From positions 13,663,563 to 13,727,562 of the forward strand of contig CM060850.1 of the NCBI GenBank assembly GCA_030737835.1: 64,000 bases of DNA. The letters are read 5' to 3'. Positions 1-64,000 of the stretch are shown piece after piece. A model generated the notes under the pieces. That model had not been told where the DNA came from and ran no database searches. It saw nothing but the letters and a program-made list of their open reading frames with translations. Both the position numbers and the translations under genes were made by a program. How positions within the stretch are numbered: position 1 is the first letter of the stretch; every line of letters begins with the position of its first letter. Source of the stretch: Acorus gramineus. Lineage: Eukaryota > Streptophyta > Magnoliopsida > Acorales > Acoraceae.

Positions 1-120
1 CACGACTCTGTTCAAATAACCACCCCAAAGCGTTAAACGTGTTTGGGCATATATATTTCATCAAGTGAATACTAGTGCCCTGATATTATATATTTTTATT
101 AGAATTCTATATGGACTTAC

Positions 121-3100
121 GATTTTGAGACGACTCAAGATTTCATTTGTTGGTGGCCTCCCTTGGAGGACCTCTCGAACTTCCTCACGTGCCTTTTCTT
201 GCCATTCTGTGTGATATCCCAATAGAAGACATGCCCAGGTGAGAAGAAGAGTGGTTTCAGTACCTGCCATGAACATGGTCTTGAAATCATCTACAATGTC
301 TCTCTTGGAAATGATTTGCTCATTGTGATTCATAGCCGAAAGCAACCGTCCGAGCAAGTCATTCTCCTGCATTAACCCTCCTCCGCCCTCGGTCTGGCTA
401 TCGATCAGTCCATTAATCTTCCTGACAACCTCTTTTGCTAACCACTTTCTCCTCAGATTCTGGGGTGTAGGAAGGAATCTGCATTAAGACAAGATCACAA
501 ATTAATTGGTATAGACCATACTTTTTCAGACTGGAATTCAAACGGTTCACAAATTAGGGGTGTTCAAGATGGTTGGGAGTTTGTTTTACTTCAAAAACGA
601 TTTCTTATGTTCATCCATGATGAATAAAAGTCCTTGTCATTGCATAATTTTTATGTTGGGGCTTCAACAGTTAACTCATTGATTGATAAGAGAATTTACA
701 ACCAAGAGATCACGAGTTCGAATTCCAGCAATTACATACCAATAAAAAGGTTTGTGGTCCATGTAGACTTGACTCAAGTATACAAAAAGAAGGAAATCTG
801 GATCTAATATTCGAGTGTTTTATTTTTATTTGTGACAAGAAAATCCGAACATTAGTTGAAAAAATACATTATCCATAGAATTATCACAAACTCTGTGCTG
901 ATTAGCCTGGAGAAATTCAACTCGAAACCTATGCATGATTTGAGTTTACTCATATGCCACGAGAAAATTCAAATGATAGATTGGCCAGCAAAGGTTAAAA
1001 GAATCACATATATTTACCTCTCACAAACCAATGCATGCTATATATGAGTTTAATATTATATGCTATGAGAAATGTCTTGCATTCTAATATTAATGAACAC
1101 ATTTGAGAACGTCTGGGGGTTGAGGGGCAAAAGCTCAACCCTGAGATATCCATGCGAATTTTCATAATGATATTTTGGTCATTTCCCTCGTATTTATTAG
1201 TGGTCATACGAGGGTTGCATTGAGAAAAAGAAGAAGTGGTGGAGAGGAGAGAACGAGGCCGAAAGACTTTTAAAATCTGATTACTTGAATCAATTATTTC
1301 TGATCTATTTTGTGGATATAGGCAATTTTTTTCCAAACCACGTACGTAAATCTGCATGTTCTCTTATGCGGATTGGTTTTTATAGTTTTAAGCATTTGTT
1401 GAAATCGAACCTTAAAGACATCGCTACGTCAACAGAAATGATTCCCCTATTTTCTCTCATTTTGCATATACAATGTGTTATTTTAGGGAACAAAAAAGAA
1501 AGAAGAAGGTGATGATAACCTTGACCCTGGGATATAGAAACCCATAATAGCATCAGTGACCAATGAAATCTGTTCATCTTGCAGTTCGAATATGTGGGCT
1601 GTCTGATTGAAGCTCCTCCCACATGCGAATCGAGAAAGAATGTTTCGGGTGAGATGCTGGAATTCGCTGAAGACTTCAATCTCACATTTTCCAGATGTAA
1701 TTGAATTTCTCCAACCTTCCAACATCTCTTCGATGATGCTCAGTATGGTGCTAGACATGCCCTGCTGCATGAGGTTTCTTTCATTATCAGTCCAACTTCA
1801 TAACGTATAAAGAACATAAAAATTTACATGTAGCAGTCATAATTATTTAAGACCATTGTCTGGATATCCAGATATGTGTGATCATTCAATCAATGCACGT
1901 TGATGCAAAATTTTATTCAGAATTAAAAGTTCATAATTGAACATTGACTTGGATCCCACAAATATAACCTGATATAATAAAATAGGAAAAATATTACGTA
2001 CACAGTACAAAAAACAGATACAATGAAATTGGATATCCTGACATATGTTTTTTATTTATTTGTTTAAATCATATACCTCCTCGTATGTACTTTTTTAAAA
2101 AGTGAAATATATACTCTGATGAATTGAATAATATCATTTATAAAAAAAATTATAAAATTTTCAACGAAGTATATATGTACTTTGACACAATGAGTGAAGG
2201 GAGCTAATGAGGTATATAATACTGCATAGTATATTGTGAAAAGGAGTGAGTATAAGATTGAGAGCTTGAGTTTGTCTGGAGCCAAACAGATTCAACCATC
2301 GTGGTGGCATGGGGATGAACAGACAAGGTACGATCCCATGGTCAATCATCAGAGATCGCCAAGAACTCAATGGCATTATTTCTACTTCTTGAAGATCAGA
2401 AAATCACACATGTTCCTCGTGAAGCTAACAAAGTAGCTAATCATTTATTTATTTATTTTGCTTGGTAAATCAATCATTTTTTTCTTTTTTTTTGCTTGGT
2501 AAATCAATCATTTTTTTTTTTTTTTGCTTGGTAATTGAAGACTTCATTAAAATAGGGAAATGATACATATGTACAACAGTTCAAAAGAAAATAAAGCAAG
2601 GACTAGAGAAGAAGTCCAGAGCTTACAATGATGCACAAGATGGAGATGACAGACTAAGATTAAGATGGATATTGAAAACTAGATAGACATAATAGAAAAG
2701 AGCCATATCAAGATTTCCTATTCTAGGATTTCCATATCAAAATTTCCTGATCTAGGGAGTGTCAGATGTGTCTTCTTCTATCAACTTACATACCGCTGCA
2801 GGGAGATGAGAAGACTGAAAAACAGAGGTGTCAATTGTGGATTGTAAGGAAGCCAAACAATCCGCCACTTTATTTTCCTCGTGATACACATGGGTCGCCT
2901 TCCATTCAGCTAGACGACTGGAGATATGGTAAATCAATCTATTGCTATATGAGAAACTTACAATTGTACATCAGGTTCAAAAAGAAAAAGGAATCTTGGG
3001 GAGAAACAAAGAGTTCCCTCAAGAGATACATTGATGCTTACTCAAAGAGATACAGGGAAGTAGAGTATTTAACAAGAGATAACTGTCACAAGAGATAACA

Positions 3101-3872
3101 AAGAGATACTCAAAGAGATGCTTCCCTCAAGAGATAACAAAGTAGCTAATAATTTTAGCTTTTTAACTGTCACAATTTGTATTTCTCCCTTATATACATC
3201 CTTGTACATTTCTTTCGAAAGGAATATAATTATTATTACCAAGCAAAAAAAAGTTCGCTACGAGTTATGTATTACCTTAAGTGATTCAGAACTGAAGAAA
3301 GGGGTAAGAAGCTTTCTTCTAGCAGACCATGTATCACCCTCAGTGATCACGAGGCCATTCCCCAATAGTTGATAGACTGCGGGGTGAGATATGGCTTTTA
3401 CATATGTTCTAGGGTTATTGTTCATCTCTTTTATCATTTCAGGGTCCGTCACGACTAGCCTTGGTGAAGGGCCAAACCAGTATAAGTAAACCCTTCCTGC
3501 AACAAAATTCACACCCCATTGAGTCTCATCCTCCAACATACAAGATATATATAGTACTTTGAATTATTAGATACAATATAAGTATATACCATAGTTTTGT
3601 ACCCAAGTGCTGATGTGGGGCAACACATGTTGGATGACCATGTGATTAGGATTGCTTCCACTAGGTGGTGGTGGAGGAGAAGTGCTCACATATATGGAAA
3701 CTAGATCCTTGAAACTCCCAATCAAAAGCCTATAAGGGGGCCCTCGAATCCCTTGTTTTTGGAATTGCTTCTCAACCTTTCTTGGACTGAACCACACAAG
3801 TGAGACCATACCATGCACAAAGTAGCATAGGAGTACTCCTAAACAAATACACAGTAGTATCATATTAGCCAT
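121..3872 (-). CDS. Cytochrome P450, CYP72 clan, copy 1 (3' exon off the left edge)
   Basis: Membrane-bound heme mono-oxygenase of the endoplasmic reticulum; substrate unknown. Four exons are visible: 3872-3590, 3496-3276, 1764-1520 and 478-121. Sizes are 283, 221, 245 and 358 bp, identical to copy 2, with GT-AG borders. Exon 1 encodes a hydrophobic anchor (MANMILLCICLGVLLCYFVH) and the hinge RGPPYR. Exon 2 holds VYLYWFGPSPRLVVTDPE. Exon 4 holds the I-helix motif AGTETT, near residue 321. The exon with ETLR, PERF-like and heme-cysteine motifs lies left of base 1. No frameshift or stop is seen in the visible exons. The start was chosen because it opens the anchor and sits about 45 bp behind a conserved TATA run. 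Intron 2 is 1.5 kb here but about 0.3 kb in copy 2, because LINEs inserted. The acceptor of exon 3 could be 3 bp different. CYP72-clan assignment is firm; the subfamily is not resolved. Confidence 0.85.
2220..3252 (+). mobile_element. LINE (L1-type) 3' relic in P450 intron 2, interrupted by a second LINE
   Basis: Two pieces, 2220-2441 and 3135-3252, make one plus-strand LINE 3' end. The first piece reads as the end of a plant LINE RNase H domain (TDSTIVVAW, then KITHVPREANKVANHL). The second continues after the interruption and ends in ATTATTACCAAGC plus an A-run, the usual tail of this LINE type. P450 copy 2 keeps a shorter piece of the same relic (about 17811-18000), so the first insertion predates the P450 duplication. 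No intact reading frame remains. Confidence 0.6.
2442..3134 (-). mobile_element. 5'-truncated antisense LINE with 16-bp target-site duplication
   Basis: Flanked by the perfect direct repeat TAACAAAGTAGCTAAT at 2426-2441 and 3135-3150. The minus strand encodes an RNase H C-terminus (EWKATHVYHEENKVADCLAS, 2752-2937). It ends in a poly-A tail, seen as poly-T at 2442-2525. The tail motif TTTACCAAGC plus A-run is repeated three times, suggesting slippage or repeated tail synthesis. The region 3000-3134 has many copies of an AAGAGATA word. The site is empty in P450 copy 2, so this insertion is younger than the duplication. Confidence 0.75.
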
Positions 3873-3917
3873 CTCTCACTTACTCTCAAATTCAGTTTCA
3901 TGAGCAATGGAGAACAT

Positions 3918-3927
3918 TTATATATAT
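3918..3927 (-). promoter_or_regulatory. Probable TATA box of P450 copy 1
   Basis: On the minus strand this reads ATATATATAA, about 46-55 bp upstream of the ATG. The same run is kept at the same spacing before copy 2 (18653-18664). Seen directly; the role is inferred from position and conservation. Confidence 0.45.
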
Positions 3928-4137
3928 GGAGTTGTTGTAGGCTATGTTATTCTATTCCACATGTACATAGCAAATCGAAGTGAACTTTGCATATTAAAGA
4001 AGTAATAGATGTATGGAAGTAGTTCATGCATCGATTTTAAATTGGTCAACAAGTTTTCATGCAAGTGGTCTCAATGGACGACCTAAAGGTGAGACGTATT
4101 TCAACATGTTATTTGGTAAGTTTCCATATATGCTGCA

Positions 4138-4292
4138 AGCCTGCAAGTGACCTGGCCTGGGACTTCCATGCAAGTGGCCTGGCTTGGGAATTCCATGCAA
4201 GTGGACTGGGACTTCCAAGCAAGTGGCCTGGCTTGGGAATTCCATGCAAGTGGACTGGGACTTCCAAGCAAGTGGCCTGGCCTGAGACTTCC
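4138..4292. repeat. Minisatellite, alternating 27-bp and 22-bp units
   Basis: Six units start with GCAAGTG. The order is 27, 27, 22, 27, 22, 27 bp, so the 49-bp pair (27+22) is the higher-order unit. The core is GCAAGTGGCCTGGCTTGGGA. Open frames across it on both strands are by-products of the repeat. Just upstream, GCAAGTGGTC in the P450 5' flank (about 4060) resembles the unit start and may be the seed. Confidence 0.8.
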
Positions 4293-6324
4293 AAAAAAGG
4301 GAATTAAAGGGTCAAGGGAAGGGCCATCACACCAAGCCCGGCCTTGGGCAGAGGCCACCAAGGCCACTACATAGGCCCCACCCAGGGAGGGCCCCAAGCC
4401 CATCCATGCCCATAGAGGTTTAAGCCCATCAGCCATGAAATTTTTTTTTTTTAACCCAATCAACCCATGAAAAAAAAACATTTAGTTGGTTGCATGGGTA
4501 GTGGACAGATGGACCCTTGCATACCATTACACACCCCAAGGCCCACTGCCCAAGCCCAACAGAATACCCCCAAGTATCCAAAACTGAAAACCCAACCTAT
4601 CAATTGCTATGCCAAGCCATTTTTTTTTCCAACCGTCCCATTAAAATCTCTAAAAACTCCTCCCCCATCAAATCCCTAAAAACCTCCCACTCATTCAGTA
4701 ATGTCATTTTACGTCTCTAAACCTCTCCAATGTCTTTCTCTCCCACTAACAGATTCTTCAAGCATTCAAGCCACTATCTCTCTTTATATATCTACCATGT
4801 CACAAGAAAGATTAAATGGATTAGCTCTATTATCCATTGAAAAAAAAAAAGTAGAAAAACTTGATTATACAAGTTTAATTAATATTTTTTTCTGCTAAAA
4901 ATGCAAGAAGAACAATTTTCAAATGATATTTATTTGATTATTGTTTTTTTTTATTTGCTATTGTATCTTTTTATTTTATTGATCTTAGTACGAATATAAT
5001 TTTGTATGGATTATTATAAGTGTTTTATGATGTAGTTGTTACAAGAAATTTTTATTTAAAAGGTTACAATTTTAATGATGGTATAATGCTGTATATATAA
5101 TTTTATAATATTTGTAACGTAAAATAAAAAAAATGATCAATAACATTTTTTTTAATGTATATGGGCCCCGCTTTAAAAGTTTGACCAGTGCCCGTCACAC
5201 ACTGACCATATCAAGGACTTCGCTATTCTGGTCAAACAGGGGTCAAACTTTACTTTTATAGACATGTATGCATAAATCAACATTAAAATAATTCATTTAA
5301 TATGGATTCAACATGGTAAACAATAAGAACAATTTATAGTCCCTTCGGTCTAGGATCCGACCACTGACCTCCTCTCGGTTCAATACTCGCCTCTTAACAT
5401 GCGCTACATCGAAGAGGATGCGATACTACGCCTCGCAGGTGCCAAAACTACAACCGAAAAGGAAGGGTGAGATGAAGGAATTTGGTGACTCATGGTGGAT
5501 GATGCTCAAATTTATACGAGAGATTGAACTCGACGCGCTCGATAATTTTTATAAGAGTTACGAGGCGATCCAACATTCGGATCAGGAGATAATCAAAGAA
5601 AAATGAGCACGGAGAGAGAGATTACTTGAGAGGGAGAGAAAAGATGATATCGGTGAATACGTAGTGAAAAGGTGAGTTTCTGTTGTCCTTTGTGTGAGTG
5701 GTGTGGGAGAAACCATGTGTCACTTGGTCGTAGATTTGGGGGGGGGGGGGGAGGTGTTATGTGTCAAAGGGATAGGGTGAGGTGAAAAGTGGGTGAAATT
5801 TCGGATCAATGAACCCCAATAAACATAAAGGCTTCAAGCAAATTAGGCACCAAAAAATATTGTATTCTCTACAATAATACATGTATAATGTGGCCCATTT
5901 CTATATAAATTATTATTGATGTTTATCATTTGGTGTTAACAACATCATGAATAACCAACCAGATTCTGACAAAACGGGAACACGATAGATGGGTAAGAAC
6001 ACAAAACAGATGGAAAATAAGATAATGGAGACTATACTCAAGGGAATAAATGGAGAGGAAAGATACCAAAGAGAGTGGCTCAGAATAACATTGTTACGGT
6101 AGACAAAAAGAAAGAGATGTTAAAGGAAGCACGAGGATGTGCAAAGACATAAAACAAATCACACATGACGTGCATGAAGCAAGAAATAATGGCGCATGAA
6201 GCGAGAAACAATGGCCCGCTTATCACCCCATAAGAAAGTTGGACATCTTCGTCGAGCAAGTGGAATAAGCCCATGAAAGGGCAGGATCACCGTGGAAGAT
6301 GGCATCAACCCACAATTGGGCAAC
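4293..6324. other. Intergenic stretch with no recognisable gene
   Basis: AT-rich with several A and T runs. It has a small inverted repeat (AAAGTTTGACC near 5179, GGTCAAACTTT near 5240) and a run of twelve G near 5740. A 62-codon open frame at 5418-5606 has more even base composition than its surroundings but matches nothing I recognise. Confidence 0.5.
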
Positions 6325-6440
6325 ATCGTCAAGATGATATTCTTGACGCATGTGTGAAACAACACGTATAGATGACATTCTTGACCCTTGTGTGAAACAA
6401 CATCGTGAAGACAGCATTCTCAACCCGTGTGCGAAACAAT
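6325..6440. repeat. Three tandem units of 38-39 bp
   Basis: Each unit ends in a GTGTGAAACAA-like word and holds ATTCT(T/C)(G/A)AC. Units run 6325-6363, 6364-6401 and 6402-6440 with several differences each. Just left, GCATGAAGC-AGAAA-AATGGC is also repeated twice (about 6172-6215). Confidence 0.6.
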
Positions 6441-6738
6441 ACAGGGGAGGATGAGACACACATATAAAGTAAGATGTATTCGGAGAAAGCAATGCTGTGG
6501 AAAGAGATGATTGACTAGGCGACTAACAACGACAAAAGGTGGTCGATAAAAAAACATCGATAAAGAAAAACAAAAAATCCAAAAAAAAAAAGAAGCAGAA
6601 ACTAGGGTCTTGAATGAAGAAAATAAGTGCATAGATGTGTAGAGAATGAAAAACTGAACAAACTAAGTACCAAGATCGATGTATTTGAAGTCTGGATTAA
6701 TCTGTAGCAGTCGGAGAAAGAAGGCGTGGGTGGAGTGG

Positions 6739-7080
6739 CACTACAAGAAATCCAGGCATTAGCTGCGAAATAATTCGTAGCCAAAACCATCAATTTCGTA
6801 GCCAAAAGTCTTTCTCGACGAAATATGTTCGTTGCAATTATCATTGCAATTGCCTCGTATCGGATTCCATACATAAATCTGTTTCGCAACAAAAGGTATA
6901 CTTTCATAGCAAAATGTTACATTTTGCTACGAAATTATTTTCGCAACAAAAAATCCACCTTTTGCTACGAAATTATTTCGCAGCTAAAAGTGTATAAATT
7001 TAATAAAAAAAAACATAATAGACCTTTTCCCTATGAAATTTTTCGCAGGAAAAGGTCTCATTTCAATAAAAAAAAAATTT
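6739..7080. mobile_element. CACTA (En/Spm) transposon end with subterminal repeats
   Basis: Starts with CACTACAAGAAATCC, the typical plant CACTA terminus. The next 300 bp hold many copies of a TTTCGTAGC / GCTACGAAAT word in both orientations (6763-7050), the usual subterminal transposase-binding repeats. No matching TTTCTTGTAGTG end was found, so this is a truncated or one-ended element. No transposase frame was seen. Confidence 0.6.
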
Positions 7081-8086
7081 GATTTTTTTAAAAAATTTGA
7101 TTTTTTTTAAAAAATTTATATTGCAATTAAATAAATATTAATTCTTAGAATTCAACATACTGAGATGAAACCTTGAAAACTAGAAGCCACCACTAGCAGA
7201 AGAAATATCCTTTATATTAACCTTTTTGTGGGACAGTGCCAAATTATTGGGGAAATTAATTAGGGGTCCCTAAGGGTACCCATCTATTAACCATTAGTCC
7301 CTGGACTGTTTTAAGTTTTCTTTAGATCCCTTATACCTAAATCTATTATGTTTGGGTCCCTCTCACTAACTGACCCACTAACAGACGTTAGAAATTCCAA
7401 TTTTACCCTCCCATTTAAACACCCATCTCTACCTCTCTCTCTCCCTTCGAACCCTAGGCACTGTGTTTGGGCTTCATCGAGAGAAAAAAAACCCGACGGC
7501 GAGATCCACCAACGCTGCCCCCCGCCTCGACGAGTTCCATCGACGCCGCCCCCTCCCCTGCCCTCGCCTCGACAAGTTCCACCAACGTCAACGGCCCCAC
7601 CTCGATGAGATCCACCAATGCTTCCTCTGTTGTTGGTTGGAGTTGATGGTATGTTATTGTTATAACTTCGACCAGATTTCAATTTTTGCTTTCTTTTCTG
7701 GAGATGATGATGGTGTTCATTGAGGAGGATATATGTAGTGATTGAATACTAGCACTAATTGATTTTTTTGTGAATGATTTTGCTGGACATGCTTTCTTCT
7801 TCTACATTTCCCTTGTATTTTTTTTTTGTAATGATGTTTCAGTAGGATGGTAGGATGTGAGATTTTCATTTTTTTTCTTTTTTCGATGTTCCAGTGTGAT
7901 TGAATGTCCCATTGGATCATCACTGTTCATATGTTATGTTTCTAATTTCCTTGTTGAAAATATTATTGGACAACAATATGTGAGATTTTGGGTGGCTTTT
8001 TTTTTTCTGTCCCTATGTTGGACCTTCTTAGATGTAAGTATTTTTTTGGATTCAATTAATTGTTTCTTTTTTAACTTATTTTCCAG

Positions 8087-8215
8087 CTCTCATATCAAAT
8101 AGTTGACTCGATGATCTGGCTTGGGATACGGGACATGATAACGATCCGCGACGCGAAGGAGGTGGCGGACCACCCGATCCACGTCAACCACACCGTCGGC
8201 CACATCCCTATTCAG
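8087..8215 (+). pseudogene. Exon-like, GC-rich fragment inside MULE 1, origin unknown
   Basis: Bordered by an acceptor (TTATTTTCCAG, ending 8086) and a donor (CAG/GTACAG, from 8216). From the ATG at 8111 it reads 35 codons and ends in VADHPIHVNHTVGHIPIQ. Third positions are strongly C/G, unlike the AT-rich sequence around it. I do not recognise the protein. It may be a host exon captured by the transposon, as in Pack-MULEs, or part of the element's own gene. Confidence 0.4.
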
Positions 8216-9229
8216 GTACAGAAGGAAATTGATTTTTTTTTTATTGATTTATGTTCAGTAAAACCATTGTTTTGTTAAAAAAAAAAGTAGTAGAAGAAGA
8301 AGAGGTGGGTGGGTTGAAAAGGATCTGAATGAGGTCTTTTAAAGATGGATGATGCATTTGAATGATTTGGTTAATAAATGTTGTTATTTTTTCAAGTTTG
8401 GAAGGATGTTCTGTACTTTTGCAGTTACATATGGTGGGGATCTTCTAATGGAAGAGGAGTGATGGCTCTTAAGATAAGAACTGATTCAAAGGGGGGGGGG
8501 GTGGAGAATCCCACCCTTTGGAAGAGTTTCTTATTAAATCTCATGAAGAGGGGTTGTTTGATTGGTTTTGGATATATTAAAAATGGGTTTGTTTTGGTTG
8601 ATCTTTGATGGCTTTTTTGGTTGTTGTTTTGTTTACTTGTCCAACAAAAAAAAATCAGTTAAATTTCATAGTTGCACCACAAGATTCTATAGTTATCAGC
8701 AAAGGCCATTTAAGAAAAATAAAAAAGATATCAACATGTGGAAACATATAGAAACTAAGGTTCTACAGTGACTTTGGTTCTCTTAATTGATTAACTTATA
8801 TTACATACTATAATATGATCAAATAGCATATGAAAAGATTTGGACAAGGAGAGGGAGGGAATATGAGTATAAAGAATATACATCAATAAAAAAAAATAGT
8901 ATATAAGAAGAGGAGAGAAAGGGTTCAGAAAGGCTTCAGAATTCTATATGTATGGGGAATTAATATACAAGAGTTTATGATTGAGTGGAGGAGTTGCTGC
9001 TTCTCATGCAGAGGAGCTCTCTTGTGATCCCTAGAAACCATGGTTCTCTCTCTCTCTCTATCTATCTATCTTTGTGTTTCTTTTCTAAGCTCAATCACTT
9101 ACTGCAATGCATTGGAGATGCTTAAAATGAACAACCCCTTTTAATGTTTATATCTTCTTATTATCACCCACATGTGCAATTGGGGTTTCATTTAAAATTT
9201 TGAATCGATAAAAAAAAGAGTTAATGGTG

Positions 9230-11300
9230 ATAACAGTGTACACAGATATGTTTAAGGGTAACAGTGTACACAGATATGTTTAAGGGTGTACTTAGACAAA
9301 TAATTTCAATGCACTTTGAGAAGGATGGGTTAAAGGGTTCCTTGCATTCAATATTTTCTACATTGCATAGGTTTCTTGAATTTCTCCATGTTAAAGTTAT
9401 CAAGCCAACTAACCTTGAAACTGGAAAATCGTATTTTCTGATGAGGATGATCCTTTTACCTCCACTAGGACTAGGATGACCCGAGCATCATCATTTAGAG
9501 ATCATCCAAATCCCAAGTCTTCCACTAAGATTTTGTCCCCCACCAAAACCCTTCCAAAGTCATTCACCAAGACCTAGGAAAAGTTTAAATCCAAGTCATC
9601 CACCAAGACCTAGGGCCAAGTCCAAATCCAAGCCATCCACCACGAGGAACAAGGTAAACCCTTTAAACACTGTTAAATAGACTGTGTACACCCTTAACCT
9701 ATATGTGTACACTAAAGGCTCTTGGTTAGATTGAAATCTTACTGCCATTGTGATCCAGCTTATTCAAATAATTTAGTGGCATATCATCATGTTGTGTATC
9801 CCTAACCCTAGGTGACTATGCAATGTTCTCTAAACTTATGTTATATGTTAATTTGCTTGTGAAGGTTTGATTTCCAATGAAAAGTGTTGGTTTGATATTT
9901 ACATACTCTGATGCATCAACATCCTATAGGCTCTTGTACACTTTTATGTTCCTCTTATACACTGTTATGCTCCTTCTGTACACTGTTATGCTCTATATGT
10001 ACTCTTTTATATTTTTTCTATTACACTCCTCTTGTATAGATTGGTGTGTATATTTTATATTTAATATGTAAAATCCTAATATGATATAGAAATTAGTTTA
10101 ACATTGATCCATTTTTTTTTTTGGGCATCCCCTATAATACAATTTAGGCCCCATGCCTATCATTTCCATCAAAAAAAAAAAATTGGTTGTTTTTTTTTGC
10201 ATTGTTTATGTTGACCTAGATGCTCAAGGAGTTACCTAATTAAGCTGTTAGGCACATGTTCATAGTTGGAGCTGTGATCTCCAGGACTTGTGATTTCTTC
10301 TTAGTATCCAACTATGAGAAAGAGGTTACTTAGGCTGTTAGGCACATATAAGAATCACATATAAGAATTGCTTGTTTATCTAACTTGTTAGTTTTGCTTG
10401 TACTCTTTATAGTTATAAGGATATCCACATGACAAAAGAACTCCAAAATTTATTGTCATGTTCCTCCTATACACTGTTATGCTCCTTCCGTACACTGTTA
10501 TTGTTTCTCTGTTATTCTCATCTTATACAGATTGGTCAGTATATTTTCTCTGTTATGCTCCTCTTGTACACTGTTATAAGTATATATGCACTCTTAATCA
10601 TATATGGGAACATTGTTATTTTGTTTCTGATGATGTATACATCCTATATTGATAGTGTGAGATTGTAATGTGCAAGTTCAGTGGCTCAAAATGTATTTCA
10701 ATTTGTATCATTTTATGCACAGTGTTGTTAACTGGCCAATTACAAGGATGACCAATGCCCACAACAATCCAATTGGTAAGTGTTATTGTTATATTATCAT
10801 GACTCGATATTCCCACGTACGTGATATGATATTCATTTATGACATTTTCAGGTTTGATTGTGGTATGTTTAAATACGGTGGGCACATAATAAAGGGAATC
10901 TGCATGGAATTTAGACAACAATATTCCAAGGTTTCGAGGGGAGTATGTAGCCAAAATCATTTCAAGAGCAAAAGAGAGCGAGACTCGGATAAAGGAAATC
11001 CAAGAAGAGTGTGAATTGTATAAACAACAAATGTAAATATTACTCTGGTTATTTTGTAACTCAGCGGTGGTGATTTAAACAACAAAGCGTGCACTATTAT
11101 CAATTTAAATATTTGATATATCAGTTTCAAATGATGTTTGAAATGCTTGTTCTCGATTATAAGTTAAATAGATTTATATTGACTATTCTATGTATACTGT
11201 TATGCATAGTGTGTACATCGTTATACACATATAAAAAGACGAAGTACATATAAAAAGACGAAGTACATTGTTATACCATATGCGTACACTGTTATTAATC
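9230..11300. repeat. Dispersed TACACTGTTATG-type words inside MULE 1
   Basis: Short related words recur: GTGTACACAGATATG twice (about 9236-9280), TACACTGTTATGCTCCT and variants around 9940-10000, 10460-10600 and 11195-11300. Spacing is irregular, so this is not a simple tandem array. Function unknown. Confidence 0.55.
10670..11036 (+). pseudogene. Ulp1-like (SUMO-protease type) peptidase C-terminus in MULE 1
   Basis: Ulp1 (C48) cysteine peptidases remove SUMO-like modifiers. After an intron-like acceptor (CATTTTCAG, ending 10851) the frame reads FDCGMF, the motif around the catalytic cysteine (Cys at about 10859), then HIIKG and MEFRQQ. A one-base shift near 10920 moves the rest to another frame: IPRFRGEYVAKIISRAK, then a charged tail and stop at 11034-11036. 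The aspartate before the cysteine and the glycine after it are present. The catalytic histidine region was not located. Ulp1-like genes carried by MULEs are known in plants as KI elements. This copy is broken by the frameshift unless a small intron removes it. Confidence 0.6.
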
Positions 11301-11483
11301 AGATAGGTGTTGGGGTTAAAAAGGGAAGAAAAAAGGGCATGGTTAACTGTGGATGGATGGAAGGACCTAAACAAAATAGATGGATGGATGGAGGGACTTA
11401 AAGAAAAGTAGAAAAAGTCAAGGGACCTATTGTTATTACAATGGTATCTCCAGGGACCTCTAATTAATTTCCCCCAAATTATT

Positions 11484-12235
11484 TTACATGATAGATATTG
11501 AAGAGAAACGATCATACAACATTCACTGTGAAGATAAAATATTTTTAAGTAACAATAATCCAGATATAGAGAAAACATAAAAACATACTTGAGAGATTCA
11601 AGAGAGTGAACAGGAAAAGTTAAGGCGAGTTAACCTTCAATGGTCTGAAGGTCATGAAATTCACCCTACAAAAGAAAGAGCAAAATCTAGGCATGATTAG
11701 AAAAAGTTCTTGTAAAAATTTAAGTTCAGATATAAAAACTAGAAAACAATTATAAAGCCACAAAAGACATGGTCAGAATGCCTAACCTTTTCATATGGAA
11801 GTCAACTTTGAAGCAAAATCCTCTTCATTGTGTTTCTTATTGTGTCAGAATCATCTGCATTGGAGATGCCACCAGGATCTTGAATCTGAATTAGGTAAAA
11901 GAAAACACAACAAAAAAAAATTGATAGATGTAGATGATTACTGAAGCCATGCATATATGACTGTTGTTCTTCACAATAAAAGTTGGCATTGAACTAACAA
12001 ATGGGACTTCATACCAAGGCTGCATGGGTTTTCAAATCCTCCAGATTAAAATTCCAGAGGTTGATTCCCCATCTATACTCTTGCTACCAGGAATAAATAA
12101 ACTCAGAAAAGAAAATACTACTACGAATTGTCATATTTTTTTTTATATCAGCAACGCAACAGAAACCTCTATTCCACGCATACTCAACATATCAAATATG
12201 ATGACACGAGAGGTTAGGGTAAAGGTAGCATGATA
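11484..12235. other. Intergenic stretch, no supported gene
   Basis: AT-rich. A few short exon-like minus-strand stretches (around 11640-11680 and 11810-11880) could be 3' parts of the kinase fragment to the right, but nothing was recognisable enough to call. Confidence 0.4.
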
Positions 12236-12934
12236 TTAACAATAACAACAAAATAAGCATAGCCACCAAATAATCATTTGAACGGGCATGTTTAAAAAAA
12301 GGATGCTTCATAAGCTTTTCTGAGCTGGGTCGCTTCTTTGGATCTTTCACTAAGCAAGTGCCAACCAACTCTTTAAAGGACTGCAAAAAAACTGGGATAC
12401 TCAAACAAGTTAAAATTTTGTCAAAGGAGGAAAGATAAATCAGTGCATATATGCAAGTGAGTGATACTTGTGCGCATCCATTCACACATGAGTTTTTTGA
12501 TGGGTTTGTGAGATGAATGAGGGAGGAGAGGATAGATGACAGTGTGAACCTTTGAAAACCTCTTGTCTCTTTCATAGTCAAGACCTGGGGTTGCATTTTG
12601 TAATGTCATAAGCAACACCTGAAACCACAATTGAAAAAGTTGGGCTCTGTATGGCAGGACCAATAAAACATGAATAAATCAAATCACCCAAATGGAATTA
12701 ACCAATGATTCACCTTCATTTGTGGATATTTAGAAAACGGAGCATGACTATGGGCAAGCTCTAATGCTGTTATACCAAATGACCAAATGTCTACTCTGCT
12801 CAACACAGCCACAAAATAGGTATCACGTTAAATGTCAAAATCATTTGCCTATCCCTAGTATCAAACATGCATGCAAAAACTCCAAAATCTGCTAATTTGA
12901 CAGCACCATTTGTATCAACTAATATATATCCAGC
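12236..12934 (-). pseudogene. STE20-type protein kinase fragment (BLUS1-like)
   Basis: Pieces of a plant STE20/GCK-like Ser/Thr kinase in order on the minus strand. Subdomain VII with the DFG motif is at about 12934-12845 (VKLADFGVFACMFDTRDRQ, after acceptor TTTTCCAG). A decayed activation segment with a stop follows (about 12800-12840). Subdomain IX ([20 protein letters not shown]) is at about 12800-12715, then LLMTLQNATPGLDYERDKRF at about 12625-12555, and LVGTCLVKDPKKRP...HPFF at about 12380-12270. The GTPCWMAPE stretch is almost erased and no exon with the glycine loop, VAVK lysine or HRD loop is found upstream. Exon borders persist, so this is a genomic fragment rather than a retrocopy. 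It cannot encode an active kinase. The BLUS1-like name rests on remembered family motifs. Confidence 0.7.
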
Positions 12935-13315
12935 CTGGAAAAGAAGTATATGGAAAAATATTGCGGGCATAGAGGACATTGGGAATAATATCAAAAAAAT
13001 AGCATCCCTTGTTTCCAAAAAAAAAGGGACACATTAGGAATGCGGTTGAGCACAAAGAATGAAACAAGCCATATACAACCTGTCACTTGTTCATTAAAAA
13101 ATAGTTGATCATAGTTTTATTACAGGATGCAAGGGCATCTTCCATTCAAATAGATAATTCTAGTTAATAACAGGTTGAGAATACATTAGGGTTAATTATG
13201 TCGATTACTTAAATTGACAGGAGTAATTTCAGCAAAGAAGATTAAAGAGTAGTAGTGTTTTTCTCTTGATCAAGGGATCAAACCCTCTGTGACACATCTA
13301 GAGTTTTTAAGATGA

Positions 13316-13328
13316 CTCTGATATCATG
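13316..13328 (-). other. Copia-type primer-binding-site relic
   Basis: On the minus strand this reads as TGATATCAGAG following a TCTAACA end, one base off the TGGTATCAGAGC primer site used by the copia elements elsewhere in the window. It suggests an LTR edge at about 13329. No matching internal region was found, so it is only a relic. Confidence 0.3.
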
Positions 13329-13619
13329 TTAGAATAAAGAAAAAGAATTCTTCATTGTTACATGAGTCCAATGTTCTATTTATAAATGTACAAAAGAAAA
13401 CAAAAAAATTCAAAAAAAAAAAAAAGAAACTAAGAAAAATTAGGAAAGTAATAATGCGACAATAATGACTATTTAACAACCGGAATATTCGAGGTTGTGA
13501 CTGGCCTACTTTGTCCTCAAGAACAAGAGATTTGATTTCCTTATTCAATTGGCTTGAGTTAAATATGGTAATGCCAATAGGGGACTGCCAGTGCACTAAG
13601 GCGTCCGCAACCCAGTTGC

Positions 13620-14660
13620 TTCTCTAAATTGATGTGTAATCTTCCGATCAGTATGGTTGATCACTTGATGCTTGATTTCACACAAATCTCTAAACCCTGT
13701 TTGGAATGGAAATAAGTCTCCGGATGACCTGATATAAAGGAGAATAAGGAATAAAGAGTGTTTGAAAACATATAATAGAAAGGGATAAAGTATGCCATAA
13801 TAAATTGGTATAAAATAGTATATGGATTCCAACCAATCCCTGGAATTAAAGTTATCATAGGTTATTCCACCCAAAGATTATGTAGGCCCACTATCAAATC
13901 AACTGTCATCACCTCTTATAAATCACATGTCAAATCAACTATCATTATTTTTTCACCTTTTATAAATCTTTATCCATACTTTATTCACATTTTACCCAAA
14001 CAACAAAACATTTATTCTTACGTTTACCAACGAGAATAATTCAAAACATAATCAAACACAAAACCACTTTATCTTCACTTATGCCGGAATAAAAGTATAC
14101 CCAAGAATAAGTCATATTTTCATTCCAAACGGGGGCTAAGAGCATTTGATGTAGATATGATAGCCGCAAGTAACATGGACAAACAAGATAAAACAGACCA
14201 GATGGAAGAAGAAATCATGATTGTTTGAGAACACCGTAACTTCAGAAAGCCACAACTTTCAAACCGTATATCAAAATCGTTATTTCTATATATCCACGTA
14301 TTCGTATCAACGAGCCCTATGCAAGTAACTGCTACATCACTGTGAAAAAACTTTGACTGATCTGATATCGTCTTGGAGGTCAAATCAATGGTTGAAAGTT
14401 ATTTTTACTATTTTTAATAATTTCAAGTTTGTTATGATTTCTTTATTGTTATTAGGATTTGAATTTAAATTTAAATTTGAATTCGACCTCCAAGACGATT
14501 AGAATTCAGGTGATTTAAGAGATTTAGATATTTGTGAGATCCTAATTTGTTATGAATCTCTGCTCTGTAATTAAACTCTGTAAGCACAAAATTAGTTAAG
14601 ATTTGGATAATAGAATTTCGTTTCTTTTCCTATACTATCGTTTTATTATACGACTTGAAT
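13620..14660. repeat. Segment R1, paralogous to 19290-19900 (P450 array spacer)
   Basis: Both segments share long stretches, such as CTTCAGAAGGCCATAACTTT and ACGAGCCCTA, and a CTCTGTAATTAAACTC-like end. They lie on the two sides of P450 copy 2 in the same orientation, so the duplicated unit was P450 gene plus this flank. R1 holds an extra 442-bp MITE. An inverted word GTCTTGGAGGTC / GACCTCCAAGAC (14370, 14487) is special to R1. No gene inside. Confidence 0.65.
13694..14135. mobile_element. Tourist-like MITE (PIF/Harbinger type), 442 bp
   Basis: Terminal inverted repeat ACCCTGTTTGGAATGGAAAT against CCCCCGTTTGGAATGAAAAT. Target duplication TAA (CTAA on both sides) at 13690-13693 and 14136-14139. 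The paralogous segment near 19360 shows the unoccupied site CTCTAAAAGCATTT, which confirms both borders. No coding capacity. Confidence 0.8.
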
Positions 14661-15102
14661 AAAATGTAGCGATCCGTAAAAGAGAGGTTAAGAGGGTTCT
14701 TAATGTATTTTGTATCTCAACTATTACAATAAATTCTCAGTTTTTTATCCGCATATATAAGCCTAGGCCGAACCACTTATTTTTGTGTTCTTCGTGTAAT
14801 GGTGGTCCGTTCTTGTGTTTGATCTCTTAATTTACTGATGTCTTCCTCTAATTTGTTTCCCAACACATCTATCAACCCATCCCTTCTCAACCTCTGCATT
14901 TGCTCAAATCGTTGGCACTCTTATGATGATATAAATGTACGATCACATATCACATTGATGCCAATTAACATCAATGTGCGATTTTAGTGCTCCCAAAAGT
15001 ATTTATTTCTGGAAACTAAAGATACAACATGTAACTTTTCATGTCATCCAAGGCCACACAGCAGACATGCATAACTAAATGAAAACACGGCATAACAACT
15101 CA
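14661..15102. other. Spacer with a possible LTR-like end, no gene
   Basis: The stretch ends in TTTCCCAACA near 14866 and has a promoter-like ATATATAAG near 14753, so it may be an old LTR edge. The remainder is the 3' flank of P450 copy 2. Confidence 0.3.
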
Positions 15103-18100
15103 TCAAATTTTATGGAGTACAATCTGCACGCCTTGACCGGGACTCAACAGAATACCACGGACCGGATCGTGCTTATAAAACGGGGAGACAGTGAATTCGA
15201 ATGCCTGTAGAATCATGGATAGAGCCATCTTGGCTTCCATCATCGACAAGTTCATGCCGATGCATATGCGAGGCCCTTGCAAGAATGGCATGAATGCCAT
15301 GGGATGCTTCGACGCCTTGGAGACACCTTCAGCGAAGCGGTTCGGGTTGAACTTGTTAACGTCGTCCCCCCATTGCTGGTAGTCGTGGTGAACGGCGATC
15401 ATCGGAACTTCGATGTGAGTTCCGGCTGGGATTGTTAGGTTCTTGAGCTTTGTGTCTTTCTCCACTGCCTTCATCACTAATGGGGCTGGTGGGTACAACC
15501 TCAGTGTTTCATTGAGTACCATGGTCACCTGCAAAGGTTCAATTATTGCTTTAAAATTAATCCTCTTTGAAAGATAGCCTACTCGCTAACATGTTTGACA
15601 AGGCCTTACTATCTCGCCTGAACTATATAGCTTAAAACTCGAGATGGGATCTAGTCGGTCTTGTATCCTATCAGATCTCATCAGTCTCTAATGAGAGACT
15701 GACATGTGTCTAAATTATCTTAGAACTCAATGTGTGGAGTGATACGTGTTAACCTCTCTTAGGGACTAAAGAGAATTGATGGAATCCAACAATGATTGGA
15801 TCCCATATCCCCTAAATCACCTGTAGTGTACTTCAATAAACCTCTTTTTTTTCTATTGTGATGAACAACCCCAGAATGCACAGGATCATCCAAGAACCTT
15901 GTCTCTTGTAAGTCAGAGGGATTTGAACTCGAGACATGTGAAGAGCACACTCACGACTCTATTCAAAGAACCAACCCAAAGCGTTAAACATGTTTGGGCA
16001 TATATATTTCATCAAGTGAATACTAGTGCCTTGATATTATATATTTTTATTAGAATTCTATATGGACTTACGATTTTGAGACGACTCAAGATTTCATTTG
16101 TTGGTGGCCTCCCTTGGAGGACCTCTCGAACTTCCTCACGTGCCTTTTCTTGCCATTCTGTGTGATATCCCAATAGAAGACATGCCCAGGTGAGAAGAAG
16201 AGTGGTTTCAGTACCTGCCATGAACATGGTCTTGAAATCATCTACAATGTCTCTCTTGGAAATGATTTGCTCATTGTGATTCATAGCCGAAAGCAACCGT
16301 CCGAGCAAGTCATTCTCTTGCATTAACCCTCCTCCGCCCTCGGTCTGGCTATCGATCAGTCCATTAATCTTCCTGACAACCTCTTTTGCTAACCACTTTC
16401 TCCTCAGATTCTGGGGTGTAGGAAGGAATCTGCATTAAGACAAGATCACAAATTAATTGGTATAGACCATACTTTTTCAGACTAGAATTCAAACGGTTCA
16501 CAAATTTGGGGTGTTCAAGATCGTTGGGAGTTTGTTTTACTTCAAAAACGATTTGTTATGTTCATCCATGAAGAATAAAAGTCCTTGTCGTTACAAAATT
16601 TTTATGTTGGGGCTTCAGCACGTATGTGATTTAGTGACTGACAAGTGAATTTGCAACTAAGATGTCACGGGTTTGAGTCTCAATAATTATCTCCTAATAA
16701 AGGGTCTCTGATCTAGGCAGACTCAACTCAAGTATGCTAATAGAATGTGCATGGATCTAACTGACTGTTATTTTTATTGAAAAAAAATATATCCATAGAA
16801 TTACTCACAAACTGTGTAGGTTAAGTTGAAAAAATTCAAACTTGACACCCATGCATGGTTTGAGTTTACCCATGTAGCGTTATAAAAATCAAATGACAGA
16901 TTGGCCGGCAAAGGATTAAAAAAACCACATACATTTAACCTTCACAAACTCGTGCATGCTATGAGTTTAGTTTCATATTCTTCGGAAAGTGTTGTTCAAG
17001 AAGGTGTTGTGAGATGTCTTACATTTTATTCTGGTATGAATGAGTACATTCAAGAATGTAGGAGCTCTATGGACTGAATTCCCAACCTTGAGAGATCAAA
17101 ATGTTCATAATACTATCGTCATTATTTTCCCCATATTTATTTGATTTCTTCCTTATTAGTTATTTCAGACGACCGTATGAGGGTTGCACTGAGAGAAATG
17201 GATGGTGGTGATGACGGGGGGAGGGAGAGAGAGAGACCTTTGTAATTTGTAAATAATTAATTATTCCTCTCCTTGATAAATGTAAACAAGTTTTTTCAAA
17301 CCACATAAATCTATATATCCTCTTATACAGAATTGATTCCTTTTATATTATTACGCATTTGTTGATATAAACCCTAAAAACATCGCTGTATTAATAGAAA
17401 TGATTCCCCTATTTTCTCTCATTTTGCATATTGAATGTGGTATTTTAGGAGGAAAAAAGAAGAAGATGATGATGATAACCTTGATCCTGGGATATAAAAA
17501 CCCATAATGGCATCAGTGACCAACGGAATTTGTTCATCTTGCAGTTTGAATATGTGGGCTGTCTGATTGAAGCTCCTCCCACATGCAAATCGAGAAAGAA
17601 TGTTTCGTGTGAGATGTTGGAATTCGCTGAAGACTTCGATCTCACATTTTCCAGATGTAATTGAATTTTTCCAACCTTCCAACATCTCTTCAATGATGCT
17701 CACTATGGTGCTAGACATCCCCTGCTGCATGATCATTCAATCAATAAATAAATATTGATACTTGATATAATGAAATAACATACATATATCAATTAGCACA
17801 TTGAGGTTAACTCAAGGTTCTATGAGTCTGTCTGGAATGAAACAGATTCAACCATGGTGGTGGCATGGGCGAACGACAAAATACGATTCCATGGTCAGCC
17901 TTCAGAGATCTTTGAGAACTCTATGACATTATTTCTACTTTTTGAAGATTGGAAAATCACACGTTTCCCGACAAGCTAACAAGGTAGTTCACCTTGTTAA
18001 CATGCTCGATCATTAAGAGTTATTACCTTAAGTGATTCAGAACTGAAGAAAGGGTTTAGAAGCTTTCTTCGAGCAGACCATTTATCTCCCTCAGAGATTA

Positions 18101-18608
18101 TGAGGCCATTCCCCAGTAGTTGATAGACAGCCGGGTGCGATATGGCTTTTACATATGTTTTGGGATTATTGTTCATCTCCTTAATCATTTCGGGGTCTGT
18201 CACCACAAGCCTTGGTGAAGGGCCAAACCAGTATAAGTAAACCCTTCCTGCAACAAAATTCACACCCCATTAAGAAAATTTCATCCTATAACATACATGA
18301 TACACAAATTTAAATGAGTACATACCATAGTTTTGTACCCAAGTGTTGATGTGGGGCAACACATGTTGGAGGACCATGTGATGGGGATTACTTCTACTTG
18401 GTGGTGGTGGAGGAGAAGTGCTGACATATATGGAAAACAGATCCTTGAAACTCCCAATGCAAAGCCTATAAGGGGGGCCTCTAATCCCTTGTTTTTGGAA
18501 CTGCTTCTCAACCTTTCTTGGATTCAACCACACAAGTGAGACCAACCAATGCACAAAGTAGCATAGGAGTACTCCCAGACAAATACACAGTAGTATCATA
18601 TTAGCCAT
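15103..18608 (-). CDS. Cytochrome P450, CYP72 clan, copy 2 (complete, five exons)
   Basis: Exons 18608-18326, 18247-18027, 17724-17480, 16429-16072 and 15528-15103 (283, 221, 245, 358, 426 bp) join in frame to 510 residues, normal for the family. Residues 1-20 form the ER membrane anchor, then a basic stretch and the RGPPYR hinge. Hallmarks: I-helix AGTETT (about 321), K-helix ETLR just after exon 5 starts, FNPNRF (PERF type), and heme loop FLQGPRICIG with its cysteine ligand. The first heme-loop spacer residue is Gln where Ser, Ala or Gly is common. Every intron has GT-AG ends. The exon 3 acceptor could shift by 3 bp. It oxidises an unknown substrate with electrons from P450 reductase. It lies in tandem with copy 1 in the same orientation. 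The most credible complete P450 in the window. Confidence 0.9.
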
Positions 18609-18652
18609 CTCTCACTTACTCTCAAGTTCAGTTTCATGAGCAATGGAGGGCA

Positions 18653-18664
18653 TTTATATATATG
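18653..18664 (-). promoter_or_regulatory. Probable TATA box of P450 copy 2
   Basis: A TATATATAAA run about 45-55 bp upstream of the ATG, at the same spacing as in copy 1. The flanks of the two copies stay alignable to about 18840 and 4110. Confidence 0.45.
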
Positions 18665-18849
18665 GAGTTTTCGTAGGCTATGTGATTATATTCTACATGT
18701 ACATAGCAAATCGAAGTGAACTTTGCATATCAAAGAAGTAATAGATCTATGGAAAGAGTTCATGCACGACTGTAAATTGGTCAACAAGTTTCCATGCAAG
18801 TGGTCTCAATAGGCGGAGTAAGGTGAAACGTATGTCAACATGTTAATTG

Positions 18850-19010
18850 GTTGGATTACAAGGAAAGTTTTAGTGATTACGAAGGGATGCAGGTCGACCT
18901 GGTTTCGTCTTTCTCTCCTTTGTTATTAGTTATTGCTAATGCTTTTCTTGTTATCTTTATAAAGTTTTTCTACATAGAAATACAAAAATTAGATTACCAA
19001 TAAAAATAAT
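18850..19010 (+). mobile_element. LINE 3' end relic
   Basis: Ends with ATACAAAAATTAGATTACCAATAAAAA, nearly the same terminal sequence as the LINE at 21040-22087. No coding part remains visible. Confidence 0.4.
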
Positions 19011-19289
19011 AACAAAAAACATGTTATTTGGTCATCTATTTGAGTTGTGAGTTTTTTTTTTTTTTTTTGAGGGCGGAGGGGGGGGGGGGGGGTAACAACT
19101 TTCATTTCTTCTATAGAAATTTAGAAGAGCAAGACGAATCCACATGCACTAACTGAAAAATAGACGAGATTCGATTCTCATTCGGTTGGCTTGGGTTCAC
19201 CTCTTTCTCTTCTTTTTTTCTCGTTGTTGTTGGTGGTGTATTACTATTTCTATGGGGGGACAATTAGACACACTAAAGAGTTGAGATCC

Positions 19290-19900
19290 CACCTCAAAAA
19301 AGATGTGTAAACTTCCAATCAATAAGGTTGACCACCCGATGTTTGATTTCATACAAATCTCTAAAAGCATTTCATGTAGATATCATAATCACAAGTTACA
19401 TAGACAAACAAGATCAAATAGAAAAAAAAAAAAAAAAAAACAATGATCGTTTGGGAACATTATAACTTCAGAAGGCCATAACTTTCAAACGGAAATCAAA
19501 ATCGGTATTCCTATATATCAACGTGTTTGTATCGACGAGCCCTAGGCAAATAGTTGCTATGTCTCTACAGAAAATTTTGAAGCGATCTTAGATCGTATTG
19601 AAGGTTAAATTGACGGTTGAAAGTTATTTTTACTATTTTTAGTAATTTTAAAGTTTATTAGGTTTTTTTCTCTGTTATTTTTATTTGAATTGAATTTAAA
19701 TTTGAATTTGAACTCGAATTATGATTTAGTTAGGATTCAGGTAATTTAAGAGATTTAGAGATTTGTTGATATCCTAGTTTGTTAGGATTCTTTACTCTAT
19801 AAATAAAGTCCGTAATCACAAAAATTAGTTTAGATTTTCATAACAAAATTTCATTTTTTTATTTTTCCCATCTTATGAGACAACTGTCTGCAATTTATTC
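19290..19900. repeat. Segment R2, paralogous to R1 (13620-14660)
   Basis: Same orientation and order as R1 but without the 442-bp MITE. It supplies the empty target site near 19360. Left of it are a run of about 15 G (19078-19092) and poly-T (19052-19068), likely unstable sequence. Confidence 0.65.
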
Positions 19901-21025
19901 TGACTATTTTTTATATCAAATAGGGATAAATTATCTTCTTATTCATTTATCCCCATAAATATTCTTTATTCCATTGTCAAACCAACCTAAAGTGATTTTG
20001 TTCCGAAACAGTTTCCAGCAGTTTTCCTATTCTTCGTCTCTTGTTTCTATCTTTATTTAATTGGTCAAGCATTTGACTTCGTCTCATTATCTACTTTCAT
20101 GGAATTATCAATAATTTTAATGAACTCATCTGGTCATATCTAATAATCTGAATGCCCGGAGTGTGTGAAGCGAATCAGACTCAACAAGTCATTTCTTGGG
20201 CTTTGGGTAAATTTTTAATCTGAGATCTTTCCGAGAACGTCACACCATCATGGCCCAGCTAACTGAATGTTCTCTAATGATAACAAAAAAAATGATATAT
20301 CTAATCTCGTACAGTCTCATTCATAACCTTTATAGATATTTATTTTTAAAAATGATATACACTTGTTCATTGAAATATAAATTATTATAAAAAATAATAT
20401 ATATGTTAAGATACACTAGTTTTTATTATTTTTTTATTACAAAAAAATAGTATAGTATACACTATACCGCAGTATATAATACACTATAACGGTGTATAAA
20501 TGACTGAGAGAGTGCTCCTAAATCAGAAATAAAACTGCAAAATTTACTTAATGTATAAGCACTTTACTAGAAAACTAAGGTAGGCTCTGCTTTTTTTGCA
20601 TGCGGGGCCTTTCCTATGTTTTGACATTTTGTAACTGACATAACTTCTATTGTGGGGGTATTTTGTGGTGCCTTTGCTGTCTCATTTTGCACTCTTTTTT
20701 GTTCATCCCCCTTCACCCCCCGGCTTGTACAATTTTGCACATTCTCCCCTAAAGGACTAGAATCTATTTTACCAACCATTAGAATAAATAAATGGTGAAC
20801 TCTTCGGACACACTCACCTTTAAGTAAAAAAATGTGTCATCATATACTGGAATTTATGCATTTTGTTTTTTTATCTGTTGACTTGGACTAGGAGTATTAT
20901 GATTATAAACTAAATTGTTAAGTAGTGAGAGTAGATAAAAATAATCACTTCTACAAACAAGAAATAACAAGAAATAAAAAACTGAAACTTAACAAAAACA
21001 AAAAAAGATTTCCAACATCATACAC
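19901..21025. other. AT-rich spacer without a supported gene
   Basis: A 70-codon minus-strand frame at 20567-20779 rich in Lys, Glu and Ser could be a LINE ORF1 linker, but no conserved motif is present. Nothing else is recognisable. Confidence 0.4.
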
Positions 21026-21039
21026 AATATTATAACATC

Positions 21040-22087
21040 TGCATTTCAGGGAAAATCTCAGCACACATTTGGCACATATGGATTGAACGTAATCGAAGGA
21101 TTTTTCGAGGAAAATCTCAGCACAAATCTGATGTCCTTCAGCATATAAAGGCCAGTATAAAGGAACGGACTACGTTCAAGCCTTTATCGTACTCGACTCT
21201 CCTAAAGTCCGCAAGATTGCATATGTTTTTTGTTTACACACGCATGTTAAGGAGTTGATCACAACCCCTGTCATGCAGTACCCTCCTGAATCTGGTTGGC
21301 TCAAATTGAATAATGATGGTTCTTTGGCTTTTGATAGAGGTGGTTTTGGAGCTCTCCTTCACAATGACAAAGCAGACTTCATCATTGGAATTGCTGGGAG
21401 GTTGGATCTTCACTCAATTAATTTGTTAGAGCTAAAGGCAATCGAGAAAGGGCTTGAATAGGGACTCACTGTCCAGGCATCCAAGATCTGGGTTGAGTCT
21501 GACTCAACTACGGCGTTAGCATGGGTGCATGACAGGGGGGAAATCCCATGGAGTGCCTTCCAATCCTTGAGAAAAATTAAGCAAAGTCTGGCATTCTTGG
21601 AAAATTGAAAGGTTACTCATATTCACAGGGAGGGAAATTCCCCAGCCGACTTGCTTGCAGCCTATCAATCTTCAAAAGGAGAATCATTTATCCAGCCTGG
21701 TCAGATCTGGAATGAACTTAAGATGGCCATTGAACATGATCGATCAATGGAAGGTCTTCAACGTCTACACTAAGCCCACAGGACCTGATCCTGTCTTCTA
21801 TGGACCCTTTCTTCGAGGCGCATTGTCCTCTCTGTTAGGGGAGGTGGCACTTCTAAAGCAACAAAAATGGGTTGAAATTAAATAGGTGGCAGTACCCATT
21901 TCACCCATCACTCTTTGGTCCTCTGTTTGAAGTGGTAGTATTAGAAACTTTTTGGGTTTTCTTTTTGAGACCAAACATTATATCCTTATTGGTTTCTCAC
22001 TTCTTTTTGTAAGGAGTTGTGTATTTGTACAGTTCATATAATTCATAGATATACAAAATCTTGATTACCAATAAAAAAAAAAAAAAA
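21040..22087 (+). mobile_element. 5'-truncated L1-type LINE with RNase H remnant
   Basis: Perfect 14-bp target duplication AATATTATAACATC at 21026-21039 and 22088-22101, and a poly-A tail. The 5' part encodes the end of the reverse-transcriptase protein (HIWHIWIERNRRIFRGK). Then comes a plant-type RNase H: LNNDGSLAFDRGGFGALL, ELKAIEKG, VESDSTTALAWV and HREGNSPADLLA. These contain the expected D-E-D-D acidic residues. In-frame stops (at GLE and after FLEN) make it inactive. Confidence 0.85.
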
Positions 22088-22101
22088 AATATTATAACAT
22101 C

Positions 22102-22599
22102 ACTATTAGACTTTTCTCCTCACAATAAGTCAATAACTGGCATCCTCACGAAAAGACAATCTGATCCCCAATCTTATAATGAAGAAGAAAAACAAACTCC
22201 CGTCAATGTGAAGAGATATGCACAATTATAAAATAATATATATTCCACTTACTTAAATAGTATCATTTATAAAAAATGTAAATTTTTTTTAATAATGTAT
22301 ATATATATATCTCATAGTTATATAAGACTGTATATGGGATCATACAGAAGACTGAGTGTAACAACGCTTATAAAAAAATTAGTTTGTTCACGTACAAGTT
22401 TGTAAGATACGTTTTCCTCCATCTCCCTTGAGTATTAAATAAGAAAAATATTCTAATCAGCCCTATTAGAAAGTATAGTCATTGGGGTGGTAAATTGGTC
22501 TAAAGTACAATTGATTCTTGTACTTATCATCCACGACACAAATGTACGAGACATATGGGAACACATTCAGATTAATTGAGGAATACTGAAACTTTCTCT
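22102..22599. other. AT-rich spacer, possible MITE relic
   Basis: ACTGAGTGTAACAACGC near 22350 matches the terminal word shared by the second MULE and the MITE family at 28507 and 63103. No gene seen. Confidence 0.35.
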
Positions 22600-22850
22600 T
22601 AAATTTATTCTAGTGTATAGGCGGCTAATCAAAGTGTATATGCAAAGCAAAGAAGTAATAGATTGCAGTAGTTAATGCATGGCATTAATTAGTGAACAAG
22701 TTCTATGCAAGCTTTTTTAATGGAAGGACTTAGATGCAATGTATTCGATCCAATAGTTCATTGAATACAAATTTAATTTGCGTTCTTATACGTACGTTTG
22801 TAGAGCACCTTAGATTAGTGGAACACTACTGTAAAAATAAAAAAATAAAT
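22600..22850 (-). repeat. Orphan copy of the P450 5' flank (third copy)
   Basis: Shares AAAGAAGTAATAGAT, a GTTAATGCATGGC-type stretch, AGTGAACAAGTT and ATGCAAG in the same order as the 5' flanks of P450 copies 1 and 2 (about 3970-4110 and 18710-18850). No P450 exon is found on its left, where one would be expected. Confidence 0.5.
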
Positions 22851-23499
22851 AAAATTTAATTTTTCCTTTTTGTGACAAGAAGCATGCATGTGATCAAACT
22901 ATCTTGTGGAGACACGCTTTTTGTGATCAAATTAAGTGTGTCCTAAGTCCGGATCCAATCAAGTCTAGTACCATCAGTAGCGAACTGTACACTTTATTAA
23001 TCAAACAACACAGTTTATGAATCCAACTGCGCATATGACAATGCATCCAACAATTGGCTGTAGAGCTCGATTTATATGCTATGTAGTTCGATTCATAGGC
23101 TGTGCAGTTCGATACTGATGGTACACACGCTTGACGAGATTAGGATGCATGTCCCCCAAAGGTGTTAAGGGCCACTTCAACCTTTGAAAACACCCTTGAT
23201 TCAAAACATATTGTGCTCTGATCAGAAAAACATTTGTACAACCATATAGACTTATTCTAGTAAGTTGTCATCTACATATGTTTTGGCTCGTGTTAACAAG
23301 AGTATTGTAAGTAACCAGCACTAACATTATCTCATTTAAAAAAATTGCATTTTTCATAACAAATGAGTTAATGCAATTCGTTGAAGTATATATTCATCTT
23401 TTATAAAAGTCTATGCATCATTAAACGAGATATATTATTTAAAAAAATAAAAAAAAATAATTGATGGTATGGAAAACGGACTATGCATAACATTTTTCA

Positions 23500-23830
23500 A
23501 AAAATATGTGCATGTTCTTCTAGGGTTCTATTTTAAGCATAGAATAAAGAATTAGGATTATGTGAATCCATTGACATTGTTTTGCATTATTTATGTTATA
23601 TAGATTAGTTTGTGTTAGAGACTTAAAACTTACTTTTTGACACTGAATGTCACGTAAATGGGGATTGGCCTGTTGATAACAAAACTGCACTAGCTGGCTT
23701 TTTTTAATTAAAAGTATTGGAGCTAGTTTATGTGTAGATTTACATCACAGAAAAAAAAAAAAAGCAAACAAACAAATTTGTCGTATAAGTTGATCCTGAG
23801 CTTAATTAGGCAATCAAGGCGACCACATTG
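23500..23830 (+). repeat. Three-copy dispersed segment, copy 1
   Basis: Holds AATAAAGAATTA, CCATTGACATTG, TTTGCATTATTTATGTTAT, a CACTGAATGTCACGTA-type stretch and CCTGTTGATAACAAAACTGC. The same order recurs at 25880-26060 and 26530-26790. No gene seen. Confidence 0.55.
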
Positions 23831-23849
23831 AAATTTTTTCATAAATTTA

Positions 23850-24340
23850 TTCTGTGTGTAGCCGCTAAGCAAAGTCTACTTGCGAATTAAAGAAGTAAAT
23901 GGCAGTTAATGAATGGCATTGAATAGTGATTGACTAGTGAACAAGTTAATTTCATGCAAGTATTTTTAATGGAAGGAGTTAGATGCAATGTATTCCAATA
24001 GTCCATTTTTTCAAAGAAAAGATAGATACTTGCTATTCGATTTTATTACTGATAATCAAATTGCAAACTCTGAAAGACATCGAGGGGAGAGGGAGGGAAG
24101 AGAAGAAATAGAAAAAAAACTAAAAACAGAACGAGGTTTGACATCCTAAATAGAAGAGGCATCTAAACCCAAGGAATGCTGTCATCCCCAGAAGTTATGT
24201 CGCAATAATATTGTGCCTAATACTGAAGGAGAAGTCGCTAAACGCTGCGATAAAAAGGTTCCAGTCCCCAAACAGCCCCGGAAGTTGTGGGAACACCTTA
24301 GATTAATGGAAAACTGATGTGAATTTAAATTTTATCATAT
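23850..24340 (-). repeat. Orphan copy of the P450 5' flank (fourth copy), split by a LINE end
   Basis: Carries GCAAAGTCTACTTGCGAATTA, TTAAAGAAGTAAATGGCAG and GAACAAGTT-ATGCAAG, as in 22600-22770. The match resumes at CACCTTAGATTAATGGAA (about 24292), which pairs with 22805. The middle (24010-24290) is an antisense LINE end. Confidence 0.5.
24010..24290 (-). mobile_element. Antisense LINE 3' end
   Basis: On the minus strand it ends AAGTATCTATCTTTTCTTTG plus A-run, matching the tail AATATCTATCTTTTCTTC plus A-run at about 32785-32810. It is absent from the paralogous flank at 22770-22800. No coding frame remains. Confidence 0.5.
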
Positions 24341-24349
24341 ACATTTGGA

Positions 24350-25230
24350 ATGTAAATGAATTTCAAGGACAAACAAACATTATTTAAAAATACAAATAAA
24401 ACAGGGAGTATAGTGTATATAAAGTTCAAATAGATTTGGAGTGTAACTAAACTTTAATGAAAAACATAAATTGCATAAAAGCACAAAAAAATTCTAAAAA
24501 TATAAATCTGACAAATGTAACTGACTTTCAAAATAACAAACATATACTGTTTAAAATCACACTTAAAACAGATAGTATAATGCATATAAAATTCAGATAA
24601 ATTTGAAAATGTAACTGAATTTTAAAACTTCAATGAAAAACTTAAACTGCATAAAAGCACAAAAAAATTTAAAAAATATAATACATATAATATTCAGATA
24701 CATTTCCAAAACAATAAATCTAACATTTGTAACTGACTTTCAAAACAACGAACAAATACTGTTCAAAATCAGAGAGTATAATGCATATAAAATTCAAATA
24801 CATTTGAATGTATTTGAATTTTATATGCATTATACTCTCAAAATATTTGAATTTTATATGCATTATACTCTCTGATTTTGAACAGTATTTGTTCGTTGTT
24901 TTGAAAGTCAGTTACAAATGTTAGATTTATTGTTTTGGAAATGTATCTGAATATTATATGCATTATATTTTTTAAATTTTATATGCATTATCTGAAAATG
25001 TAATTGAATTTTAAAACTTTAATGAATAACATAAACTGCATTAAAGGCAAGAAAATTTCAAAAATATAATGCATGTAATGTTCAGATACATTTTAAAAAA
25101 AATAAATCTGATAAATATAACTGACTTAAAGAAAAAAACAAATACTGTTCAAATCACACTGATAACATAGAATATAATATATTTTCAAATGTGACTGAAT
25201 TTTAAAACACCAGATTCAACAAAAAATAAA
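24350..25230. repeat. AT-rich tandem-like repeat, about four units of 170-200 bp
   Basis: Each unit holds, in order, AACTGAATTTTAAAACTT, AACTGCATAAAAG, a CAGATACATTT-type word, TAACTGACTTTCAAAA, ATACTGTTCAAAATCA and TATAATGCATATAAAATTC. Units begin near 24340, 24430, 24603 and 24995. A foldback duplication sits between units 3 and 4. Confidence 0.6.
24666..24978. repeat. Large palindrome, 135-bp arms, 43-bp loop
   Basis: The left arm 24666-24800 is the reverse complement of 24844-24978 with a single mismatch seen (ATACATATAA against ATGCATATAA). The loop (24801-24843) contains a third copy of the word TTTGAATTTTATATGCATTA. It arose inside the AT-rich repeat. It could extrude as a cruciform or, if transcribed, fold into a long hairpin. 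Confidence 0.85.
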
Positions 25231-25879
25231 AATGTAAATCAGTGTGATGATTAACCGAGCGAATAAACCTAAAGATAACATAGTACATACCTAAATCGAC
25301 AGACATTGATAATCAAATCTTTGATATCCATCGAACACAAAAATAGTGGATGATAATCCTTCAAACAAAAAACTCAATCTGCTATTTCGCGTTTTAGCAA
25401 TATTAAATGATTCAAAATGTAGAAAAAATGGGAATACACGATCCAAGTTGACGGAATAAAAAAAAATGTGAGATTCAATGTGCTACTTTGTTACAAATAA
25501 GAAAAATATGAAAAATGTAACCGTCTCCTCGATTCGAGGTGATTAGTTACAAAAAAAAAGACATATTACCATGCAAGTGTATAACAGGATTGTACAAATG
25601 TCACCTCATGTATGAGCTTGTGATGGGGCCTATAACTTAGGGCCTAAAAAATTATCATTGCATGATAAAACTATATTTCCCAGAGTATGGGATAGTATTA
25701 AGGAGCACTGCCCCTTTAGGGGACATCCCTGGTTTGATATGATACATGTGCGCAGGTGAGAAAAAAGTTTGTATAATCCTATGGAGGTTCATATTTGTTC
25801 TGGGTCGTGTGTTAATCCCAACGTATTCCTACTTATCTAACATTACATTTCATTAAGGACCCATGTACCATAAAAAAAT
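25231..25879. other. AT-rich spacer, no gene recognised
   Basis: No coding, repeat or RNA signal that can be supported. Confidence 0.4.
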
Positions 25880-26060
25880 TATAATTTGTGCATGTTCTTG
25901 AGTTCTTCTACAATAATTCAATTCTATATAATAAAGAATTATGTTAATCCATTGACATTGTTACATTGTTTTGCATTATTTATGTTATCTAGATTTGTCT
26001 GCGTTGGACTTACTTTTTCACAATGAATATTACATAGTGCAGTATATACAGTCTTATCTA
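25880..26060 (+). repeat. Three-copy dispersed segment, copy 2 (shortened)
   Basis: Matches 23500-23660 from CATGTTCTT through CATTATTTATGTTATCTAGAT and ends early at the ATTACATAG word. Confidence 0.5.
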
Positions 26061-26529
26061 CAGTCTAGAGACGGTCGGTCAACAATATACTCGTATAGTA
26101 AAATATATATCTTAGTGTAGTAGTAGTTATATTCGATTAAAAAATTCATTTTTTTCACAAAATTGTAAATGTATAGTGGTTTATCTAGGTATGCACTTTA
26201 TTCACTTCATTGAGCGTTGTTACATACAATTTTTTTTACAACCCTAAATAAAATCTCATATACCTCATTAGCTATCCAGCAAAATATATATATCCTTTTG
26301 TGAGGTATATACGCTGTTAAAAAAATTTACACTTTCTAAAATAGATTCATTAAATTCAAAATGAAGTTATGTACTTTTTTCATCGGAGTATGCGTATACC
26401 TCATTAGATGAGATTTAATATGTTTAAAAATTAAAATATGAACGCATTGTCCATAGGACTACATATACCTAAAACTATCCTTACTTTCTTAAGTGAGTAT
26501 ATACTTATAAAAAATCAAAATGACTGAGA
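26061..26529. other. AT-rich spacer with MITE-like words
   Basis: GAGCGTTGTTACATACA (about 26213) resembles the reversed end TGTAACAACGC seen at 22350. GAGGTATATAC-type words recur. No complete element could be delimited and no gene is present. Confidence 0.35.
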
Positions 26530-26790
26530 TTGCACACGGGGTTTCTACTGTTCAATTTTATAGAATAAAGAATCATGCAAGTCCATTGACATAGTTTGTG
26601 CATTATTTATGTTATCTAGATTAGTTTTTGCTATACTTTTTGGCAATGAAATACCATGTATTTAAGTTGGAGACCTGTTGATAATAAAACCGGACTAGGG
26701 TGATCCTTTTTTTTGTTTAATTAAAAAATTGGAGTCTAGATGAACATCACAAGACAAGGCAAGAATTGTCGCATGAGTTCAGATCTAGTA
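26530..26790 (+). repeat. Three-copy dispersed segment, copy 3
   Basis: Extends the match to copy 1 further than copy 2 does, including CCTGTTGATAATAAAACCGG and the following ATTGGAG-type stretch. Confidence 0.5.
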
Positions 26791-27129
26791 AGGGCTTGTT
26801 TTAAATTTTAATCTCAGGCACCACGTATTGAAGGATTGACACATCATATTCAACCTATTTAGACACTGATAAAAGATTGACACGTGGCAATTCAATTTTG
26901 TTATTTAGAATTACCCCGTGTTTAAATAGACATGAAAAACTGAATTGAATTTTATATATGTAAGATTACATTGAATTGAACTTTGTATAAATAAACCTCA
27001 AATTTTAACAGGATAATCCATGCATTGGACTTAAGAGAGAGATGAATTGGACTAAAAGAGTTTAAATTAAAAATGGACATGAACTCTTTCACATGTCCGG
27101 AATGGATAAGGAATTCTATTTGTTGCATT

Positions 27130-27480
27130 ACAAAACAAGGTATTATGTTGTAAGATATCTTGCATTCTATTATGAGTAGGATATTGTTCACGAATGGTAT
27201 TTTGAACATTTATTCATTTGTTTCATATTAATTTATTTTAGTTATTAATAATTTTGTAAAGGCAGTCATACATTATTACTTTGAGAAATGGGCGGTGCTA
27301 AGGAGAGAGAGAAGTTGAGAGATTTTTGGTATCTGCTTGATATAGTAAATCGATTTCTCTTCTCTTTCATGGATGTAGATATTTTTTGTCAAACCATGTA
27401 TAATTGTGTTTTATGTCATGTGGATTTATTTTCCTTATTGTTTTACATGTGTTAAGATCTAACTATAAAGCTAGCATTGC
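27130..27480 (-). pseudogene. Relic of P450 intron 3 (further array copy)
   Basis: Aligns in order with the intron between exons 3 and 4 of both P450 copies (about 1060-1400 and 17000-17360): ATGTCTTGCATTCTA-type start, CATACGAGGGTTGCA counterpart, a GGAGAGAGAG tract, TTTTTTCAAACCA and a GTGGATTTATTTTCC counterpart. No flanking exon is recognisable, so it is a non-coding fossil. Alignment by eye only. Confidence 0.45.
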
Positions 27481-27615
27481 ATACAACTGATGTCAAAGTG
27501 TGGATTCAGATCTGAAATACAGTGAAAATGACAAGAATAAAATATATATCTAGTATTTGATAAAGATGGATGAGGACATTCTTATACAGCAAAGAGTTCA
27601 TAAGGCATTTCTAGG

Positions 27616-28022
27616 TAGGGCTGGTAAACGAACCAAGTCGTTCGGGTTCAGCTCGGGCTCGGTTCGGTTTGAGTGAGTTTGAATAATTTTTAAAGCTCAG
27701 TTAGGCTCGGGACCTGGATCGAGCTTCATTTTGTGCTCAAACTCGACTCGTTTGTGCTTTATAAAAAATTTAGTTGCAGCTTAGCTCAACTCCTTTGTAA
27801 AATCAAAACATTAAATAAATACAAAGTTATGTTCGCTTAGGCTTATGAACTTGCCTCATTTAGGCTAAAAAAAAATTTCAACCCCTAAAAACCCTAAAAT
27901 AAAGAAGAACACTAGGCTCGTTGAGGCTCGTGAGCTCGACTCTGCTCGGCTCAGCTCGTTTATAAACAAGTCAAGCTTGAACATGTCAAAGTTTGGCTCA
28001 TTCGGTTCGTTTACCACCCCTA
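27616..28022. mobile_element. hAT-type MITE, 407 bp
   Basis: Perfect 8-bp target duplication TTTCTAGG at 27608-27615 and 28023-28030. Terminal inverted repeats TAGGGCTGGTAAACGAACC and TAGGGGTGGTAAACGAACC (right end reversed) differ by one base. An 8-bp duplication with TA-G termini is the hAT pattern. No transposase. Confidence 0.9.
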
Positions 28023-28194
28023 TTTCTAGGGAAGGCTAAAACAACCAAGAAAATAAATTATGACAATATCATCAATGAAGAGAGTGGTGATGCGATATGC
28101 AAGAAGATAGAGATGTTTTATTTGGATAAGAATTTGTCGAACAAGTTATACATAAAAAATTAAAAATAAATAAATTATAAGCCCCTACAGAAGG

Positions 28195-28440
28195 ATCAGC
28201 ATTTGGTTTAAAGCCCGCAAACCCCACCCGCCCTATCCGAATCCACAAGCTCAAAACCCAGTCCGGACCCACTAACCCGTCCAAAGGGTAGGCCAGGCTT
28301 GGGATTCACTTTGAGATCCAAGTCTAGCCCGTGAGGCCAGCCCAAAATATAAACTAGACCTGTCCAGACTAGTCCATAAACCCTGCCGTCAAGCCTTGTC
28401 TGTTGGCGAATGGGAGTCCAAGTGGGGAGGGGCAATTGGG
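28195..28440. other. GC-richer low-complexity stretch
   Basis: Many CCCG/GGCC words; a similar stretch lies at 31985-32170 on the other side of MULE 2. The 105-codon minus frame here is compositional. Possibly an old MITE, not delimited. Confidence 0.35.
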
Positions 28441-28506
28441 GCCCTTTATGTGTTAGCACCTGGCTGCATTTAAAGGGGGGTTTGGGGTGCATCTGGCTAC
28501 ACAAAA

Positions 28507-28770
28507 CCTCAGTCATTTTTACCATCTAAAATGAAGACCGCATGTGTTATTATTTTTTTAAATAATAGTAAACATCATCTAACCAGAGGTATATGTTTTT
28601 ATGAAGAGTGTATATTGTTCCATTTCAAGTTAAATGAACTCATTTTTAGTAAATGTAAAAACAAGTTAACGAGCTATATACCTCGTCTAGCTATGCATAT
28701 GTTTCACTGAATTTCTAATGATTTATATAGAGCTGTATTTTAGACTGTAAAAAATACTGAGTATAATAAT
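28507..28770. mobile_element. MITE with CTCAGT termini (family member 1)
   Basis: The left end CTCAGTCATTTTTACCATCTAAAAT is mirrored by the right end (reversed: CTCAGTATTTTTTACAGTCTAAAAT). The interior matches 63103-63374, including TTCCATTTCAAGTT and AACGAG-TATATAC. Its termini resemble the ends of MULE 2, which starts 15 bp further right. Confidence 0.6.
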
Positions 28771-29366
28771 GCCAAAAAAAAATTGAAAAATGTTACACTC
28801 AGTTAAAATCTCAGACCCCACGTCAGATCCTACGTGGACAGCACTGATGACGTGGAATTTTCTATTTTTTTTATTTGGCTGATGCGAGTGGATTTGAATT
28901 TCAAATCTCGCCTAAATCCATTTTTGAATAAAATAATACTTGGTTTTAGATTTCTAATCCCATTGAAAAAGGTACACTGACACCGCATTAAATGGTGGAA
29001 AAGACGTTTCTGAGAGCGCATTAAATAGCCCGTCGCACATTTTGAACGTGGGATCCCAATATAACAAATAGTATATGCGCTTTTTTAAAAGGTATGTACT
29101 TTGATAATTGGGTATGTACCACCATTTTGTTTGGGGTGGATGTCAAAGACAAGCTCATTTAAGGTCTGACAAAAGGCTTCGATGTGTTCCAATGCAACTT
29201 TTTATATCTCCCCTATTGTCACACAAAACACACTCTCTCTCTCTTTAACCAAACCCTGTCATCTTCCATAAAACAAACATAAACACACGCACTCTCTCTC
29301 TCTCTCTCTTCCCTTCCCCTCTCTGCCTCACTGTCTCTCATATCTTCAATATGGTTTACCGACGGC

Positions 29367-29550
29367 TTCTTTTGCATCTTCACTGTATTTCAAGTGTGCT
29401 TCTTCTACATTTTCACCATCTTTCAAGTGTGGTTCTTCTGCGTCTTCACCATCTTTCAAGTGTGATTCTTCTGCATCTTTATTGTCTTTCAAGTGTGGTT
29501 GTTTTGTGTCTTCACTATCTTTCAAGTGTGGTTTTTCTACGTCTTTAATT
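29367..29550 (+). repeat. 33-bp minisatellite, about 5.5 units
   Basis: Each unit ends in CATCTTTCAAGTGTG(G/A) and holds TTCTTCTGCGTCTTCACC or variants. The 65-codon open frame over it (29351-29548) is a translated leucine-serine repeat (LHHLSSV). Upstream is a CT microsatellite (29292-29310). Confidence 0.8.
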
Positions 29551-29772
29551 GCCTGGCTTCACTGCCCAACCATCTCTTATCTCTTCCGTATTATTTAGTA
29601 TTTTTTTAGCATATGGATTCATAAATCAATTTTGTTTTTAATGTTGTTTCAATTATTTTAATCTTGAAATAATTTTTTTTGTAAGGAAAATAGTTTTTTT
29701 AATCAATCATCAATTTCTTCCCTTTTATGATATGTTGTTTCAAATTTTTTTTTATCTTAATGTATATCTTCG

Positions 29773-30181
29773 TTGAACATGCTATGTTCATCGTTCCTAG
29801 GGTTGGTTGGCCTTGCATCTACAAATGGTGCAATATGCATTGTGGGAGGAAAACCACCTACACCTGACAGGTCAACAAGTTCGAAATGGGAAGAGATTCA
29901 TAAGAGGATCACTTTTCTTAAAGAGGAGAGGGATCTGTTGCCTGAGATGGAGGATGATGATAACAATGCCCTGCCAGTTCCACATAACATTCTAATACCC
30001 ATGCCTTCAGGATTCTCTTCAACGGAGGAATTTTTAAAGGCGTTCAAAATCAGTGGATGAGAGTATAGAGAGGGGGGGCTTCTCATCAAAGAGAAATTGA
30101 TAGAGGAGGACAAGACGGATAAGGAGGTTCTGATGAAACAGAAATCAGTCGATGATGAGACATTTGGTATATGTCTCTTTT
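29773..30181 (+). pseudogene. Open frame of MULE 2, unknown product
   Basis: 95 codons (29773-30060) then a stop and a further acidic stretch in frame to about 30181. It reads GGKPPTPDRSTSSKW, RITFLKEERDLLPEMEDDD and MPSGFSSTEEFLKAF, charged and soluble. The composition looks like a real gene, and it sits upstream of the Ulp1-like piece, so it is probably part of the element's own gene. The start shown may lie inside an exon. No domain was recognised. Confidence 0.35.
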
Positions 30182-30519
30182 AACCAGGTAGAAGTTATGT
30201 GCTCTGGCTTTAAGGTATATGCATCTTTTTATGGGGTATACGCTTTTACAATATGTATGCATTCCATGTCTTAGGTAATTGATGCATTCTTGAGACTTAT
30301 GGCTAAGATTGCTTTAAATAATAGAGTTCTCTACATCTTGACAACTTTTAATGTAATACATCATTCAATGCGTGTTGGATTAGCTTACTAGTAATTATGT
30401 CATATCTAACTATTTTACTTATTACAACAATACAGTAACGGGCGTTGTAAGAATGCCACCACTTTTTTGACATAAAGACTATCCTCATTTCGATAATCAA
30501 AAATCAAGAAAGGTTTCTA

Positions 30520-30668
30520 TTTGTGATCGACATAATGAACCAGCAGAAGATGGTGCTAAAGGAAACAGAGGGGTGGCCCTATGTTTTTCATGTCCCTACT
30601 CTACAGCAGTCTGGTGGACAAGACTATGGCGCCTTCCTCTACCATTGGAATATTGCTTGTAGGATGCT
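30520..30668 (+). pseudogene. Ulp1-like peptidase remnant, catalytic cysteine lost
   Basis: In one frame: FVIDIMNQQKMVLKE, then WPYVFHVPTLQQSGGQDYGAFLYHW. Ulp1-type peptidases have a strand ending in a conserved Asp (here VID) and later Q-x-G-x-D-C-G. Here the cysteine is Tyr (codon 30625-30627), so catalysis would be lost. The match to the Ulp1 pattern is from memory of the family. The MULE 1 counterpart still has DCG. Confidence 0.5.
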
Positions 30669-31429
30669 TGATATTCTTTTTATTATAACACCAAAGATGT
30701 AATGACTTATATGTGTGCCATGATTACTGCTGGATTATGGGTGATGAATTCAGTAAAATCTGAACAAGTGAATAATGATAGTGTTTTAGTTGATGTTTAT
30801 TTAGCCATGTTTTGGCTATCATATACAATTGTACTGTTTGGCTGTCATATACATGATGATTTTTTGTTGTGTTATATTATTTGTGTAGTGTGACTGATTT
30901 GTTTAATAATTATTGTGTGATGTGATTGTTGGTTGTGTTGTATACTTGGTAAAATGAGGTATATGCTTGGTTAAGTTATGTAAATGCCTAGGATACCTAG
31001 GTAGGTACATTAGTATGAGTTAGATAAGTCACATAATGAAGCAATGTGTACGCCATATTGAAAACAATAAGTCAACTTCCTTTAAATAATCAAATTGATC
31101 AATACTACATTCAAATTCATCAATTGTTACTACTACAATTTTTCACATTGATCATGGTCGATTTGATCTCGGTTTTATAAAAAAAAAAGTTATTTTTATT
31201 GAACAACTAGTTCTGTTGTGTAAATTGAATTGTAAAAGCAAGTAAAATCAACATCTAAAATTGAATAATAGTTCAATGAATTGTTATTTTTTATATTTAT
31301 AGATCACATATACGCATCCACCTACAACAAACAAACTCATCATCAACATCGAAAATTCCACTCACGCATTTCATCAAACACATTGTGATCACTATCTACA
31401 ACAGGAACTCATCAATGGATAGTCTGACG

Positions 31430-31720
31430 ATGCTTAAGATCGTCGGGTCGGATCGGAGATAGAGGTGGTGGGGACAGCGGGGTGGAGGGGATCTTGGATT
31501 TCATGTTGGCGAGCGTCGAAGAGAGGGACTCCCACATGTCGAACTCCTTGCGGTACCTCTCTATCACCCTCTTCAATGGCATTTTTTTATTTCCTTACGC
31601 CGAATCCTCTCCTTCGCCTCCCCATCTATGGCGACAGAGGGTGGTGGTCGTCGTCATCGTCTAGGGGGTTTTAGTGGTGGCGCTCGTACACGAAGCCATC
31701 ATTGATGCGGACCTCCCACT
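31430..31720 (-). pseudogene. Captured-gene-like fragment in MULE 2, origin unknown
   Basis: The minus strand reads INDGFVYERHH, an Asp run, GEAKERIRRKEIK and then KRVIERYRKEFDMWESLSST. It is GC-rich, charged and helix-like, with two in-frame stops and one shift. It lies in opposite orientation to the Ulp1-like piece, as expected for a host exon captured by a MULE. Parent gene not recognised. Confidence 0.45.
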
Positions 31721-32259
31721 AGGTCTCCCTTGACGACATTTTTTGTGTGGATTTTTGTTTTTTTCTTAGTTTTGAATTTGGGTGTTTTAGGGGTGTTCAA
31801 GATTAGTATTGTTACATGAACTTCAGCGGGAACTTTTTTGGAAGAAAACTTTTCACATGATGTTTGAGAAGCTGACTTGGAATAAAAACAAAAAAAAAAA
31901 AAAATTCTACGTGGATGAGCTAACGTGGGGTCAGTGATATGGACTAAGTTTATAACTGAGTGTAACAACACTCAAAAAAATTAAATTTAAATTTTTCTTT
32001 GGCCCATGGGTCCACCCGCAAGCTTGAAGTCCAGGCCCGCCCAACTCGTTTGGCTCGTACGGACCTAGATTTTACCCAACGGGCCAACCAGGGCCCACAG
32101 GCTATAAAAAACCTGTAGTCCTGGATCCGAGATCTATGGGCCGGGCCAGCCCCGTTGCCTATGTTTGGACCTACTGGCTCATGTCTCAATGTTGATTGAT
32201 GCATGCTGATCATTGTTCACTGGATTCATATAACTTGAATAAATAAACATGTCGTCCTG

Positions 32260-32812
32260 TTTTGTTCATGTAAAACCATCATTGCATGTTGTGCACTGAA
32301 TGCAATTGTGAGGTGGCTAAGATTTTGGGAAGCAGTGGGTGAATACACTGGCCTTCAGACCAACCCCATTCTAGACGCTAGATGAGCTTTGGACGGCTGG
32401 CAGATCAGATCATTGAGGAGGATGACGGACAGCAGGTTAGAAGCCATCGTCTCGCAATTCGTCATACTGGCGGGGACATGAAATGAGGTCATATTCAGAG
32501 GAGCGCCAGTCTATCAAGAGAACATGTGGTAGATGTTTCGAGGATGTTTGTAGGATTAGGGTTGATACATTGTAAAGGCGGACAAGGTCGTATTAAGTAA
32601 TGGACGGTTATGTATTACGGGTATCTCCAAGTGTTTGTCCCAACTGGTGTTAGATACCTCTTCTAACCTGAGGGGACATGCGGCGTGAGTTACTCCCTTT
32701 TTATTATTCTTTGTGCTTTTCCAGCCTATTCTCCCTCTTTCAGATTTTGTAATTCGAGTTCAAAAATAAAATCAGGTAACAAATATCTATCTTTTCTTCA
32801 AAAAAAAAATAA
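32260..32812 (+). mobile_element. LINE 3' relic with poly-A tail
   Basis: One frame reads RLEAIVSQFVILAGT and NEVIFRGAPVYQENM, resembling the end of plant L1 reverse transcriptase (W-x-x-RN-x-x-IF type) with stops. It ends AATATCTATCTTTTCTTC plus A-run, the same tail as at 24010. No target duplication was identified. Confidence 0.5.
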
Positions 32813-32921
32813 TAACAATAATAAATGAACACAATAAACCACCTTAATTTAATGTCACTCAACACACGGCAATATCTGTCTACGCACTCCATCAAAAAAT
32901 TAACAAAAAAAGCTTACATGA

Positions 32922-33259
32922 TTAGCTAGGTTTCTCTAAAAGGTCAGGTGTGCAAAGCTTTCCACCTCTGTAGATTTGGAGTTCTAGGCTTGGTATGAGA
33001 AAGTGAGGATTGGTGGAGAGGAGGGAGTCTTTTGAGTGGCGGTTGATGATGGAGAAGAGGAGGGATTTGAGCCAAGTTGTACCTGTTTTTTGAAAGGAAC
33101 ACGAGGACATCAGTGGGGAGTGGAATGAAGTGGTCATGTGTTGCTAGGAGTCCTTGTAGGGTTAGTTGTCTGAAACACAAGCTTTTGTATTGGTGGAGAG
33201 GGATGGGGAGCCCCCAAATGGAACTGTGGGTAACTGTCATATGGTTCGGATTCGTCCAT
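32922..33259 (-). pseudogene. Cytosolic sulfotransferase, N-terminal fragment with frameshifts
   Basis: The ATG at 33259 starts MDESEPYDSYPQFHLG. The frame then shifts to HQYKSLCFRQLTLQG...FIPLPTDVLVF, and shifts again to KTGTTWLKSLLFSIINR, the 5'-phosphosulfate loop for PAPS. It stops after LLEKPS (stop ends 32922). The C-terminal half, with the catalytic histidine and 3'-phosphate site, is missing. It is related to but distinct from the intact gene at 42129; it keeps the canonical GTTW where that gene has GSNW. Confidence 0.85.
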
Positions 33260-33373
33260 GAATTGTGATTTGTGTTGATAAGGTTGCTTGAGATTGGTTT
33301 TTAGAGATGGAGATGATGTATCTGTGGCTGTGCGCAGAGATGTTGGGGGCCAATAAATAATAAAAAAATCTAG

Positions 33374-33994
33374 GGGGAATTGTCCATATACCTCTGGACC
33401 CAACGCCACATTTTTTTCATATCCCCTGACTTTACATAATTTTTTCTACACCCCTATAGAAGTGTTTAATTTTGTTAATACCCCTGACCCTTGCCACATA
33501 ACATTTCTTTACCCATATTATACCTGACACCCAAACTCCCACCCACGAATTCATCTCCCCCATAATCACACCAACCTCTCTCCCCACCAATCCCTCTCGC
33601 TGGCAACGAATTCTCTCCTCTCTCCGGTGATCCTTGCGAGACCGTTTAACCTCTCTCTCTCACCGACGATCCTCTCGAGCTTCTCCACGGCGTTCCACCC
33701 TCACGACGGAACTTCTCCGCGAGCCCAATTTTCGGCGGTCCCTCTACATTATCACTTCGCGGCGAACCCGGAGAACCTCGCCTCCTGGCAACCGCTACTC
33801 TCTCTTCGGACACTCTGACACAAAACTCCCTTGCCAAAACCCTCTCCTCTAGCTAAGATCCTTACCCTAACTCTAGCGGTACCCTAATCCTAACCCTAGC
33901 CGAATCCTAACCCATTATCTAAACCAACAAACCATGGCCGAATCACCCAATATAGCATCAGAGAAGAAGAATTATGTCAATGCGAGGGAAGGTA
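33374..33994 (+). mobile_element. MULE-like left end with first exon
   Basis: Starts GGGGGAATTGTCCATATACC and has the pyrimidine-rich, CCCCTGAC-repeated character of a plant MULE terminal repeat. A CT-rich leader, GC-rich sequence (33600-33820) and ATG at 33934 follow: MAESPNIASEKKNYVNAREG with a donor-like GGTATGC. No matching right end was found, and copia A is inserted downstream. Tentative. Confidence 0.35.
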
Positions 33995-34499
33995 TGCAAG
34001 TTTTGATGTATTTTATTGTATTTCCATATCATATATCTGTAAACTGTTACTTTAATTCCATAGATGGTGTGAAATTGTTTCTTATATGAATGAGATGATA
34101 TTCTATTGGTATCTGAGAAATTGTTTCTTATATTTATCAGATTTGAAATTGTTCTCTTAATGGTGTTTACTGATATGTAATTGTAGTTTATATGTAATTG
34201 GACTATACTTGGTGGTCATTATAAATGGATTGGTTGGTTGTGTATTTGGACTAGTTGTGATTGTGAACCCTCACAGAAATAAACATGTTGTTGATGGTCA
34301 TTATAGATGTAACATTTATTTTCTGTAATTTATAGTTTACTTTATGTAACTTTCCATGTTTTGTGACTCATTATTTGTGTAATTACATATAATGTTTAGA
34401 TAGTTACTGACACTACAGAAAACATTCACAGGTTTACCTGATCTATTTGACTGTTGTCCAGTATATGAAAAACCTCTATCACTTGGCTCTGTATTCTTT
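33995..34499. other. AT-rich spacer left of copia A
   Basis: Intron-like, T-rich. Nothing coding was recognised. The last base begins the ACATA target duplication of copia A. Confidence 0.4.
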
Positions 34500-34689
34500 A
34501 CATATGTTAGATTATATGTGTTATCTTATAATGTGTGTAGTGTATTACACGTGTAATTCCTAGACATTTGTATATATAATGGAATTAAACCTTAAATAGA
34601 ATACAAGGATTCTCATTATTTTATTCTCTGTTTCTATCATGGTATCAGAGCTAGAAATTAAAAAACCCTAGTTTTTTTTCTTTTTTGGA

Positions 34690-35530
34690 ATCCTTCGCCA
34701 TCGCTGTCTCCGTCGTGCCCTTGCCGTCGCCGTCGCCGTCGTGCCCCTGCTGTTGCCGTCGCCGTCGCCATCGTGCCCCTGCCACTGCCGTCGCCGCCCT
34801 TGTTGCTGCCGCTGACGCGCGCCGCCTCTGCCGCTGCTCGCGCAGCCCAGCCCTGCCTTGCTGCGCGCCCTGCCCTGCCCGGTGCCCTGCCGCGTGCCCA
34901 GCCCTGCCCTGCCCTGCCAGATGCCCTGCCGCGCGCCCTGCTGCGCCCTGCCGCGCCGTGCCCTGCTGCGCCGCGCCCTACCGCGCCCAGCCCTACCCTG
35001 CCCAATGCCCTGTTGCGCCCTGCCGCATCGTGCTGTGCCCTGTCGGGTCGCGCCCTACCGCGTGCCTTGCCCTGCCCTGCCCGGTGCCCTACCGCGTCAT
35101 GCCCTGCCGCGCGTTTGACCCTGCCCGGATTACCTGGGATCTGTCGCGCCCTACAAATCTGCCCGGGCACTGATCCGGTGATCCTGCCCAGATTTCCCAG
35201 GATTTGCTGGGACAGCTCGTGCCAGCCTGTATTGAGTGTTCCGAATCGTCTCGAGCGCCTGACCCGGCACCCGACTCGGACCCTGCCCAGCGACCCGACC
35301 CGGACCCTGCCCAGCGACCCGACCCGGACCCTGCCCAGTGAACCCGGCCCGACCCGAGCACTGCCCAGCGCCGAACCCGGACCCTGCCTGGACCCGACCC
35401 AGACCCTGCCCAGCGACCCGACCGGGACCCTGCCCAGCGAACCCGGCCCGACCCAGGCGCTGCCCAGTGACCCGACCCGGACCCTACCCAGCGGCCCGGA
35501 TCCGCGAACCCGGCCCGGCACCTGACCCGA
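34690..35530. repeat. GC-rich tandem-repeat leader of copia A
   Basis: Three repeat blocks: a CCGTCGCCGTCG block (34690-34800), a TGCCCTGCCGCGCCC block (34850-35120), and a CCCGACCCGGACCCTGCCCA block with about 21-bp period (35260-35500). Long frames on both strands here (up to 310 codons) come from the composition. It sits where a copia 5' leader and gag start should be. Confidence 0.8.
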
Positions 35531-35757
35531 GTCTGACCTCAGGTCAACTCCGGCCGCCCTCCGGCTCCTCCGGCAGCCCCCTGCCGCCACCGGCCGCTCG
35601 CCGCCACCTCCGGCACCTCCTTGAGACTCCGAATCACTAAATCGGTTATAACTTTCTCTCCGAAAGTCCGATTAAGGTGATCCAGGAGTCCATTTTGCTC
35701 GATTTTTGTGCTCTACGTCCTCGTCTGCTTCTGATCCTCATCCGAGTGGTTCTGCAC

Positions 35758-38700
35758 AATGTCAGAAACCAACGGCAACCCTACTCTTCCGACACCGGTG
35801 GCTTCGAAGGTATCTCGTCAGTCTACTTCGTCATTTATCTATGAGGGCATCTTGGGGGCCGCTCCTGCTACGAAAAGACAATGACCTTCTAAGCAGTGTT
35901 ATCAACCGAAAGGCCGAGGACATCATCTTCCTCCTATTGTCGCTACGACTGCTACTTCGATTGCCTCCATTCAGTCACACTCGGATATGCTTGTCCAGAT
36001 CAGTCAGCGCCTAGACCACCTGATTCTGCAGCAGTCACTTTCTGGTGCTTCTACTCCCTTTGCCTTGTCTTCTACTATGGGTACTCCTGCTTATTGGATT
36101 TTTTATTCGGGTGCCTCACATCACATGACTCCTGATAGTTCTATCCTCACTGCATGCTCACCTGCACCCTCACACCTCCCTTCGATTCATACTGCTAATG
36201 GCTCTCCTTTAGTCATCACGCAGTGTGGATCGATCACCACCACATCCCACCCTACTGGCCGCCTTTCATTACCATTTGTTTTGCATGCTCCTGAGCTTTG
36301 CATGAATCTTGTGTCTATTAGTAGATTGTGTGATTCTGGATTCACCATTACCTTTACCTCTTCTGGGTGTTCTGTGCAGGATCCACGTTCAGGGCAGAGG
36401 ATTGGTGTTGGTCGTCGGATTGGTGGACTGTATTATGTGGAGTATCTTTATCTTCCTGTACCTGATCCCTCAGTTTTCTGTGGCACTGTCACCTCTGATA
36501 CTGACTTGTGGCATAAGAGGTTAGGTCATGTTTCTGAATCTCGTCTTAAAGACCTTATTAAGTCTGGTGATTTAGGTCATGTTTCTTTCTCTCCTCTTTC
36601 TGTTTGTGAGGGCTGTAAATTAGCCAAACCTGTTGCTACTCCATTCCATTCTAGTAATCATCAGTCCTCTAGTCCATTTGAGCTTGTTCATTCTGATATC
36701 TGGGGTCCTTCTCATATCACGTCAAAGAGTGGTTTTTCGTATTATATCAGTTTTATTGATGACTATTCTCGCTTTACCTGGATTTATTTATTGCGTCATC
36801 GATCTGAGGTCCCAAAGATATATGAGGTCTTTACCACTATGATTCACACCCAGTTTCAGACTCGTATCAAAATCTTTAGGTCTGATTGTGCTCGAGAATA
36901 TATTTCTTCCACGATGCGTTCTCTTCTTCAATCTCATGGCACTCTCTTTCAGCAATCATGCCCTTATACTCATGAGCAGAATGGTGTTGCTGAAAGAAAA
37001 CATCGCCATATTCTTGAGACCGCTCGTTCCCTCTTACTTTCTTCTTCAGTCCCCAGCACATACTGGGCTGAGGCTGCTCTTCTATCTGTTCATCTTATCA
37101 ATATCACTCCCTCTTCTGTCCTCTCCGGTATGACTCCTCATGAGCGCCTTTACTCCTCCAAACCTGATTATAGCAGACTTCGCACTTTTGGATGTACTTG
37201 TTTCGTGCTTCTCCCTCCTCATCAACGCACTAAGTTGGCCGCTCGGTCAGTTAAGTGTGTATTCTTGGGGATTAGTTTCGAACACAAGGGATATCGCTGC
37301 TACGATCCTATTGGAGATCGTTTTTGGATAGCTCGTCATGTGTCATTTGTCGAAGATGTTCCCTATTTTTCTTCTACACCCACTGCCTCCTCTCCTCCGG
37401 TGCCTTCTCCTGTTCAGGTCTCCTATTGAGTCTCTACCTCTTCTCGGGCCGTCTGTTCTGCTTGAGCCCACTCCTAGTTCTGTTCTCCCTGAGTCTCATC
37501 TTGGCATTCCCACTGCTGACTCTCCTGGTTCTTCGTCTCCTCTTCACACTCCTGCAGCCAACCCCCATGGTCCTCCCTGTTCTCCTCCTATTGTGTCTCC
37601 TCTTGCTCCTTCCGCAGATGACTCCGCTGGTACTCCGTCTTCCACGGCTAACACACCTCCCTCTGATGTGGATCCTCGTCCCTTGACTCGCTACCCTCAG
37701 CGTGAAAGTCATCCCCCTGATCGTTTCAGTTTTGACTCTGGACCACTTGACCGATTCGGCTTTGCATCAGTGAGTACCTATTCTCCAGAATTCCAGGCCT
37801 ATCTCACCGCTATACATGCCCATCGTGAGCCCCGATCTTATCGAGAGGCAGTCGAGTACCCTGAGTGGCAGCAGGCCATGGCTGAGGAGTTTCAGGCATT
37901 TGAGTAGACACAGACCTGGGATGTTGTTCCCCTTCCGGATGGTGTTACCCCTATCAGCTGCAAGTGGATTTTCAAGATCAAGCATCGCCCTGATGGTTCC
38001 ATTGAACGACATAAGGCTCGTCTTGTTGCCAGAGGTTTCACTCAAGAGTATGGCATTGACTATGAGGAGACCTTTGCTCCTGTTGCTCAGATGACTACTG
38101 TTCGCACCCTTCTCGCGTTGTTACTGTTCGTCGCTGGCCTCTCTTTCAGATGGACGTGAAGAATGCTTTTCTTCATGGTGATTTATCTGAGGTTGTTTAT
38201 ATGCAACCACCTCCAGGTCTCAGCACTCCTCCTCAGCATGTTTGTCGTCTTCGGCGGGCTATATACGGACTGAAACAAGCTCCTCGTGCCTGGTTTGAGC
38301 GTTTTCGCAGTGTTATTCTGACAGCTGGTTTTGTTGAGAGCCACCAGGACCACTCTATGTTTGTGCGATCCTCATCGCAGGGGCGGGTAATCCTTCCTCT
38401 GTATGTTGACATGATTATAACTGGCGATGACTCTGCTGGTATTACTCGGGTCAAGAATCACCTCAGTCGACAGTTTCAGATGAAAGATCTTGGTACTCTT
38501 CGCTACTTCCTTGGTCTCGAGATTGCACAGAGTGATCGTGGGATTCTGCTTTCTCAACAGAAGTATACAGCTGACATTTTAGAGCGTGCTGCCCTCTCCG
38601 ATACCCGCAGTGCGGATACTCCTCTCGAGCTTAATGTGAAGCTTCGTCCTACGGATGGTGAGCTCCTCTCAGATCCTACTCGATACAGACAGATCGTGGG

Positions 38701-39346
38701 TCAGCTTGTGTATCTCTGCATCACTAGACCTGACATTGCTCATGCCGTCAGTATTGTTAGTCAGTTTGTCTCGGCTCCTCGATCAGTGCATTATGGTGCT
38801 CTTATGCGAATTCTTAGATATTTGCGTGGTACTATCACTAGATCGATCTATCTGTCATCCTCTTCGACTCTGGTTCTCAGGGCTTACACTGATGCTGATT
38901 GGGCTGGAGACCCGACCACTAGACGCTCCACCACTGGTTTCTGCATATTTCTCGAAGATTCCATCATCTCTTGGCGCAGCAAGAGAAAGGAGGTTGTTTC
39001 TCTTTCCAGCACTGAGGCTGAATATCGAGCCATGGCTATCACCACCAAGGAGATTGTTCATCTCAGACGTCTCTTGGTGGATCTAGGAGTTACTATGACT
39101 GGTCCTACTCCTCTTCACTGTGATAACCGGTCTGCTATTCAGATTGCTAGCAATCCGGTCTTTCATGAGAGGACCAAACACATTGAGATCGATTGTCACT
39201 TCGTTCGTCAGCACTTTCTTGCAGAGACATTATCGCTTCCGCATATCTCCTCTGCTGAGCAGCTTGCTGATTTCTTTACGAAGTCACATCCAATTCCTCG
39301 ATTTCAGTTTCTTCTTCGCAAACTCACTTTGTATGATCCACCGTGA
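35758..39346 (+). pseudogene. Copia A polyprotein (gag deleted, pol broken)
   Basis: ATG at about 35758 starts a gag N-terminus (MSETNGNPTLPTPVAS), then jumps to sequence beyond the zinc knuckle. Protease reads WIFYSGAS, with the catalytic Asp changed to Tyr. GAG-pre-integrase (LWHKRLGH, CEGCKLAKP) and integrase (HSDIWGP, RSDCAREY, EQNGVAERKH: D-D-E) are readable at 36500-37030. A frameshift falls near 37400, a stop at 37905-37907, and a shift near 38110. RT has [12 protein letters not shown], but its active site is YVDM instead of YVDD through loss of one codon. RNase H (YTDADWAGD, SSTEAEYRA, CDNRSAIQ) is intact to the stop at 39346. Confidence 0.9.
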
Positions 39347-39722
39347 GTTTGAGGAGGGCTGTTAGATTATATGTGTTATCTTATAATGTGTGTAGTGTAT
39401 TACACGTGTAACTCCTAGACATTTGTATATATAATGGGATTAAACCCTAAATGGAATACAAGGATTCCCATTATTTTATTCTCTGTTTCTATCAACATAA
39501 ATATAAACCAATAAATACAGATATAACTTAAATAATTATAGAAAATAAAATGACATGTACAGATATACCTCTTCCAACTATCTATCAACAACTTAGTCAT
39601 GTTCTTTCTCTTCCTTCCCCCATTCCCCTTCTCCTTCTCATTCGCCTGCTCCTTCTCCTCTCTGATCTCCTTCCCCTGCTCCTCCATCTGTCTGACCTCT
39701 TTTACCTGCTTCTTCTCCTTCT

Positions 39723-41330
39723 TCAAAGCTGCCCAAACTTGAAAGCATGCTCTTGCTCTTGGAGGAAGGCTAAAGCATTCCCGTACTTCTCCGTTCTCTC
39801 TTCCTCCAGTAATTCTCTCTCTCTCTCTTTCACTCCAAACAAGAAATGGTTATCCTTGCACAACTCGCGTGCCACCCCTTTGGCTTCACGCTTCAGGAGT
39901 TTTTTAAGGAATCACCAAGGGAATCTAGTAAAAGAAAGATATGCCTCTATAGGCCTAGAACACTTTGGTTGAGGAAAATATATAGTAAGAAAAATATCGG
40001 TCATTGCGAATGATATAGAGTAGAATGGAATGACATATCTTCGAACTTTGGATTTAGAAGTTTCATAGGCACTCGATCAATGATGCTCATTTACTTTCAT
40101 CTTTATCAGTTGACCAACATCTTCTATGGTCTCCCATAATGAATTAGGCAAGTTGTATAGTTATTTCACTTCTTCTAGCAAAGAACAGACAGGCAAGAAT
40201 ATTTCAGGGATCCTAAGTATATATGTTAACATATCCTCTAATTGCCTCAACTACAGAAACCAGTACACTAGCCCTGCAATTGACAATAAAAATATATGAC
40301 TACTCAGAAATCATGCATATCGTTAGCAAATACAGCCGATTCTTACTTGAAAGCATCCGAGTTGAAGGAGGAGGAATCAGTGCTGACCATAAGGAACTCT
40401 AGTGGACTCACCTCAGCTACAGAACTATGTAAACAGAGCCAGGCCTTTAGCATGAACTCCATTAAACCATAACCCTCGTACAACATGTCAACATAAAATA
40501 TATAAATCTTTAAGCACTTAGAATGGTACATTTTGATTTGGAAAGATCAAGAATGAAATTTACAAAATCATGCAATAAAATACAATGACTGCTGGAAATT
40601 TACTACCTCATATTGTGGATGCAACAATGTATCCCCCCTCTCTGGAGCTGATATTAGCAGAGCCCAAAAGAAGATTATGACCTCAGGATAAAATTTCCTT
40701 GATTGTTTGGTAACCTGAGAGACAAATATAATAGAAAAATAAGGCACAATATTGGTTGAGGAAGAATGCCTGAATAAGCATTGATGAGCTAGATACATTA
40801 GCTCAACATATTAGGGATAAAACCTTAACTATCCTAATTAGATGAATAAAAAAATAAAATAAAAAATTATCCCCACAACAGTTAAGGGCTTACCTGTAAA
40901 AAAAAGGTAGGTCTTGACATCAAGTATTGGTGTTGACTTACCCTATTATCGATAAAAATTGTCTCAACTACATATCCGAGTTGAAGGAGGAGGAATCAGA
41001 AATCATGCATATCATTAGCAAGTAACTCTAGTGGACTCACCTCAGCTACAGGACTATGTAGACAGAGCCAGGGCTTTAGCATGAACTCCATTAAACCATA
41101 ACCCTGGTACAACATATCAATATGAAATATATAAACCTTTAAGCACTTAGAATGGTACATTTTGATTTGGTAAAAGATCAAGAATGAAATTTACAAAATC
41201 ATGCAATAAAATATAATGATTGCTGGAAATTTACTACCTCATATTGTTGATGCAACAACGTATCCCCAAAGAAGATTATGACCTCGGGATAAAATTTCCT
41301 TGATTGTTTGGTAACCCGATGAGACAATAT
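39723..41330 (-). pseudogene. NOP14: NOP14-like nucleolar protein gene, 3' exons, broken and partly duplicated
   Basis: NOP14 works in 40S ribosome assembly in the nucleolus. Minus-strand pieces recall its C-terminal part: VTKQSRKFYPEVIIFFWALL (exon about 40713-40605, clean AG/GT borders), AWLCLHSSVAEVSPLEFLM (about 40440-40345), ASVLVSVVEAIRGYVNIY then, after a shift, RIPEIFLPVCSLLEE (about 40273-40160), and the basic end LLKREAKGVARELCKDNHFL...AFLQEQEHAFKFGQL (39920-39723). The exon block 40360-40740 is duplicated at 40977-41330. The N-terminal exons are absent to the right. The family call is from remembered motifs and is fairly secure. Confidence 0.7.
40360..41330. repeat. Direct duplication of about 350-380 bp (offset about 615 bp)
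   Basis: 40360-40640 and 40977-41260 share GAGTTGAAGGAGGAGGAATC, CTCTAGTGGACTCACCTCAG and GCATGAACTCCATTAAACC. The duplicated part spans two NOP14-like exons. The second copy has a deletion that fuses GTATCCCC to AAAGAAGATTATGACCTC. Confidence 0.85.
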
Positions 41331-42033
41331 TGTTTATTAAAATGACAAATATAATAGAAAAACATTAACAACCAGCTGTCTATATCGGTGGTTACATCTA
41401 CCATTATAATTAATTGCACTCATAAATGCTGGTCTTCGTGTTCCTCGTGCCCCAATTACATAAGACTCTGCACTCATAAATATAAATGAGCCTTGTTACT
41501 CAATCATTTATGTACCAATAATATATTTTAAGCCTTAACTTATGGGCTCTATTATAGATTCCATGAGGTGGTAAAGAAAGAATTCTTATTTTATCCTTTT
41601 GACAACCAATCCTCCAAAACAGTCAACGGTTCCGATTTTCATATTTATATCCGTGCAACATTAATTATTGTATGTCTTGATTTGGAGTGTTGAATTAAAT
41701 TCTTATTCTTTTAAATTTTTTTCTTTTAACTGATTTTTCCACGAAGAACACCTAGTAGTAAATCTGGATTTAGAAATTTGAAGTTACAAATTCGTTTTTT
41801 TTTTTTTTTTCAATTTGGATTTTATCCAATATTTTTAATGAATAGCGGATCTGTATCATTTTATCATTTTTTAAAAATCAACAAGCCATCCAATAAGATA
41901 ATGACACCTAATAGGACTTGTGAGTGAAGTTTATAATATGGGGCTTAGGTATCACTATTTTTATATATCTAAAATATGTAACTTATTTTTCAAATTTTAT
42001 ATAAATAATATTATTAAATTTATTGGAGCATAG
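41331..42033. other. AT-rich spacer before the sulfotransferase
   Basis: No gene seen. It contains a T-run (41796-41812) and the 5' flank of the gene at 42129. Confidence 0.45.
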
Positions 42034-42040
42034 TATAAAA
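42034..42040 (+). promoter_or_regulatory. Possible TATA box of the sulfotransferase
   Basis: TATAAAA 89-95 bp upstream of the ATG at 42129. Other AT-rich words nearby make this uncertain. Confidence 0.35.
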
Positions 42041-42128
42041 CATCATCTTAAATAAATAAATAAGGGGGCGATACCAAGAGGGTTTGTATCACATCCATCT
42101 CTCAGAATCCTCTCCTTTGCTTACCAAG

Positions 42129-43076
42129 ATGGAGAGTGAGGAAGGGGATGATATCTTTCAGTCCTTACCCGTCTTTGCGCCTGATAATGCTCTCTACCAA
42201 CTCTACCAATACAAGGGCTTCTGGACAACAAAAACACGTTTGCTAGAAATCCTTGCAGTCCATAACCAGTTTGTTCCACTCCCCACTGATGTCCTATTGA
42301 CTTCATATCCCAAATCAGGCTCAAATTGGCTCAAATCACTCATCTTCTCCATCATCAACCGCTCCACTTCAAAGGCTTCACTGCTCTCCACCCACCCATC
42401 TCACCTTGTCCCAAACCTAGAAATCAAAGTCTACAGAGGTGGCAAGCTTTTCATGCCTGAGTCATTAGAGAACTCAGGTTCATCAAGGAGGATTTTCAGC
42501 ACTCACATCCCTTACCATCTCTTACCTCCTTCCATGAAGGATTCCAATTGCAAGATCATTTACATCGCCAGGAATCCGAAGGACGTCATCGTCTCTCTGT
42601 GGCATTTCCTAGGATCGAACAAGAGTCTCCCCCCAATCACACTAGAGGAACTCGTCGATGGCATGTGCACAGGCGTGTTCAACCATGGACCGTATTTCGA
42701 TCACGTCCTTGGGTACTGGAAGGAGAGGTTGTCAGATGGTTCTTGTTCGAGGAGGGTGTTCTTCCTGACTTACGAAGAATTGAAGCGCGACACGGTTGAT
42801 CATGTGAGGAGGTTGGGGGAGTTCTTGGGTTGCCCGTTTGACGGGGACGAGGAAGTTGGGGAGATTGTGAGGATGTGCAGCTTTGAGCACCTGAGCAACG
42901 TGGAGGCGAACCAGTCTGAAGAGAAGATCCCTTATGGTACTTTTACTTATAAATCCTTCTTTAGGAAAGGAGAGGTTGGTGATTACAAGAACTGGCTTAC
43001 GCCGGAGATGATTGAGCGCATCGACAGGGTTGCGGAGGAAAAATTGAGAGGCTCCGGCCTCAGTCTCCTCGGTTAA
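42129..43076 (+). CDS. Cytosolic sulfotransferase (SOT), intact, single exon
   Basis: Transfers a sulfonate group from PAPS to a hydroxyl of a small acceptor; acceptor unknown. 315 residues, typical size. Lys62 lies in the PAPS loop YPKSGSNWLKSL; the usual text is PKSGTTW, so GSNW is a departure. His126 in FSTHIPYHLLP is the likely catalytic base. Arg147 and Ser155 in RNPKDVIVSLWHF bind the 3'-phosphate. The C-terminal FRKGEVGDYKNWLTPEM is the family's region IV (GDW is usual, here GDY). I chose the ATG at 42129: an upstream in-frame extension has no ATG, and ACCAAGATGG is a fair plant context. No intron is needed. It lies between two opposite copia elements of one family. This is the only intact non-P450 gene. 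Confidence 0.93.
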   Translation: MESEEGDDIFQSLPVFAPDNALYQLYQYKGFWTTKTRLLEILAVHNQFVPLPTDVLLTSYPKSGSNWLKSLIFSIINRSTSKASLLSTHPSHLVPNLEIKVYRGGKLFMPESLENSGSSRRIFSTHIPYHLLPPSMKDSNCKIIYIARNPKDVIVSLWHFLGSNKSLPPITLEELVDGMCTGVFNHGPYFDHVLGYWKERLSDGSCSRRVFFLTYEELKRDTVDHVRRLGEFLGCPFDGDEEVGEIVRMCSFEHLSNVEANQSEEKIPYGTFTYKSFFRKGEVGDYKNWLTPEMIERIDRVAEEKLRGSGLSLLG

Positions 43077-43113
43077 TATGCTTAATTGAAGGTCATCTGT
43101 GTTTCTACCTTTG

Positions 43114-43119
43114 AATAAA
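43114..43119 (+). terminator. Candidate polyadenylation signal of the sulfotransferase
   Basis: AATAAA 38 bp after the stop codon, followed by T-rich sequence near 43158. Plant signals are loose, so the position is indicative. Confidence 0.4.
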
Positions 43120-43740
43120 CACACATGCATGTAACTTCTGCTTTCACCATGCTTGTGTTTTTTTTTCATCTTTTGCTTGTTATGACCACTTGGTTGTGTC
43201 TTTAATGGGCTGTATGGCTTTTATTATTATTGTGTAATAATGTGGGATGAGTCATACAGCTTGTGTGACCAATTCCCTCCCCTGTTTGTTTCTCTGAAGA
43301 ATTGAATATGACTTTTTTTATTAATCTATATTATCTTCCATATATTATATTTGGCAAATACCACTGTTATATAATTTTCAAAATTTTGATCAATTTTTTG
43401 AATAATGAATATGGATAGCACGTATATCATAGAAACTTATATAAAGCTATGAAAATGTTTAGCTCCATTCCCAACTCAAATGAAGTGTGAACTCTTTTAA
43501 TTTTTAATTTTTATTTTTTTTAAATAGTATATCTCATTTAGTAAGGTATATACTTTTATAAGAGATGAAGTATATCTCTAATAAAGAAAGCATATGTATC
43601 CTTTATCAGACTACATGCGTAAGTAAAGAAAGCATATCAGCGCATTGAAGCATATATCTCACTAAGCTATATGCTTTCTTTATCGATGCACATATCCCCT
43701 ATAAAGGGCATACATATGTGGTTTGCATAAACTGCACAGA

Positions 43741-43778
<38 letters not shown>

Positions 43779-44391
43779 CCATTGTTTCCTTGAATCTAGA
43801 TGTAACAATTTATGGGCTGTATTGGAAAGCTAGCAGGTCTTTCTAATATTACATGAAAATTATCAGGACTCCACTGTCTTCAAGTTCAGGCCTTTGTTCC
43901 TCTATTCTAAATTAAGTCAAATATTTTATTCAAGTGCCTCTAGAAAGTAAAGCTTAATTCTTAAAGGATGTCCAATTTCCACTCTACTTTAGAATTCTTG
44001 AGGACTTCCTCTTCAATCAAACATGAATCAGTGTTAAGGAGTTTTGGGTTCTCTATAATACTCAGGTTATAGATTCTTTTAGCAAATTTGAATCTATAGC
44101 GAATTTGAAGATACATATGACCACAAAAAAAATATGACAATTTTATTTGGCACCCAGAGGTAGCAGTCACAAGATTGTAGCCTAGTAACCTCTATACCAA
44201 ACTATACATCTGGAAGGTAAATTCAATCTAATATTAAACCTTTTATGGAAACCTGACATAATACTCCTGCACAGTTATTATGTTGTTGAGTTACCTAACA
44301 ATCATGTAAGTTTTCTTAGACTGGATGAATTTTTTTTTTCTCTGTCAAATAATGCTCATCTGCACCTTTTAATGCCAACAGACAAACAGAT
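43120..44391. other. AT-rich spacer with an (AT)n microsatellite
   Basis: About 33 bp of AT repeat at 43745-43777. The stretch before it (43500-43740) has GAAAGCATAT and ATATGCTTTC words in inverted order. No gene recognised. Confidence 0.5.
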
Positions 44392-44551
44392 ATTAATGGA
44401 GCAGAGGAAATCAAGATGCAATGCATGTAATGAAACAAAAAAGAAGTCAAACAAAATAAAACAATTACTCAATTAATGGAGCAGAGGAAATCAAGATGCA
44501 ATGCATGTAATGAAACAAAAAAGAAGTGAAACAAAATAAAACAATTACTCA
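44392..44551. repeat. 80-bp tandem duplication
   Basis: Two units, 44392-44471 and 44472-44551, starting ATTAATGGAGCAGAGG or its equivalent, with only one or two differences seen, so the duplication is recent. Confidence 0.9.
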
Positions 44552-45104
44552 ATTCATTTGTTCATCACCAAAAATCCACTCATTTCTTCCTCATCTTCTG
44601 GAAGGTCAGAAACAGACAAAAAAATCCACGTCCACACAAGAATATGACAAGATCAACAATGATATTATATTATTTCAGTAACAGAAAAGTACTACTGACC
44701 TTCACCGGGTTCTGGATTTAGTGATGCACATTCAGAGAGGATGTTAAAGTGGTTGTCCACTGAAATACACAACAGTAAAAAAAAAATCATAACAGCTACT
44801 CAACTAACTCTGCTTTTATCAACATCTAGGGTCATCTATATTGATAACATGATAATTAAAAAAAATTCAACATAACGGGGGCTTCACCCATGTGTCTTTA
44901 TAAAACAAACAAGCAGGAAACGATGAAAAGCGTTACTTTTATAATTTCATTCCCTTATGTTAGAAACAGAGAATAAAAAAATAGAATCCCTATATTCCAC
45001 TTAGGGGTTAGTCCCTTTATATATACAAAGATCTAGGAGTTACACGTGTAATACACTACACACATTATAAGATAACACATATAATCTAACAGCCCTCCTC
45101 AAAC

Positions 45105-48100
45105 TCACGGTGGATCATACAAAGTGAGTTTGCGAAGAAGAAACTGAAATCGAGGAACTGGATGTGACTTCGTAAAGAAATCAGCAAGCTGCTCAGCAGA
45201 GGAGATATGCGGAAGCGATAATGTCTCTGCAAGAAAGTGCTGACGAACGAAGTGACAATCGATCTCAATGTGTTTGGTCCTCTCATGAAAGACCGGATTG
45301 CTAGCAATCTGAATAGCAGACCGGTTATCACAGTGAAGAGGAGTAGGACCAGTCATAGTAACTCCTAGATCCACCAAGAGACGTCTGAGATGAACAATCT
45401 CCTTGGTGGTGATAGCCATGGCTCGATATTCAGCCTCAGTGCTGGAAAGAGAAACAACCTCCTGTTTCTTGCTGCGCCAAGAGATGATAGAATCTCCGAG
45501 AAATATGCAGAAACCAGTGGTGGAGCGTCTAGTCGTCGGGTCTCCAGCCCAATCAGCATCAGTGTAAGCCCTGAGAACCAGAGTCGAAGAGGATGACAGA
45601 TAGATCGATCTAGTGATAGTACCACGCAAATATCTAAGAATTCGCATAAGAGCACCATAATGCACTGATCGAGGAGCCGAGACAAACTGACTAACAATAC
45701 TGACGGCATGAGCAATGTCAGGTCTAGTGATGCAGAGATACACAAGCTGACCCACGATCTGTCTGTATCGAGTGGGATCTGAGAGGAGCTCACCATCCGT
45801 AGGACGAAGCTTCACATTAAGCTCAAGAGGAGTATCCGCACTGCGGGTATCGGAGAGGGCAGCACGCTCTAAAATGTCAGCTGTATACTTCTGTTGAGAA
45901 AGCAGAATCCCACGATCACTCTGTGCAATTTCGAGACCAAGGAAGTAGCGAAGAGTACCAAGATCTTTCATCTGAAACTGTCGACTGAGGTGATTCTTGA
46001 CCCGAGTAATACCAGCGGAGTCATCGCCAGTTATAATCATGTCGTCAACATACAGAAGAAGGATTACCCGCCCCTGCGATGAGGATCGCACAAACATAGA
46101 GTGGTCCTGGTGGCTCTCAACAAAACCAGCTGTCAGAATAACACTGCGAAAACGCTCAAACCAGGCACGAGGAGCTTGTTTCAGTCCGTATATAGCCCGC
46201 CGAAGACAAACATGCTGAGGAGGAGTGCTGAGACCTGGAGGTGGTTGCATATAAACAACCTCAGATAAATCACCATGAAGAAAAGCATTCTTCACGTCCA
46301 TCTGAAAGAGAGACCAGCGACGAACAGCAGCAACGGCGAGAAGGGTGCGAACAGTAGTCATCTGAGCAACAGGAGCAAAGGTCTCCTCATAGTCAATGCC
46401 ATACTCCTGAGTGAAACCTCTAGCAACAAGACGAGCCTTAGGCGTTCAATGGAACCATCAGGGCGATGCTTGATCTTGAAAATCCACTTGCAGCTGATAG
46501 GGGTAACACCATCCGGAAGGGGAACAACATCCCAGGTCTGTGTCTGCTCAAACGCCTCAAACTCCTCAGCCATGGCCTGCTGCCACTCAGGGTACTCGAC
46601 TGCCTCGTGATAAGATCGGGGCTCACGGTGGACATGTATAGCTGTGAGATAGGCCTGAAATTGTGGAGAGTAGGTACTGACAGATGCAAAACCAAACTGG
46701 TCTGGTGGCCCCGAGTCGTAACTGAAGCGGGAAGGAGGGTGACGCGCACGGTGAGGATAACGAGGCAAAAGATGAGGATCCACGGCAGGAGGAGGCGCGT
46801 CAGGCGTGGGAGTCGGAGGACCAGTGGAAGTATCTTCAGTAGGGACAATAGGTGACACACTGGGAGGAGAGGGTGGGTTATCTGCAGGATTGTCAGGTTG
46901 AGACGCAGGGGTAGGAACAGACTCTAGTGCAACAGGTAGGCCAGGAAAAGGAAGAGACGTAATAGGAGAGACCTGAATAGGAGGAGAGGACGGAGTGGGT
47001 GAAGAAGAAAAATAGGGAACATCCTCGACAAAGGACACATGACGAGCGATCCAAAATCGATCTCCAACAGGATCATAGCAGCGATAACCCTTGTGTTCGA
47101 AGCTAATCCCCAAGAATACACACTTTACTGACCGAGCGGCCAACTTGGTGCGTTGATGAGGAGGGAGAAGCACAAAACACGTACATCCAAATGTGCGAAG
47201 TCTGCTATAATCAGGGTGAGAAGAATAAAGACGCTCATGAGGAGTCATACCGGAGAGGACAGAGGAGGGGGTGATATTGATAAGATGGACACAGAGAAGA
47301 GCAGCTTCAGCCCAGAACATACTGGGGACTGAAGAGGAAAGTAAGAGAGCACGAGTCGTCTCAAGAATATGACGATGTTTACGTTCAGCAACCCCATTTT
47401 GCTCATGAGTGTAGGGGCATGATTGCTGAAAAAGGGTGCCATGAGAATGAAGAAGAGAACGCATCGTAGAAGAGATGTATTCTCGAGCACAATCAGACCT
47501 AAAAGTTTTGATACGAGCTTGAAATTGGGTATAAATCATATTGGTAAAAATCTCATAAATTTTGGGAACCTCAGAACGTTGACGCAATAAATAAATCCAA
47601 GTAAAACGAGAGTAATCATCAATAAAACTAATATAATAAGAAAAACCACTCTTTGAGGTTACATGAGATGGGCCCCAAATGTCAGAATGAACAAGCTCAA
47701 ATGGACTAGAGGACTGATTATTACTAGGACTAAAAGGAGTAGCCACAGGTTTGGCTAATTTACAGCCCTCGCAAACAGAAAGTGGAGAAAAAGAAATACG
47801 ACCTAAGACACCAGATTGAAATAGTTCTTTGAGACGAGACTCAGACACATGACCTAACCTTCGATGCCACAAATCGACATCAGAAGTGACGCTACCACAG
47901 AAGACAGATGGATCAGGAACGGGAAGACGAAGATACTCCACGTAATAAAGTCCGCCAATCCTACGTCCAACGCCAATCCTCTGCCCTGATCGTGGATCCT
48001 GCACAAGACAACCAGAGGTGGTAAAGGTAACAGTGAGACCAGAATCACACAATCGGCTAATAGATATAAGATTCATGCAAAGGTCAGGGGCATGTAAAAC

Positions 48101-48793
48101 AAATGGTAATGAAATGCGTCCTGTAGGGTCAGAGGTGGTAGTGATCGATCCACACTGCGTGATGACTAAAGGGGAGCCATCTGCAGTATGAATCGTGGGC
48201 AGGTGTGAAGGTGCCGGTGAGCATGCAGTGAGGACAGAACTGTCCGGTGTCATGTGATGTGAAGCACCTGAATCAAAAATCCAATGAACAGGAGTACCCA
48301 AAGTAGTAGAGAAAGCAGAGGGAGTAGAAGAACCAGGAGGAGGTTGCTGTATGATCAGTTGATCGAGGCTCTCTCGGATACGCCCAAGCTGATCTGTGTA
48401 TGAAGACGGAGCGTCAGTGGCAACAGCAACAGAAGTATAGGGAGCAGTGGGGCGACGCTGTCCTCTTCCTTTTGGTGCAAAGCGCTTTTCAGGATGAAGC
48501 TTCCAACAGTCGGCGACCGGATGTCCAGTCCTCTTGCAGTGAGTACACAATGTATTCTTTCGAGAGGAGCCGGTGAGTGTCGTAGGAGGAGTAGCTGCCA
48601 AGACACCCTCATAAGTGGAAGATGGAGTGGACTGGCGCAATGCAATGGTGCGAAGACGAGTCTCCTCAGCAACAACCTCAGTGACGGCGACGGCGACGGC
48701 AGCGGCAGGGGCGGCGACGGCGACGGCGACGGTGATGGCAAGGGCACGACGGCGACGGCAAGGGCACGACGGCGACGGCGACGGCAAGGGCAC
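45105..48793 (-). pseudogene. Copia B polyprotein (gag mostly missing, one frameshift)
   Basis: Frame 48793-46358 starts in the repeat leader, then CTHCKRTGHPVADCWKLHP (CCHC zinc knuckle). Protease WIFDSGASHHM has the catalytic Asp. Integrase has HSDIWGP, RSDCAREY and EQNGVAERKH. A one-base loss near 46440 breaks the frame inside SIER; the correct frame continues as 46361-45105. RT has [12 protein letters not shown] and YVDDMIITGDD, and RNase H has TDADWAGD, STEAEYRA and DNRSAIQ. All pol active sites are intact, unlike A. The RNA-binding gag body before the knuckle is absent, so the element depends on others for a capsid. Confidence 0.9.
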
Positions 48794-48870
48794 GATGGCG
48801 ACGGCGACGGCGACGGCAAGGGCACGACGGCGACGGCGACGGCAAGGGCACGACGGCGACGGTGAAGGAT
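48660..48870. repeat. GC-rich repeat leader of copia B
   Basis: Tandem GTGCCCTTGCCGTCGCCGTC units of about 18-30 bp (read on the minus strand) directly downstream of the primer site. The same CCGTCGCCGTCG core as in copia A, but A has about 700 bp more. Confidence 0.85.
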
Positions 48871-49989
48871 TCCAAAAAAAAAAAAAAACTAGGGTTTTTT
48901 AATTTCTGGCTCTGATACCATGTTAGAAACAGAGAATAAAATAATGGAATCCCTATATTCCACTTAGGGGTTAGTCCCTTTATATATACAAAGATCTAGG
49001 AGTTACACGTGTAATACACTACACACATTATAAGATAACACATATAATCTAACACCTTCAATTGCATCTACATGTATGTGAAAGTGTTACATGTTCTAGT
49101 GGTTTTTATACACACAAAGAGTAGAAACTAAACTGTTTTTCTCTTTATGAAAGATCAAATTATATAAGAGTCATTGTTAAAAGAAAGCCTTGAAAGCAAG
49201 CATTTGGTAGATGAAATAAGACAATAGCATAAATGTCACCTGTTTTTATCCACTTCTGTCAAGTTCTGCATGTTATCCCTAATTCCCTTCACACACAACA
49301 TACAAAAAGAGTTTCTGAAAAAAAATTATTTTTGTCTAACGCAGCAAAAGAACGATAGAAGATCTGATCTATGTCAAGGTCTTAGACAATCTCTCTCAAA
49401 GAGAAGGAAAATTAAAATAACCCAATATTATTAATAGATAAAAGTTGAATATGTTATTAGACTACAAGTCTTTATTATATAGACTCAATAAGGACCAATG
49501 AGAAACCTCATTAAACCTAATTACAAATTTACTAAAAGTAGAAAATATTAAATAAATATAATAGCTATTTATTCTAAGATCCCACAAATCAATCAGAATC
49601 AATGACAATAATTTTGATATTTGTGAAAAGAAAAATAATCATGCAAATTATTGCCATAAATGACAAATTTGCTTATTTAATGGTTTTAATGATAAAATCT
49701 AGCAAAATTAAATATCTCCACAAAATAATTCAGCATATCAAATTTTGTGGGATTCTGAGATAATCTCAATTATTCTTGTCACCTGTTATTTTCATAGTTT
49801 TCTTCCTGGATCTCTTTTGATGGTCTGATCGCTCCAATAACATATCGATCGTCCGTTCTACATCAGTCTCCTCCACTTGAGAAGAACTCGACCTCGAGTT
49901 CAAATGAAAAGAATTCGATAGATTAGGAGGTTGATATTTGATGTAGTCTGTCACCTTGGATGTAGGACTGGTTAGCAAAGATTTGCCCT

Positions 49990-50350
49990 CAGCCTTCAGA
50001 GCTTTGGAGATTGGCTGTTGTTCCAAGGGGAATATTGCGATCTTGTGTGTTGTCACGGCCTCGACAGGTGATGTCAACGTCGTATTGCCAGGGTCTGCCC
50101 AACAATACATGGCTAGCATCCATGTCCACCACGTTGCAAAACACTTCATCTCTATAGTATTTACCGATAGAGATAGGTACCCTACAAACTTTTGTCACCT
50201 TCGCGGATGGGCCTTTCTTGATCCAACCTATAGAGTAAGGCGCGTGATGCATCTCCCTTGGTAGCTTTAAGTGGTCCACCAAATTTTTTTGAAACAAAGT
50301 TTTTGAAGCTCCCACTATCCACAATTAAATCGCAGACTTTCTTGTTGATC
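49990..50350 (-). pseudogene. Ty3 retropepsin remnant of element E
   Basis: Reads [18 protein letters not shown] with the catalytic DSG, then shifts frame to [43 protein letters not shown] and HVLLGRPWQYDVD. Frames break near 50285. Downstream to 49770 only a charged linker remains (KALKAEGKSLL), with no reverse transcriptase. Confidence 0.75.
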
Positions 50351-50379
50351 ATGCAACGGGATCGGAAGATACTGTGGCG

Positions 50380-51597
50380 CTAACTGGAGAACTCGTCCTT
50401 TGGCGAGTACAACACTCGATGTACGAGGAGGTTGACTCGCTCCTCTTCTTCTTCTGCGAACTCGGCGCCATGATATAGATCATCATCGTCAGTTGTGTCG
50501 TGCCCCACGACACCGTTATCATCCTCCTCCACGAGGTTCATCGACCTTCGATTAGGACATTCGTTGGAGCGATGTCCCAGCTTTCTGCATTGAAAACAGG
50601 TGTTGGGTGTTGGTCTCGCATACGGATTTTGAGTCCTTGAGGCGTTATGGTTCGTTGGGGCTATTGTTGAATTGGTTCCTCCTTGTTCACCGTTTACGCC
50701 CAGTGCCCCTTTGAATTGGTAGGGAAGACTTGGAGATGCAACATCCTTCCCCTTATGAGGAAAAGATGCATCTGAGGTACTCCTACGGAAGATTGAGGAA
50801 CTTCCCGCTCGTTGATCCATTAATTCTGCCTTTAATGCCATGTTGTGGGCCTCGTCTACGCTCCACACCACCTGTAGACCAATATGATCTTGAATAGATG
50901 GCCTCAACCCGTTAAGGTATCGGACAACCCATTGTGATTCAATCTCCTCAATATTATTTCGATCGGAAAGTATAAAAAATTCAGCAGTGTAATCAGAAAC
51001 GGATTGATTACCTTGATGGCAGTTTTGGTATAGTTGGAACAGGTACTGCTCGTAGTCCGGTGGAAGGAATCGACCCATGAGGAGTTGCTTCATCCTCCTC
51101 CATGTACGAATAGGAGTCTTTCCTTGGCGTTGTTTGGTCCTTTGAAGGTTGTCCCACCAAACAGCGGTGCCATTCTTCAAACGGAAAGCCACCAACTTTA
51201 CCATCCTCTCCTCAGAGACCTCCATCATCTCGAAGAAGCGCTCGATCTCAGAGATCTAGTCGAGAAAATCCTCGGTGTGCAAATTACCATTGAAGAAGGA
51301 GATATCCACCTTCAATCGATAATCACTACTCTCTTGTTGCCGCCGCTTTGGCTGATAGTCGTTTATTCCATTAACTTCGTCACCCGAATCATCCTCGTTG
51401 TCAGGTTGAAAGCGAAGAGGTTGTCGGACAACGTTGTGGACAATAGGTTGGCTTTGGGCGAATCCCTCGGCTCGCACCCTGTCCCTTCCAGGTCGTCTGA
51501 TGTCGGTGTGAAGATTTACACTAACCAAAATCTCACGAATCTCTTGCAGTTGTCGTTGAACGTCAAGAAAATTGTTGTTGATGTTGTTGTTGTCCAT
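50380..51597 (-). pseudogene. Ty3 gag of element E (one in-frame stop)
   Basis: The likely start is MDNNNINNNFLDV at 51597. The capsid-like part reads VWWDNLQRTKQRQGKTPIRTW and LFQLYQNCHQGNQSVSDYTAEF. The CCHC knuckle is CFQCRKLGHRSNEC. An acidic linker follows to the stop at 50380. A single TAG at 51256-51258 replaces the codon after FLD (in relatives often Trp) and is in frame with both sides. Without it gag would be about 405 residues. Gag packages the RNA into particles. Confidence 0.85.
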
Positions 51598-52237
51598 CTT
51601 GCAATTTTTGACACAGCTCCTGCACCCTATGATCACCGTCAATAGGGCGGTTGTTCTCGACGTCGTCATGTGCCATTGAGCCAAGTGAATCCTCGCTCTA
51701 ATACCACCTAACGCAGCAGAAGAACGATAGAAGATCTTATCTATGTCAAGATCTTAGACAATCTCTCTCAAAGAGAAGGAAAATTAAAATAACCCAATAT
51801 TATTGATAGATAAAAGTTGAATCTGCCATTAGACTACAAGTCTTTATTATATAGACTCAATAAGGACCAATGAGAAACCTCATTAAACATAATTACAAAC
51901 TTACTAAAAGTAGAAAATATTAAATAAATATAATAGCTATTTATTCTAAGATCCCACAAATCAATCAGAATCAATGATAATAATTCTGATATTTGTGGAA
52001 AGAAAAATAATCATGCAAATTATTGCCATGAATGACAAATTTGCTTATTTAATGGCTTTAATGATAAAATCTAGCAAAATTAAATATCTCCACAAAATAA
52101 TTCAGCATATCAAATTTTGTGGGATTTTGAGATGATCTCAATTATTTTTGTCACCTACTATTCTCACAGTTTTCTTCCTGGATCTCTTTTGATGGTCTGA
52201 TCACTCCAATAACATATCGATCGTCCGTTCTACATCA

Positions 52238-52683
52238 TTGTCTTTTTGAAAAATCATAACAAATCCATTCAACTACATAATCTATTCAGTCTTCTTCATC
52301 TGTAACATCTATAACATTTTCATGATTTGAGATGACACAAAGACAAGAATGCAAACTCAACTTCACGTAAATTCTAATGATAGGTAGACTAAATTAATAA
52401 GCATGAACCTTTCCAAATTCCAATAAGATGATTTGTAGTATTTGTACAAGGCAAAGTGTATACATGCAGTGTGACCTTCAATATGTTCTTGGTACAACAA
52501 CATCACACCCCCCCCCCACAAGTAATATTCATCAGGGACACTGTTCATAATAAACAACCCTCCGGCCCCTGTTCGGACCTGTTCGGAGAACCTCCTTGCT
52601 CGGGAACCTCCCTTCCCGACCTCCTCCTGCAAGCAAGCGTAAGGGGGGACCCCTTTTTTTATGGGTAATTAAAATATTGTATT
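52238..52683. other. Spacer between elements E and D
   Basis: Contains the TTGTC and GTATT duplications at its ends and a run of nine C near 52508. No gene recognised. Confidence 0.45.
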
Positions 52684-52849
52684 TGTTAAATGTATATATA
52701 TGTTAGGGTTAAGGGTAGATTAGTCTTTTCTTTGTTTTCCTTTTTGTACTATAAATATTAGATACAAACCCTAATAAGATTCTTAATTCATTCTTTTCAT
52801 ATTTTAACATGGTATCAGAGCTTCAATCCAATTTTTTTCTTTGATTTTC

Positions 52850-53400
52850 TGTTGGCGTTACTCTCCGTCCGTCGCTCCGCTGTCTGTCGCCCTGTTCATG
52901 TCACCCGGCGTAGATTCGCCGCCCCCGCGCCACTCCGCCGCTGCCCCACGCAAATCTGTCGCATCTGTGCCGCTGTGCCGCCGTTGCCGCTCCGCCGTCG
53001 TGCCGCCGCTCCGCTGCTGCCCCACGCAGATCTGTCGCATCTGCACCGCTGTGCCGCCGTCACGCCGTTGCTGCTCCGCCGTCGTGTCGCTGCTGCGCCG
53101 CCCTCCCACGCCGCCTTGCGCAGCCCCACCGCTGTCCTCGCGCAGATCTGCCACTGCTGCGCCGCCCTTCCACGCCGCCTCGCGTAGCCCCGCCGCTGTC
53201 CTCGAGCAGCCCCGTCGCACCTGTGCCGCTGCTGCGCCGCCCAGCCGCACCGCCTCGCGCTGCTCTGCCACCCTACCGCGCCGTCCAACGCCACCCTGCC
53301 CTGCCTACGCCCCGTCTGGGCCGTGCCCGCGCCCCGTCCATGCCCTGCCCGCGCCTGCCTGTGCGAAGTCTCCGTGTTGCGTGATCAGCACAGACCCGCG
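52850..53400. repeat. GC-rich repeat leader of copia D
   Basis: Blocks of CCGCTGTGCCGCCG with CCCCACGCA(A/G)ATCTGTCGC recurring about 70 bp apart (52951, 53021), then CGCCGCCT-GCGCAGCCCC-CCGCTGTCCTCG twice (53112, 53170). Open frames on both strands are compositional. It occupies the same place as the leaders of A and B, although the family is different. Confidence 0.75.
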
Positions 53401-53793
53401 CTGATCAGCCTGGATTTCCAGGAATCCTTTCCCATATTCTATCACGGACAGCATCCCGAATCTTCACACACACTTGACCCTACCCGACTGTCACCATAAA
53501 ACCTAAGCAAGCTAAGGGGAAGGGCACTGACTTACGAACAAGGCAACCTGAGGTAGGCAACCGGAGGTGACCGCAGGGAGGGAGACAAAGTTCACTACTT
53601 ATGTGGTTTTTTATAGCTACCTCAGTTTCTTCTCTTTTATCTGGTGGGAAGTCGGTGGTAAAATGGGTTGTTATTAACACAAGTAGTTTTCAAACGAAAG
53701 GTTACCCGTATTTTTGACTCCCGTTGGTCGAAAAAGCATCGCCTACCTTCTTTGTTGAGAGCATTTTGATTAATCCCCCGATTGCAATTACCA
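53401..53793. other. Unassigned part of copia D
   Basis: Mixed composition, no reading frame recognised. Its right end holds TTTTGATTAATCCCCCGATT (from about 53766), which recurs inverted at the far end of the inverted pol piece. Confidence 0.4.
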
Positions 53794-55377
53794 TGTTAGA
53801 ATATGAGAAGAATGAAGATGAGAAATCAGGAATAGAAAAGTCCAAAAATGTGACTTCCTCAATCGTCGATGGGGGAAGAGGAACAGGAGGCGAGCGAAGA
53901 GCGTAGTATGGATGATTATCAAAGAATGTGACATGACAAGATGTCCGAAGACGACGAGAAACAGGATCATAGCATCGATATCCTTTGATTTCATTACTGT
54001 ACCCAAGAAAGACACACATAGTGGAACAAGGAGACAACTTGGTACGCTCAATAGGAGGAAGTAGGACAAAACACGTGCATCCAAAAACACGAAGACGAGA
54101 ATAATCAGGAGGACTATGATAGACGAATGAGTGCAATTGATGAGATACACACTTGTAAGAACAGCCTTACCCCAAAACTGAACAGGAACAGGAGCAGAGA
54201 GGAGAAAGTACCGGGTCGTTTCGAGGATATGACGGTGTTTGCGCTCAGCAATCCCGTCCTGCTGATGAGCATAAGGAGTGGAAAGCTGTGGTAGAGTGTC
54301 TTGGGAGGATAAAAAATCACGAAAAGCACGAGAATAATATTCTCCTCCACAATCAGAGTGAAACACCTTGATACGTTTGGAAAACTGAGTTTCAACCATT
54401 GTAGCAAAAAATTTATAGATGGGTAACAACTCTGAACGACTATGCATCAAATATATCCAGGTAAAGCGAGAAAAGTCATCAATAAAAATAAAATAATAAC
54501 GGTTACCCCCTTTAGAAGGAACAGGGAAGGGACCCCGAACATCAGAGTGAACTAGATCAAAAGGAGAAGCAAAAATGTGATTACTAGTAGGAAATGGAAG
54601 AGCCAAGTGTTTTGCCAACTTGCAACCCACACATGGTTGAAGCTCAGTTTTTGAAAATGAACCTAAAATACTGGTACTTATTAGATAACGAAGTCTTGGA
54701 GGAGAGAGATGGCCAAGACGGCGGTGCCATACATCAGAGGAGGAAGGAGAAGAAGAAATCAAGCGAGCAAAAGCTGCAGAAGATGAAGGAATATGAAGAT
54801 GATCCATGTAGTAGAGCCCACCGCGTCTAGAGCCTGTCTCAATCTGCTTCCCCGTACAATGATCCTGTACAGAACAAGTAGAAGAATCAAAAGTAATGAG
54901 ACAATCATGATCCGTAATTTTACCAACAGAAAGCAAATTTAGTGATAGACCAGGAACATGAAAAACATCAGGAAGTTGAAATCGATGAGAAGGATCAGCA
55001 AGAGAACCAGAACTCGACACAGACAGAGGAGTCCCATCTGTCGTACGAATAACAGGAGTGGGAAACACGCGAGTAGGACGACTAATAAGGGATGCATGAG
55101 AAGTCATATGATGGGAAGCCCCATAGTCAAGAATCCATGAGGAAGTAAGGTTACCTGTCACCGTAGTAGAAGCAGAAAAGGGAGCAGATGAATCACTACC
55201 AGTCACTAAGTGAAACATATCTTGGAGCTGCTGTTGTTGAAGATGGAGCTGCGCAAGACTCTCAGTGATCTGAGAGGAAGAATATGCCGACGGATCAGTA
55301 GAAAAATCAGATGCAACAACAGCTGCAGGTCGAGGCTGAGAACGACGTGGAGGAACTGTAATCGAGGGATTAATCAA
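53794..55377 (-). pseudogene. Inverted copia pol 5' half inside element D
   Basis: The minus strand encodes 529 codons: linker (TVPPRRSQPRPAAVV), protease WILDYGASHHM (DSG changed to DYG), LWHRRLGHLSPP-type pre-integrase, CVGCKLAKH, and integrase HSDVRGP, HSDCGGEY and AERKHRH. A shift occurs near 54115 and the second frame continues through FGCTCFVLLPP to DFSIPDFSS. It then abuts a 25-bp LTR end (53794-53818). It parallels forward pol 57190-58745, at roughly nine of ten residues by eye. It lacks everything after integrase. Confidence 0.9.
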
Positions 55378-55381
55378 AAAG

Positions 55382-57009
55382 TGGTATCAGAGCTACGGCT
55401 ACACTCCATGGAGACGGAAGGAGAACAAGGAAACCAAAACCTCGTCACTCTCGAGCGGTTTCAAGCATTGGAGGCTGCCGTTCAACGGATGACGAAGGTG
55501 ATGGAGCATGCGACGGTTCGTCAAGATCAAGAGCGTCCAGTGGTCGATGAAACCGTTTCATGGAGGACTCAAAATCCTTGAGTCCCTCGATATGACGAGG
55601 ATGACTTCTCCGAAGAGCAACTCAATGAGTTTCTCGATTCCAAACATGCGTGTGGTGGTTATCAACGACCGCAAGCTGAGGATCGTACCCGCGACTTCTA
55701 GGCGAAGGTCGATTTGCTCGAATTCAAAGGCCAACTTCACATCGAGGATTTTCTCGATTGGCTTGCGGCAGTCGAATGCTTCTTTGACTATAGGGAGGTG
55801 CCTGACGCAAAGAAAACGAAGCTTGTAGAAATCACGTTTAAAGGCGGGGCATCAGCGTGGTGGGGACAACTTCAATTGTCTTGCACCAAGATGGGGAAGC
55901 GTCCAATTCAGACATGGTACCGTATGAAGCAGCTTCTTCGTTAACGATTTCTCCCTGTCGACTATGATCAAATTTTGTTCCAACAATACCAAAATTGCCA
56001 CCAACGCAATAGGGCTGTGAGGGACTATACAGAAGAGTTCCATCGATTGTCGTCTCACAACGACATCGTGGAAACAGAAGCGCAACGGGTGGCTCGTTAC
56101 ATCGGTGGGTTAAAGCCAATGATCTATGATTTGGTGTCTTTGCACCTTATTTGGACGTTATCAAATGCGGTGAAGATGGCAGAGCGCGCGGAAATTCTTC
56201 ATAGTCGTTCAACTACAAGAAGGTATGGCCAAGATATTGTCAAAAATTTTCAAATCTCGGCGGCATCGTCCGACAACAAGACTACTCTGATTCCGAGTAT
56301 TGAAACAAACCAGCCAACCCAGGCGTTCTTGGAACAAGGAAAAGGACATGGTGGGAAAGTTACATTGTCAACCACACACGGCTCATACAATGAATCAAAG
56401 GGATCCATATGAGTCCCAATTTGAGTGGAGGATTGTTTGTTTTCGTTGTGGAGAACAAGGGCATTGATCCAACCAATGTCCTCCTAGAGATCGTCGTACC
56501 GTGAATCTAGTACTAAGCAAAGATGTCGAAGAAGAGGATGCCAACTACCACGAGTATGCTGGTGACGATGAAGAAGATGGAGATCTAAAGGAAGAGGTTC
56601 CAGCTATATGTCCTCGAGGAGAATCTCTTATGGTTCAGCGGTTGATATGCATACCCAAGGTAAATGAATCCTCTCAATGCAATACTAGAAACATTGCTAT
56701 TGTTCCTATGAAGGATGAGAAATCTCCCAAAGCTTTAAAAGTGGAGAGACACTCTTCTCTTTCATTTAAGGATTTTGTGAAAGAATCCATGGATGAAGAA
56801 CAACATGAGAAATCCAATGCAAAGTTTAGAGCAACGAAAATTGACAAGCAACACTTTGAAACATTCAAAAAGGAGGATAAAGCAATGGCTACGAACTTGA
56901 GGACAAGTTCTCTACAGGTGAAGGGGACTGGTGTAGGACGATTTGACAAGAAAATCAACCATTATTGGGGAAGGAAAGTTAAAAAAAAAGAAACAATTAA
57001 TGTGACATA
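55382..57009 (+). pseudogene. Ty3 gag segment inserted in copia D
   Basis: Begins with TGGTATCAGAGC (55383) and METEGEQGNQNLVTLERFQ. The capsid part reads GQLHIEDFLDWLAAVECFF, GASAWWGQLQLSCTKMGKRP and QQYQNCHQRNRAVRDYTEEF. A broken knuckle follows (CFRCGEQGH, then stop, then NQCPP). An acidic linker and KSPKALKVERHSSL echo the end of element E. Three or more stops and shifts. No Ty3 LTR is attached on either side. It clearly belongs to the same broad Ty3 group as E. Confidence 0.85.
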
Positions 57010-57049
57010 AAAAAGGAAACAATTAATGCTCATAATCATGGAGAAATCA

Positions 57050-60000
57050 ATGTAAATTTGATTATCCTAATTATGTATCTCGCACTTCAGCTCCTAGAGC
57101 ACTTCCTCTAGCATCTCGTCCACTAGATCCTGCAGTATCACATGCACCAGCGCCTTGGGCGCAAGCACCTTGGGCACCATCGACAGTTCCTCCACGTCGT
57201 TCTCAGCCTCGACTTGCAGCTGCTGTTGCATCTGATTTTCCTACTAATCCACCGGCATATTCTTCCTCTCAGATCACTGAGAATCTTACGCAGCTCCATC
57301 TTCAACAACAGCAGCTTCAAGATATGCTTCGCTCAGTGACTGGTAGTGATTCATCTACTCCCTTTTCTGCTTCTACTGCGGCGATAAGTAACCTTACTTC
57401 CTCGTGGATTCTTGACTCTAGGGCTTCCCATCATATGACTTCTCAGGCATCCCTTATTAGTCGTCCTACTCGCCTGTTTCCCACTCCTATTATTCGTACG
57501 ACAGATGGGACTCCTCTGTCTGTGTCGAGTTCTGGTTCTCTTGCTGATCCTTCTCATCGATTTCAACTTCCTGATATTTTTCATGTTCCTGGTCTATCAC
57601 TAAATTTGCTTTCTGTTGGTAAAATTGCAGATCATGATTGTTTCATTACTTTTGATTCTTCTACTTATTCTGTACAAGATCGTTGTACGGGGAAGCAGAT
57701 TGGGACAGGCTCTAGACGCGGTGGGCTCTACTACATGGATCATCTTCATATTCCTTCGTCTTCTGCAGCTTCTGCTCGCTTGATTTCTTCTTCTCCTTCC
57801 TCCTTTGATGTATGGCACCGCCGTCTTGGCCATCTCTCTCCTCCAAGACTTTGTTATCTAATAAGTACCGGTGTTTTAGGTTCCTTTTCAAAAACTGAGC
57901 TTCAACCATGTGTGGGCTGCAAGTTGACAAAACACTTGGCTCTTCCATTTCCTACTAGTAAACACATTTCTGCTTCTCCTTTTGATCTAGTTCACTCTGA
58001 TGTTCGGGGTCCCTCCCCTATTCCTTCTAAAGGGGGTAACCGTTATTATGTTATTTTTATTGATGATTTTTCTCGCTTTACCTGGATATATTTGATGCAT
58101 AGTCGTTCTGAGTTGTTACCCATCTATAAATCTTTTGCTACAATGGTTGAAACTCAGTTTTCCAAACGCTCTGATTGTGGGGGAGAATATTGTTCTCGTG
58201 CTTTTCGTGATTTTTTATCCTCCCAAGGCACTCTACCACAGCTTTTCACTCCTTATGCTCATCAGCAGAACGGGGTTGCTGAGCGTAAACACCATCATAT
58301 CCTCAAAACGACCCGGTCCTTACTCCTCTCTGCTTCTGTTCCTGTTCAGTTTTGGGGTGAGGCTGTTCTTACAAGTGTGTATCTCATCAATCGCACTCCT
58401 TCATCTATCACTGCTGGCATCTCCCCCTTTCAGCGTCTTTATCATAGTCCTCCTGATTATTCTCGTCTTCGTGTTTTTGGATGCACGTGTTTTGTCTACT
58501 TCCTCCTCTTGAGCGTACTAAGTTGTCTCATTGTTCCACTATGTGTTTTTCTTGGGTACAGTAATGAGATCAAAGGATATCGATGCTATGATCCTGTTGC
58601 TCGTCGTCTTACATCTTGTCATGTCACATTCTTTGAGAATCATCCATACTACGCTCTTCGCTCGCCTCCTGTTCCTCTTCCCCCATCCACGGTTGAGGAA
58701 GTCACATTTTTGGACTTTTCTATTCCTGATTTCTCATCTTCATCTTCTGCTCCTCAGTCATCTATTCCGTCTGTACCTGACCACTCTTCATTGTCAGTCC
58801 CATCTTCACCCTTGTCGTCTTCGTCAACCTCTTTTCCGGATGATTCATGTGGGACGGTCCTGTCTACTCCTACACCTATTCCTGATGCTGCTTCGCCAGA
58901 AGACGATTCTGCTTCCGCACCAGTTGCTCCTCGTCGCAATCCACCTCGCGCTCGTCGACCTCCTCAACGACTAGCTTGGTTGCCTCTGATTCTTTTTCTC
59001 CTAGTTTGTTTTCTTTCAGCTGTTTCCACTCATTGGGAGCCCCAATCATATCGTGAGGCTGTCGGCATTCCAGAATGGGAAGGTGCTATGGCAGAGGAGC
59101 TTAGTGCATTACAACGCACTCATACGTGGAAAATTGTACCACTTCCTCCAGGGAAGACTCCTATCAGCTGTAAGTGGGTTTATAAAATCAAGACCAACTC
59201 TGATGGTTCGATTGAGTGTCACAAGGCCGGGTTGGTTGCCCGTGGTTTCACTCAGCAGCATGGTATTGATTATGATGAGACATTTGCTCCTGTAGCAAAG
59301 ATGACAACTATTCGTACTTTGATTTCTGTTGCTTCTGTTCGTCAATGGCCCATTTATCAGCTTGATGTCAAGAACGCTTTTCTTCATGGTGATTTATCAG
59401 AGGAGGTTTATATGACTCCTCCTCCAGGTCTTCCTCACTCATCTGGTCATGTATGCCATCTTCACCGCGCTCTCTATGGTCTCAAGCAGGCTCCTCGTGC
59501 TTAGTTCACTCGATTCACTAATGCTATCTGCGCTGCTGCGTTTGTTCCGAGTTCCTCTGATCCAGCTTTATTTGTTCACACCTCTGGTCCTCATCGTACT
59601 ATCCTGCTACTTTATGTTGATGACATGATCATCACCGGCGATGATTCGTCTCTATACATCGGTCAAGCAACATCTTCAGCGTCAATTTGAGATGAAAGAT
59701 CTTGGCAAACTTTGCTATTTTCTAGGCTTGGAAGTTGCTTCTGCTCCCCGTGGTTATCTTCTCTCCCAACGCAAGTATACTGCTGACTTGATCGACCGTG
59801 CCTGTCTGACTGATGATCGCATTTCTCCCACTCCTATTGAGCTTCATGCTAAGCTCCGGCCTGACGATGGAGAACCACTTTTGATGTTATAGACAGCTTG
59901 TTGGAAGCCTCGTCTATCTCACTGTCACTCGTCCTAACATTGCCTATGCTGTGCATATTGTCAGTCAGTTTGTTGCTGCCCCTTGTACTCTTCATTATGC

Positions 60001-60550
60001 AGCAGTTCTTCGGATTATAAGCTATCTACGTAGCACTATATCTCGTTCTCTGCTGTTACCGTCTTCTTCTACTCTTGAACTTCGCGCTTATACTGATGCT
60101 GATTGGGCAGGAGATGTCACAGATCGAAAATCCACAACTGGTATATGTGTCTTTCTTGGGGACTCTCTTATATCTTGGAAGGCCAAGAAACAAGACATTG
60201 TTTCTCGTTCGAGTGCTGAGAACGAATATCGTGCTATGGCATCTGCTACTGCTGAGGTTGTTTGGCTTCGGCGCCTCCTCTCTGACATGGACGTTATTCT
60301 ATCTGCGTCTACTCCTCTATATTGTGACAACAAGAGCGCCATTCAGATTGCCAGCAATCCAATTTTTCATGAACGTACGAAGCACATCGAGATCGATTGT
60401 CACTTCGTCCGTCATCATTTTATTGCGGGCACTATATCACTCCCATATATTTCCTCTTCTCTTCAGTTATCAGACTTTTTCACAAAGTCCCATACATTTC
60501 AGTGGCATGATTTTTTGTTGAGCAAACTCTCGGTGTATGATCCACCATGA
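57050..60550 (+). pseudogene. Forward copia D pol (several breaks)
   Basis: Frame 57324-59504 (open upstream to about 57050): protease WILDSRASHHM (DSG changed to DSR), pre-integrase VWHRRLGHL, CVGCKLTKH, and integrase HSDVRGP. Five residues are missing just before SDCGGEY, then QQNGVAERKH. RT starts KWVYKIKTNSDGS and has [16 protein letters not shown] at 59503-59505 replaces the Trp usual after APRA. YVDDMIITGDD follows near 59610, with a shift near 59650. RNase H (TDADWAGD, AENEYRAM, CDNKSAIQ) runs to the stop at 60550. AENEY replaces the usual TEAEY motif. Confidence 0.9.
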
Positions 60551-60689
60551 GTTTGAGGGGAGGTGTTAAATGTATATATATGTTAGGGTTAAGGGTAGAT
60601 TAGTCTTTTCCTTGTTTCCCTTTTTGTACTATAAATATTGGATACAAACCCTAATAAGATTCTTGATTCATTTTTTCCATATTCTAACA

Positions 60690-60884
60690 GTATTGCTATG
60701 GAATTGTGGATTTGTACAAATACACAACCTTTACAAGAGAACAAAATGGGAACCGCCTTTGTGTCTTTTATATTATTTTGTAATAATGTGGGATGGTTAG
60801 TCAATTCTGGGTCCAAGGAGAGTTAGGATGGGCGTGGGATATCAACCTACGGAGGGGTCTCAGAGGTGAGGAAATCGAGCAATA
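60690..60884. other. Spacer right of copia D
   Basis: Starts with the GTATT duplication. No gene recognised. Confidence 0.4.
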
Positions 60885-61085
60885 CTTGCATCTATTACGA
60901 CTCATGCGTGGTTTCAACAGCTAGCGGATAGGGAATCTTGGGTGGTTCGGCCAATTGAGGGTTACTCGGTTAGGTAGGGTCATGCGTGGTTGGTGTGGTC
61001 TCAGACAGTTGCTTCGTCCATTGCAGCCTACTCATGGACTTTTTGGAGAGCCAAAATTCCCCTCAAAGTCTAAGTGTTTCATGTG
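60885..61085 (+). mobile_element. LINE relic (zf-RVT region)
   Basis: One frame reads LADRESWVVRPIEGYSVR, stop, GHAWLVWSQTVASSIAAYSW, then TFWRAKIPLKV, stop, VFH. This resembles the cysteine-poor end of plant L1 reverse transcriptase (W-x-x-KIPLKVKVF). Short and degenerate; no ends found. Confidence 0.4.
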
Positions 61086-61375
61086 ATTGTTGAGTCATGA
61101 ACGACTGGTCCCCCCTGCTCCGAAGGGTTATCGAGCAAGTTGCGGAAACGTTCGTTCTCGCACCGCATTTCGTCCATGGCACGACGAAGTTCCTCCACCT
61201 TGGCATGGCACTGTGCTGTCTAAAGCTCGACCGCGTCGATGCGGTTTTGCGCGTCGACAGCATCAAGCTGCTGATTTGCCCCCGAAACGCTCCCTGGATC
61301 ATATGAGGTATTCCGTTGTGCAAATCGGGTCACAAGCGGCAGAAGGGTCAGAAGATTTTTCTTGGGAGGCATGAT
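61076..61375 (-). pseudogene. Ty3 gag N-terminus (element F)
   Basis: The minus strand starts MPPKKNLLTLLPLVTRFAQ at about 61371. A coiled-coil-like part follows: QQLDAVDAQNRIDAVEL, stop, TAQCHAKVEELRRAMDEMR and ENERFRNLLDN. It ends abruptly where the LINE relic begins. A Ty3 gag start is the best reading. One in-frame stop. Confidence 0.55.
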
Positions 61376-61562
61376 CACGAATCGGGGTTTGTGTTCAACG
61401 CGCGTCCCCTATTTGGCAGGCCAAGCTGGAGGGGCAGAAAATAACGATCCGGGTTTGGGTTGATAGGATCCGTTCGCTCTACTTCTCCCGATGGCTTCTG
61501 CTTCGTCGTCGGCAATCTTCCTCTTCGAACGTCATCAGAAACAGGGTTGGAGGTGACCTGCA

Positions 61563-62117
61563 AAAGACCCTCCAACGCTCAAGTCAACACAATGCACAAT
61601 TTAGGATTATGACAAAAAAGAATTTTCACCATACGAGAACCGGTTACCTATTTATAGTATTTATGATGTCCTAGAATCCTCCGTGGATCTCTCTCCTATC
61701 GGATGTATGGGATGGGATCCCAAATTTTAGGGAATTAGTTATGTTATTTGAGGGATTTGCATAATCTTCTGTTATTATCCCTTAATAAATACACATAATT
61801 TGTTGGAATCCTGTAAATCAATTGGTGATTCCCCCAAATCCATGATATATTGTTGTGATCTTAGAGAATCAGTTAAATGGCAACTCTAGATTTAATATAT
61901 CTATTGGGGATTTAGAGAATCAGCAGTTGATGATCCTGAATTCAAAAATTAAATTATGAAAATACTGATTTGAATTGATGCTCGGTCGTTGGATATGGAG
62001 GGTCTGATAGGTCAGATCACGTATGGTGGGCTATCCGGGTTGTGGACCCTCGCTAACCGGGTCATGAGTAATCGGTATATAGAGCATAATATGTGAGTCT
62101 GATTTCTAGCCCCTACA
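61563..62117 (-). mobile_element. Probable Ty3 LTR and leader of element F
   Basis: In the sense direction it starts TGTAGGGGCTAGAAATCAG at 62117 and ends near 61563 with TGACTTGAGCGTTGGAGGGTC, a phrase common at the 3' end of plant Ty3 LTRs. Gag follows after a 190-bp leader. No second LTR or target duplication is in the window, so F is a 5'-end fragment. Confidence 0.5.
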
Positions 62118-62643
62118 AATACATTTTGACCACGGTGTTTAAATTCTTGGATTTTCAAAACACAAGCTTCCCCACCACGGATTTAAACGAGACTTAAATG
62201 TAATAGATCCAAGCCTGTAATAGACTCGCCCACTCAATGGAGTCATACACGCTGCAAGATCGAGCTTTGTCAACCATTCAAGCTTGCTCCAACCCCTGCA
62301 TGCGTATACATAATGCATGCAATATATATAATGCTCCGATCTGATAAGTTCACTGAGCACCACTTTCATCCTGAAAACGAGCAATTTAGATAACAATTTA
62401 TACTTACCATCACAAATATTAATATTGCACTTGAAAGGACATATATCCTGCATTATTGAAGTCCCACAAGCGGACTCATCTTACATATTATCATCATCGT
62501 CATAAATCCACATAGCGTTACAGCCACAACGAAGTGGATGATGCACATATCAAACACACAAAAAGCAAAGATGAAAAAAAAAAAAAAAAAAAAAGAAGAA
62601 GAAAACACAGAATCACATATTCATTCAAACCCAGCAAAGCAAA
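62118..62643. other. Spacer, 3' flank of the sulfotransferase exon
   Basis: Contains an A-run (62574-62595). No gene recognised. Confidence 0.4.
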
Positions 62644-63028
62644 TCAACCAAGACTGAGACCTGATCCGCTCAATCTCTCTTTCGCAACCTCGTCGATGCG
62701 TTCGATCATTTCCGGTGTAAGATGGTTCACATGATCACCAACCTCACCTTTCCTAAACAAGGATTTCAAACTCAATGTAACACGAGGGATCAGTCTTTCA
62801 TCATTCGCCCATAGCTGCTCTTCATTCTTGTTCACCTCTACATTTCTCATGGTTTCAAAACTGCAAATCCTCACAATCTCCTCAACTTCTTGTTCATCAT
62901 CAACACCAAACGGACACCCCAAGAACTCACCCAACCTCCTCACATGGCCAGCCGTGTCGCGCTTCAAATCTTCGTACGTAACGAAGAACACCCTCTTCGA
63001 AGAACTCTCCAAGCTCTCCTTCCAGTAC
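62644..63028 (-). CDS. Cytosolic sulfotransferase, 3' exon only (5' part absent or off the right edge)
   Basis: Reads YWKESLESSSKRVFFVTYED, then HVRRLGEFLGCPFGVDDEQE, region IV FRKGEVGDHVNHLTPEM, and stop at 62644-62646. It corresponds to about residues 195-315 of the intact gene at 42129. The exon appears to begin at 63028 after a splice acceptor (CTTCCAACAG), splitting the Gly codon before YW. The plant family is often intronless, so this is unusual. The GDW of region IV is GDH here. The first exon, with the PAPS loop and catalytic His, is not seen up to base 64000, so the gene may continue beyond the edge or be a truncated relic. Confidence 0.75.
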
Positions 63029-63102
63029 CTGTTGGAAGTTGCAAATAAAAAATAAAAGTGAAAAATCTCACCTTCACCAAAGAATAAAAACTAAAAGGAA
63101 AA

Positions 63103-63374
63103 TGTTAGACTCAGTCATTTTTACCGATTAAAACTCAAACCACAAATATTTTCATTTTTGAAAAAAAAAGTAAGCATCATGTAATTATGTATATGCCTTG
63201 ATAAAAAGTATATATCGCTGCTCGTTCCATTTCAAGTTGAATGAAACCATTTTTAGTGAGTGTAAAAAAAATTAACGAGATATATACATCGTATAACGAG
63301 GAATTTATTTCACTGGATTTTTAACGAAATATATAATACTGTATTTTTAACTGTAAAAATTTTTGAGTGTAACA
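63103..63374. mobile_element. MITE with GACTCAGT/ACACTC termini (family member 2)
   Basis: Left TGTTAGACTCAGTCATTTTT, right (reversed) TGTTACACTCAAAAATTTTT. The interior matches 28507-28770 in order. It sits in the presumed intron of the sulfotransferase. No clear target duplication was found. Confidence 0.6.
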
Positions 63375-64000
63375 GTGTCCGAAGTAAAAAAAAAAGTGAT
63401 GAAATAGTTGATTGATATTAGATTTGATATTAATAATTAGAATAATATTATTCACATTATTGATTTTTTGGTATTTATGGGTATATATTAGCTTAAAATA
63501 CAGTCATAAATGACTATAAATTACTTGGGGAGTAAATTAGTATATATTTGAATATAATATAGGCTATTTTAGGAATGTTTCTTTTTTAGATAAATGTAGA
63601 TTTCTTATAAATATAATATTATGTATAGTCTCTTTTTCAACCTCAATTCCAGTGTACACATGTTTAAAATTTGTTAAAATAGCATACATCATCTAATGAA
63701 ATACATATTTTTTTATAAAAAATGAAGTATATACTTCAATAAATTGCATTTGAAAAATTTCTATTAAAACATCCACCTCGTTAATGTGATATATGCTCCG
63801 GTGATTTTTTAATTAGGGCTAAAACAAAAATGGGTGTAACAACATCTTTTTATAACTATTAAAGAGTGAAGCAATTACAGAAGTCCGAAATCAGCCTCAT
63901 GAAAAGAGTAAAAAAAAAAATTCCCAAAGCCTTGGGAGGCAAAGGAAGGGAAGTAGAAAAAAGCAATTTAGAATAAGTTTTAATGGGGGCGCGTCTATCC
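63375..64000. other. AT-rich end of window, no gene recognised
   Basis: TATATACTTC- and CATCTAATGA-type words and GGGTGTAACAACATC near 63833 suggest another decayed member of the same MITE family. No sulfotransferase first exon found. Confidence 0.4.

Follow-up and report, generated by a model that had tools for sequence, protein, structure and literature searches.

At least five pieces replace the gag of an old copia retrotransposon in Acorus gramineus, within one insertion that has both long terminal repeats (LTRs) and a target-site duplication. The element lies in the 64,000-nucleotide stretch analysed here (the window, C4:13663563-13727562), and the genome searched was an assembly of 398.6 Mb in 137 contigs. 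Aberrant reverse transcription with several template switches is the best reading of this single copia insertion, at what we judge to be an even chance, and its main rival is break repair with patchwork filler.

Anatomy of the chimeric element

The duplication GTATT flanks the whole element on both sides, and the two LTRs are 94.4% identical (7 of 126 sites differ, all by transitions), which bears out the matched LTRs and perfect duplication described in the first-pass annotation of this DNA. The sequence TGGTATCAGAGC at 52810-52821 we take to be a primer-binding site (PBS) of the initiator Met tRNA type, and we provisionally place the element in the short-LTR Ale/Retrofit type, which it resembles in its 126-bp LTRs, its Met-tRNA type PBS and the Retrotran_gag_2 domain of the family copy L044. 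It departs from that type, and from an autonomous Copia element, in that its copia gag has been replaced and its pol frame is broken. L044 is about 5.4 kb long, with two LTRs 96% alike and Retrotran_gag_2 assigned by Pfam; a second family copy, L045, matches the window only to 59195 within the stretch compared. Both match the copia leader as far as 53463 and match again in the pol part, beginning at 57071, and about 1.16 kb that holds gag in L044 is missing from the window, where the block 53464-57070 stands in its place (Table 1).

Table 1. Positions of the parts of the chimeric copia element in the window
Feature	Position	Strand	Basis
Target-site duplication GTATT, left	52679..52683	.	sequence
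Copia 5' LTR (126 bp)	52684..52809	+	LTR pair alignment; duplicate copy lacks the 5' LTR
Copia PBS TGGTATCAGAGC	52810..52821	+	sequence
GC-rich copia leader	52822..53463	+	53004-53463 common to family copies L044 and L045
237-bp segment	53464..53700	.	one weak match (77%, about 98 bp, C32)
92-bp patch	53701..53792	-	97% identity to a single place, C52:3763860-3763951
Inverted copia LTR end (23 nt of U5) with 1-5 nt of PBS	53789..53816	-	microhomology overlap with adjoining patches
Inverted copia pol segment (arm): Pol_BBD, gag_pre-integrs, rve	53806..55360	-	alignment, Pfam
18-nt filler	55361..55378	+	55363-55379 (17 bp) identical to C52 locus
Ty3 segment (TR-GAG type): PBS at 55382, gag, ~150 bp of 3' LTR from ~56929	55379..57075	+	family copies
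Copia from just after gag; IN, RT; frame broken	57071..60553	+	Pfam, copies L044/L045
Forward arm	57183..58748	+	arm alignment
G-rich polypurine tract	60554..60563	+	assigned by eye
Copia 3' LTR	60564..60689	+	LTR pair alignment
Target-site duplication GTATT, right	60690..60694	.	sequence; present in duplicate copy too

Pfam assigns Pol_BBD, gag_pre-integrs and rve to the inverted open reading frame, the same three with SH3_retrovirus and RVT_2 to the forward one, and Retrotrans_gag to 55975-56412; the protease (PR) and RNase H parts of 57071-60553 are presumptive assignments. No Pfam family was found at E 0.01 in 59951-60550, 56501-57010 or 55508-55828, and no Rfam family at the gathering threshold in 52600-60800. 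The three main pieces named in the first-pass annotation are thus present, with altered limits: homology of the inverted pol, placed at 53794-55365, is confined to 53806-55360; that of the Ty3 piece, given as a gag at 55382-57009, spans 55379-57080 and includes the first ~150 bp of the 3' LTR; and copia homology resumes at 57071 and runs to 60553, where the forward pol had been put at 57050-60550. Its estimate of arms of about 1.5 kb around a spacer of about 1.85 kb holds in the arm-against-arm alignment that it proposed, in which 53806-55359 and 57183-58748, lying 1823 nt apart, are 91.9% identical over 1588 columns. On the missing copia gag, and on the extra patches at 53464-53805 and 55361-55378, that annotation was silent.

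Read on the minus strand, the inverted arm goes from the presumptive PR into the integrase (IN), and a short run of shared bases links IN to the final 23 nt of the copia LTR, which 1-5 nt of the PBS follow. This U5 patch is like the end of the window's 5' LTR at 22 of 24 positions, a score that none of 2000 shuffles equalled. Adjoining the U5/PBS patch is the 92-bp patch, and GGTA is common to the PBS end and the C52 patch; the locus on contig C52, considered as a gene exon, has open frames and no clear exon borders. The 18-nt filler with one neighbouring base includes 17 bp identical to the same locus, inverted relative to 53764-53789, and the two C52-matching patches are mutually inverted with a score of 21 (best of 2000 shuffles, 17). 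A 26-bp inverted repeat (53764-53789 and 55354-55379) was rejected as a pair of LTR or transposon ends and taken as patch material, because both copies match the one C52 locus and the ends of the Ty3 LTR differ. For 53464-53700, the genome search for a source returned four matches: the window, its duplicate, the weak 77% match and 30 bp of the C52 patch. By eye, bases are shared at the joints, namely GGTA (U5 to C52 patch), TTCAT/CTTCT (IN to U5), TACAG, AA(A)AG and TTATG.

A gag-only Ty3 family with inverted LTRs

The Ty3 piece has 42 matches listed in the genome (142 candidates, 40 scored). Its full copies, L011-L013, consist of two repeats of 506-526 bp flanking about 1.55 kb, with a gag domain recognised by Pfam in L013 only among the three, which has one open reading frame of 100 aa or more. 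With two LTRs of ~520 bp round a gag-only interior of ~1.55 kb, and no pol, the donor family is presumably of the TR-GAG type (terminal repeat, gag only). Two features differ from that type: the window's Ty3 piece lacks the 5' LTR and most of the 3' LTR, and some of its relatives carry an inverted 3' LTR. The piece starts at 55379-55382, within about 3 nt of its own LTR/PBS boundary, which reads LTR-AG-PBS in L013 and LTR-AA-PBS in L011, and it stops ~150 bp inside the 3' LTR, at an end blurred by microhomology (homology runs to 57080).

The flanks (1.5 to 2 kb per side) of 26 of the 40 other Ty3 matches were inspected. An inverted 3' LTR is present at four of these 26 loci, and a copia arm beside the Ty3 gag at none. 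L034 and L038, both with an inverted LTR, share both flanks, as do L024 and L025, and L027 and L028 share one; the 26 loci therefore reduce to about 23 insertions, of which three have the inverted LTR. Each of the three is bounded by a perfect 5-bp target duplication (AGAAC, GAGCC and GATAG), and in two of them the inverted LTR starts with the bases that lie immediately beyond the LTR/PBS boundary. With inverted 3' LTRs in 3 of ~23 insertions, all three between perfect target duplications, the Ty3 donor family is prone to inverted products.

Copy number, arm ancestry and origin

A second chimera lies about 140 kb away on the opposite strand, at C4 ~13.859-13.868 Mb. Over 9030 columns it aligns collinearly with window 52933-61876 (94.1%), an interval that takes in 1.2 kb of the right flank. 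The inverted duplication around it aligns at 94-97% with two parts of the window, 21882-44386 (in pieces) and 52933-61876; it lacks 44386-52933, the 5' LTR included, and at either end the match stops at withheld sequence. Because of this 94-97% inverted segmental duplication, we see one event, with both chimeras probably descending from a single insertion that was later copied. The first-pass annotation had proposed a genome search for other copies of the three-part structure, and among the 40 matches scored for each joint only the segmental duplicate was found besides the window. At the joint of the inverted arm with the Ty3 piece (55250-55480, 209 candidates), two of the 40 span it, the window and the duplicate, with 37 covering the copia side only and one the Ty3 side only; on the other side of the arm (53420-53900, 172 candidates) the same two do so, with 37 covering the arm end only and one the C52 piece. 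The joint of Ty3 with forward copia (56950-57330, 265 candidates) is spanned by the window alone, 39 matches covering the copia side only, in a search that, like those for the copia family and the inverted arm, did not list the known duplicate, and copies can therefore be missed. A spreading or transposing chimeric family finds no support at the first two of these joints, spanned only at the window and its segmental duplicate among the 40 scored each. The chimera appears to have arisen a single time, its second copy coming from the later duplication of this chromosome region.

Divergence between the arms (K2P 0.0532 in the window, 0.0567 in the duplicate) is similar to that of the LTR pair (0.0589, on 126 sites only), and across the duplication K2P is 0.0339 between the forward arms and 0.0461 between the inverted arms. 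The forward arm is 0.0255 from L044, and L044 is 0.0013 from L045. From L044 and L045 the inverted arm stands at 0.0435 and 0.0441, against 0.0532 from its own forward arm, and the greater distance to its own forward arm is due in part to that arm's own changes. Polarised by L044 and L045, 26 arm differences predate the duplication, 13 of them changes in the forward arm and 13 in the inverted arm. Four of the inverted-arm changes fall within the final six columns, as the alignment passes into the joint, and are doubtful as true substitutions. Eight sites back other groupings (five of pattern 0101, three of 0110), so some conversion or repeated change among the arms is likely.

Over 196 bp, one C52 copy is nearer to the inverted arm (8 differences against 15). 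At nine sites all four arms have a base in common that L044 and L045 lack, perhaps through shared private changes; two of these sites are also covered by the related elements A and B, and the arms are derived there, which speaks for shared ancestry of the arms. Four of the nine fall within the 196-bp stretch, and there every arm variant is also found in one or more of three other copies, so that those four sites are family variation. Its own forward arm is absent among the 40 scored matches of the inverted arm, a weak absence, since the duplicate's inverted arm is absent too. The earlier statement that the element carries an inverted copy of its own pol, and with it the idea that its own pol was copied back, is accordingly unsupported, though not disproved; the template copied may have been another one and, to judge from these distances, need not have been this element.

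Reverse transcription is favoured because one target duplication encloses the whole, the arm and LTR divergences agree (0.053 and 0.059), and two joints fall at PBS/LTR boundaries, the Ty3 start within about 3 nt and the end of the copia U5 patch within 1-5 nt. Such boundaries are where the cDNA strands of LTR elements start and stop. Within a particle holding mixed templates, minus-strand synthesis of copia would have only just begun at the tRNA (23 nt of U5) when the nascent strand switched by microhomology to the integrase region of a copia RNA and continued to the protease region. A minus strand of Ty3 that terminated at the Ty3 PBS would next have taken this copia minus strand as template via a short patch, yielding the inverted arm. 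Later jumps would have picked up the fragment also present on contig C52 and then returned to copia; the product would have integrated once, decayed, and been carried into the inverted segmental duplication. The inverted 3' LTRs of the Ty3 donor family, in insertions with perfect target duplications, argue for such a course, as do the microhomologies at the joints, among them the short shared stretch at which the U5 patch joins IN, and template-switched LTR insertions with target duplications have been published (PMC1950507). Against it, the inverted orientation requires a switch onto minus-strand DNA, which is generally rarer than RNA-to-RNA switching, and at least five switches are many for one cDNA. 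The 92-bp patch from a single C52 place, without clean exon borders, fits break repair equally well, and no transposed copy of the chimera is among the 40 scored matches per joint, so that passage of the whole through RNA or cDNA is conjectural.

Construction in place is quite possible, if short of probable: a double-strand break in the copia gag, with a loss of ~1.16 kb, would have been mended by microhomology with patchwork filler from family copies, Ty3 cDNA and other loci. A deletion combined with a multi-patch insertion and short microhomologies is consistent with such repair, as are the two patches that match the same C52 locus in opposite orientation, the confinement of the chimera to the window and its duplicate among the 40 scored matches per joint, and the smaller distance from the inverted arm to two other family copies than to the forward arm of the element. 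Against repair, two of the patches, at 1.55 and 1.7 kb, are long for filler, two joints fall at PBS/LTR landmarks, and the Ty3 family yields inverted products in target-duplicated insertions. Stepwise nesting, whereby a Ty3 insertion and a separate copia insertion into a copia copy were trimmed afterwards, is quite unlikely; nested elements are common in plant genomes (PMC1950507), but neither a target duplication nor an outer LTR belonging to a nested Ty3 or copia element is seen, and the Ty3 5' LTR is absent, cut at the PBS boundary. Misassembly of the patchwork, which the first-pass annotation had raised against the inverted part, is unlikely because the second chimera lies in an inverted segmental duplication, and an assembly error joining unrelated pieces, in a region admittedly rich in repeats, is largely refuted and extremely improbable given a diverged copy of the same order ~140 kb away.

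Hairpin potential and relation to known systems

Sabot and Schulman (2007) described LTR-retrotransposon insertions produced by template switching, which have target duplications and outer LTRs that match (PMC1950507), and the window element resembles those complexes as a single target-duplicated insertion with matched outer LTRs that drew on more than one template. Theirs join two related elements that share an internal LTR, whereas the window element combines Copia, Ty3 and other DNA, one long piece of it inverted, and has no complete internal LTR: the target duplication and the alike outer LTRs (94.4%, over 126 sites only) are present, and the LTR sequence inside comes to only ~150 bp from the Ty3 LTR and 23 nt from the copia U5, in place of an LTR shared by two cores. 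Since the element draws on two superfamilies, contains an inverted piece and lacks the internal LTR, we file it as a variant of template-switched LTR insertions, alongside the repair-in-place reading. Among the titles and abstracts listed by a search confined to open papers, none described such an element, and a prior report may thus exist.

An RNA read through the element could fold into a hairpin, as had been proposed, with a predicted pairing of 28 perfect runs of at least 21 bp between the arms (1016 bp in total, the longest 86) and a computed duplex energy of -2760.5 kcal/mol. Of the 24-mers of the inverted arm 528 of 1531 are exact in L044, as are 844 of 1543 from the forward arm. Hairpin RNA and silencing by the element are, on these predictions, possible. 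Mu killer (Muk) of maize, a DNA-transposon derivative with genetic proof, was named in the first-pass annotation as an analogue, and it likewise has part of a transposon duplicated and inverted, making hairpin RNA possible (PMC2563033). That likeness stands; the arms are a poorer match, since the Muk hairpin is reported to be a perfect 2.4 kb and to give 26-nt siRNAs (PMC2563033), while the window's arms now carry about 5% substitutions together with indels (about 8% different with indels counted).

A Muk-like locus, compatible with any origin, whose long hairpin RNA would be cut into small RNAs and so silence the copia family and, where these RNAs come from the loop, the Ty3 family, is unlikely. 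The long complementary arms around a 1.8-kb loop, an inverted transposon duplication of the kind known to silence in Mu killer (PMC2563033), and the 528 inverted-arm 24-mers exact in L044 are consistent with it; against it, the arms are no longer perfect, and the copia family is large (740 first-look candidates in the genome) and includes the nearly identical L044 and L045, so that it does not look long shut down. Very unlikely is the conjunction by which a mixed Copia/Ty3 particle would have made a self-complementary inverted element in one go, its hairpin RNA would silence or have silenced both superfamilies, and the gag-only Ty3 family with inverted LTRs would be a recurrent maker of inverted products.

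Elements of the Copia and Ty3 superfamilies are generally assumed to use separate particles for replication. Should the reverse-transcription reading be true, one insertion would record serial strand jumps between elements of the two, and a naturally inverted retrotransposon could arise in one step. The relatives with an inverted LTR make the tendency to inverted products testable in a defined family, and if the hairpin is transcribed, the element would be a retrotransposon counterpart of Mu killer.

Repeats within the window

The two related copia elements of the window, whose LTRs are 135 bp long, are 88.8% alike over 3.5 kb, and the RT part of the chimera (the copia element carrying an inverted pol segment and a Ty3 gag piece) is ~68% identical to them. 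The copies of the inverted segmental duplication are separated by ~140 kb, and the copy outside the window is missing 44386-52933. The 530-bp direct repeat, with 2.4 kb from start to start, has ends unlike the usual TG..CA LTR ends in appearance. Inverted and direct short repeats, ~70-94% alike, are crowded into 1 kb at 24349-25208.

Repeated features in the window and gag-only Ty3 loci on other contigs of the assembly
Feature	Location	Relation
Related copia elements	window 34505-39494; 44957-49054	opposite orientation
Inverted segmental duplication	window 21882-61876; C4 ~13.859-13.891 Mb	94-97% identical
530-bp direct repeat	window 49336-49865; 51708-52237	95.8% identical
L034, inverted 3' LTR	C2	
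L035, inverted 3' LTR	C1	
L036, inverted 3' LTR	C54	
L038, inverted 3' LTR	C8	

Gag-only Ty3 elements with an inverted 3' LTR

Among the Ty3-family insertions read, three of ~23 possess an inverted 3' LTR, an arrangement that places a U3 end at each outer side of the element. Perfect 5-bp target duplications (AGAAC, GAGCC, GATAG) surround elements of this structure, and in L035 and L036 the first bases of the inverted LTR are those immediately beyond the LTR/PBS boundary.

Flanks common to different contigs

Flanking DNA is common to Ty3 copies on different contigs, namely L024 (C1) and L025 (C3), L027 (C7) and L028 (C9), and L034 and L038, the last pair with flanks 99.75-100% identical. These common flanks point either to further segmental duplications or to repeats surrounding the insertions.
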